From Roseimaritima sediminicola (GTDB lineage Bacteria; Planctomycetota; Planctomycetia; Pirellulales; Pirellulaceae), in contig NZ_WIAD01000056.1 of NCBI RefSeq assembly GCF_009618275.1, forward strand, positions 1-38,630: a stretch of 38,630 bases of DNA, in the 5' to 3' direction. Within the stretch, counting starts at the first letter, position 1. The number at the start of each line of letters is the position of its first letter. Below, piece by piece: positions 1 to 38,630 of the stretch. The notes under the pieces are model-generated. The model saw nothing but the letters and a program-made list of their open reading frames with translations, was not told where the DNA came from and did not search any database. The position numbers were made by a program, and so were the translations under genes.

Positions 1-2
1 AT

Positions 3-55
3 TCACAGGCCGGAAGCTTATGTCACTGCTCACAGGCTGGAAGCCTATGCCACTG
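3..55. repeat. two tandem copies of a small palindromic repeat
   Basis: Two imperfect 27-nt copies lie head to tail, at about 3-28 and 29-55. The second has the form CACAGGCTGGAAGCCTATG: AGGCT and AGCCT pair around a GGA loop, and the outer CA/TG also pair. Copy 1 has decayed arms (AGGCC/AGCTT). The repeat overlaps both possible start codons of the first gene (ATG at 20 and at 47). It resembles the short REP-like palindromes scattered in planctomycete genomes, but assigning it to a named family is inference. Confidence 0.55.
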
Positions 56-2392
56 CTTGGTCTGCTGCTTGCGATCAATATCGCTGGGGCCGCGGAGCCG
101 CTATCGTTTAACCGCGATGTGCGGCCCATCCTTTCGGACGCTTGCTTCTATTGCCATGGTCCCGATGCCGAGCATCGCGAAGCCGGCCTGCGGTTGGACG
201 TCGAAGCGGATGCCAAGGACTACGCGATCGTTCCGGACGACGCGGAAGCCAGCGAATTCATCCAGCGCATTCTGGCGGAAGATCCGGACATGCGAATGCC
301 GCCGGTCGATTCCGGCAAGCACCTCAGCGACGAACAGCAGGACCTGCTGGTGCAGTGGGTTGAACAGGGGGCTCCGTACGAACCGTACTGGGCCTACGTC
401 CCGCCGGAGCGGGCCGATCCGCCGCCGGTGTCAGACGCCGCCTGGCCGCTGGATCCGGTGGACCGGTTTGTTTTGGCCGAGCTCGATCGACAGGGGCTCG
501 CGCCGTCGCCGCCGGCCGATCTCGCCACGCTGGTTCGCCGCGTGACCTTCGACCTGACCGGACTGCCGCCCACGCCCGCTCAGCTGCGCTCGGTGCTGGA
601 AGATTCGCGTCCCGGTGCCTACGGGCGATACGTCGATCGCCTGCTCGGTTCCTCGGCCTACGGCGAACGCATGGCCGCTTACTGGTTGGACCTGGTCCGC
701 TTTGCCGACACGGTGGGTTACCACGGCGACCAAGATCACAATATTTCGCCCTACCGCGATTACGTGATCGATGCGTTCAATCGCAACCTGCCTTTCGATC
801 GCTTTACCCGCGAACAGCTGGCCGGCGACCTGCTGCCAGAACCCAGTACGGACCAGATCGTCGCCAGCGGCTACAACCGCTTGCTGCAAACCACGCACGA
901 AGGCGGTTTGCAACCCAAAGAGTACATCGCGATCTATGCGGCCGACCGAGTACGCAATGTGTCGGCCGTGTGGATGGGAGCGACCGTCGGCTGCGCCCAG
1001 TGTCACGACCACAAGTACGATCCCTACACGGCTCGCGATTTCTATGCGTTGTCGTCCTTCTTTGCTGACGTCGACGATACGGCCCACTTCACCAAAGCGA
1101 AGAATTCCCTACCGACCAATCGAGAGCCGGAACTCGAAGTCCTCGCCCGCTGGCAACGCGACCGCCTGCAAACCCTTCAGTTGCGGATCGCCGAAATAAC
1201 TTCCGCCGATCGTTCTGCTGAGAAGAACTCTGGCAGGCAAACCTTGTTGGCCCCTTTGCAGGAAGAAGTCCAGCGGTTGCAGGCGGCGAAGCGGAAAACC
1301 ATGATCACGCGTGCCACCGAGCCGCGGGAGGTGCGCGTGCTGCCGCGTGGCAACTGGTTGGACGAATCCGGGGCCATTGTCCAGCCCGCCGTGCCGCAGT
1401 TCTTGCCCTGCATCGACAAAGCCGGCATCGACAAACCCCAGCGGGCTACGCGTCTTGATCTGGCGGACTGGTTGGTCGATGCCGAGCGGGGCGTCGGCGG
1501 GCTGACCGCCCGCGTGATGGTCAATCGCTTGTGGTACCTGTGTTTCGGCCGCGGGATTTCGTCGTCGCTAGCCGACTTCGGCGGCCAAGGACAACCGCCT
1601 ACGCATCCCGAGCTGCTGGACACGCTGGCCGTCGATTTTGTCGAGAGCGGCTGGAATGTCAAAGCGTTGATGCGGCGGTTGGTGCGGTCGCAGACCTACC
1701 GCCAGTCCTCTGCCGCCGACGCCCAGGCCTTGCAACGCGATCCCGATAACCTCTGGTTCGCAAGGCAATCCCGGTACCGTCTGCCCGCCGAAATGGTTCG
1801 CGACAACGCGCTGTCGGTCAGCGGATTGTTGGTCGATGCGGTGGGCGGACCGAGCGTCAAACCGTACCAGCCCGCAGGCTACTATCGACACTTGAATTTC
1901 CCTACGCGGACGTACCGCGCGGACGGCGGCGCAAAACAGTGGCGGCGAGGCGTGTACGTGCACTGGCAACGGCAATTCCTGCACCCGATGCTGAAGGCCT
2001 TGGATGCCCCCAGCCGCGAAGAGTGCACGGCCCAGCGACCGCGGTCCAATACGCCGCTGGAGGCTCTGGTACTGCTGAACGATCCCAGCATGGTCGAAGC
2101 CGCCATCGCCCTGGGGCAGCAAATGTTCCGGCAAGCCGAGGGCCAGCCCGCCCGAGGCATTGCGGCGGGCTTCCGGCGGGCGACCTCGCGCGAGCCCGAC
2201 GCGGCGGAGCAGGACGCCCTCGAGCGGTTGCTCGACGCAGAACTCGCACATTACACGGAACATCGCTCCGACGCCGAAGCCCTGCTCGAAACGGCGAGCT
2301 TCGAAACCGAAGTGGACGCCGTCGAACTGGCCGCTTGGACCAGCGTCGGCAGGGCTATCCTCAACCTGCATGAAACGGTGACGCGCAACTGA
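20..2392 (+). CDS. Planctomycete cytochrome c / DUF1549 / DUF1553 (PSD1) protein
   Basis: This is a secreted or periplasmic protein of the planctomycete-specific PSCyt1-PSCyt2-PSD1 type. Residues 1-25 look like a signal peptide (Lys8, then a hydrophobic LLGLLLAINIAGA core). A heme-binding CFYCH motif is at about 42-46 in the N-terminal cytochrome-like domain. The DUF1549 region follows from about 140, with FDLTGLPPTP and a second CAQCH motif near 325. DUF1553 runs from about 480 to the C-terminus. At 790 residues it is compact for the family. The biochemical role is not settled; the family is abundant in planctomycetes and is usually paired with a DUF1501 gene, as here (TGATG overlap at 2390-2394). 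I chose the start at 20 because it gives the signal peptide a positive n-region; ATG 47 is the alternative. Both lie in a palindromic repeat, so the N-terminus is less certain than the rest. Confidence 0.9.
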   Translation: MSLLTGWKPMPLLGLLLAINIAGAAEPLSFNRDVRPILSDACFYCHGPDAEHREAGLRLDVEADAKDYAIVPDDAEASEFIQRILAEDPDMRMPPVDSGKHLSDEQQDLLVQWVEQGAPYEPYWAYVPPERADPPPVSDAAWPLDPVDRFVLAELDRQGLAPSPPADLATLVRRVTFDLTGLPPTPAQLRSVLEDSRPGAYGRYVDRLLGSSAYGERMAAYWLDLVRFADTVGYHGDQDHNISPYRDYVIDAFNRNLPFDRFTREQLAGDLLPEPSTDQIVASGYNRLLQTTHEGGLQPKEYIAIYAADRVRNVSAVWMGATVGCAQCHDHKYDPYTARDFYALSSFFADVDDTAHFTKAKNSLPTNREPELEVLARWQRDRLQTLQLRIAEITSADRSAEKNSGRQTLLAPLQEEVQRLQAAKRKTMITRATEPREVRVLPRGNWLDESGAIVQPAVPQFLPCIDKAGIDKPQRATRLDLADWLVDAERGVGGLTARVMVNRLWYLCFGRGISSSLADFGGQGQPPTHPELLDTLAVDFVESGWNVKALMRRLVRSQTYRQSSAADAQALQRDPDNLWFARQSRYRLPAEMVRDNALSVSGLLVDAVGGPSVKPYQPAGYYRHLNFPTRTYRADGGAKQWRRGVYVHWQRQFLHPMLKALDAPSREECTAQRPRSNTPLEALVLLNDPSMVEAAIALGQQMFRQAEGQPARGIAAGFRRATSREPDAAEQDALERLLDAELAHYTEHRSDAEALLETASFETEVDAVELAAWTSVGRAILNLHETVTRN

Positions 2393-3858
2393 TGAATACC
2401 ACGACAGCGAATCGTCGGACCTTTCTCTCACGCGGCGGCGTCGCCCTGGGCAGCACGGCCCTGAGCACCCTGTTGGCTCGCGATGCCTTGGCGAGCACGG
2501 CGCAGGCCGGCACGGCGCAGGCAAGCACGGTGCAGGCCGGCGCATCGGATGCGAATCCGCCCGGCCGCGGCGGACTGCCACATCATCGTCCGCGGATCAA
2601 ACGCGTGATCTTTTTGTGCATGGCCGGCGGGCCGTCGCACCTGGAAACCTTCGACTACAAACCGGAACTGGAGCGGTTGGACGGCCAGCCGATGCCGACG
2701 TCCTTCACCGAAGGGCAACCCATTGCCCAGTTGCAGGGCGCCGAGCTGAAGGTGCAGGGACCGCTGACCAAGTTCGCTCGCTACGGCCAGAGCGGCCAGA
2801 TGATCAGCGACTACCTGCCCTGGCATCAGAAGTTGGCCGACGACATCTGTGTCGTCCGGTCCATGGTGACCGAACAAATTAATCACGATCCAGCCCACAC
2901 CTTCATGAACACGGGAACCGCGATCAGCGGTCGGCCGTCGATGGGCGCTTGGGTGACGTACGGCTTGGGCGCCGAGAGCGACAACCTGCCGGGCTTTGTG
3001 GTGCTGACCAGCGTGGGCGGCCGCAACCCCCAGCCGATCGCTTCGCGGCAATGGGCGTCCGGTTTTTTGCCCAGCCGTTATCAGGGCGTCGAATTCAGCG
3101 GCAGCGGCCAGCCGGTCAACTATGTCCAGCCGCCACCGGGCATCGCCCGCGGTCAACAACGCCGCTTGATCGAGACCGTGGCGGAACTGAATCGCCATCG
3201 CCAGGCTCAGTTGCCGGACCCGGAGATCGCCACCCGCCTGGCGACTTACGAGATGGCGTTTCGGATGCAGACCTCGGTTCCGGAGCTGGCGGATTTTTCC
3301 GGCGAACCACAGTCGGTGCTGGGCATGTACGGGGCCGTACCCGGGGACGGATCCTACGCTTCGAATTGTTTGCTTGCGCGGCGGCTGGCCGAACGCGGCG
3401 TGCGATTTATCCAGTTGTACCACCGCGGCTGGGATCACCATGGGGGCCTGAAAAAGTACATGGATATCTGCTGCGGCCTGACCGATCGGCCGACCTGGGC
3501 TTTGCTGACCGACCTGAAACAGCGAGGCATGCTGGACGACACCCTGATCGTGTGGGGCGGTGAGTTCGGCCGGACGCCGATGTTCCAGGGCAAAGGTGGC
3601 GCGGGTCGCGACCACCACATCAAAGGGTTTTCGATGTGGCTGGCCGGAGGCGGAATCAAGGGCGGGCACAGCCACGGGGCGACCGACGAACTGGGCTACT
3701 CGGCGGTCGAAGACGTCGTGCACGTTCGCGACCTGCACGCCACGATGCTGCATCTGCTGGGCATCGACCACCATCGTTTCAGCTACCCCTTCCAGGGGCT
3801 GGACATGAAACTAACCGGCGTCGAACCGGCCCGCGTCGTCGACGGCGTGCTGGCCTAA
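2392..3858 (+). CDS. DUF1501 family protein, Tat-exported
   Basis: A 488-residue member of the DUF1501 family (sulfatase/alkaline-phosphatase-like fold). The N-terminus has a twin-arginine signal (RRTFLSRGG, Arg8-Arg9) and a hydrophobic stretch ending near ALA, so export of the folded protein is likely. Family landmarks include CMAGGPSHLETFD after residue 80, HRGWDHHGG near 344, GGEFGRTP near 388 and GRDHH near 405; the His/Asp-rich blocks suggest a metal site. Residues 35-49 are three AQAGT-like pentapeptides coded by a 15-bp tandem repeat, just after the signal peptide. The start overlaps the upstream stop by one base, so the two genes are probably co-translated; this pairing is standard in planctomycetes. 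The TAA stop is the first three bases of a MITE-like element. Confidence 0.92.
   Translation: MNTTTANRRTFLSRGGVALGSTALSTLLARDALASTAQAGTAQASTVQAGASDANPPGRGGLPHHRPRIKRVIFLCMAGGPSHLETFDYKPELERLDGQPMPTSFTEGQPIAQLQGAELKVQGPLTKFARYGQSGQMISDYLPWHQKLADDICVVRSMVTEQINHDPAHTFMNTGTAISGRPSMGAWVTYGLGAESDNLPGFVVLTSVGGRNPQPIASRQWASGFLPSRYQGVEFSGSGQPVNYVQPPPGIARGQQRRLIETVAELNRHRQAQLPDPEIATRLATYEMAFRMQTSVPELADFSGEPQSVLGMYGAVPGDGSYASNCLLARRLAERGVRFIQLYHRGWDHHGGLKKYMDICCGLTDRPTWALLTDLKQRGMLDDTLIVWGGEFGRTPMFQGKGGAGRDHHIKGFSMWLAGGGIKGGHSHGATDELGYSAVEDVVHVRDLHATMLHLLGIDHHRFSYPFQGLDMKLTGVEPARVVDGVLA
2495..2539. repeat. 15-bp in-frame tandem repeat, 3 copies
   Basis: Units at 2495-2509, 2510-2524 and 2525-2539 follow the pattern GCACGGCGCAGGCCG with few changes. 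They code a pentapeptide repeat (AQAGT/AQAST/VQAG) just after the Tat signal of the DUF1501 protein. Confidence 0.8.
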
Positions 3859-4028
3859 GCACGTCGGCATAAATCTTTGGGTGAAACCCCGCGACAACAC
3901 CCTCCCGCGCAGCGGGAGGGTCGGGCTCTTAGGCCCGGGGAGGGCACTCACGAAAACCCTCCCCGGGCCTGAGAGCCCGACTCTCCCAGAGGGAGAGTAA
4001 TGCCTAAGTTAATGTTGCGACGTGCTTA
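3856..4028 (+). mobile_element. MITE-like element, long variant (copy 1)
   Basis: A 173-bp non-coding element bounded by perfect 11-bp terminal inverted repeats, TAAGCACGTCG (3856-3866) and CGACGTGCTTA (4018-4028). Inside are three hairpins: CCCTCCCGC/GCGGGAGGG (3900-3920), a 23-nt arm pair with one mismatch (3922-3944 with 3957-3979), and CTCTCCC/GGGAGAG (3981-3997). The same ends and first hairpin recur in opposite orientation at 21781-21875, which lacks the other two hairpins. The first three bases are the stop codon of the DUF1501 gene. No transposase is present, so any mobility would be in trans; this is inference from structure. The stacked hairpins may also act as a transcription terminator. 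Confidence 0.7.
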
Positions 4029-4034
4029 GCAGGC

Positions 4035-4099
4035 GGATGCCCTGCTCGGATGCCCTGTCCGGGTGCCCTGCCCGGGTGCCCTGCCCGGGTGCCCGACCC
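4035..4099. repeat. 13-nt tandem repeat, 5 copies
   Basis: Five adjoining units of 13 nt (4035-4047, 4048-4060, 4061-4073, 4074-4086, 4087-4099) follow the pattern GGGTGCCCTGCCC. The first two read GGATGCCCTG and the last diverges to GGGTGCCCGACCC. The block begins 6 nt after the MITE-like element. GGGTGCCC and GGGCACCC are complementary, so units could pair with neighbours on the opposite strand. Confidence 0.8.
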
Positions 4100-4394
4100 C
4101 GGCAAAGCCTTTCTCAAAAGTAAGGCCGTCGTTGACTTCTTCAATTTCAATGCGGGCTGGTCCTGCGGTTGCCGCGGCACGCGATAGACGACGTCGATCG
4201 CGGTTGCGGCCGATGCTCGGACCGCGTCGAGCGTCGACGCTGTACACAGGTGGCGACATTCGCTTGGCACGCTATCGGCGGAGGCGAACATTCATCGAGC
4301 CGCCCGCCTAGGTGTCCTGTTCGGCGATGCCGCGGCAACAGTGCGGCTCGCCAGGGGTAGGAGCGACCGTGGTGCGGTGCGTCGGATCTTCCCC

Positions 4395-4422
4395 TTGACT
4401 GGCGTTTAGTGAGGCCTAGGAT
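4395..4422 (+). promoter_or_regulatory. candidate sigma70-type promoter for the lipid-degradation operon
   Basis: TTGACT (4395-4400) matches the -35 consensus at five of six positions. After a 16-bp spacer, TAGGAT (4417-4422) matches the -10 consensus at four of six. It is the best match I saw in the 880-bp gap before the operon. Found by eye; planctomycete promoters are poorly characterised. Confidence 0.35.
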
Positions 4423-4469
4423 TGCATTAGCGAGCCAGCTGTCGCCTTGGGAGTGATTGATTTCGTTTT

Positions 4470-4512
4470 GGATCACCTCTCCGGGGGCTGAGGATCACCT
4501 CTCCGGGGCTGA
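4470..4512. repeat. tandem duplication of a 21/22-nt unit
   Basis: GGATCACCTCTCC followed by GGGGGCTGA (4470-4491) is immediately repeated with one G fewer (4492-4512). It lies in the presumed 5' leader of the acyl-CoA ligase mRNA. Confidence 0.8.
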
Positions 4513-4742
4513 CGCGCTCGCGAATTCTTACCCGTACACCCTAACAGCCATTTTCCTCTTCCCAAGGATTGCCGCGGCGGACGGTCGCGAGCGGCAGCGG
4601 GCACCCGTACGAAAACGACACACATGGCAGCCGCCGTGGAGGAAGCTCCTCCGCACAAGCGGCTGTCAACGGAGTTTCGCGGCGAAAGGTTCGCGGCGGA
4701 TCGGTCGCAGGGAGGCAGCCCTTCGGAAACGGGAGGTGGGTG

Positions 4743-6491
4743 ATGTCGGCGTACCGGCAACCGGCCTACGCGTTACTCGATCGCGCCGCGGCGCAGGTTC
4801 CGGCTCGGGTCGCGTGCCGCTACTACGATCAGAGCTGGACCTATGAAGGGTTGCAGCACGACGTTTATCGAGCCACCGGGCTGTTGGCGGAACTGGGAAT
4901 TGGACCGGGCGACCGTGTGGGACTGCTCTTGCCCAACGTGCCCGAATACATCATCGGTCTGAATGCTCTTTGGCGGCGCGGCGCGATCGGCGTGGCGATC
5001 AGTCCGTTGATGGTGCCCGAGGAGGTCGAGGGGCTGCTTCGCAGCTTGGACTGTCGACATGTGATCGCCCTCGATCTGCTGGCCCATCTGTTGCCGTCCG
5101 GCAACGGGACGCTGGCCAAGACCTTGCTGGTTTCGCTGCGCGAGCGGCTGCCCGGGTACCAGCAAGTCGGGTACTTTCTGGCTCGCTACAAACGCACCGG
5201 TTTGTGGTACGTGCCGACCGGTGACCGAGCCGTTTGGTTTTGGGATGCGCTGGATGAGTGCGCGCCGCAGCGGGACACGGCGGACTTGGATCCCGACGCG
5301 ACGCCGGCTTACATCCTGCCCACCGGGGGCACGACCGGCCAGCCGAAATCGGTCACGCTGAGTCACCGGAATCTGACGGCCAACGCCCTCCAGCAGGCCA
5401 CCCTGGCCGGCGGCACGATGGGGCAGGAAAAGCTGATGGCGGTGCTGCCGTTCTTCCACAGTTATGGTCTGTCGGCCGTGATCCTGGGCGGGGCGGCGCT
5501 GGGAGCCGAACTGATCCTGCATCATCGCTTCAGCACCCATCAGGTCCTGCAGTTGATCGCCGAACATCGGCCGACGGTCCTGCACGCGGTGCCCGCCATG
5601 CTGGCGGCGATGAACGCCCAGCTGCGATCCAAACCCTCCTCGATCGATTCGCTCAAATGGGTGATCTCCGGCGGCGCACCATTGCCCGAGGAAACGGCCG
5701 CTGAATTTGCGGAGCACTGCGGCGGCATCGTCGTGGAAGGCTACGGCCTGTCGGAGGCGTCGCCGGTGACCCACAGCGGCCCGCTGGATGGCACGGCACG
5801 CTACGGCACGATCGGCTTGCCCCTGCCCGATACCCAGTGCCGCATCGTCGATGCCGAAACCGGTACGGTGGACGTTCTGCCGGGCGAGGTCGGCGAATTA
5901 ATCGTCCGCGGGCCGCAGGTCATGCTGGGTTACTGGAACAACGCCAGCGCCACCGCCGAGACGATTCGCGACGGATGGCTGTACACCGGCGATCTGGCCA
6001 AGCAGGACGCCTTGGGGTTTTACCAGATTGTCGACCGCAAGAAGGACCTGGTGATTACGTCGGGATACAACGTCTATCCGCGCGACGTCGAAACGGTTCT
6101 GCGCCGCTGTCCGTTGATCGAAGACGTGGCGGTCGTCGGCGTGCCCGATGAGCAGCGCGGCGAGCTCGTCAAAGCCTTCGTCCGGATGCGCAGCGGGCAA
6201 ACCTTCGATACGAAAGCTTTGGACGCGTTTTGCCGCGAGCACCTGGCGGCCCACAGGCGACCTCGGCAGTACGAGCAGGTGGTCGGCGAGCTGCCCAAGA
6301 ACTTCCTGGGCAAAGTCCTGCGGCGAAAGCTGCGCGAGCGAGCCATCGGTTTCGCGGAGCCCACGGTGATGGATTCGGACGAACACGGCTGGAACGATGG
6401 CTTGGCCGCTGGCCGCCATACCGGTGAAGACGATCCGGCCGAATCGCTCGCCGCACGAACCGAACCGAATCGAGAGGAGGCGGCACAGTGA
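4743..6491 (+). CDS. acyl-CoA synthetase (AMP-forming fatty acid-CoA ligase)
   Basis: Activates fatty acids to acyl-CoA through an acyl-adenylate, the entry step of beta-oxidation. The 582-residue product has the full set of ANL-superfamily motifs: the phosphate loop TGGTTGQPK at about 194-202, GYGLSEASP near 333, YTGDLA near 414, the hinge DRKKDLVITSGYNVYP near 431, and the catalytic lysine in FLGKVLRRK at about 524. I chose ATG 4743 because GGAGGT lies 5 nt upstream and the family-like sequence starts there; the open frame extends to 4569 but that stretch is not protein-like. A C-terminal tail of about 40 residues, rich in Glu/Ala/Arg, follows the last motif. It is the first gene of a five-gene coupled operon. 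Medium- versus long-chain preference cannot be told. Confidence 0.93.
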   Translation: MSAYRQPAYALLDRAAAQVPARVACRYYDQSWTYEGLQHDVYRATGLLAELGIGPGDRVGLLLPNVPEYIIGLNALWRRGAIGVAISPLMVPEEVEGLLRSLDCRHVIALDLLAHLLPSGNGTLAKTLLVSLRERLPGYQQVGYFLARYKRTGLWYVPTGDRAVWFWDALDECAPQRDTADLDPDATPAYILPTGGTTGQPKSVTLSHRNLTANALQQATLAGGTMGQEKLMAVLPFFHSYGLSAVILGGAALGAELILHHRFSTHQVLQLIAEHRPTVLHAVPAMLAAMNAQLRSKPSSIDSLKWVISGGAPLPEETAAEFAEHCGGIVVEGYGLSEASPVTHSGPLDGTARYGTIGLPLPDTQCRIVDAETGTVDVLPGEVGELIVRGPQVMLGYWNNASATAETIRDGWLYTGDLAKQDALGFYQIVDRKKDLVITSGYNVYPRDVETVLRRCPLIEDVAVVGVPDEQRGELVKAFVRMRSGQTFDTKALDAFCREHLAAHRRPRQYEQVVGELPKNFLGKVLRRKLRERAIGFAEPTVMDSDEHGWNDGLAAGRHTGEDDPAESLAARTEPNREEAAQ

Positions 6492-7792
6492 AAGATTTAC
6501 CTCGCCTGGCCGTGGTCGCGGGCGTGCGAACGCCGTTTGCCAAAGCCTTTGGGACGCTGGCCCAAGTACCCGCGGTCGATCTGGGCGTGCACGCGGTGCG
6601 GGGCCTGTTGGCTCACGTCGCGGACGGCCGCTGGGGCGAAGAAGGCGTCGCGACAGCCATCGATGAGGTCGTTCTGGGCAACGTGGCCGGACCGGCCGAT
6701 GCCGCCAACGTCGCCCGCGTTGTCGCACTGCGCAGCGGGATCCCCGAAGACCGCATCGCTCACACCGTCCACCGCAACTGCGGTTCAGGGATGGAAGCCA
6801 TCGTCGAAGCCTGGCACGCGATCACGCTCCAGCGGGCGTCGGTCGTGGTCGCCGGCGGGACCGAATCGATGTCGGGCGTGCCCCTGTTGGTTCGCGAGTC
6901 GGGCAAAGCCTGGTTCACGCGGCTGGCACGCTCCAAAACCCTGGCGGCCCGTTTGCGAACGGCGGCGGCTTGGCGTCCGCGGATGCTGAAACCCATTGCG
7001 GGGTTGCGGCTGGGGCTGACCGATCCGGTGTGCGGGTTGAGCATGGGGGAAACGGCGGAGGGATTGGCGAAAGAATTCGACGTCGATCGCGACGCACAGG
7101 ACGCCTTTGCGTTGGCCTCTCATCAGCGGGCCAGCGACGCCCAGCAGGAATGTTTTCTCTCCGGCGAGATCCATCCCTGGAATCGCGACGGCGTAACGCT
7201 AGAGCAGGATAACGGGCCGCGGCCCGGCCAGTCGCTGGAACAGTTGGCAAAGCTGCGTCCGATCTTCGCCGACGAGGGCACCGTGACGGCCGGCAACAGT
7301 TGTCCGTTGACCGACGGGGCGGCGGCGGTGCTGCTGATGTCGGAATCCGAAGCCCGGCGACGAGGCCTGGAGCCGTTGGGGTTCGTTCACAGCTATGCCA
7401 TCGCCGGTTGCCAGCCCCAGCGGATGGGCTTGGGACCGGTTTACGCGATCGCGCGGTTGCTGCGCGAAACCGGCAGCCAGCTGAGCGACTTTGAGCTGTT
7501 TGAGATCAACGAAGCCTTCGCCGCTCAGGTGTTGGCTTGCCTGCGAGCGGCCGAATCGAAGCGTTTCGCCGTGGAGGAACTCGAGCGCAGTGACCCGCTG
7601 GGGGTGATCCCACCGGAGCGGCTGAACATTCACGGCGGTTCGATCGCTGTGGGACATCCCGTGGGAACGACCGGGACGCGATTGGTCATCACCTTGTTGC
7701 GAGCGCTGCGACAGCAGGGCCTGCAACGCGGGATTGCCAGTCTATGCATCGGAGGCGGGCAAGGAATGGCCATGGCGGTGGAGGTTTCGTAG
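6488..7792 (+). CDS. thiolase (acetyl-CoA acyltransferase)
   Basis: Catalyses thiolytic cleavage of 3-ketoacyl-CoA to acetyl-CoA and a shortened acyl-CoA, the last step of each beta-oxidation turn. The 434-residue product has the thiolase triad: nucleophile Cys98 in NCGSGMEA, His390 in GHPVG, and Cys420 in LCIGGGQG; NEAFA is also present. The length suits FadI/FadA-type degradative thiolases, although some biosynthetic thiolases look alike. The start is GTG in a GTGA overlap with the ligase stop; GAGGAGG lies 8 nt upstream, supporting this rare start. The overlap implies translational coupling to the ligase. Confidence 0.93.
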   Translation: MKDLPRLAVVAGVRTPFAKAFGTLAQVPAVDLGVHAVRGLLAHVADGRWGEEGVATAIDEVVLGNVAGPADAANVARVVALRSGIPEDRIAHTVHRNCGSGMEAIVEAWHAITLQRASVVVAGGTESMSGVPLLVRESGKAWFTRLARSKTLAARLRTAAAWRPRMLKPIAGLRLGLTDPVCGLSMGETAEGLAKEFDVDRDAQDAFALASHQRASDAQQECFLSGEIHPWNRDGVTLEQDNGPRPGQSLEQLAKLRPIFADEGTVTAGNSCPLTDGAAAVLLMSESEARRRGLEPLGFVHSYAIAGCQPQRMGLGPVYAIARLLRETGSQLSDFELFEINEAFAAQVLACLRAAESKRFAVEELERSDPLGVIPPERLNIHGGSIAVGHPVGTTGTRLVITLLRALRQQGLQRGIASLCIGGGQGMAMAVEVS

Positions 7793-7835
7793 GGGCATTA
7801 CGGTAGCGTCGACTCTTGTGTGATTGGAGAGTGTC

Positions 7836-10115
7836 ATGTCGGGGACTCACAGCAACCAAGCTCGCGATACGTTTGCGGGACTGGACACGCAACTTCGCTG
7901 TTTCTCGGTGGCTCGTGACGGGCGGGGGGTCGTCAGCGTGACATTGGACCTGCCGGAGCACTCCACCAACGTGATCAACGAACGGGTGCTGGACGAGCTG
8001 ACCTGGATCGTCAACAGCCTGCAAACCGACGATACGGCCCGGGTGGTCGTGTTTCGCAGCGGCAAACCCAGCGGCTTTTTGGTCGGCGCGGACGTGCACG
8101 AAATCGCTGCCCTGCGTGACTCGGATCTGGTTCATCAGACGATCCTCCGTGGGCAGGAATTATTTTCTCGGATCGAACGCATCCGCGCCGTGACGATCGC
8201 CGCCATCGATGGGGTTTGTATGGGGGGCGGTTTGGAATGGGCGCTGGCCTGTGACCTGCGGGTCATCAGCGATTCCCCGCGAACGCGCCTGGGGTTGCCG
8301 GAAATCCGCTTGGGGCTGCTGCCGGCTTGGGGCGGGACCCAGCGATTGCCCGAAACGATCGGCTTGGCCGCCGCCCTGCCCATGGTCCTGACCGGCAAAC
8401 CCATGGATTGCCGGCGAGCCATTCGGACGGGGTTGGCCGACCGCTGCGTCGCGGCCGAGGATTTCAACAACGAGGTCGCAAAAACCGTCGCCGAGGTGCT
8501 GGAGGATAAACTGACCGCCTCGCAGGCCAGCCGCCGCTGGACGACCCGGATCGCCGAACGCTTGGCGATCGGCCGGCGCATCATCCTGCAGCAGGCGCGT
8601 CACGAGATCCATGCGCAGGATCCGGAACAACACTATCCGGCGCCGCTGCTGGCCCTGGACGCGATCGAACGGGGACTGAGCGACCGGCGGGCCGGCTTGG
8701 CCGCCGAACGCGAACACTTCGCGCATCTGCTCCAGACGCCCGTGGCGCAGCGGTTGATCGGCTTGTTTTTCCAGCGAGATCGGGCCAAAAAAATACGGAC
8801 CTGGATGCCCCTGCGCCAGCGTCAGACGGATGCCACGTCGGCCGAACCGTCCGGCGGCCCGGACCCCTCGACGCCGCCGGCCATTCAGTCGATCGTCGTC
8901 ATCGGTGGCGGCGTCATGGGCGCGGAGATCGCTCAGTGGTGTGCGGCTCACGGTCTTTGCGTCACGGTCAAGGAAGTCCATCGCGAGGCGGCCGATGCCG
9001 CGCGCACGCGGCTGGATAAATTGGTCGACCGCTGGGCCGAATACCGCAAGGCCGACGAGGCCACCATCGCGGGCGTCCGCAAACGCCTGCGGATCACGAC
9101 CGAGGATGAAGGCCTCGCGACGGCCGATCTGGTCATCGAATCGGTGGTCGAACGCGAGGCGGTCAAGCAACAGGTGTTTCGCGAGGTCGATCAGACGCTG
9201 CCGCCGCAAGCACCGCTGGTCACCAATACCTCTTCCCTGTTGATCCAGCGTCTGGCGGACGTCACCGAACATCCCCAGCGCGTCGCCGGACTGCACTTCT
9301 TCAATCCGGTCTCGCGGATGGAATTGGTCGAAGTGGTCCGCACCGAACATACCACCGATGTCGTGCTGGCGCAACTGCTGCAGCTGGTTCGCACGCTCGG
9401 CAAGACGCCCGTTGTCATGAACGATTCGCCGGGTTTTGTGGTCAACCGCGTGCTGTTTCCGTACCTGGGCGAAGCGGTGCAGATGACGATCGAAGGCTTC
9501 GATGCCGAATTCGTGGACGCTCCGATGCGAAGTTTCGGGATGCCCATGGGGCCGCTGGAGTTGCTCGATCACGTGGGACTGGATATCGCGGCGCATGTCG
9601 CTGGGTCGCTCCGCGGTGTCCTGCCCGAAGCCGAGGGCGTGGCCGAGCGGTTGACGGAGATGTGCGAAGCGGGCGAGTTGGGCAAGAAAGCCGCTCGCGG
9701 ATTCTATCTGTACGACCGGGGCAAAAAAGGACGCCCCGCGGTCAACGGACAATCGGAATGCTTTGCGGATAAAGACGCGTTTGCCGACGACGCCCTGACG
9801 CCCACCCAACGCCGCTTGCTGTACCCGATGGTCAACGAAGCGATGCGTTGCCTGGATGAAAAGATCGTTCGTGAATCCTGGATGGTCGATCTGGCGGTCG
9901 TGCTGGGAACCGGATTCGCCCCCTTCCGCGGCGGACCGCTGCAGTGGATGGAAGACGTCGGGGCGGAGGTGGTTTGCCGCAACATGGAAACCCTGGCAGA
10001 ACAGTTCGGCCGGCGGTTCGAGCCCGCGCCGGGACTGATCGCCGCCGCTCAGTGGAAGGAGCCGCTGATGCATTTGCACGCCACGGAGGATTCTAAACGC
10101 GAGGTGTCCCGATGA
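7836..10115 (+). CDS. enoyl-CoA hydratase / 3-hydroxyacyl-CoA dehydrogenase fusion (FadJ/FadB-like)
   Basis: A 759-residue multifunctional beta-oxidation enzyme that hydrates 2-enoyl-CoA and then oxidises the 3-hydroxyacyl-CoA with NAD. The N-terminal crotonase domain (about 25-300) has the oxyanion segment [15 protein letters not shown] and glutamates at the two catalytic positions, Glu134 and Glu156 (LPEIRLG), set two residues further apart than in typical homologues. The dehydrogenase part begins at the Rossmann loop GGGVMG (357-362) and includes HFFNP with catalytic His487, followed by [10 protein letters not shown] near 529. The C-terminal repeat domain ends with [12 protein letters not shown] used ATG 7836 (GGAG 6 nt upstream) rather than the in-frame TTG at 7824. 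It is 43 nt after the thiolase gene and overlaps the next gene by 4 nt. Confidence 0.93.
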
Positions 10116-12190
10116 GTACCGAGGCCCCCAAACGACCACCGCACGATGCCAACGCCCAACCCGCGCCGGCCAGGGATGTGGACGCCCAACGCCCCGCGGC
10201 CGAATCGGCCCAGCGGCCCAGTGCGTTCGAGGAGCGTTCCTTTGCCGAGACGGCCCTGCGCTTGGGCGGCGCCAGCGAGGACGAATCGCGACGAACCGGA
10301 GCGGTGGACTCCGCCGATGACCAGGTGGAGATGCTGTTCGCGCCTCAGTACCAGACCGTCAACAGCCCGATCCATCGGGCGGTCTGGGATCGACGTGTGC
10401 CCACCGAGTTGTTCGCGGGGACCGCGGATGCCGAACCGTGTCCGCCGGTCGCGCGGCAGACGATCGATCGCTGTGTCGCTGTGGTCCGCCGTCACAAGCA
10501 TGCCGAAACCCTGCTGGGTGACGACGGCCGAATCGCCGACGTCGTACTCGAGGACTTGGCCGAGGAAGGTTACTGGGGCTTGCTGGTGGATCCGCAGTAC
10601 GGCGGCCGCGGGTTTCGCTTTAGGCACTTCTGCCGGTTGATCACCCAGATGGCAACGGTCGATCCCACAGTGGCCGGTTTGGCATCGGTGCATGGTTGCA
10701 TCGGCGCGGTCGATCCGGTTCGCACCTTCGGCAACGCCCAGCAACGCGAGCGTTTCCTGCCCGCTTTGGCCAGCGGCCGGCGCTTGTCCGCTTTCGCCCT
10801 GACCGAGCCCGGTGCGGGCAGCGACCTGACGGCCCTACGGACCCGCGCCGTGCGTGACGGCGATGAGTACGTGGTCGATGGAGAGAAACTGTTTATCACC
10901 AACGTGCTGCCCGGCCGTACCATCGGACTGGTGTGTTTGATCGACGAGAAACCGGCGGTCTTGATCGTGGAATTGCCCGAGACGGAGAACGAGCATTTTT
11001 ATTTGCGTCGTTACGGCATCTATGCCCTTCGCCGTACCAATAACCATGGCATCGTGTTTCGCGGATTCCGGGTACCGGTTGCCAACCGCCTGGACCCTCA
11101 TACGGGCGACGGCCTGACGATCGCCTATCACGGCTTGAATCTGGGACGCGTCGCCCTGTGTGCCAACGCCGCCGGCGCGATGCGGATGATGTTGGCCGAT
11201 ATGCTGCCCTGGGCACAGTTCCGCGAGACCTATGGTCAAGCGATCGCCCGTCGCGAATTGGTGCGGCGCCGAATCGGACGAATGGCCGGTTTGATCGTCG
11301 GCTGTGATGCCCTGGTCCAGTGGTGCAGCGATCTGATCGATCAGGGCTACCGCGGCGAGATGGAATGTGTGATCGCCAAAATATTTGGCAGTGAAGCACA
11401 GAAAGAAGCGGCTATCGAACTGTATATGAAAACCCACGGCGGCCGCTCCTTCCTGCACGGTCACCTCTTCGGCGACAACGTGCACGAGTTTCTCGCCCCC
11501 TGCATCTACGAGGGCGAAGGCGAAATGCTGGCCATGGCTTTGTTCAAATCTTTGGTCAAACAGCACGGCCGCGATTATTTCGAATCGATCGGCAAGACCC
11601 TGGCCGCCGAAGGCATCGGCCAACCCAACCTGTTGAACCCGCGACACGCCTGGCTGCTTCGCCGATCGCTCTGGCGGTACGCCAACTGGATGATGCAGCA
11701 AGCCCTGCTGCCGCGACGATGGACGACCGCGACGGCGCGGCCGCAAAACCTGCTCGAGCCGTTTGCCGGACATGTTCGCTTCGCCCAACAAACGCTCTCC
11801 CGCAGCGGCGGTCGCATCTCGGCGACGATGCGGAAGTTCCAGTTGAAACTGGCCGAGCGGCAATGCCGAATCAGCAGTCACTCGGCGCGGATTCAGGACG
11901 CCACCGTGATGCTGGTGACGGCCCTGTACGGAGCCCAAAGCGACGATGCGACCACGCGACGGGCCGCGGATGTCCTATGTCGCGAGCTGCACCGGCGACT
12001 GACCGCCGGCGTGGCCACCGATGGCGATTACGCCCACGTGACCGAGCTGGGCCGCAGCATCGCCGAACAGGGCTGGCGCGAGCTCGACGGCGTCGAGGGC
12101 GAAGCCATTCTGATGCGCTACGACCGCGAGCAGGCAAAAAACGATGGGGGCCAAAGCGGAAGGCTGCAACACCGAGGGACTGCGGAATGA
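10112..12190 (+). CDS. acyl-CoA dehydrogenase, large VLCAD/ACAD9-like form
   Basis: FAD-dependent enzyme for the first oxidation of beta-oxidation, acyl-CoA to trans-2-enoyl-CoA. At 692 residues it is far longer than the roughly 380 of soluble short/medium-chain forms. The core has [10 protein letters not shown] at 229-238 and [15 protein letters not shown] after it. The catalytic glutamate is probably Glu467 in YEGEGEM. A C-terminal alpha-helical extension of about 170 residues resembles that of VLCAD/ACAD9, which suggests long-chain substrates. The first 45 or so residues are Pro/Ala/Gln-rich and probably disordered. ATGA overlaps join it to genes on both sides. Confidence 0.92.
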
Positions 12191-13143
12191 TTCGCAAGAT
12201 GCCCGGTCGCATCCTACGAGGCCCGATGCTGAACCGTCTGGGAAGCGTGCTGCCGCAGAGCCGGGAACCGGTGCGCACCCCCGTCGTGGCGCTCGGCGGA
12301 GGCGGGGCAAGGGGGATTGCGCACCTGGGCGTATTGGAACAGCTGCAGCAGTCCGGCTGCCAGATCGCTCGGATGGTCGGCGTCAGTATCGGCAGTCTGG
12401 TCGCCGCGATGTGCTCCGGCGGCCAGATCGCTCAGGCCCAGCAGGCGGCTCGCGATTACTTGTTCAGCGAGCGGTTTCGCAGCCACGGACACCTCTTGCC
12501 CGGCACCGAACCGGCCCAGTTCTCGCCCGAAGCCAGCCTGTTGACGTTCTTCGATCGCATCAAGCGTTTGGTCCACAACGGTCGCCGTTTGAATCGGTTG
12601 ATGAACCATCCGTCGCTGCTGCCGGAGAATATTCTGGTCGAGGCCGTCGAAACATTGGTGCCCGACATCGACATTACCGAAACGCAGATTCCCTTGCGGG
12701 TGATCGCTGCGGACTTGAAAAGCGGCCGGCCGGTGGTCCTGCGCAGCGGTTCGCTGCGAACCGCCGTGCAGGCGTCGGCTTCGATCCCGGGCGTGTTCCC
12801 TCCGGTACCGCTGGGCGACAAGCTGCTGTGTGACATCGGCGGGATCGACTCGCTGCCCAGCCACGCCGCTCGCGAGCAAGCGGACGACTTTCTGATCGCC
12901 GTGGATGTGGGGCCCGAGACGGCCAAGGACCAGGACTACCACCGCGCGATCGACGTCCTGATGCGGATGGAAGAGATCGCCGAATGGGCCAGTCGCCAGC
13001 AGGCCTACGCGACCAGTGACCTGGTGATCCGCCCCCACGTCGGTGACTGCGCCTGGTACGACTTCGATCGCTTCGACGATCTGGTCGCCGCCGGCCGCGA
13101 GGCCGCCTGCAAAGCCCTCCGCCGCTTCGCCCATCCGGCGTAG
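12187..13143 (+). CDS. patatin-like phospholipase (RssA-type)
   Basis: A 318-residue serine hydrolase of the patatin family, which releases fatty acids from lipids with a Ser-Asp dyad. Visible motifs are the oxyanion loop GGGGARG (37-43), the nucleophile elbow GVSIGS with Ser67, and DIGG with Asp216. I see no signal peptide or membrane segment, so it is probably cytoplasmic or peripheral to the membrane. ATG 12187 overlaps the dehydrogenase stop by 4 nt; longer in-frame openings upstream only overlap that gene. Being last in a beta-oxidation operon suggests it supplies acyl chains to the ligase at the front. The true substrate is unknown. Confidence 0.9.
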
Positions 13144-15183
<2,040 letters not shown>

Positions 15184-15190
15184 GCCGCGC

Positions 15191-15225
15191 AGGTCCAGCG
15201 CCCGCGACCTTTTCTGTTCTTTCAA
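15191..15225 (+). terminator. weak attenuator-like hairpin between groEL1 and groES
   Basis: AGGTC (15191-15195) pairs with GACCT (15206-15210) and is followed by the T-rich tract TTTCTGTTCTTTC. The stem is only 5 bp, so at most partial termination would be expected. Confidence 0.25.
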
Positions 15226-15272
15226 TAACCAATCGAAACCAGCATTTAATTAATACTTAGGAACCCATTGCC

Positions 15273-15569
15273 ATGGCAAAAATCAACTTGCGTCCTCTCG
15301 ATGATCGTGTTGTCGTCCAGCCCAGCGAAGCCGAAGAGACCACCGCTGGTGGGATCGTTCTGCCCGATGCCGCTCGCGAGAAACCGCAGCGTGGCACGGT
15401 CGTCGCCGTCGGACCCGGCCGCCTGCTCGACAGCGGCAGTCGCGGCGAGCTGGACATCGCCGTCGGTGACACGGTGATCTACGGCAAGTACGGCGGCAGC
15501 GAGGTCGAGGTCGACGGTCAGGAAATGAAGATCCTGCGCGAGAGCGACATCCTGGCGAAGCTGCTGTAA
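15273..15569 (+). CDS. groES: co-chaperonin GroES
   Basis: The 98-residue lid of the GroEL cage. It begins [17 protein letters not shown] and has the mobile-loop segment [12 protein letters not shown]-type sequence ([16 protein letters not shown]), then [24 protein letters not shown] and the typical C-terminal [15 protein letters not shown] lies 10 nt upstream of the ATG. It sits between two groEL genes, 89 nt after the first and 71 nt before the second, so one mRNA could supply both. Its stop codon is within a perfect hairpin. Confidence 0.97.
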
Positions 15570-15589
15570 ACGCTCGAGCTTGCGTTTAC
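15566..15589 (+). promoter_or_regulatory. perfect hairpin over the groES stop codon
   Basis: GTAAACGC (15566-15573) and GCGTTTAC (15582-15589) form a perfect 8-bp stem with an 8-nt loop. The stem includes the TAA stop of groES. No T-run follows, so this is not a standard intrinsic terminator. It might be an mRNA processing or stability site that sets the ratio of groES to groEL2; this is inference. Confidence 0.4.
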
Positions 15590-15640
15590 GTCCGTTCATC
15601 AACACATTCATTCAAACAGACATAACTGAGGACCTGACAA

Positions 15641-17260
15641 GTGGCAAAACAACTGCTATTTGAGGACCACGCACGGGCTCGCATGCTCGCCGGCGTGGAG
15701 AAGTTGGCCAAGGCCGTGGCCACCACGATGGGCCCCACCGGGCGCAACGTGATCATCAACAAGTCCTTTGGCGGACCGACCGTTACCAAAGACGGGGTGA
15801 CGGTTGCCAAAGAGATCGAACTGGAAGATCGCTTCGAGAACATGGGCGCCAAATTGGTCGTCGAAGTTGCTCAGAAGACCAGCGATCTGGCCGGTGACGG
15901 CACCACCACGGCCACCGTGTTGGCGCGAGCCATCTTCAAAGAGGGCCTGCGGAACATCGTCGCCGGCAGCAACCCGGCGGCCATCCGCCGCGGCATCGAC
16001 AAGGCCGTCCAGGCCGCCAGCGATCGCCTGCAGGAAATGGCCCGTCCGGTGACCAGCAAGCAGGAAGTCGCCCACGTGGGTGCGATCTCCGCCAACAACG
16101 ATCCGGCCATCGGCGAACTGTTGGCCGATGCTCTGGAGCGGGTCGGCAACGACGGCGTGACCACGGTCGAAGAGGGCAAGACCCGCGACACCGAGGTTTC
16201 CTACGTCGACGGGATGCAGTTCGACAAAGGTTTCATCTCGCCCTACTTCATCACCGATTCGACTTCCATGGAAGCGGTGATGGAAGACGCTTTGATCCTG
16301 CTGTACGAAAAGAAGATCAGCAACATCCGCGACCTGGTCCCGCTGCTTGAGAAAGCGGCTCAGAGCGGCCAGCCGTTGGTGATCGTGGCCGAAGACGTCG
16401 ACGCCGAAGCCCTGACCCTGTTGGTCGTCAACAAGCTGCGCGGCACGTTGAACGTGTGTGCCGTGAAGGCTCCCGGATTTGGCGATCGCCGCAAAGCGAT
16501 GCTGGGCGACATCGCCACGCTGACCGGCGGCACGCTGATCAGCGAAGACCTGGGCATCCAGCTGGAAAATATCTCCCTGGATCACCTGGGCCGCGCCAAG
16601 AAGGTCGTGGTCGATAAGAGCACCACGACGATCGTCGAAGGCGCTGGCAAGCGTGAGGAGATCGACAAGCGGGTCTCGCAAATCCGTACCCAGATCGAGC
16701 AGAGCGACAGCGAGTACGACAAGGAAAAGTTCCAGGAGCGTCTGGCCAAGTTGGCCGGTGGCGTAGCGGTCATCAGCGTCGGTGCCGAAACCGAAGCGGA
16801 GATGAAGCAGACCAAGGCGCGCTTGGAAGACGCCCTGCACGCCACGCGTGCGGCCGTGGAAGAAGGCATTCTGCCCGGTGGCGGTGTCGCCCTGGTCCGC
16901 TGCCACGATGCCGTCCTGGCCGCTCGCAAGTCGGCTCGAGGCGACGAGCGCGTCGGGGTGGACATCGTTTTGAACGCCTTGGATGCACCCATGCGTCAGA
17001 TCGCCGACAACGGCGGGATCGACGGCAGTGTGGTCGTTGACGAAGTGCGTCAAAAGGACGAAACGATCGGCTTCAATGCCAATACCGGCGAGTACGTCGA
17101 CATGTACAAAGCGGGCGTTATCGACCCGGTCAAGGTCGTGCGAACCGCACTGGCCAACGCCGCTTCGATCGCCGGTTTGTTGCTGACGACCGAAGCCTTG
17201 GTGACGAATTTTGAAGACGAAGACAAGCAGAAGCGGCCCGTCGAAGGCGTCGTCGCCTAG
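15641..17260 (+). CDS. groEL: chaperonin GroEL, copy 2 (no GGM tail)
   Basis: A second 60-kDa chaperonin subunit of 539 residues. It has all core segments ([38 protein letters not shown]), so ATP binding and folding activity are expected. Unlike copy 1 it has no Gly-Gly-Met tail; the C-terminus is acidic/basic, [15 protein letters not shown]. Starts with GTG 15641 (MAKQLLFED), GAGGA 8 nt upstream. The N-terminal octapeptide closely matches copy 1, consistent with paralogy, but the two differ throughout. Division of labour between GroEL paralogues is known in several bacteria; what this one prefers is unknown. A strong terminator follows. Confidence 0.97.
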
Positions 17261-17285
17261 TTCCGCTCTGGAATTGTATTCTGCG

Positions 17286-17328
17286 ATCGGGCCATTTCCT
17301 GTGCCATCAGGGATGGCCCGATTTTATT
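17286..17328 (+). terminator. intrinsic terminator after groEL2
   Basis: A perfect 10-bp stem, ATCGGGCCAT (17286-17295) with ATGGCCCGAT (17313-17322), has a loop that can itself pair (CCTG with CAGG). It is followed by TTTATT. It separates the groE genes from dnaJ-grpE. Confidence 0.8.
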
Positions 17329-17365
17329 AGCGTCTTTCCTACGCACGGTGGTTAGGAAATCCTGA

Positions 17366-18526
17366 ATGATGGCCGAACAACGCTGTTACTACGAAGTTCT
17401 CGAAGTCGAACGCAACGCCGACAAGGCGGTGATCGATCGGGCGTATCGCAAATTGGCGATCCGCTACCATCCCGACAGCAATCGGGAGGACGAGGACGCC
17501 GTAGAAAAGTTCAAGGAAGCCAGCGAAGCCTACGAGGTGTTGAGCGATCCGGAGAAACGGGCACGCTATGACCGCTACGGACACGCCGGAGTGCAAGGCA
17601 GTGCCGGACCCCAGTTCAACGATGTCGAAGATATCTTCGACGCCTTTGGCGATCTGTTCGGCGGAGGCGCCTTTGGCGACCTGTTCGGGTCCCGAGGACG
17701 AGGTGGTGGCCGCCGCCGCCGCGTGCGTCCCGGTGCCGATGTTCGCTGCGACGTCACGCTCACGCTCGAGGAAGCCGCTCGCGGTGTGTCCAAAGAGGTT
17801 TCGTTCAGCCGCCGCATTCAGTGCGAAACCTGCGGAGGCGATGGTGCCGCTGCCGGCAGCAAACCGGAAATCTGTACGACCTGTGGCGGGCAGGGCCAAG
17901 TCATCCAGTCGGCCGGAATCCTCCGCGTGCAAACCGCCTGCCCGCGCTGCCACGGTGCGGGACAGATCATCAGCACCCCGTGCAGCGACTGCGGCGGACA
18001 AGGCCTGCAAAGCGAACGCGTCCAGAAAAGCGTCGACATCCCGGCCGGGGTGGACGACGGGATGCGGGTGCGCGTACCCGGTGAAGGCGAAGCCAGCCCC
18101 GACGGCGGGCCCCCGGGCGACTGCTACCTGTTCATCACCGTCCAGCCGCACAGCCTGTTTCATCGCGATGGCCGCGACCTGATCCTGCAATTGCCGATCT
18201 CCTATAGTCAGGCCGCATTGGGAGCCGAGATCGAAGTACCCACGCTCGATGGACCCCTCCAGTTCCGGGTCGAACCCGGTACGCACAGTGGCGACGTGTT
18301 TACGATCCGCGGCCAGGGCATGCCGGATCCACGCGGCGGACGCCGCGGCGACCTGCGGGTGCAGACGGTTATCGAAGTCCCCAAAAAATTGAACGAAAGG
18401 CAGGAACAGCTACTGCGTGAACTGGCGGATTTGGAGCACGAGTCGGTGCTGCCGCAAAGAAAATCCTTTATGTCGAAGTTGCGAGATTTTTTTGATCCCG
18501 AATCCTCTCCCTCTCACGAATCGTAG
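17366..18526 (+). CDS. dnaJ: chaperone DnaJ (type I Hsp40)
   Basis: Delivers clients to DnaK and stimulates its ATPase. Domains in the 386-residue product: J domain (about 6-70) with HPD at 35-37; a Gly/Phe-rich linker (FGDLFGGGAFGDLFG); four zinc-binding CxxCxGxG repeats starting near Cys153 (CETCGGDG, CTTCGGQG, CPRCHGAG, CSDCGGQG); and the C-terminal substrate-binding domain. This is a complete type I protein. The start is ATG 17366 with AGGA 8 nt upstream; a second ATG follows directly and is possible. grpE lies 9 nt downstream, so the pair is probably one operon. dnaK is not in the window. Confidence 0.97.
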   Translation: MMAEQRCYYEVLEVERNADKAVIDRAYRKLAIRYHPDSNREDEDAVEKFKEASEAYEVLSDPEKRARYDRYGHAGVQGSAGPQFNDVEDIFDAFGDLFGGGAFGDLFGSRGRGGGRRRRVRPGADVRCDVTLTLEEAARGVSKEVSFSRRIQCETCGGDGAAAGSKPEICTTCGGQGQVIQSAGILRVQTACPRCHGAGQIISTPCSDCGGQGLQSERVQKSVDIPAGVDDGMRVRVPGEGEASPDGGPPGDCYLFITVQPHSLFHRDGRDLILQLPISYSQAALGAEIEVPTLDGPLQFRVEPGTHSGDVFTIRGQGMPDPRGGRRGDLRVQTVIEVPKKLNERQEQLLRELADLEHESVLPQRKSFMSKLRDFFDPESSPSHES

Positions 18527-18535
18527 TGCAAGAAG

Positions 18536-19213
18536 ATGGCCCAAAAAGACATGAATCAACCGCAGGACGAGTCGGCCCAACGAGCCGCTGGCTCGCAAAC
18601 CGCTGACCCTCAAGCTGTGGACCCGCAAACCGCTGGCCCGCAAACGACCGAGCAGGTGGAACCGAACCCCGGCGCCGCGGCGGCGACCGAAAACCCCCAG
18701 GACAATCCGCAGGGTGGACGCCCTGGCGAACAATCCGAGGAAACCGCCGGACAGAGCGAACCCACCGTGGAGTCGCTGAAACAGCAATTGGCCGAAGCCG
18801 ATAAACGCGTGCTGCAGGCCGAAGCGGAAAAGGAAAACTTCCGCAAACGGATCAAAGCCGACTACGAAACGCAGCTCCGCTATGCCGCGATTCCGCTGAT
18901 CCAAGACATCCTCGAAGTCCGCGACAACCTCCAGCGAGCGCTCGACGCCGCCGGCGATAATCAGAGCCTGCGCGAGGGGGTGGCGATGGTCGCCAAACAG
19001 TTGGACGACAGCCTTGCCAAACATCACTGCCGGCCCATCCCCGCCGTCGGTGAGGTCTTTGATCCCAACTATCACGAGGCCATCCAGCAGACGCCCAGTG
19101 ACCAATACGCCGCCGGCGTCGTCGCGATGGAAGTTCAAACCGGATACCAATTGCACGAGCGCGTCGTTCGGCCCAGTCAGGTTATCGTCAGTACCGGACC
19201 TGCTAACTCCTAG
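18536..19213 (+). CDS. grpE: nucleotide exchange factor GrpE
   Basis: Releases ADP from DnaK. The 225-residue product has a long N-terminal extension, then the coiled-coil dimerisation helix (SLKQQLAEADKRVLQAEAEK), ENFRKRIKADYE, the four-helix region, and the C-terminal beta domain with HEAIQQTPSDQYAAGVV. The extension of about 75 residues is rich in Gln, Pro and Glu and contains four pentapeptide repeats coded by a 15-bp tandem repeat (18587-18646). The start is ATG 18536; the ribosome site (AAGAAG) is weak, so coupling to dnaJ is likely. Confidence 0.95.
   Translation: MAQKDMNQPQDESAQRAAGSQTADPQAVDPQTAGPQTTEQVEPNPGAAAATENPQDNPQGGRPGEQSEETAGQSEPTVESLKQQLAEADKRVLQAEAEKENFRKRIKADYETQLRYAAIPLIQDILEVRDNLQRALDAAGDNQSLREGVAMVAKQLDDSLAKHHCRPIPAVGEVFDPNYHEAIQQTPSDQYAAGVVAMEVQTGYQLHERVVRPSQVIVSTGPANS
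18587..18646. repeat. 15-bp in-frame tandem repeat, 4 copies, in grpE
   Basis: Four 15-nt units (18587, 18602, 18617, 18632) of the type GCTGGCCCGCAAACC code AGSQT-ADPQA-VDPQT-AGPQT in the disordered N-terminal extension of GrpE. Units have diverged by several substitutions, so this is an older repeat than the one in the GT4 gene. Confidence 0.7.
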
Positions 19214-19231
19214 TGTTATCGAGATGCCCTA

Positions 19232-19537
19232 ATGCCCACTTATGATTACGAATGTGATGCCTGCGGACACGAGTTCGAATTGTTCCAGGGAATCAACGAG
19301 TCGGTAAAGAAGAAGTGCCCGGAGTGCAAGAAGAACAAGCTGCGGCGTTTGTTCGGCACCGGCGGTGCGATCATGTTCAAAGGCAGCGGTTTCTATCAGA
19401 CGGACTATCGCAGCGAGTCCTACAAGAAGGCGGCCAGCAGCGACAAGCAGGCCCAGTCGAAGTCGGACGGCAAAGGCGGCGACAACAAGTCCGCTAAAAC
19501 CGACACCAAAGCGGCTGCCAGCAAACCCAGCGAATAG
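19232..19537 (+). CDS. FmdB-type zinc ribbon protein
   Basis: A 101-residue protein of the FmdB/CxxC_CxxC_SSSS putative regulatory family. It begins MPTYDYECDACGHEFE, with Cys8-x2-Cys11 and Cys29-x2-Cys32 forming one zinc ribbon; then GTGGAIMFKGSGFYQTDYRS, a conserved segment. The remaining 40 residues are Lys/Ser/Asp-rich and probably disordered. The family has been suggested to be regulatory; its function is not established. It lies 18 nt after grpE and 10 nt before the isochorismatase gene, so it may share the dnaJ-grpE transcript. Confidence 0.9.
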   Translation: MPTYDYECDACGHEFELFQGINESVKKKCPECKKNKLRRLFGTGGAIMFKGSGFYQTDYRSESYKKAASSDKQAQSKSDGKGGDNKSAKTDTKAAASKPSE

Positions 19538-19547
19538 GTCCGATGCG

Positions 19548-20168
19548 ATGAATCCCAGCTCAGGTGACGCGTCCCGGCCGGGGGATGCGGAAACGACCGA
19601 GGCCCTGCCCCGCATCGGTAGTCGGCGGGTGTTGGATTGCGGTGACAGCCTGCTGTTGATCGTCGACGTGCAGGAGCGTCTGTTGCCGGTCGTCGCCCAG
19701 CCGCAGCGGGTCCAGCACAACGCGGCGCGACTGCTGCAGGCGGCGTCGCTGTTGGCGGTGGAAGTGGCGGTGACCGAACAGTATCCCGAGCGACTCGGCG
19801 GCACCGTGCGCGAGCTGGGCGATGCCTTGCCCGACGCTTATCCCAAACGCGCCTTCAGCGCCGCCGGCAGTGAACCGCTGGTCGCGCGACTGCGCGAGAG
19901 CCGAAAGCGGCAGATCGTGCTGTGCGGGATCGAGACCCATGTCTGCGTCCTGCAGTCGGCCTTGGATCTGTTGGCGTTGGGCCTGGACGTTCTGGTCGTG
20001 GTCGACGCCGTTTCCTCGCGCGGCACGCTCGATCACGAGGTGGCCCTGCAGCGGATGCGCGACGAGGGCATCGGCTTGACCACCACCGAAGCGTGTCTGT
20101 TTGAATGGTGCCGGACGTCCACCGATCCGCACTTCAAAGCGATCAGCCGGTTGGTCAAAGACGGCTGA
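19548..20168 (+). CDS. isochorismatase-family cysteine hydrolase
   Basis: A 206-residue alpha/beta hydrolase of the isochorismatase/YcaC/nicotinamidase superfamily. The expected triad is visible: Asp40 in LIVDVQERL, Lys100 in YPKRAFSA, and nucleophile Cys133 in CGIETHVCV. The first 28 residues are an extra polar extension. The start is ATG 19548; the frame is open further upstream but only over the FmdB gene. The substrate cannot be deduced; siderophore genes are absent nearby, so true isochorismatase activity is unlikely. Confidence 0.9.
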   Translation: MNPSSGDASRPGDAETTEALPRIGSRRVLDCGDSLLLIVDVQERLLPVVAQPQRVQHNAARLLQAASLLAVEVAVTEQYPERLGGTVRELGDALPDAYPKRAFSAAGSEPLVARLRESRKRQIVLCGIETHVCVLQSALDLLALGLDVLVVVDAVSSRGTLDHEVALQRMRDEGIGLTTTEACLFEWCRTSTDPHFKAISRLVKDG

Positions 20169-20175
20169 AGTTCGC

Positions 20176-20215
20176 CGCGTCTTTGCTTCCGCCACGAGCG
20201 ACGCGTTTTCTTTTT
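20176..20215 (+). terminator. candidate intrinsic terminator after the isochorismatase gene
   Basis: CGCGTC (20176-20181) pairs with GACGCG (20200-20205) across an 18-nt loop and is followed at once by TTTTCTTTTT. The stem is short, but the T-tract is the clearest in the area. Confidence 0.45.
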
Positions 20216-20426
20216 CCGCGAAGCAGGCGATCGCCTATCGGCCGTCGACCGGCGCAGGGCGGTATCATAGACAGAGCATCGCCGGGCAGGTTCGCCCGGA
20301 CGCCGCCGCCCGCCATGGGGCGGGTCTCCCATAGGCCCCCGGTGCGCCACCGGTATCGGTTTGGTATGCTGTGGCGGAACCCTCTTTTTCCCACCTGTTC
20401 GACCCTTCCTTCTAACGCAAAGAGTG

Positions 20427-21713
20427 ATGCGCATGCGTGTTCGTAATGGATTAACCCGTCTGGTTGTCGCCGGTTTGTTTTGTGCGGCAACCCTCGTCAC
20501 CGTGTCGGCGGCAGATTGGCCAACCTTTCGAGGACCGGATCGCAGCGGCGTTTCGCCGGCCGATGGACTGCTGAGCAGTTGGCCTGAAGACGGACCGGAA
20601 CTGCTGTGGAAGAGTGCCGGGGCCGGCCGTGGCTATGCCAGTTTGGCGATCGCCGATGGCAAGATTTACACCCTGGGCGACGGGCTCTCGACCAACGACA
20701 ACGAGGACGAATACGTGGTCTGCTTTGATCAGGCCACCGGCAAGCAGCTCTGGGCGACCAAGACCGGCGAGCCCTGGAACAGCGGCAAACCCACGTGGCA
20801 GGGTTCGCGCAGCACGCCCACGGTCGATGGCGACCACCTGTACGTGCTCACGCCCCACGGCAAACTGTTTTGCTTGACCACCGAAGGCCAAGAGGTCTGG
20901 CAGCGAGACGTGAAAGAGGATTTCGGCGGCAAGAAAGCCGACAGCTGGGGGTACAGTGAATCGGTCACGATCGATGGCGACCGTTTGATCTGCACGCCCG
21001 GCGGCACCGAGAGCACGATGGTGGCCTTGAATAAACGCAGTGGCGAAACCATCTGGACCACCGCCCGCGAAGAGGATCGCGGCGCCGGACACGCTTCGAT
21101 CGTGATCGCCGATGTCGGCGGGACGAAAGTCTACGTCCAGACCACCGGCAGCGGTCCGATGGGCGTCCGCGCCGAGGACGGCAAACTGCTGTGGACCTAC
21201 GACATCCAACGCACCACCGCGGTGATCCCGACGCCGATCGTCCGCGACGATCTGGTCTTTGCCACGGCCGGTTACGGTACCGGCGGAGCCCTGCTGCGCC
21301 AGGTTCCCGATGGCAATGGCAAGGTCAGCGTGGAGGAAATCTATCCGCCCAATCCCAGCCTCGGTAACAAGCACGGCGGCGTGGTTCTGGTCGGCGATTA
21401 TCTCTATGGCGACACCGAAGACCGCGGCACGCCCTTCTGTGCGGAATTGATGACCGGCGAAGTGGAGTGGAAGTCGCGCGGCTCGGGACGTAACTCCGCC
21501 AGCGTCACCGCAGCCGATGGACACCTCTACTATCGCTTCAGTAACGGCGTCGTGGCGTTGGTCAAAGCCACGCCCGAAGGCTATGAAGAACAAGGCAGTT
21601 TCAAAGTGCCCGGCAGCGGCCAAAACCCCAGTTGGGCCCATCCAGTCGTGCTCGACGGCAAACTGTATCTTCGCGAAGGCGACACCGTGCTGTGCTACGC
21701 CGTCGGTAAATAG
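20427..21713 (+). CDS. secreted PQQ-like beta-propeller repeat protein
   Basis: A 428-residue beta-propeller of the PQQ-like/BamB-type repeat superfamily. The start MRMRVRNGLTRLVVAGLFCAA gives a signal peptide cleaved after VSA, so the mature protein would begin near ADWPTFRGPDRSG. Blade-like repeats recur: DGKIYTLGDG, DGDHLYVLTPHGKLFCL, DGDRLICTPGG, EDGKLLWTYD, DGKLYLREGDTVLCY. I see no cytochrome domain and no evidence of real PQQ binding. Proteins of this type are very common in planctomycetes and their role is unknown; a scaffold or binding role outside the cytoplasm is plausible. ATG 20433 is an alternative start. It appears to be a single-gene unit, followed 68 nt later by the MITE-like element. 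Confidence 0.88.
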   Translation: MRMRVRNGLTRLVVAGLFCAATLVTVSAADWPTFRGPDRSGVSPADGLLSSWPEDGPELLWKSAGAGRGYASLAIADGKIYTLGDGLSTNDNEDEYVVCFDQATGKQLWATKTGEPWNSGKPTWQGSRSTPTVDGDHLYVLTPHGKLFCLTTEGQEVWQRDVKEDFGGKKADSWGYSESVTIDGDRLICTPGGTESTMVALNKRSGETIWTTAREEDRGAGHASIVIADVGGTKVYVQTTGSGPMGVRAEDGKLLWTYDIQRTTAVIPTPIVRDDLVFATAGYGTGGALLRQVPDGNGKVSVEEIYPPNPSLGNKHGGVVLVGDYLYGDTEDRGTPFCAELMTGEVEWKSRGSGRNSASVTAADGHLYYRFSNGVVALVKATPEGYEEQGSFKVPGSGQNPSWAHPVVLDGKLYLREGDTVLCYAVGK

Positions 21714-21780
21714 ACTTCGCTAGCAAACCGGTCCAAGGCGAGCGGCTGGGAGACGGACCCGTCGACCGGCCGCAGGCCAC

Positions 21781-21875
21781 TAAGCACGTCGCAACATTTC
21801 ATTCGGCTTTACCCTCCCGCTGCGCGGGAGGGTGTTGTCGCGAGGTTTCACCGAAAGATTCATGCCGACGTGCTA
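21781..21875 (-). mobile_element. MITE-like element, short variant (copy 2, inverted)
   Basis: A 95-bp element starting TAAGCACGTCG (21781-21791) and ending CGACGTGCTA (21866-21875), with one central hairpin CCCTCCCGC/GCGGGAGGG (21812-21832). Its reverse complement matches copy 1 (3856-4028) over the left end, the first hairpin and the right end, and lacks the two inner palindromes of copy 1. Like copy 1, it follows a stop codon on the plus strand (68 nt after the propeller gene). Confidence 0.7.
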
Positions 21876-22105
21876 GCATTTCTATCCCGCTCGACCGAGC
21901 CGTTTCGGGTTTGCCCGGTCGTGTGCGGTGGGATGCCGTTAATGCGGTGGTAGGGGTTGATCCGGATCTAACGGCGGCACAAGGTCCCTCCGTGTCGGTT
22001 TTACTGGCGGTTTAAATGCCGTTGGGGGTCGCTGTCTGTACGCAAGGTGAGTTGTGTACACATTCTGGTGTTTCTGCGGCACCCTCAGTTTCTTGCTGAA
22101 ATTGC

Positions 22106-22133
22106 TTGCCTAATCCTAAAAGTGAGCTAATAT
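22106..22133 (+). promoter_or_regulatory. candidate promoter for the exopolysaccharide operon
   Basis: TTGCCT (22106-22111), a 16-bp spacer, and TAATAT (22128-22133), each four of six to the sigma70 consensus. It lies about 115 nt before the first gene in the most AT-rich part of the gap. Found by eye. Confidence 0.3.
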
Positions 22134-22247
22134 GCGGGAGCTTTAACGAAATCTTAAGCGTCTTTTTGAGCTAGGTCGCTTGCCCTGAACGGGTGGAGTT
22201 GCCAACTAGGTCGAGTCGTTTTGCTGTAATACCCGAGGATTCCTCCA

Positions 22248-23780
22248 GTGACGCACCATCGAGACGCTTCTCTGGATTACGCGGAAGTCACCCCGGGGGA
22301 ATTGCTGTATCGCCTGTGGCGTCGCAAGCTGTGGGCCCTGGCCATTGTGGGGGTCTGTGCGGCAGCCAGTTGGGTTTATCTCCAGAATGCGGCTCGGCAG
22401 TACGCGATCGAAGCCAATCTGCTGCTGCAGCCCGGAGCCCATGGGTTGCGGGCGGCCAATCATCAGGACGGGCGGCCCGATGCCGAACTGATCGCGACGC
22501 ATTCGGAGATTTTGGCCAGCCAGCGACTGTCGAGGTTGGCGGTCGAAGCGTACCTCGAAACGGCGGACCTGCCGCCCGAGCGGTCGGCCGATCCGTTGCT
22601 CAAACCGCTGATGATTGCCGAGTTGACCGACCAGTTGACGGTTAAACGCGTGGTCGGCACCCGCATTCTGAACGTGTCGCTGCGGTGGCCCGATGCGTTG
22701 GAAGGCCAGCGACTGGTCGAGCATCTGTTTGCTTGCTACGAGTCGCTGCTGTTCGATTTGAACCAAGGTGGGCAGGTTGAAGCCCTGACGACGCTGACCG
22801 AGACCGAGCGCGAGCTGCGGGCGGAACTGGACCGTTTGGAGACGGATTACCGCACGCTGCGTCAAGAAAGCGACTTGGTGGGAGATCCCCAGACCGGCCC
22901 CCCCGTTCAACAGACTTTGCTGGACGAATTGGCCACGTCCTACGCCCAGATCCGCAGCCGCCGAATCGTGCTGGAGAACCGCTTGACGGCGCTGCAACAA
23001 GAACCGGCCGAGGTGCACGTCGCGCGGCGTCCGCCCTCAGCCGTGGAGGAAGCCGCCGTGGAGGAAGCCGCTGCTGCGGAAATCGCTGGACAGGGGGCCA
23101 CGGCGTTGGTCTCGGCTCGCCGCGAAATCGACGACGTCGACGACGACGCCAGCGAGTCGTTGGGCGCCCTGCAAATGCTCAGCGAGATCGACCTCCGCGG
23201 CTTGCAGGACCCGGCGGCGATCCAGCAAGAATTATTTCAAGCCGAAGTTCGGCGTCAGCAGCTGGTTCGCAAGTATCGCGGCAAGCACCCGGACCTGCAG
23301 GCCATCGAGAACCAGATCGCCGATTGGAAACAACGTTTAAAAAGTCTGGTCGATCAAGCCCCGATGACGCTCGAGCGCGAGCTGAGGGCGGCGTCGTTGC
23401 AGGAGGACCATTTAAAAACGCTGTACGAACAGGAATTGGCCCAGGCCAAGCAGTTGGACGCCGATCGGCTGGAGCAACAGCAGATGCTGTCGCGGATCGA
23501 GGAGGTGCAGACGCTGCACAACGCGATCCTCAGCCAATTGACGCAGTTGCGGCTGAACAACCAGGTCACCACCGAAGGCGGAGCGGATCTGCGGGTCACG
23601 GTTTTGGACGCGGCCGAACCGGCCCTCAAACCAGCCTGGCCGAATGACAAGTTGGTACTAGGAGGCGGACTAATGATTGGCATGTTGGGCAGTTCGATGC
23701 TGACGTTGATACCGTTGCGGAGACGTGAAGACGTCGCCCCGGCCTCCGAAGAGCGGAGTCCGGCGTCATGTTCCGAGTGA
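22248..23780 (+). CDS. Wzz/GumC-like polysaccharide chain-length determinant
   Basis: A 510-residue inner-membrane protein of the polysaccharide co-polymerase type, which sets polymer length. It has an N-terminal membrane segment (about 29-45), a long periplasmic part with coiled coils (VEALTTLTETERELRAELDRLE type; RKYRGKHPDLQAIENQIADWKQRL, a GumC-like signature), and a C-terminal membrane segment (about 471-495). There is no Walker-type tyrosine kinase domain after it, unlike Wzc or EpsB fusions. The start is GTG 22248 with GAGGA 8 nt upstream. Two 15-bp repeats (23040-23069) code AVEEA-AVEEA. It overlaps the next gene by 13 nt and begins the exopolysaccharide operon. Confidence 0.88.
   Translation: MTHHRDASLDYAEVTPGELLYRLWRRKLWALAIVGVCAAASWVYLQNAARQYAIEANLLLQPGAHGLRAANHQDGRPDAELIATHSEILASQRLSRLAVEAYLETADLPPERSADPLLKPLMIAELTDQLTVKRVVGTRILNVSLRWPDALEGQRLVEHLFACYESLLFDLNQGGQVEALTTLTETERELRAELDRLETDYRTLRQESDLVGDPQTGPPVQQTLLDELATSYAQIRSRRIVLENRLTALQQEPAEVHVARRPPSAVEEAAVEEAAAAEIAGQGATALVSARREIDDVDDDASESLGALQMLSEIDLRGLQDPAAIQQELFQAEVRRQQLVRKYRGKHPDLQAIENQIADWKQRLKSLVDQAPMTLERELRAASLQEDHLKTLYEQELAQAKQLDADRLEQQQMLSRIEEVQTLHNAILSQLTQLRLNNQVTTEGGADLRVTVLDAAEPALKPAWPNDKLVLGGGLMIGMLGSSMLTLIPLRRREDVAPASEERSPASCSE
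23040..23069. repeat. 15-bp in-frame tandem repeat, 2 copies
   Basis: GCCGTGGAGGAAGCC occurs twice in perfect tandem (23040-23054, 23055-23069), coding AVEEA twice in the periplasmic part of the Wzz-like protein. Confidence 0.8.
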
Positions 23781-24409
23781 TCCCCGGCCGCAATCCGCCG
23801 CCGATTCGCCGGCCGTCCCGCCGGATCAAGCGAGGTCTGGATGTCCTGTTGATCGTGTTGGCCGCCCCGTTGGTACTTCCGCTGCTGGGCCTGTGCGCGG
23901 TGGCCATCCTGATCGAGACCGGCCGGCCGGTGTTCTTTTTTCAGGACCGCACCGGCGTCGGCGGACGTCGCTTTCGGATGTTCAAGTTCCGCACGATGGT
24001 TCCGAACGCGGAACAAATGAAGCACGAACTGGCGCATCTGAACGAATTAACTTGGCCCGATTTCAAGATCAGCGATGATCCGCGCGTGACCCGTGTGGGG
24101 CGCTTCCTGCGGCGCAGCAGCCTGGACGAATTACCGCAACTGATCAACGTGCTGAAGGGAGACATGTCGTTGGTGGGACCACGGCCGACTTCGTTTGCCG
24201 CCGAGACCTACCAGTTGTGGCACACCGAACGTCTGGAAGTGACTCCGGGCGTGACCGGACTGTGGCAGATCAGCGGCCGCAGCGATGTCGACTTCGACGA
24301 CCGCGCCCGGCTGGATATTGAATACATCGAGAATCAATCGCTGCTGTACGACCTGTCGATTCTGCTGCGGACCGTCACCGCGATCGTCAGCAAACGCGGT
24401 GCGTACTAA
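23768..24409 (+). CDS. priming sugar-phosphate transferase (undecaprenyl-phosphate hexose-1-phosphate transferase)
   Basis: Transfers a sugar-1-phosphate from a nucleotide sugar to undecaprenyl phosphate and so starts each repeat unit. The 213-residue product is the minimal monotopic form: one hydrophobic segment (about 24-50), then FFFQDRTGVGGRRFRMFKFR, the catalytic Asp120-Glu121 in SSLDELPQL, SLVGPRP (134-140), and the C-terminal PGVTGLWQISGRSDVDFDDR. This form lacks the multi-pass N-terminal half of WbaP. It starts inside the wzz-like gene (13-nt overlap), implying coupled translation. The sugar cannot be told. Confidence 0.92.
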   Translation: MFRVIPGRNPPPIRRPSRRIKRGLDVLLIVLAAPLVLPLLGLCAVAILIETGRPVFFFQDRTGVGGRRFRMFKFRTMVPNAEQMKHELAHLNELTWPDFKISDDPRVTRVGRFLRRSSLDELPQLINVLKGDMSLVGPRPTSFAAETYQLWHTERLEVTPGVTGLWQISGRSDVDFDDRARLDIEYIENQSLLYDLSILLRTVTAIVSKRGAY

Positions 24410-24441
24410 ACCAGACCACCACCACGAGTTCGGGCGGCGCC

Positions 24442-25401
24442 ATGAAACGACTTCAGCTTTCCATTCTGATGCTGTTTGGATGGTTTTTCGTTTTCTACAA
24501 CATCGAACGACTATTCGAACCGATCAACCTCGCTTCGTTCGTCTACCTGCTGGCACCGGCATGCGGGATGGTTCTGTTGGCGGTGCCGCGGTTGTACCGC
24601 ATGCCGCCCGCATTGTTTCTTCCCGTAGCGCTCGTGGCGGTGGTCGTCCTCCGCAGTGCGTTCGGGTACCGGCTCGATGGGGCCGCCTTCAGTTTGGCGG
24701 TGACCGAGACCGTGGCCGTGTGGATCACGCTGTGGCTGAGCGGACACCTGGCGCGCGGATTGGAGGAGTATCGCAGTGCCGCGGCGACCGCCATCTTTAG
24801 TCATGTGATGGATTGCCGGCCACTGGCGGAAGTGCAGAGCGAGATTGTGCGCGAGGTGCGCCGGGCGCGTCAGTACGATCGACCCATCGCCGTCTTGACA
24901 CTCCAGCCAGTCGACCAGGCGGCCAGCGATACCCTGGATCGGTTCAGCAACGATTTCAAGGAAGCTCTGCTGGAGCAGTACGTGTCCGCCCGCGTGGCTC
25001 GCTGTGTCAGCGAGCAACTGCGTCAATACGATATTCTGACCCAGTCCGACGACCGCTTGATCGCACTGTTGCCGGAGCTGAGTCGCGAAGAAGGACTCGC
25101 GATGGCGGCCCAGTTGCGAACGCAGATGCACGCCGAAATCGGCATCGATCTGCGGGTCGGTATCTCGATGTTTCCCGAAGACGAAATCACCGCGATCGGT
25201 CTGATCGAGCGAGCCGAAGCGGATGTCGAGGACGTGCTTCGCTCTGCCGAAAACTCGTCGCCGCTTGCAGCCCAAGAGGCCGCCCGGGATGCTCCAGACG
25301 ATCGGGCTGAGGGCGACGACCAGGACCACACCGCGCAGCTCCGAACTGGTTCCGCTTCCGGCCGCCCGCGTGGTGCCTATGCTCCCACGGTTGCCCGATG
25401 A
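24442..25401 (+). CDS. membrane protein with degenerate GGDEF-like domain
   Basis: A 319-residue protein: about four hydrophobic segments (7-24, 33-50, 56-72, 83-102), then a cytoplasmic region (about 120-270) with the outline of a GGDEF domain. The outline is EVRRARQYDRPIAVLTLQP, then LRQYDILTQSDDRLIALLPE, then LRVGISMFPED and a helix with ERAEADVEDVL. At the place of the GG(D/E)EF signature it has SDDRL (202-206), and the substrate-binding Asp/Asn pattern is not evident. It is therefore unlikely to make cyclic di-GMP; it may be a nucleotide sensor or scaffold for the polymer machinery. The C-terminal 45 residues are acidic and low-complexity. Its ATGA overlap with the GT4 gene supports a role in the pathway. 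The domain call rests on pattern, not on an alignment. Confidence 0.75.
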   Translation: MKRLQLSILMLFGWFFVFYNIERLFEPINLASFVYLLAPACGMVLLAVPRLYRMPPALFLPVALVAVVVLRSAFGYRLDGAAFSLAVTETVAVWITLWLSGHLARGLEEYRSAAATAIFSHVMDCRPLAEVQSEIVREVRRARQYDRPIAVLTLQPVDQAASDTLDRFSNDFKEALLEQYVSARVARCVSEQLRQYDILTQSDDRLIALLPELSREEGLAMAAQLRTQMHAEIGIDLRVGISMFPEDEITAIGLIERAEADVEDVLRSAENSSPLAAQEAARDAPDDRAEGDDQDHTAQLRTGSASGRPRGAYAPTVAR

Positions 25402-26879
25402 ACCCGGCTTCGACGCTCTCCGCCGCAACGCCCTCGTCCCGCGCCGACTCGTCCCGCGCCGACTCGTCCCGCGCCGACTCGGCCAGCAACACGTCGGCCA
25501 GCAACACGTCGGCCCGTGCCCAGCCGCCTGCGCCACCGGTGCGCACAGTGGCCTATGTGATGTCGCGCTTTCCCAAGCTGACCGAGACGTTCGTCTTGTT
25601 TGAGATCCTCGCGGTCGAGAAACAGAAGGTTGCGGTCGAGGTGTATCCACTGTTGGGCAAAGCCGTCAGTGGCCAGGAGGTGGCCGGGGCGGGGCTGTGG
25701 CGCAAGTGGCGCGAGCACCGTCGGGCTCCGGCTCGGCCCGCCCTGATGCACGAGGAGGCTCGCCCCTATGTGGCCCGCGCTCATTACCACGGTTTCCTCA
25801 GCACCGCCATCGTGTGGGCCAACATGCTCTCGATGCTGCGGCACCCACGACGGTACTTCGGCGCGTTGGCGGGGCTGATCCGCGGCACCTGGGGCAATCG
25901 CAACTATTTATTCGGCGGCTTGGCGGCTTTTCCAAAAACCGTCTTCTTCGCTCGCCAAATGCAGCGTGACGGCGTCCAGCACGTGCACGCGCATTTTGCC
26001 AACCATCCCGCCGCGGCCGCCTACGTCATCCATCGCTTGACCGGCATCCCCTACAGCTTCACCGCTCATGGCTCGGACCTTCATCGCCATCAACACATGC
26101 TGGGCACCAAGGTTCGCGGCGCCGCGTTCGTGGTCACGATCTCCGAGTACAACCGACGCGTGATCCTCGAACACTGTGATCCGGCGGACGCTGAAAAAGT
26201 GCGGGTCCTTCACTGTGGCGTCGATCTGCATCACTTTTCTCCAGCGGAGCGTCGACGCGAATCGAACGAACCGCTGCAGATCGTTTGTGTGGGCACCTTG
26301 CACGAGGTTAAAGGTCAAGCGTACCTGCTGCGTGCTGTGGCGGGGCTGCGACTACGCGGACTCGCCTGTCGGCTGGATTTGATCGGTGACGGTGCGGATC
26401 GCGATATGCTCGAGCGTTTGGCTGCGGAGCTGGGCTTGGTGGACTGCGTGCGTTTTCTTGGCGTCCAGTCTCGCGCTTCTTTGCTGCAGCGGTTGCGGGC
26501 GGCCGACGTGTTGGTCGCGCCCAGCGTGCCCAGCAGCGACGGTCGCCGCGAGGGCATCCCGGTTGTGTTGATGGAAGGTATGGCATGCGGATTGGCTGTG
26601 GTGGCCAGCCGGTTGTCGGGAATTCCCGAACTGATCAACAGCGACCGCGTGGGATGCCTGTGCGAGCCCAAGGATGTGGACGCTCTGACGGAAACGCTGC
26701 AGCGTTTGGCCGCCGATGACGCTCTGCGGCTTCGTCTGGGAACGGCCGCTCGGCAGCGGATTGAGACGGCTTTCTCGGTCGATGCGAACGCGGCCAAACT
26801 GATCGATATGTTTCACGACGCGGCCGGAATTCCTTCCGCGGAACCGTCCCCTGCGACCCTTAACGGTGACCCGGATTGA
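25398..26879 (+). CDS. glycosyltransferase family 4 (GT-B fold)
   Basis: Adds a sugar from a nucleotide donor to the growing lipid-linked repeat unit. In the 493-residue product the N-lobe has YVMSRFPKLTETFV and HVHAHFANHPA...FTAHGSDLH. The C-lobe has IVCVGTLHEVKG and the donor-binding EX7E motif EGIPVVLME (Glu385, Glu393), followed by GLAVVASRLSGIPELI. These are standard GT4 marks. The first 45 residues are a Ser/Ala/Asp/Asn-rich extension made of five 15-bp repeats (25434-25508) and are not needed for the fold. The ATG overlaps the upstream stop by 4 nt; a later start is possible, but no good alternative is visible before the fold begins near PPVRTVAYVMS. Confidence 0.9.
   Translation: MNPASTLSAATPSSRADSSRADSSRADSASNTSASNTSARAQPPAPPVRTVAYVMSRFPKLTETFVLFEILAVEKQKVAVEVYPLLGKAVSGQEVAGAGLWRKWREHRRAPARPALMHEEARPYVARAHYHGFLSTAIVWANMLSMLRHPRRYFGALAGLIRGTWGNRNYLFGGLAAFPKTVFFARQMQRDGVQHVHAHFANHPAAAAYVIHRLTGIPYSFTAHGSDLHRHQHMLGTKVRGAAFVVTISEYNRRVILEHCDPADAEKVRVLHCGVDLHHFSPAERRRESNEPLQIVCVGTLHEVKGQAYLLRAVAGLRLRGLACRLDLIGDGADRDMLERLAAELGLVDCVRFLGVQSRASLLQRLRAADVLVAPSVPSSDGRREGIPVVLMEGMACGLAVVASRLSGIPELINSDRVGCLCEPKDVDALTETLQRLAADDALRLRLGTAARQRIETAFSVDANAAKLIDMFHDAAGIPSAEPSPATLNGDPD
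25434..25508. repeat. 15-bp in-frame tandem repeats, 3 + 2 copies
   Basis: TCGTCCCGCGCCGAC is repeated perfectly three times (25434-25478, peptide SSRAD), followed directly by two perfect copies of TCGGCCAGCAACACG (25479-25508, peptide SASNT). Perfect identity suggests recent expansion. Confidence 0.9.
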
Positions 26880-28048
26880 TGCTATTGGTCAAGCTGCTAT
26901 TGTTCTTCGCCGTGCTGACGATCCTTTACACCTATGTGGGGTTTCCGCTGCTGGTGGTGCTGCGCGGGCGGCTGCTGCGGCGGCCGATCAAGGTCGCGCC
27001 GATCACGCCCCAAGTTACCTTGATCGTCGCGGCGCATAACGAACAAGACAGTATCGAAGCCAAGCTGCAGAATGTTTTGCAGTTGGATTATCCGCGCGAC
27101 CGCTTGCAGGTGTTGGTGGCCTCGGACGGTTCGGACGACCAAACCAATGAGATTGTCGGGCAGTACGCTTCACATGGTATCCAGTTGTTGGCACTGCCGC
27201 GGCTGGGAAAAGCCGGCGCGCTCAACGCGGCGGTTGCCAAAGCCAAAGGCGACGTGTTGGTTTTTTCGGATGCCAACAGCATGTACGCTCCCGACGCGAT
27301 TCGGCAACTGGTCGCACCCCTGGCGGATCCGACCGTAGGCGGCGTGGCCGGCGACCAACGCTATCGCAAGACGACCCAAGCCGCCGGCAGCGACCAGGGC
27401 GAACACACCTACTGGAACTTCGACCGCCAGATGAAACGCTGGCAGAGCGAGGCCGGACATGTGATCTCTGCGACCGGAGCGATCTACGCGATTCGCCGCA
27501 GTTTGTTCTGCCAGGTGCCCGATGGGGTAACCGACGATTTTATTACCAGCACCCGAGTGATCGCCCAAGGATACCGCTTGGTGTTTGCGGCCGCGGCGGC
27601 TGCCTACGAGCCGGCGGCGGCGTCCAGCGGCGTTGAGTTTGGTCGCAAAGTGCGGGTTATGACACGTGGGCTGCGCGGCGTGGTCCTGGTGCGGCAATTA
27701 TTGAACCCGCTGCGATACGGTTTCTACTCGTTGCAATTATTTTCGCATAAGGTCTTGCGCCGCTTGATGGTCCTGCCACTGGTGGCCATCTATGGGCTCA
27801 GCGGTGCGTTGGTCTTTCAAGGCTGGCCCTACGCCGCGTTGTTTGGGCTGCAGAGCCTGTTTTATGGCATGGCGGCCGTGGGATGGCTGATGCGCAAGCA
27901 CTCGCTGGGACGACACAAAGCGTTCGCCTTGCCGGCGTATTTCTGTCTGGTCAATGCGGCCGCGTTGGTCGCATTTATTAATATCCTGCGCGGCCATCGA
28001 ATCGATCGTTGGGAACCAAAACGCAGCGTCGAAACCGCTCCCGTGTGA
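26879..28048 (+). CDS. glycosyltransferase family 2 (GT-A fold), membrane-associated
   Basis: A 389-residue processive-type GT2. The N-terminal membrane segment (about 5-28) is followed by the GT-A domain: VTLIVAAHNEQDSI, DGSDDQT (83-89) for nucleotide binding, RLGKAGALNAAV, the metal-binding FSDAN (129-133), and a catalytic-region VTDDF. C-terminal hydrophobic segments follow after about 260 (LMVLPLVAIYGLSGALVF and others). The overlap is TGATG, so ATG 26879 fits best; the in-frame TTG at 26876 is an alternative. The donor sugar is unknown. It follows the GT4 gene with coupled translation. Confidence 0.9.
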   Translation: MLLVKLLLFFAVLTILYTYVGFPLLVVLRGRLLRRPIKVAPITPQVTLIVAAHNEQDSIEAKLQNVLQLDYPRDRLQVLVASDGSDDQTNEIVGQYASHGIQLLALPRLGKAGALNAAVAKAKGDVLVFSDANSMYAPDAIRQLVAPLADPTVGGVAGDQRYRKTTQAAGSDQGEHTYWNFDRQMKRWQSEAGHVISATGAIYAIRRSLFCQVPDGVTDDFITSTRVIAQGYRLVFAAAAAAYEPAAASSGVEFGRKVRVMTRGLRGVVLVRQLLNPLRYGFYSLQLFSHKVLRRLMVLPLVAIYGLSGALVFQGWPYAALFGLQSLFYGMAAVGWLMRKHSLGRHKAFALPAYFCLVNAAALVAFINILRGHRIDRWEPKRSVETAPV

Positions 28049-28090
28049 ACCGACTGCATCGGTGTTGATCTCGCTCCTGCTGAACTGACC

Positions 28091-29668
28091 ATGTCCAACC
28101 CACTCGCCTACCCTCTTCACCGCACCTCCGTCGTGCCGCTGCTGGTCTTGGTGGCCAGCGGACTGTTGACGTTCGGGGTATTGGTCGCGATGGGCTATCC
28201 GTACGGTTGGCTGGTATGGGGTGTCTTGGCCGCGATTCCGGCGGCGTTCTTCGCGGTGCGAAACCCTCAGTTGGTGGTCGCGTTTGTGGCGTTCCTGCTG
28301 TTCACCAATGCACCGGTCGTGGCGTTCAAGTTTCACGGCTTGCCGCGGGTGGCCGCCCTGGTGGGACCGCCTGCGGCGTTGGGAACGCTGTTGGCCTATC
28401 AGTTGTTCGTGCGGCGCAAACCCCTCGTCTTTCCTCGTGCCTGGTGGTGGGCAATGGCGTTGCTGGCCGTGGAGGTGGTCAGCGCGATGATGGCTCGCTA
28501 TCCAGGCTTGGCCATCGGGATCTTGAAAGAACACCTGATCGAAGGTCTGGGATTGTTCTTGATCTTTGCGAATCTGATCCGGGATCGACAATGTCTTCGG
28601 CAGGTGGTGTTGGCGCTGTTGTTGGCCGGATCGTTGATGGGCGGACTGTCGTTGGTCCAGCAGCTCACCCATACGCATCGAAACGATTACGGCGGTTTCG
28701 CACAGGTGCCTTTCGAAGGCAAAGGATTCGCGACCGGGGAACATCATCGCCAGCGGCGTTCGGCCGGCCCCCTGGGCGAACAGAACCGCTATGCACAGAA
28801 CATGTTGATGCTGGTCCCCTTGGCCGTCTTGCCGATTGGCGGCGTGGTAGGTCCGTGGCGAAAACTGGGATACGTGCTGGCGGCCGTGCTGATCTCTGCC
28901 GGCTGTATGCTGACGTTTTCACGCGGTGCCGCCGTGGCGTTCGGAATTTTGATTCTGTTGATGCGGTTCACCGGATACATCCGTACCCGTCATCTGGGAA
29001 TGTTGGCGGTCGCTTCGTTGTTGTTGCTGTTGGCGTTTCCACAGATCGCCAGCCGGATGGATTCGCTGGGAACCTTGGTGGGTTACCTCCGCGGCGATAC
29101 CGGAGCGCAAACTCAAAAGTTGGACGGGGCGATCACCGGCCGAGCCACGTCGATGCTGGCGGCGTTGCGGGTCACTGCGGACTACCCGATCCTGGGCGTG
29201 GGACCGGGGAACTTTCCGCTGTACAACCGCGAGTACGCCAAGGTGGGCGGGTTTCGTGCCCATGACGAAGACCGTGCCGCCCATTGTCTGTACCTGCACC
29301 TGAGCGCCGAGTACGGTTTGCTGGGCTTGACGCTTTTCCTGGGCATGATCGCCGTGACGCTACGAGACCTGCACCGCGTGTGGCGGCGTTACCGCGACGA
29401 AGATCCCCAGCTGGCGACGCTGGCCGCCGGCGTGGCGATGGCCCTCCTGGCATATCTCGTAACCGGCCTGTTTTTGCACTTCTCGTTCATTCGCTTCTTC
29501 TGGATCATCATGGCGATCGCGTGCAGCATTCCATTGATCGCCGCGCGTGAGCAGGCGCTGCGGGAGGATCGCTCGGCGCCGACCGGTCCGGGGCAAGGAA
29601 CGCGGGCAACGGCAAATGATTCGGCGGCCATCGATTCGGCGGCCATCGAACCCGGGGGCACCGCATGA
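28091..29668 (+). CDS. O-antigen ligase/polymerase family membrane protein (Wzy/WaaL-like)
   Basis: A polytopic membrane protein of 525 residues with about a dozen hydrophobic segments. It carries the Wzy_C signature in a large periplasmic loop: ILGVGPGNFPLYNREYA, then HCLYLHLSAEYGLLGL. In this operon it most likely polymerises flipped repeat units, with WaaL-type ligation as the alternative, since the two share the fold. The last 30 residues are low complexity and include two 15-bp repeats coding DSAAI twice. The gap of 42 nt before it is the widest in this part of the operon; its stop overlaps the flippase start (ATGA). Confidence 0.88.
   Translation: MSNPLAYPLHRTSVVPLLVLVASGLLTFGVLVAMGYPYGWLVWGVLAAIPAAFFAVRNPQLVVAFVAFLLFTNAPVVAFKFHGLPRVAALVGPPAALGTLLAYQLFVRRKPLVFPRAWWWAMALLAVEVVSAMMARYPGLAIGILKEHLIEGLGLFLIFANLIRDRQCLRQVVLALLLAGSLMGGLSLVQQLTHTHRNDYGGFAQVPFEGKGFATGEHHRQRRSAGPLGEQNRYAQNMLMLVPLAVLPIGGVVGPWRKLGYVLAAVLISAGCMLTFSRGAAVAFGILILLMRFTGYIRTRHLGMLAVASLLLLLAFPQIASRMDSLGTLVGYLRGDTGAQTQKLDGAITGRATSMLAALRVTADYPILGVGPGNFPLYNREYAKVGGFRAHDEDRAAHCLYLHLSAEYGLLGLTLFLGMIAVTLRDLHRVWRRYRDEDPQLATLAAGVAMALLAYLVTGLFLHFSFIRFFWIIMAIACSIPLIAAREQALREDRSAPTGPGQGTRATANDSAAIDSAAIEPGGTA
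29618..29647. repeat. 15-bp in-frame tandem repeat, 2 copies
   Basis: GATTCGGCGGCCATC is repeated perfectly (29618-29632, 29633-29647), coding DSAAI-DSAAI at the C-terminal tail of the polymerase-like protein. Confidence 0.85.
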
Positions 29669-31248
29669 GCGAAGCTCCGTCGCAGCATGCCGCTCGCAGC
29701 CACGTTCGCGGCTCCAGTTTGCTGCTGTGCGGGCGAGTGCTTGCGCTGTCGATGAATTTTGTTGTCCAGGTACTGATCGTTCGGTACCTGTCGAAGGAAG
29801 GGTACGGTGCATTCGCGTACGGTTACAGCGTCGCCATGCTGGCGGCTCGTTTCGTGCCGCTGGGCACCGAGAAAGCCATCAATCGCTTTGTGCCCATCTA
29901 TCACGAGCAACAGGATTACGGCCGTGTCAAAGGCACGCTGGTCGTTGCCCTGGCCACGATCCTGACGACGGGCGTCCTGTTTGTCGGTGCGACTTTGGTG
30001 GGACGCAACCTGCTGGCGACCAGGGTGGTCCAGGATCCGCTGGCCCTGTCGGTGCTGTTGATGATCGTGGCCCTCGCACCGCTGCAGGCACTGGAGAATG
30101 TGCTGGAAAAGGTGATGGCCAGTTTCGGCCGCGTACGTTCGCTGTTCTTCCGACGCTACCTCATCACTCCGGTTTTGCGGCTGGCCGCCGTGGTTTCGTT
30201 GATCGTCGCGGGCGGCAACGCCGTGTTCCTGGCCGCGGCGTACGTTGCCGCTACCGCCTTGGGCGTCCTGATCTCAGGACATTTGCTGTGGCGACTACTG
30301 CGTGAAAGACAGCTGTGGGATTCGCTGCGCGGCGATCCGGCGCGCTATCCGGCGGGACGCTTGTTTCGGTTCGGTTTGCCGCTGCTGAGTACCGACGTGG
30401 CGTTCGGGTTGCGGACCAGTTTGGTGGTCGTGCTGTTAGAGGTCACGCACGGGATCAGTGGGGTGGCGGCGTTTCGTGCTGTGTTGCCGGTGGCCCGGTT
30501 GAATCAGGCCGTGTTCGATAGTTTTCGATTGATGTATGTGCCGCACGCTTCACGCATGTTTGCGCGGGACGAACACGCGGGTATCAGTCGACTGTACTGG
30601 ACCAGTACGGCGTGGATTGCGTTGTTGACGCTGCCGGTACTGCTGGTGACGTTTTCGTTCGCGACGCCCACGGTGGTCTTGCTGTTCGGAGCGGAGTACG
30701 CCAGTTCGGGACCGATTCTGGCGCTTGTCGCGTTGGCGTTGTATGTGAACGCGTCGTTCGGGTTCAACGCACTGACTTTACGCGTCTACGACCGAGTGGG
30801 CATGATCACCAAGATCGATCTGTTGTCGGCGCTGTTGGCGTTGGTTCTGAACGTGTTGTTGGTTCCTCGTTTTGGACCCGTCGGCGGCGCGGCGGTTGTC
30901 TGCGCCGTGTTGGCGGTTCAGAATTTGGCGTACCAGATGGTGCTGTTTCGCGCTGGACAACTGGAACGACCCGAGGCGGCCATCATCCGCGTGCATGCTG
31001 CTGTGATCGGTGTCGCTGTGGTGTTATTGATTATCCAAGTGACCATGACGCCTGCTGTTTGGGGCATCGCTGGATTGATTCTTGCGGCGACGCTGGGGGT
31101 TTGGTTTGCCTGTCTGCAGACCTTGCAGATTCGCGAACACTTTCCGGAACTCGCTCGAGTGCTGCCACCCTGGTTTTTGGCGACCGAGAACGGCAGCTCA
31201 GAAGAACTTTCCGAACCGACGCTTCCCGTTGATCAGGTGCGACCATGA
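29665..31248 (+). CDS. polysaccharide flippase (Wzx/MOP family)
   Basis: Moves lipid-linked repeat units across the inner membrane. The 527-residue product has the MOP-family pattern of about 12-14 membrane segments. It begins with a typical segment, GSSLLLCGRVLALSMNFVVQVLIVRYLSKEGYGAFAYG, and has the internal LLFGAEYASSGPIL motif of the second half. The last 35 residues are soluble. It lies between the polymerase and the kinase genes with 4-nt ATGA overlaps on both sides, as expected for a Wzx/Wzy pathway. Confidence 0.9.
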   Translation: MSEAPSQHAARSHVRGSSLLLCGRVLALSMNFVVQVLIVRYLSKEGYGAFAYGYSVAMLAARFVPLGTEKAINRFVPIYHEQQDYGRVKGTLVVALATILTTGVLFVGATLVGRNLLATRVVQDPLALSVLLMIVALAPLQALENVLEKVMASFGRVRSLFFRRYLITPVLRLAAVVSLIVAGGNAVFLAAAYVAATALGVLISGHLLWRLLRERQLWDSLRGDPARYPAGRLFRFGLPLLSTDVAFGLRTSLVVVLLEVTHGISGVAAFRAVLPVARLNQAVFDSFRLMYVPHASRMFARDEHAGISRLYWTSTAWIALLTLPVLLVTFSFATPTVVLLFGAEYASSGPILALVALALYVNASFGFNALTLRVYDRVGMITKIDLLSALLALVLNVLLVPRFGPVGGAAVVCAVLAVQNLAYQMVLFRAGQLERPEAAIIRVHAAVIGVAVVLLIIQVTMTPAVWGIAGLILAATLGVWFACLQTLQIREHFPELARVLPPWFLATENGSSEELSEPTLPVDQVRP

Positions 31249-32399
31249 GTGCAAGTCTCGACCATGGCCCACCTCTGACGGTGGACGACCTCATCGAACA
31301 ATTGCGGCAACGGATCGATTCCTTTGTCGGCTTGGACGTGAACCCTCGCCAGTGCGTGCTTGTTAAAACCATCCGGCGGCGCTTCTGCCAACTGTACCTG
31401 TTTAATCTGTCTGGGCGGGATGATTCGCCGGAGATCCTGGTCAAGGTGCCCGTGGGGCATGCGGATGTCCAGTATCAAGAACGGTGTCGAGACGCGGCTT
31501 TCGTCGATCGGCCGCGTTTGTTCGGCCGGGTGGATCCCGAGAGCAAGGCCGTCAAAGAATATGAGGCGCTGCGGCGTGTGCAAACGGCTTTGGACGCCGG
31601 GCCGGACGAGCGGTTCGGTGTGGTTCGGGTGTTCGATTTGCTGCCGCCACAGCATGCCCTGGTGATGCGGTGGGTCGATCAACCCAGCTTGCGAAAGAAG
31701 CTGTACGCTGCCCACCGACTCAGTTCGCCGCGATTGGCTTGTGACTTAGAGACGGTCTTCGGTCGCACCGGAGCCTTGTTGCGAACTCACCATCGGCTTC
31801 CTGCTCTGCCTCACTGTGAAACCCGCAACACGACGCGCGACGATTTTCTCGCGGCCATCGATCGCTTCGTCAGCTATTTGGATGAACATCTCCCTGGCAG
31901 CGACTTGCGGCGCTTGCAGCAACGCGTCATCGAGCTGGCCCGGGGCTGCCTTCCGGAAACGATTCCCACCGGACAGGTGCACGGCGATTTTGCGCCACGC
32001 AACATCTTCGTGGATGCGGCGAATCGGGTTTCCTTGTTCGACACGCTGGGGCGGTTCGAGGCGCCGATCTACGAAGACGTCGCCAAGATGCTGATGTGCA
32101 TACACGCCTCGGGGCCACAGCTGATCAGTGCCGGAGTCCTGTACGCTCCGAAACGGCTGAAACGGTTCGAGGATGCATTGGTTCGCGGTTACTTCGGTGA
32201 CCGCAGCGTCCCGGTCGCAGCCATTAACTTGTTTTCTGTGCAATTGGTCCTGGAACACTGGGCAGCGATTGTCTACCGTCATCGGGAACACCGTGGAGCC
32301 AAGCGGATCGCCAAACAGCTGCGCCGCAGATTGTGGCAGCGAGGGTTCCAGCAGTATCTGAATCAATTGCTAGAACGAACGGAGACGGCCCAACCCTAG
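31245..32399 (+). CDS. APH-fold (aminoglycoside phosphotransferase-like) small-molecule kinase
   Basis: A 384-residue protein with the C-lobe signatures of the APH/choline-kinase fold: VHGDFAPRNIFVD, with catalytic Asp248 and Asn253, and a DFG-equivalent Asp266 in SLFDTLG, followed by PIYEDVAKML. The N-lobe ATP lysine is plausible in ILVKVP but not certain. It probably phosphorylates a small molecule such as a sugar or amino alcohol. The operon context (between flippase and sulfotransferase, ATGA overlap upstream) suggests an intermediate or decoration of the polymer, rather than antibiotic resistance. The actual substrate is unknown. Confidence 0.8.
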   Translation: MSASLDHGPPLTVDDLIEQLRQRIDSFVGLDVNPRQCVLVKTIRRRFCQLYLFNLSGRDDSPEILVKVPVGHADVQYQERCRDAAFVDRPRLFGRVDPESKAVKEYEALRRVQTALDAGPDERFGVVRVFDLLPPQHALVMRWVDQPSLRKKLYAAHRLSSPRLACDLETVFGRTGALLRTHHRLPALPHCETRNTTRDDFLAAIDRFVSYLDEHLPGSDLRRLQQRVIELARGCLPETIPTGQVHGDFAPRNIFVDAANRVSLFDTLGRFEAPIYEDVAKMLMCIHASGPQLISAGVLYAPKRLKRFEDALVRGYFGDRSVPVAAINLFSVQLVLEHWAAIVYRHREHRGAKRIAKQLRRRLWQRGFQQYLNQLLERTETAQP

Positions 32400-32465
32400 G
32401 CATGGCTGCAGAACGAGCACCGTTCTCGGAACGTGATCTGGCCAGACCGAAAGATCGAATTACTC

Positions 32466-33353
32466 ATGCTTCGAAAACCCAACTTTATCTACATCGGGAC
32501 CAGCAAGGCAGGTTCGACCTGGCTGTTTGACCTGTTGTCGCGCCATCCCGACGTCTATATGACCCCGGTCAAAGGACTGTACTTCTTTGATAGTCACTTC
32601 GAAAACGGCTGGCAGTGGTACCAAGAACACTTTGTCGAAGCCGACCAGCAGACGATCGTCGGCGAGATTTCGCATTCGTATCTGTATTCGCCGGTGGCCT
32701 GCGAGCGAATCGCCGAGATGAACCCGGAGATTCGGTTGATGGTTTGCCTGCGCGAGCCGATCGACCGGGCGATTTCCATGTATCTCGACGGCGTTCGCAA
32801 CGGCAAGTGGGACGGAACGTTTGAAGAGCGGATGGAGGATACTCCGGAGATCCTTCAGGAAGGTTTTTACTCCCAGTACCTGCCGGCTTATTTGGAACGG
32901 TTTTCACGCCAGCAACTGCACATCACGTGCTTTGACGACCTCAAGGAATCGCCGGCCGACTATGCTGCTGCCGTTTACGACGCGTTGGGAGTCCCGCCGA
33001 TGCCGTGGGATGCGCGGCTGCAGCAGAAAGTGATGCCCGCCTGTGTGCCTCGCAGCAAACATCTCGCCCGCTTCAGCAAACGCTTGTCGTTGACCTGCAA
33101 ACAACTGGGCATGAAAAAGCTTCGCGGCCGCGTCAAACGCTCGCGGGTGATCCGCAATCTGCTGTACCGCAAAGTCCGAGAGGAGGATCGGGCTCGGCTG
33201 CGTCCGGAAACCCTGGCCGAACTCCGGCGCCGCTTTCGCCCCGAGGTCGCACGTTTGGATGCGATCTTGGGAATGAAACTGTCGCGTCGCTGGGGGTATG
33301 CTTCGGCCGAGACGCCGACCACGGACCCTTCCTTGAAGATGGCCAGGCGATGA
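32466..33353 (+). CDS. sulfotransferase (PAPS-dependent)
   Basis: Transfers sulfate from 3'-phosphoadenylyl sulfate to a hydroxyl or amine. In the 295-residue product the 5'-phosphosulfate loop IGTSKAGSTW is at 10-19 and the 3'-phosphate motif CLREPIDRAISMYLDGVRNG lies near 88-107. FPVKGLYFFD-like sequence (TPVKGLYFFD) resembles heparan-sulfate-type sulfotransferases (K-x-x-x-FF). I chose ATG 32466 because the fold starts right there (MLRKPNFIYIG); an in-frame GTG at 32433 adds 11 residues. Ribosome sites are weak for both. The stop overlaps the next start (ATGA). Location in an exopolysaccharide operon points to a sulfated polymer. Confidence 0.88.
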   Translation: MLRKPNFIYIGTSKAGSTWLFDLLSRHPDVYMTPVKGLYFFDSHFENGWQWYQEHFVEADQQTIVGEISHSYLYSPVACERIAEMNPEIRLMVCLREPIDRAISMYLDGVRNGKWDGTFEERMEDTPEILQEGFYSQYLPAYLERFSRQQLHITCFDDLKESPADYAAAVYDALGVPPMPWDARLQQKVMPACVPRSKHLARFSKRLSLTCKQLGMKKLRGRVKRSRVIRNLLYRKVREEDRARLRPETLAELRRRFRPEVARLDAILGMKLSRRWGYASAETPTTDPSLKMARR

Positions 33354-34393
33354 CACCGATAGGACTAGCTCTTCACGACCGCGTGCGAATCGTGCTGGAG
33401 GATGCCTCGCGACGCGACGTGCAAACCGTGATGAACGCGACCGGCGCGTCACCCACCGACGTGCTCGAACCCACCGATATCGAGGTCCGCTTTGCCGACA
33501 ATACGCACGGAATCGACGTTCACCTTCCCGATGACTGTTGCGAGCAGCCGTTTCGAATGACGGTGCCGACCGGTCAGCGCCGGTTGCCGCTGCTCCGCTC
33601 GATGGTGAACGTCAAGATGGTCTATGCCGATCTGCTGCCCCTGCACGCGTCGGCTTGGACCTGTCCGTCGGGCGGGATGCTGGCATGTGGTTGGTCCGGT
33701 GGCGGCAAGACCGGGATGCTATTGGCTCACCTACTGCATGGTGCAGAGTACTTGGCGGCGGAGTGGGCCTATGTCTGCCCGGCTAGCTCGCGGATATACG
33801 GCGTCCCTGAAACGTTGCGCCTGCGGTCGTGGCACCTTCGGCAGGGGGCAGGCGAAGTGGTGAATGTTCGGCGGCAGGATCAATGGCGACTTTGGAAGAC
33901 GCGTCTTATGGCCGGAGTGCTTCGCCGTTCGGCGGATTGGCTTCCGCAGCCACAGCGACTGCGTCGCACGCTGACCAAAGCGGCCGCCGGTGCCCAGCGA
34001 CGCTGCTATATCGACAAACCGGCTTCGTCCTGGTTGGCAACACCGTCCGGTTCGCGGTCCGCTCCTCTGCAGACCGTGTATTTTGCCGGAGTTCACGACA
34101 GTTCGGCGATCGACGTGAAGCCTGTGGAGCTGGACGCCGCACACGCTCGCCTCGTGGCGCTTCAGGATGAGGACCTGACGGACTTGGATGCTCAGTATCG
34201 TCGCTGGAGCTACGATCATCCGAGGGCCGACGCGTGGCGCGAGTGTTGGAACCGAAAACGCGACCGTTTGATTCGCCAGATGCTGGTCGGAAAGCAACTT
34301 TACGCCGTCGACCGTCCGGTTACGGTGGGTTTGACCGATTTATACAGGACCCTTAACTCCACAATGCGGACACCATGTTTACAGTCGCTTTGA
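33350..34393 (+). CDS. HPr kinase-like P-loop protein of the exopolysaccharide operon
   Basis: A 347-residue protein with LPLHASAWTCPSGGMLACGWSGGGKT-like organisation, the layout of HprK/PEP-carboxykinase-fold kinases: Walker A GWSGGGKT with Lys120, then LAAEWAYV at about 135-142 where HprK-like proteins have (S/A)D(D/E). The first acid is replaced by Ala, and Glu138 remains. No HPr-like partner or PTS gene is nearby, so it is unlikely to be true HPr kinase. HprK-related kinases are found in other gene clusters with ATP-grasp proteins. I infer a kinase for a small molecule or peptide. It overlaps the next gene by 19 nt, which is more than elsewhere in the operon. Confidence 0.7.
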   Translation: MTPIGLALHDRVRIVLEDASRRDVQTVMNATGASPTDVLEPTDIEVRFADNTHGIDVHLPDDCCEQPFRMTVPTGQRRLPLLRSMVNVKMVYADLLPLHASAWTCPSGGMLACGWSGGGKTGMLLAHLLHGAEYLAAEWAYVCPASSRIYGVPETLRLRSWHLRQGAGEVVNVRRQDQWRLWKTRLMAGVLRRSADWLPQPQRLRRTLTKAAAGAQRRCYIDKPASSWLATPSGSRSAPLQTVYFAGVHDSSAIDVKPVELDAAHARLVALQDEDLTDLDAQYRRWSYDHPRADAWRECWNRKRDRLIRQMLVGKQLYAVDRPVTVGLTDLYRTLNSTMRTPCLQSL

Positions 34394-35073
34394 TCGGGCC
34401 CGACGGTTCGGGAAAGACCACCGTGGGCAGGCGGCTACGCGAACAATTGCCGATTCCCGCCCAGTACCTGTACATGGGCGTGAATCCACAGGCCAGCACG
34501 CACCTGTTGCCCACGACGCGCTTGGCGCAGAAACTGCGTCGTGCGCTTGGCAGGCAACGTGATGCCGGAGGACCCCGCGAGAAGAGCCGGGCGGTCGAGA
34601 ACGCCCACAAGCCGCTGCCGCGCCGGATCCTCAAGTCCGTCAAGTCGTCCTTGTCGCTCAGTAACCGTTTGGCCGAAGAGTGGTATCGCCAGATGGTCGC
34701 CTGGCATCATCTGCGGCGCCGCCACGTGGTGATTTTCGACCGCCATTTCTTTCCCGACTATTACGCTTACGATATCGCTGGCGAAGCCACGCGTTCGTTG
34801 ACCCAGCGGATTCACGGTTTCGTACTGAATCATCTCTACCCCCGGCCCGATGTGATTATTTTTCTCGATGCGCCGGCCGAAGTGCTGTTCGCTCGCAAAG
34901 GTGAGGGCACCGTGGAACTGCTGGAACAGCGGCGCGGGGACTACCTGCAGATGCAGGACCTGGTGAAACACTTCGAAGTGGTCGACGCCAGCCGAGATGT
35001 GGATGCGGTGGTTCAGGATGTTAGTCAACGGATCCTGCGATTTTACGAAGCCCAGGGTGGTCCTCCGCGATGA
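34375..35073 (+). CDS. thymidylate kinase-like P-loop kinase
   Basis: A 232-residue P-loop kinase of the Tmk-like group. Visible parts are Walker A GPDGSGKTT (8-16), the DR-type motif FDRHFF (Asp122-Arg123), LDAP (164-167), and a basic lid RKGEG (174-178). An insertion of about 60 residues after the P-loop is rich in Arg/Lys. The context, and the unusual insertion, argue against a housekeeping dTMP kinase; a role in polymer modification is inferred. The start lies within the HprK-like gene, and the stop overlaps the ATP-grasp gene (ATGA). Confidence 0.78.
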   Translation: MFTVALIGPDGSGKTTVGRRLREQLPIPAQYLYMGVNPQASTHLLPTTRLAQKLRRALGRQRDAGGPREKSRAVENAHKPLPRRILKSVKSSLSLSNRLAEEWYRQMVAWHHLRRRHVVIFDRHFFPDYYAYDIAGEATRSLTQRIHGFVLNHLYPRPDVIIFLDAPAEVLFARKGEGTVELLEQRRGDYLQMQDLVKHFEVVDASRDVDAVVQDVSQRILRFYEAQGGPPR

Positions 35074-36368
35074 CCGAAACCTCTGCAGTTCGAGTGTTGG
35101 TAACCGATGCCTGTCGCGGCGCGGCCGTGGCGACGATTCGCGCGTTGGCACGCGGTGGTTACCGTGTCTACGCCGCGGACGCTTCTCCGCATGCACCAGG
35201 GATGGCTTCGCGATACGTCTCAGAGCGGGTGGTCTATGCCTGTCCGATGGAGGATCCCGATCGGTTTGTCCGGGACGTCTTGGACGCGGTCGATCGTCAC
35301 CGCATCGACATTATCATTCCCGTGACAGAACGAGCGCTGTTGCCGCTGGAGTCGGCACGCGATCAGTTTGAAGACCGATGCTGCGTGCCGTGGGCGCCGC
35401 GGGAGGCGATGGCTACGGTTCGCAACAAAGCAGAAACGTTTCGTTTGGCCGAGGCCTTGGACGTGCCCGTTCCGCGGACCCGGCGGGTGAGCTGTGCCGA
35501 GGAAGCGGTGCAGTGTGCCGACGGCCTGGGATGGCCGGTGGTTCTAAAACCCGTCTCTTCGCATACCCTGGCCGAAGATCACGCAGTAGAGTTCTGGAGC
35601 GTTAGTTATGCTCGTGACCCACGGCAACTACGTGAACAGATGCGGCAGTACGCGGGACGCTGCGACGTTTTATTGCAGGAGTATTTTCAGGGCGATGGCG
35701 TGGGCGTGGAGGTGTTGGCGCACGAGGGTCGTGTCTTGTGCGCCTTCCAGCATCGTCGCCTCCGCGAAGTGCCGCTCAGCGGGGGCGCCAGTTCGCTTCG
35801 CCGCAGCGAGGACGTTCATCCGGATCTGTACGAGCAGACCCAGCGATTGATCGCCCGCTTGAAATGGACAGGCTTAGCGATGGTGGAATTCAAGCTGAAT
35901 AGTGCCCAGCAGTCGCGGCTGATGGAAATCAACGGTCGGATTTGGGGCTCCCTACCGGTCGCGATTGCTGCAGGGATGGATTTTCCAACGCGGCTGTGTC
36001 GGTTGTTATTGGAAGGGCCGCCGGACGAGGCGGCTGCGCCGGATACGGAGTATCGACGGGGGCTGCATGTGCAGAGCCTTCAAAAGGAGCTCAGCTGGAT
36101 GATTCGCGTGCTGCGGCGTTCGGATGTCCATCCGCTGGCTCAGTTGCCTCCGCGGTGGGCGGTTTTGAGCGTCATGGCGGATCTCTTCAAGCCACACTAT
36201 CGGTTCGACATTCTTTCCCTTCGCGACCCTCTGCCCGGCGTGCGCTTGTTGACAAACATGCTTCCGCGGGCGGGAAAGAAAACGTCCAGCCACGATGATG
36301 CCGCCGCAAAACTGTCTCCGCCCACGCCGGTAACGTCCGCGGCCAATTCACCCGTTCATAAAGCTTGA
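35070..36368 (+). CDS. ATP-grasp ligase
   Basis: A 432-residue ATP-grasp enzyme, a class that joins a carboxylate to an amine or thiol through an acyl phosphate. It has the N-terminal Rossmann-like region VRVLVTDACRGAAVATIRALARGGYRVYAADAS, followed by IIIPVTERAL. The ATP-binding lysines are in WPVVLKPVSSH, with the LLQEYFQGDGVGVEVL strand after them. The metal-binding EINGR is at 286-290. The C-terminal 45 residues are polar. Its partners are unknown; it may add an amino acid or similar group to the polymer or to a precursor. Confidence 0.83.
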   Translation: MTETSAVRVLVTDACRGAAVATIRALARGGYRVYAADASPHAPGMASRYVSERVVYACPMEDPDRFVRDVLDAVDRHRIDIIIPVTERALLPLESARDQFEDRCCVPWAPREAMATVRNKAETFRLAEALDVPVPRTRRVSCAEEAVQCADGLGWPVVLKPVSSHTLAEDHAVEFWSVSYARDPRQLREQMRQYAGRCDVLLQEYFQGDGVGVEVLAHEGRVLCAFQHRRLREVPLSGGASSLRRSEDVHPDLYEQTQRLIARLKWTGLAMVEFKLNSAQQSRLMEINGRIWGSLPVAIAAGMDFPTRLCRLLLEGPPDEAAAPDTEYRRGLHVQSLQKELSWMIRVLRRSDVHPLAQLPPRWAVLSVMADLFKPHYRFDILSLRDPLPGVRLLTNMLPRAGKKTSSHDDAAAKLSPPTPVTSAANSPVHKA

Positions 36369-36375
36369 GGCGGTC

Positions 36376-37416
36376 ATGCTGAAAACGCTTCGCCGTACGG
36401 CCCTGCGTGCTGCTAATACGTCGTTAGCAGGTTCGGTGCTACGCACGCTGGATCAAGCGCGTCTGGGACGCGCCGGAGATTTGGCGGTGTTGACGTATCA
36501 TCGCGTCGACGAACCAGAGGCCCGGTCGCGTCTGTATCCGGGTCTGATCAGCGCGTCGCCCGAACGGTTCGGGCAACAGCTGGATTTACTGACTCAGATC
36601 GCGCAGGTCGTTTCGATGCAGGAGGTTTTGGAGGCGTGTGCCGGCCGGGCGATGCTGCCCGCACGCTGCGTGTTGATTACCTTCGACGATGCCTGTTGCG
36701 ACTTTGCACGACACGCGTGGCCGGAGTTGAAACGTCGCGGCTTGCCGGCAACCTTGTTCGTTCCCACAGCGTATCCGGATCGACCCGACCGCCATTTTTG
36801 GTGGGATCGGTTGTATGCGATGCTGTGGCATGGCGGCCGGGACAGGTTGCAGTGCGAAGCCGGCCGATTTGACCTTACCTCCGACCGCCAGCGAAAGCTT
36901 GCTTATCGAAGCCTAAGTGACTGGATCAAGGCGATGCCGCACGACGCTGCCCTGCGGTTGCTCGACCAGATGGCGGCGGAACAGGCGGCCCCGTTGCCAC
37001 CGCACAACGTTCTCTCCTGGCAAACCCTAAGGCAATTGGCTCAGGAGGGCGTTACGCTGGCGGCACATACGCAGACACACCCGTTGTTGACTCGAGTTGA
37101 TTTGGAAGAGGCTCGCCGCGAAGTATCAGGTTCCCAGGCGGATCTACAGCGAGAAATCGGCCAGGTGTTACCCGTGTTTGCATATCCCGGCGGCCAGCAC
37201 AATGCGGCGTTGGTGCGGATGATGCGAGAGGAAGGCTTCGAATTAGCCTTCACCGTACGACGCGGCATCAATCACATCCCTGCGCTAGCCAGCGGGAGCC
37301 GTGAGCGACGCCTGACGATGAACCGCATCAACATCGGCCAACAAACCAGTGTCCAGGTCCTGCACGCCCAACTCATCGCCCTGTGGTGTCACGGCCGCAC
37401 CCGAGGCCGCGTTTGA
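36376..37416 (+). CDS. polysaccharide deacetylase (NodB/CE4 family)
   Basis: Removes N-acetyl or O-acetyl groups from a polysaccharide using a metal. The 346-residue product has the NodB motif ITFDDAC (Asp104-Asp105), the metal-binding HTQTH (His231, His235) and FAYPGG. In place of the usual TFDDG there is TFDDA. I see no clear signal peptide (N-terminal ALRAANTSLAGSVLRTLD), so it may act in the cytoplasm on lipid-linked units, as some CE4 enzymes in such clusters do. It lies 8 nt after the ATP-grasp gene and is the last recognisable gene of the exopolysaccharide operon. Confidence 0.88.
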   Translation: MLKTLRRTALRAANTSLAGSVLRTLDQARLGRAGDLAVLTYHRVDEPEARSRLYPGLISASPERFGQQLDLLTQIAQVVSMQEVLEACAGRAMLPARCVLITFDDACCDFARHAWPELKRRGLPATLFVPTAYPDRPDRHFWWDRLYAMLWHGGRDRLQCEAGRFDLTSDRQRKLAYRSLSDWIKAMPHDAALRLLDQMAAEQAAPLPPHNVLSWQTLRQLAQEGVTLAAHTQTHPLLTRVDLEEARREVSGSQADLQREIGQVLPVFAYPGGQHNAALVRMMREEGFELAFTVRRGINHIPALASGSRERRLTMNRINIGQQTSVQVLHAQLIALWCHGRTRGRV

Positions 37417-37442
37417 AAGCGTTTCTTCCTGCGAAAGCTTTG

Positions 37443-38123
37443 ATGATGAACATGTTAAAGGTCACGATTTGGACGCTGGCGGTCCTCGGTATGGTCCCCA
37501 CCATTCTGTTGGCCGTGCTCAACATCGGCAGTAACATGGCAATGGCCCGGCATCTGAGAAAGAATCCTGACTTTCAGGTCGGCGACGGCCTCTTAGCGTC
37601 GTCCCAAAGTTACATCGAGTTCAACAACCGGTGGCGGTTGGAAGTTGCCACGACAAATTGGCCTTCTATATTGTTGCTCTTTGGGGCGGCGGCGTTTGTG
37701 ATCGGCCTTTGGTTCTTGCTCCCACGTCAGACGCAGCATCAGAACGTTGGTGGTTTCGAGAAAATCGAGCCGTACGTCGAGCGTGTCATGCAATCGGAAT
37801 CGCCGCACGCCTACCTCGTCATCTCACTTGCCGAAGACGAATACACCGCTGTCGGTGTTTCAAGTTCTGCAGAAGGTTGCACGATGGACTTTTCGTTGAC
37901 AAAGAAAGAGCAGATCGCACCGGTCGTGGCTTTCTTTTCCGAACGAGCAAAGGAACCGATCGAGGACCGCGTAACTGAGGAGGGAACCGAGTTCGAAACC
38001 CGTCATTTATCCTACCCAATTGATAGGGCAATCGAGGAGGTAGCGGATTTGTGCAAGTCGATTTTCACGGACGCTTACGGCGTCACGGGAGATCAAAAAC
38101 TAATCTTCGTGCTCGGCCATTAA
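37443..38123 (+). CDS. two-pass membrane protein of unknown function
   Basis: A 226-residue protein that I do not recognise. It has two hydrophobic segments (about 7-28 and 72-93) with a short loop between them, then a soluble, acidic C-terminal domain of about 130 residues (YLVISLAEDEYTAVGVSSSAEG, KLIFVLGH). The gene is 26 nt after the deacetylase and the frame is open further upstream; I took the first ATG (37443), with 37446 or 37452 also possible. Codon choice is less GC-biased and the sequence more AT-rich than in the operon upstream, so it may be a later arrival. It could be co-transcribed, but nothing ties it to the polymer pathway. Confidence 0.7.
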   Translation: MMNMLKVTIWTLAVLGMVPTILLAVLNIGSNMAMARHLRKNPDFQVGDGLLASSQSYIEFNNRWRLEVATTNWPSILLLFGAAAFVIGLWFLLPRQTQHQNVGGFEKIEPYVERVMQSESPHAYLVISLAEDEYTAVGVSSSAEGCTMDFSLTKKEQIAPVVAFFSERAKEPIEDRVTEEGTEFETRHLSYPIDRAIEEVADLCKSIFTDAYGVTGDQKLIFVLGH

Positions 38124-38144
38124 CACCGAGAGCCAACCATATGA

Positions 38145-38254
38145 CCGGGGACAGAGACCACAAGACTATGACCAATGACCGGGGACAGGCAATGACAACC
38201 GGGGACAGAGACTGACAACCGGGGACAGAGACCACAACCGGCATTTGGGGACAG
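38145..38254. repeat. GGGGACAG repeat array
   Basis: CCGGGGACAG occurs at 38145, 38179, 38199 and 38219, followed by a divergent fifth, TTGGGGACAGTGCTTAC (from 38245). Flanks are related (AGAGACCACAA or AGACTGACAA). Motifs of this form are known from REP-like repeats near IS200/RAYT-type transposases in several phyla. No such transposase is in the window; the family assignment is from memory. Confidence 0.7.
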
Positions 38255-38436
38255 TGCTTACATACCGCAGAGTGAGCGATCACACGCTGAAAGCCGATCC
38301 CGGAATCCCGAAACACCAACGCCGGCCCATCGCCCCGAAGCTCAGCCGTCGTGGTGTTGCAGTTTCGCACCGCTACGGTTGCTCGGCAGCCGTCAAAGCA
38401 TGCTCTTTGCGCACAACGCTAGCCAGGTCGCCTGAA

Positions 38437-38480
38437 TGTCGACCGATTGTCGACCGATTGTCGACCGATTGTCGACCGAT
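38437..38480. repeat. 11-bp tandem repeat, 4 perfect copies
   Basis: TGTCGACCGAT is repeated four times without a mismatch (38437-38447, 38448-38458, 38459-38469, 38470-38480), and a partial fifth follows. The perfect identity suggests recent expansion. Confidence 0.9.
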
Positions 38481-38513
38481 TGTCTGCCGCGTCTCGCAAT
38501 CGCCTCGCGCCTG

Positions 38514-38630
38514 CTAGGCGTCCCTGCCGGCCGCCATCGGCGAGCCGGCCGGCGAGGTCCGCCCGGCATTGAGCCGTTCGCGGATCGCGCGACAGGCGTG
38601 CTGGCCGAGCTGCGAACTGCAGCGCCGAGT
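38514..38630 (-). CDS. possible 3' end of a gene, cut by the window edge
   Basis: On the minus strand a frame is open from the window edge to TAG at 38514-38516, coding 38 residues that end AGSPMAAGRDA. Third positions are almost all G or C, as in real genes here. Other frames over the same stretch are also open, and the fragment is short, so this is weakly supported and cannot be assigned a function. Confidence 0.22.
   Translation of the reverse strand, partial: TRRCSSQLGQHACRAIRERLNAGRTSPAGSPMAAGRDA

Follow-up and report, generated by a model that had tools for sequence, protein, structure and literature searches.

Gene content of the operon

The window, meaning the whole stretch of 38,630 nucleotides of Roseimaritima sediminicola DNA that was analysed, carries on its forward strand a run of polymer-building genes: a Wzz-like chain length determinant (22248..23780; Pfam Wzz E 8.8e-6, GNVR 4.7e-5), a priming sugar-phosphate transferase (Bac_transf, 23768..24409; Pfam E 4.6e-64), a membrane protein with a degenerate GGDEF-like domain (24442..25401), a GT4 glycosyltransferase (25398..26879; Pfam E 4.4e-33), a PgaC-like GT2 glycosyltransferase (26876..28048; Pfam E 6.4e-25; TIGR03937 88.5 vs 422.3 bits), a protein of the Wzy-type polymerase and O-antigen ligase family (28091..29668; Pfam Wzy_C E 9.8e-19) and a Wzx-type flippase (29665..31248; Pfam Polysacc_synt E 3.7e-13). 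The GGDEF-like protein, for which Pfam gave no match at E<=0.001, was recognised by comparing a six-member profile with solved diguanylate cyclases (best E 2.7e-4), and it occurs in 10 of 16 Pirellulaceae loci having the same polymer core. The priming transferase, Wzx, Wzy, Wzz and glycosyltransferases are all found together, as in a Wzx/Wzy exopolysaccharide operon. PNAG synthesis was rejected, as the window proteins scanned include neither PgaA nor PgaD and Wzx/Wzy is present instead. Promoter-like (5 vs 3.5 in shuffles) and terminator-like sites (21 vs 18.6) were close to shuffle level.

Six further genes lie downstream of Wzx in one tight operon (31245-37416), and all are open on the forward strand: an APH-fold kinase, a PAPS-dependent sulfotransferase, an HprK-fold protein, a Tmk-like kinase, an ATP-grasp ligase and a NodB-type deacetylase. 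The first-pass annotation had proposed these identities, this order and these close junctions, and all three held, with Pfam support for five of the proteins and a profile plus a structural model for the HprK-like one. The APH gene overlaps Wzx by 4 nt; the sulfotransferase follows after 66 nt from its ATG at 32466, or 33 nt from an alternative GTG at 32433, and overlaps the HprK-like gene by 4 nt (ATG 33350). Overlaps of 19 nt and 4 nt then join the HprK-like, Tmk-like and ATP-grasp genes, with 7 nt between the last of these and NodB. The best reading of the block is as the tailoring end of the operon.

The APH-fold kinase (31245..32399) scores 35.1 bits against a Pfam APH cut-off of 23.2 and contains the HxDxxxxN motif as HGDFAPRN. 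The sulfotransferase (32466..33353) exceeds the curated cut-off of Sulfotransfer_1 (44.1 bits, E 2.2e-11) and has the KxGSTW and REPxxRxxS motifs; the deacetylase (36376..37416) likewise exceeds that of Polysacc_deac_1 (67.6 bits, E 1.3e-18), contains TFDD and HxxxH, and matches the PgaB model at E 1.4e-18, below that model's cut-off. We assume that these motifs have their usual meaning in the three families.

For the HprK/PEPCK-fold protein (33350..34393), whose open reading frame by itself gives no Pfam match, the evidence is a profile and a predicted model. Searching 199 phylum genomes with the single sequence gave just two other matches, both weak, so relatives were collected first, and the resulting 18-member profile matches solved HPr kinases (1jb1, E 3.9e-4). 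The predicted model (pLDDT 89) gave 11 Foldseek matches at E<=0.001, all PEP carboxykinases, with HPr kinases next in rank; these 11 alignments (TM 0.44-0.53 by query length, rmsd 6-11 A) hold at the superfamily level only. Weak NCBIfam matches among the members add to the fold assignment, with TIGR00679 matching 7 of 18 relatives weakly; the Pfam model Hpr_kinase_C reaches E<=0.01 in 4 of 18, and the window protein matches neither at E<=0.01. Profile and model thus point to a predicted HprK/PEPCK fold, at superfamily level, around the Walker A motif GWSGGGKT. Of the acidic pair after Walker A, presumably catalytic, the second residue is present in 18/18 members and the first in 14/18; the first Asp is Ala or Pro in the window, G199, Rhodopirellula maiorica and L134. 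Because it is Ala in the window, kinase activity may be weak or lost in this copy.

The Tmk-like P-loop kinase (34375..35073) is above the curated Pfam cut-off for Thymidylate_kin (40.6 bits), and Foldseek links its model (pLDDT 87) to thymidylate kinases; structure prediction had been suggested earlier as a check on both P-loop proteins. A housekeeping role as thymidylate kinase was rejected: TIGR00041 matches residues 111-216 only, at 41.2 bits against a cut-off of 83.25, and the canonical tmk of the genome, with a full-length match of 133 bits, lies on contig C148. The ATP-grasp ligase (35070..36368) scores above the curated cut-off of ATPgrasp_Ter (53.4 bits, E 3e-14), has 2pn1 as its nearest solved chain by profile (E 1.2e-11) and belongs to type I in our tree. 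Two Lys, a Glu and the Asn of EIN, which we take to be catalytic in this ATP-grasp type, show no variation across ten type I rows.

Signal peptides are not recognisable in any of the six proteins, and no 19-residue stretch in them exceeds a hydropathy of 1.6. By simple hydropathy, the deacetylase and nine homologues lack the strongly hydrophobic N-terminus expected of exported PNAG-type (PgaB/IcaB) enzymes, the highest 15-residue mean among the homologues being 1.51 (L130). ATP and PAPS are cytosolic.

Distribution of the cassette and the ATP-grasp types

Both P-loop families are rare: across 294 phylum genomes, each was represented by the window's own protein plus three weak or partial matches. 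Within the family (n=199 genomes), 10 carry the Tmk-like gene, 7 a strong HprK-like match and 6 both (hypergeometric 1.8e-8, uncorrected for kinship). Overall, 17 of 33 non-redundant Tmk-like loci, in five phyla, include an HprK-like gene, and an ATP-grasp of type I or II is present in 16 of these 17. Inside the 33 loci the tie is modest (16/17 vs 9/16 without HprK-like; p 0.017). The 16 loci with no HprK-like gene are partly explained by short contigs, and the Tmk-like protein can act without the ligase, because 8/33 loci have neither type I nor type II. An APH-fold gene, sought with two queries, was found in 16/33. A NodB-family gene is absent from 12/33 within the stretch covered, some contigs being short; short contigs do not account for its absence in L143 and in four loci of genus g222, the only one of the four scanned (L145) showing just a deacetylase-like ORF under the Pfam cut-off. 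Duplicates were counted once (L118=G348, L129=G247, L137=G265, L148=L131); short contigs were kept (e.g. L122, L123, L124, L128, L131, L133, L135 and L144), where absences are weak evidence, and many loci are MAG contigs, with phylum labels that depend on binning.

The earlier proposal that these genes form a linked system is borne out by this co-occurrence across phyla and by gene order, which is identical in G199 and R. maiorica SM1 and almost identical in Ca. Laterigemmans baculatus JC640, a relative of the PepM type. The cross-phylum core consists of the HprK-like, Tmk-like and ATP-grasp genes, usually NodB and often the APH-fold kinase. As a single conserved unit, the six genes do not stand: the sulfotransferase occurs in only 4/33 loci, all Pirellulaceae, and is an extra of that family. 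With GT2 as locus marker (38/199 family genomes positive at E<=1e-60; G243 and G346 left out), 15 Pirellulaceae polymer-core loci were compared (16 less G326, a 3.9 kb contig): the HprK/Tmk cassette is present in 5, a cassette of HIBADH, RraA and two ATP-grasp genes in 9, neither in one and both in none.

The ATP-grasp proteins fall into three types in the tree, and the type tracks the adjoining acid-supply genes. PEP phosphomutase (PepM) plus a 2-hydroxyacid dehydrogenase adjoin 8/12 type II genes, 0/13 type I and 0/9 type III (Fisher 2.7e-5), counts that leave out the lone ATP-grasp of G367, which sits on a long branch at another locus. With genus g222 counted once, the figure for type II is 5/9 (p 7.4e-4); no PepM was seen in 4/12 type II loci, and HIBADH and RraA occur in 9/9 type III loci. 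The G265 PepM, with the motif EDKLFPKTNS and 416 bits to 1m1b, is by its sequence a mutase. Phosphonolactate is known to be made by PepM together with a 2-hydroxyacid dehydrogenase (PMC12871164). At E<=1e-10 the window genome has no PepM match. Since its type follows the acid-supply genes, the ligase probably joins the polymer's repeat unit to a small acid, and the link, phosphonate pathway included, points at the ligase substrate.

Proposed chemistry and rival explanations

That the cassette decorates the polymer we consider likely, and a polymer bearing sulfate, phosphate-type and amide-linked groups, as suggested from the first reading of the genes, stays the most likely product. For the chemistry, every step of which we infer, our preferred scheme has about an even chance of being correct: enzymes in the cytosol would remove acetyl groups from lipid-linked repeats and add acyl and phosphate groups (in the window sulfate as well) before the repeats are flipped. 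Under this scheme the enzymes would act on the lipid-linked repeat unit or on sugar precursors, ahead of Wzx. The deacetylase would free an amine on an N-acetylated sugar, and the ATP-grasp enzyme would attach a small carboxylic acid to that amine through an amide bond, a coupling of these two enzymes that is plausible at somewhat below even chance. The acid would be phosphonolactate in the type II relatives having PepM and the dehydrogenase; type I loci such as that of the window would use an acid of the common pool. The HprK-fold and Tmk-like enzymes might then add phosphate to the acid or to the unit once acylated; that both act on the acyl group is doubtful. The APH-fold kinase would phosphorylate a sugar hydroxyl, and in some Pirellulaceae the sulfotransferase would add sulfate. 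Counting against the scheme are the altered acidic pair of the window's HprK-like protein, the Tmk-like loci that have no type I or II ligase, and the loci in which NodB-family, HprK-like or, for type II, PepM genes were not seen.

The genes may instead encode independent decorations that travel jointly merely as tailoring genes, the ATP-grasp joining an amine in amide linkage to the carboxylate of a uronic acid, the kinases phosphorylating sugar hydroxyls and NodB acting on another residue. There is a precedent in the TupA-like ATP-grasp domain of the Campylobacter capsule protein Cj1438, which is reported to amidate GlcA at its C6 carboxylate (PMC11800379), and the way in which sulfotransferase, APH-fold and HprK-like genes come and go among the loci would fit. 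However, the link between ATP-grasp type and carboxylic-acid supply agrees better with an acid as donor than with an amine, and nearly every locus with an HprK-like gene has an adjoining type I or II ligase; we regard this explanation as somewhat unlikely. A regulatory module, in which the HprK-fold protein would be a serine protein kinase controlling polymerisation much as tyrosine kinases do in other Wzx/Wzy systems, draws on the fold itself and on the degenerate GGDEF protein, a typical regulator, in the same operon. It is improbable, as the annotated neighbours include no recognised HPr-like partner, Hpr_kinase_C is reached by so few members, the gene travels with metabolic enzymes, and the Tmk-like, ATP-grasp and PepM links would be left unexplained.

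A small-molecule pathway to a phosphonate or phospho-acid that merely adjoins polymer genes would account for PepM and the dehydrogenase in 8/33 loci and for the weak similarity of most HprK-like members to FomB, and phosphonate clusters are known to contain ATP-grasp proteins (PMC7858074). The window genes, however, overlap or nearly touch within a single operon, where Wzx and NodB flank them, their genome lacks a PepM match at the threshold given above, and no product-specific transporter was found among the 27 window ORFs scanned, which makes such a pathway very improbable.

The decoration cassette, taken to its fullest extent, would be an undescribed and probably horizontally shared system in which PEPCK/HprK-fold and Tmk-fold kinases have a small acid or glycan as substrate in place of protein or nucleotide. 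An exchangeable ATP-grasp would select the acid (phosphonolactate in one branch) joined to the amine freed by the cytosolic deacetylase, giving strongly charged exopolymers with phosphate, phosphonate or pyrophosphate in several phyla. As a whole, this full version is unlikely. The titles and abstracts listed, from open-licence PMC papers only and so no proof of absence, hold no description of the gene set. If the proposed decoration is right, environmental bacteria would have a route for adding phosphorus, some of it in C-P bonds, as well as other acids to exopolymers, and the HprK fold would serve glycan or small-acid chemistry; for two of the enzyme families involved, the libraries searched offer no model that fits. 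Because ligase type and acid-supply genes change in step, a few enzymes would suffice to test the substrate prediction.

Comparison with known systems

The HprK-like proteins share with the HprK/P and PEPCK superfamily the fold, the Walker A, a His before it and the acidic motif after it. They differ in that most members have GGKT instead of GxGKS and DEW instead of DD, Hpr_kinase_C is confined to a few members that do not include the window's, and the genes lie in polymer operons. Recruitment of an HprK homologue into a biosynthetic cluster recalls the lasso-peptide HPr-kinase homologues of the paeninodin type, which phosphorylate a serine hydroxyl and of which some add several phosphates (PMC8498205); here, in contrast, the partners are Tmk-like, ATP-grasp and deacetylase genes, and no lasso-peptide genes were recognised.

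The GAK system, to which the first-pass annotation had compared the block, also combines an HprK-related kinase with an ATP-grasp protein, and the likeness extends to 12 of the 18 members, which match TIGR04355 weakly (best E 5.1e-7), but not to the window protein, unmatched at E<=0.01. The amphi-Trp protein, whose absence had been remarked on, indeed did not turn up when ten window proteins were scanned with NCBIfam, and the tight packing of the block leaves no room for a further gene. Membership in GAK was rejected on these two grounds, and the polymer context and the deacetylase and Tmk-like partners are further differences. The FomB phosphonate monophosphate kinase model NF000361 matches 16/18 HprK-like members, although for the window protein the score is only 21.6 bits (cut-off 400), over ~70 residues around the P-loop.

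The deacetylase has the catalytic motifs of PgaB, IcaB and NodB, but the window enzyme differs in having no recognisable signal peptide and in its association with Wzx/Wzy instead of PgaA/PgaD. Phosphonate-modified exopolymers have been proposed in print (PMC9381506), and the likeness to phosphonate-decorated glycan clusters lies in the PepM that adjoins polymer genes in 8 type II relatives. Unlike those clusters, the window is without PepM, and in its relatives PepM is accompanied by a 2-hydroxyacid dehydrogenase and an ATP-grasp ligase.

Gene content and family distribution of the probable tailoring block

The genome harboring the window (Planctomycetota; 6.2 Mb in 185 contigs) carries a single forward-strand gene series (22248-37416) in which polymer genes, in the order Wzz, priming sugar transferase, degenerate-GGDEF membrane protein, GT4, GT2, Wzy and Wzx, are followed by a six-gene block. 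The first-pass annotation had read this block as APH-fold kinase, PAPS sulfotransferase, HprK-like protein, Tmk-like kinase, ATP-grasp enzyme and NodB deacetylase, with junctions overlapping or within 8 nt except for 66 nt after the APH kinase; ORF and Pfam/profile checks bore out all six assignments, and the ORF coordinates agreed with the junctions. The membrane protein with the degenerate GGDEF-like domain (24442-25401), found in 10 of 16 core loci, is perhaps a c-di-GMP-related regulator. Directly 3' of the block lies a small membrane protein (37446-38123) with a weak, under-cut-off match to Pfam 8xMP and no counterpart among the other polymer loci compared. The 38144-38237 and 38427-38492 regions, 3' of the operon, contain ACCGGGGACAGAGAC-like repeat units and the 11-bp tandem repeat GTCGACCGATT. 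Elsewhere in the window, two Cpn60-family genes stand side by side, followed by DnaJ and GrpE (13360-19213).

The GT2 gene, used as polymer-locus marker (E<=1e-60), was detected in 38 of 199 Pirellulaceae genomes, and loci from 36 of these, window counted in, were compared. The same polymer core was present in 16 loci (window counted), and related glycosyltransferases in the other 20. With genome G326 set aside, 5 of 15 core loci contained the HprK-like and Tmk-like genes, and nine contained an alternative cassette without them, composed of HIBADH, an RraA-like aldolase, a second ATP-grasp, an ATP-grasp and usually an HTTM-like protein (for example L050:7108-13000 of genome G267, and eight other Pirellulaceae loci). 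Neither cassette was found in one locus (G256, on a 20-kb contig), and both together in none of the 15. Among the 199 genomes, Tmk-like proteins occurred in ten and HprK-like proteins strongly in seven, an eighth match (G234) being weak (41 bits) and in a different locus; six genomes shared both (hypergeometric 1.8e-8, kinship ignored), including G336, where each gene sits at the end of its own, separate contig. Of the ten genomes with a Tmk-like gene, the four from genus g222 lack the HprK-like gene and carry PEP phosphomutase (PepM) and 2-hydroxyacid dehydrogenase (HADH) instead.

Occurrence across phyla

A profile built from five Tmk-like proteins recovered 27 loci from the genome collection, which with the window, G199 and the four g222 loci gave 33 non-redundant Tmk-like loci. 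These included an HprK-like gene in 17, an APH-fold kinase in 16, a sulfotransferase in four and a NodB-family deacetylase in 21, with none in the stretch available for the other 12. The ATP-grasp was of type I, that of the window, in 13 loci, type II in 12 and neither in eight; one of the two types accompanied 16 of 17 HprK-like genes (exception L130) versus 9 of the other 16 loci, a modest tie (p 0.017). HprK-like, Tmk-like and ATP-grasp genes occurred jointly in Planctomycetota, Chloroflexota, Actinomycetota, Bacteroidota and candidate division KSB1. In 294 sampled genomes of the phylum, each kinase-like family gave four matches, strong only in the window's genome; the three others scored 35-38 bits for HprK-like and were partial, at ~60 bits, for Tmk-like. 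Because these genes are rare yet repeatedly adjacent, their distribution suggests that the cassette may travel as a unit. Near the cassette in locus L119, a single ORF (2683-4494) joins a methyltransferase-like region to an APH-fold kinase, an arrangement that may resemble WbdD-type chain-terminating enzymes.

The HprK-like and Tmk-like proteins

The HprK-like ORF alone had no Pfam match, and its family profile matched HPr kinases among solved structures (1jb1, E 3.9e-4). A search with its predicted structure (mean pLDDT 89) placed PEP carboxykinases at the top, followed by HPr kinases, with TM-scores of ~0.5 and large rmsd, implying kinship at superfamily level. The histidine, the checked Walker A residues and the second acidic residue are kept in all 18 members; within the HprK-type DD motif, the first acidic position, which presumably has the same role as in HPr kinase, is Asp in 14, Pro in L134, and Ala in G199, Rhodopirellula maiorica and the window protein (33350-34393; residue 137). 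Since this residue is replaced, the activity of the window's protein may be lower or changed. In the part of PMC8498205 consulted, HprK homologues phosphorylate a serine hydroxyl in lasso peptides, sometimes repeatedly, and the fold can thus depart from the HPr role. A FomB model matched 16 of 18 members weakly (best E 6e-7), and the window protein around the P-loop (21.6 bits; cut-off 400); given this weakness and confinement, we accord the likeness little weight.

The Tmk-like model (pLDDT 87) matched thymidylate kinases at ~20% identity, and the protein scored 41.2 bits against TIGR00041 (cut-off 83.25) over residues 111-216. A full-length tmk is present elsewhere in the genome, on contig C148.

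Ligase type, acid supply and the proposed pathway

A tree of 36 ATP-grasp sequences separated three types and the second ATP-grasp of the alternative cassette, with 92/92 support for the type II fork and several weak forks. L122, L133 (an incomplete gene at the edge of its contig), L145, L146, L149 and L150 were outside the tree and typed by best score. PepM and HADH accompanied type II in 8 of 12 loci, type I in 0 of 13 and type III in 0 of 9; collapsing the four g222 genomes into a single count brought the type II figure to 5 of 9 (p 7.4e-4). No PepM was seen in four of the type II loci: L128 and L131, both short contigs, L142 and L129. HIBADH and RraA were found in all nine type III loci and nowhere else among the loci scanned.

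The neighboring PepM and HADH genes of Tmk-like polymer loci with type II ligases (L041:8063-9980, from genome G265; L140:1234-3287; L143:10741-12746; L133:1038-2899; L145:4801-6735; L146; L149; L150) likely supply phosphonolactate, the product of PepM followed by a 2-hydroxyacid dehydrogenase in the portion of PMC12871164 consulted. Its motif and a score of 416 bits to 1m1b mark the G265 mutase as a true PepM; the L133 mutase diverges further (it scores 176 bits against its G265 counterpart) and has EDN replacing EDK. A PepM search of ten genomes matched five, four of these at only 30-40% identity, and the window's genome gave no match at E<=1e-10. FemAB-like genes lie beside two PepM-HADH-Tmk-ATP-grasp loci (L145:604-4795, which also includes a JmjC/cupin gene, and L143:12743-13816).

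From the way supply genes follow ligase type, together with the phosphonolactate route, we infer that the ATP-grasp would activate a carboxylic acid and attach it to the repeat unit. Hydropathy revealed no transmembrane or signal segments in the six block proteins, and no strong hydrophobic segment in nine NodB homologues, L130 being highest. ATP and PAPS are cytosolic, so tailoring is most easily placed before Wzx, where it would act on lipid-linked repeats; NodB would expose an amine that the ligase would then use. This chemistry is predicted from the gene content. No description of the cassette appeared among the papers that our literature searches brought up. The block is a real, recurrent tailoring cassette inside a known kind of polymer operon, and what is new is the gene set and the tie between ligase type and acid supply.
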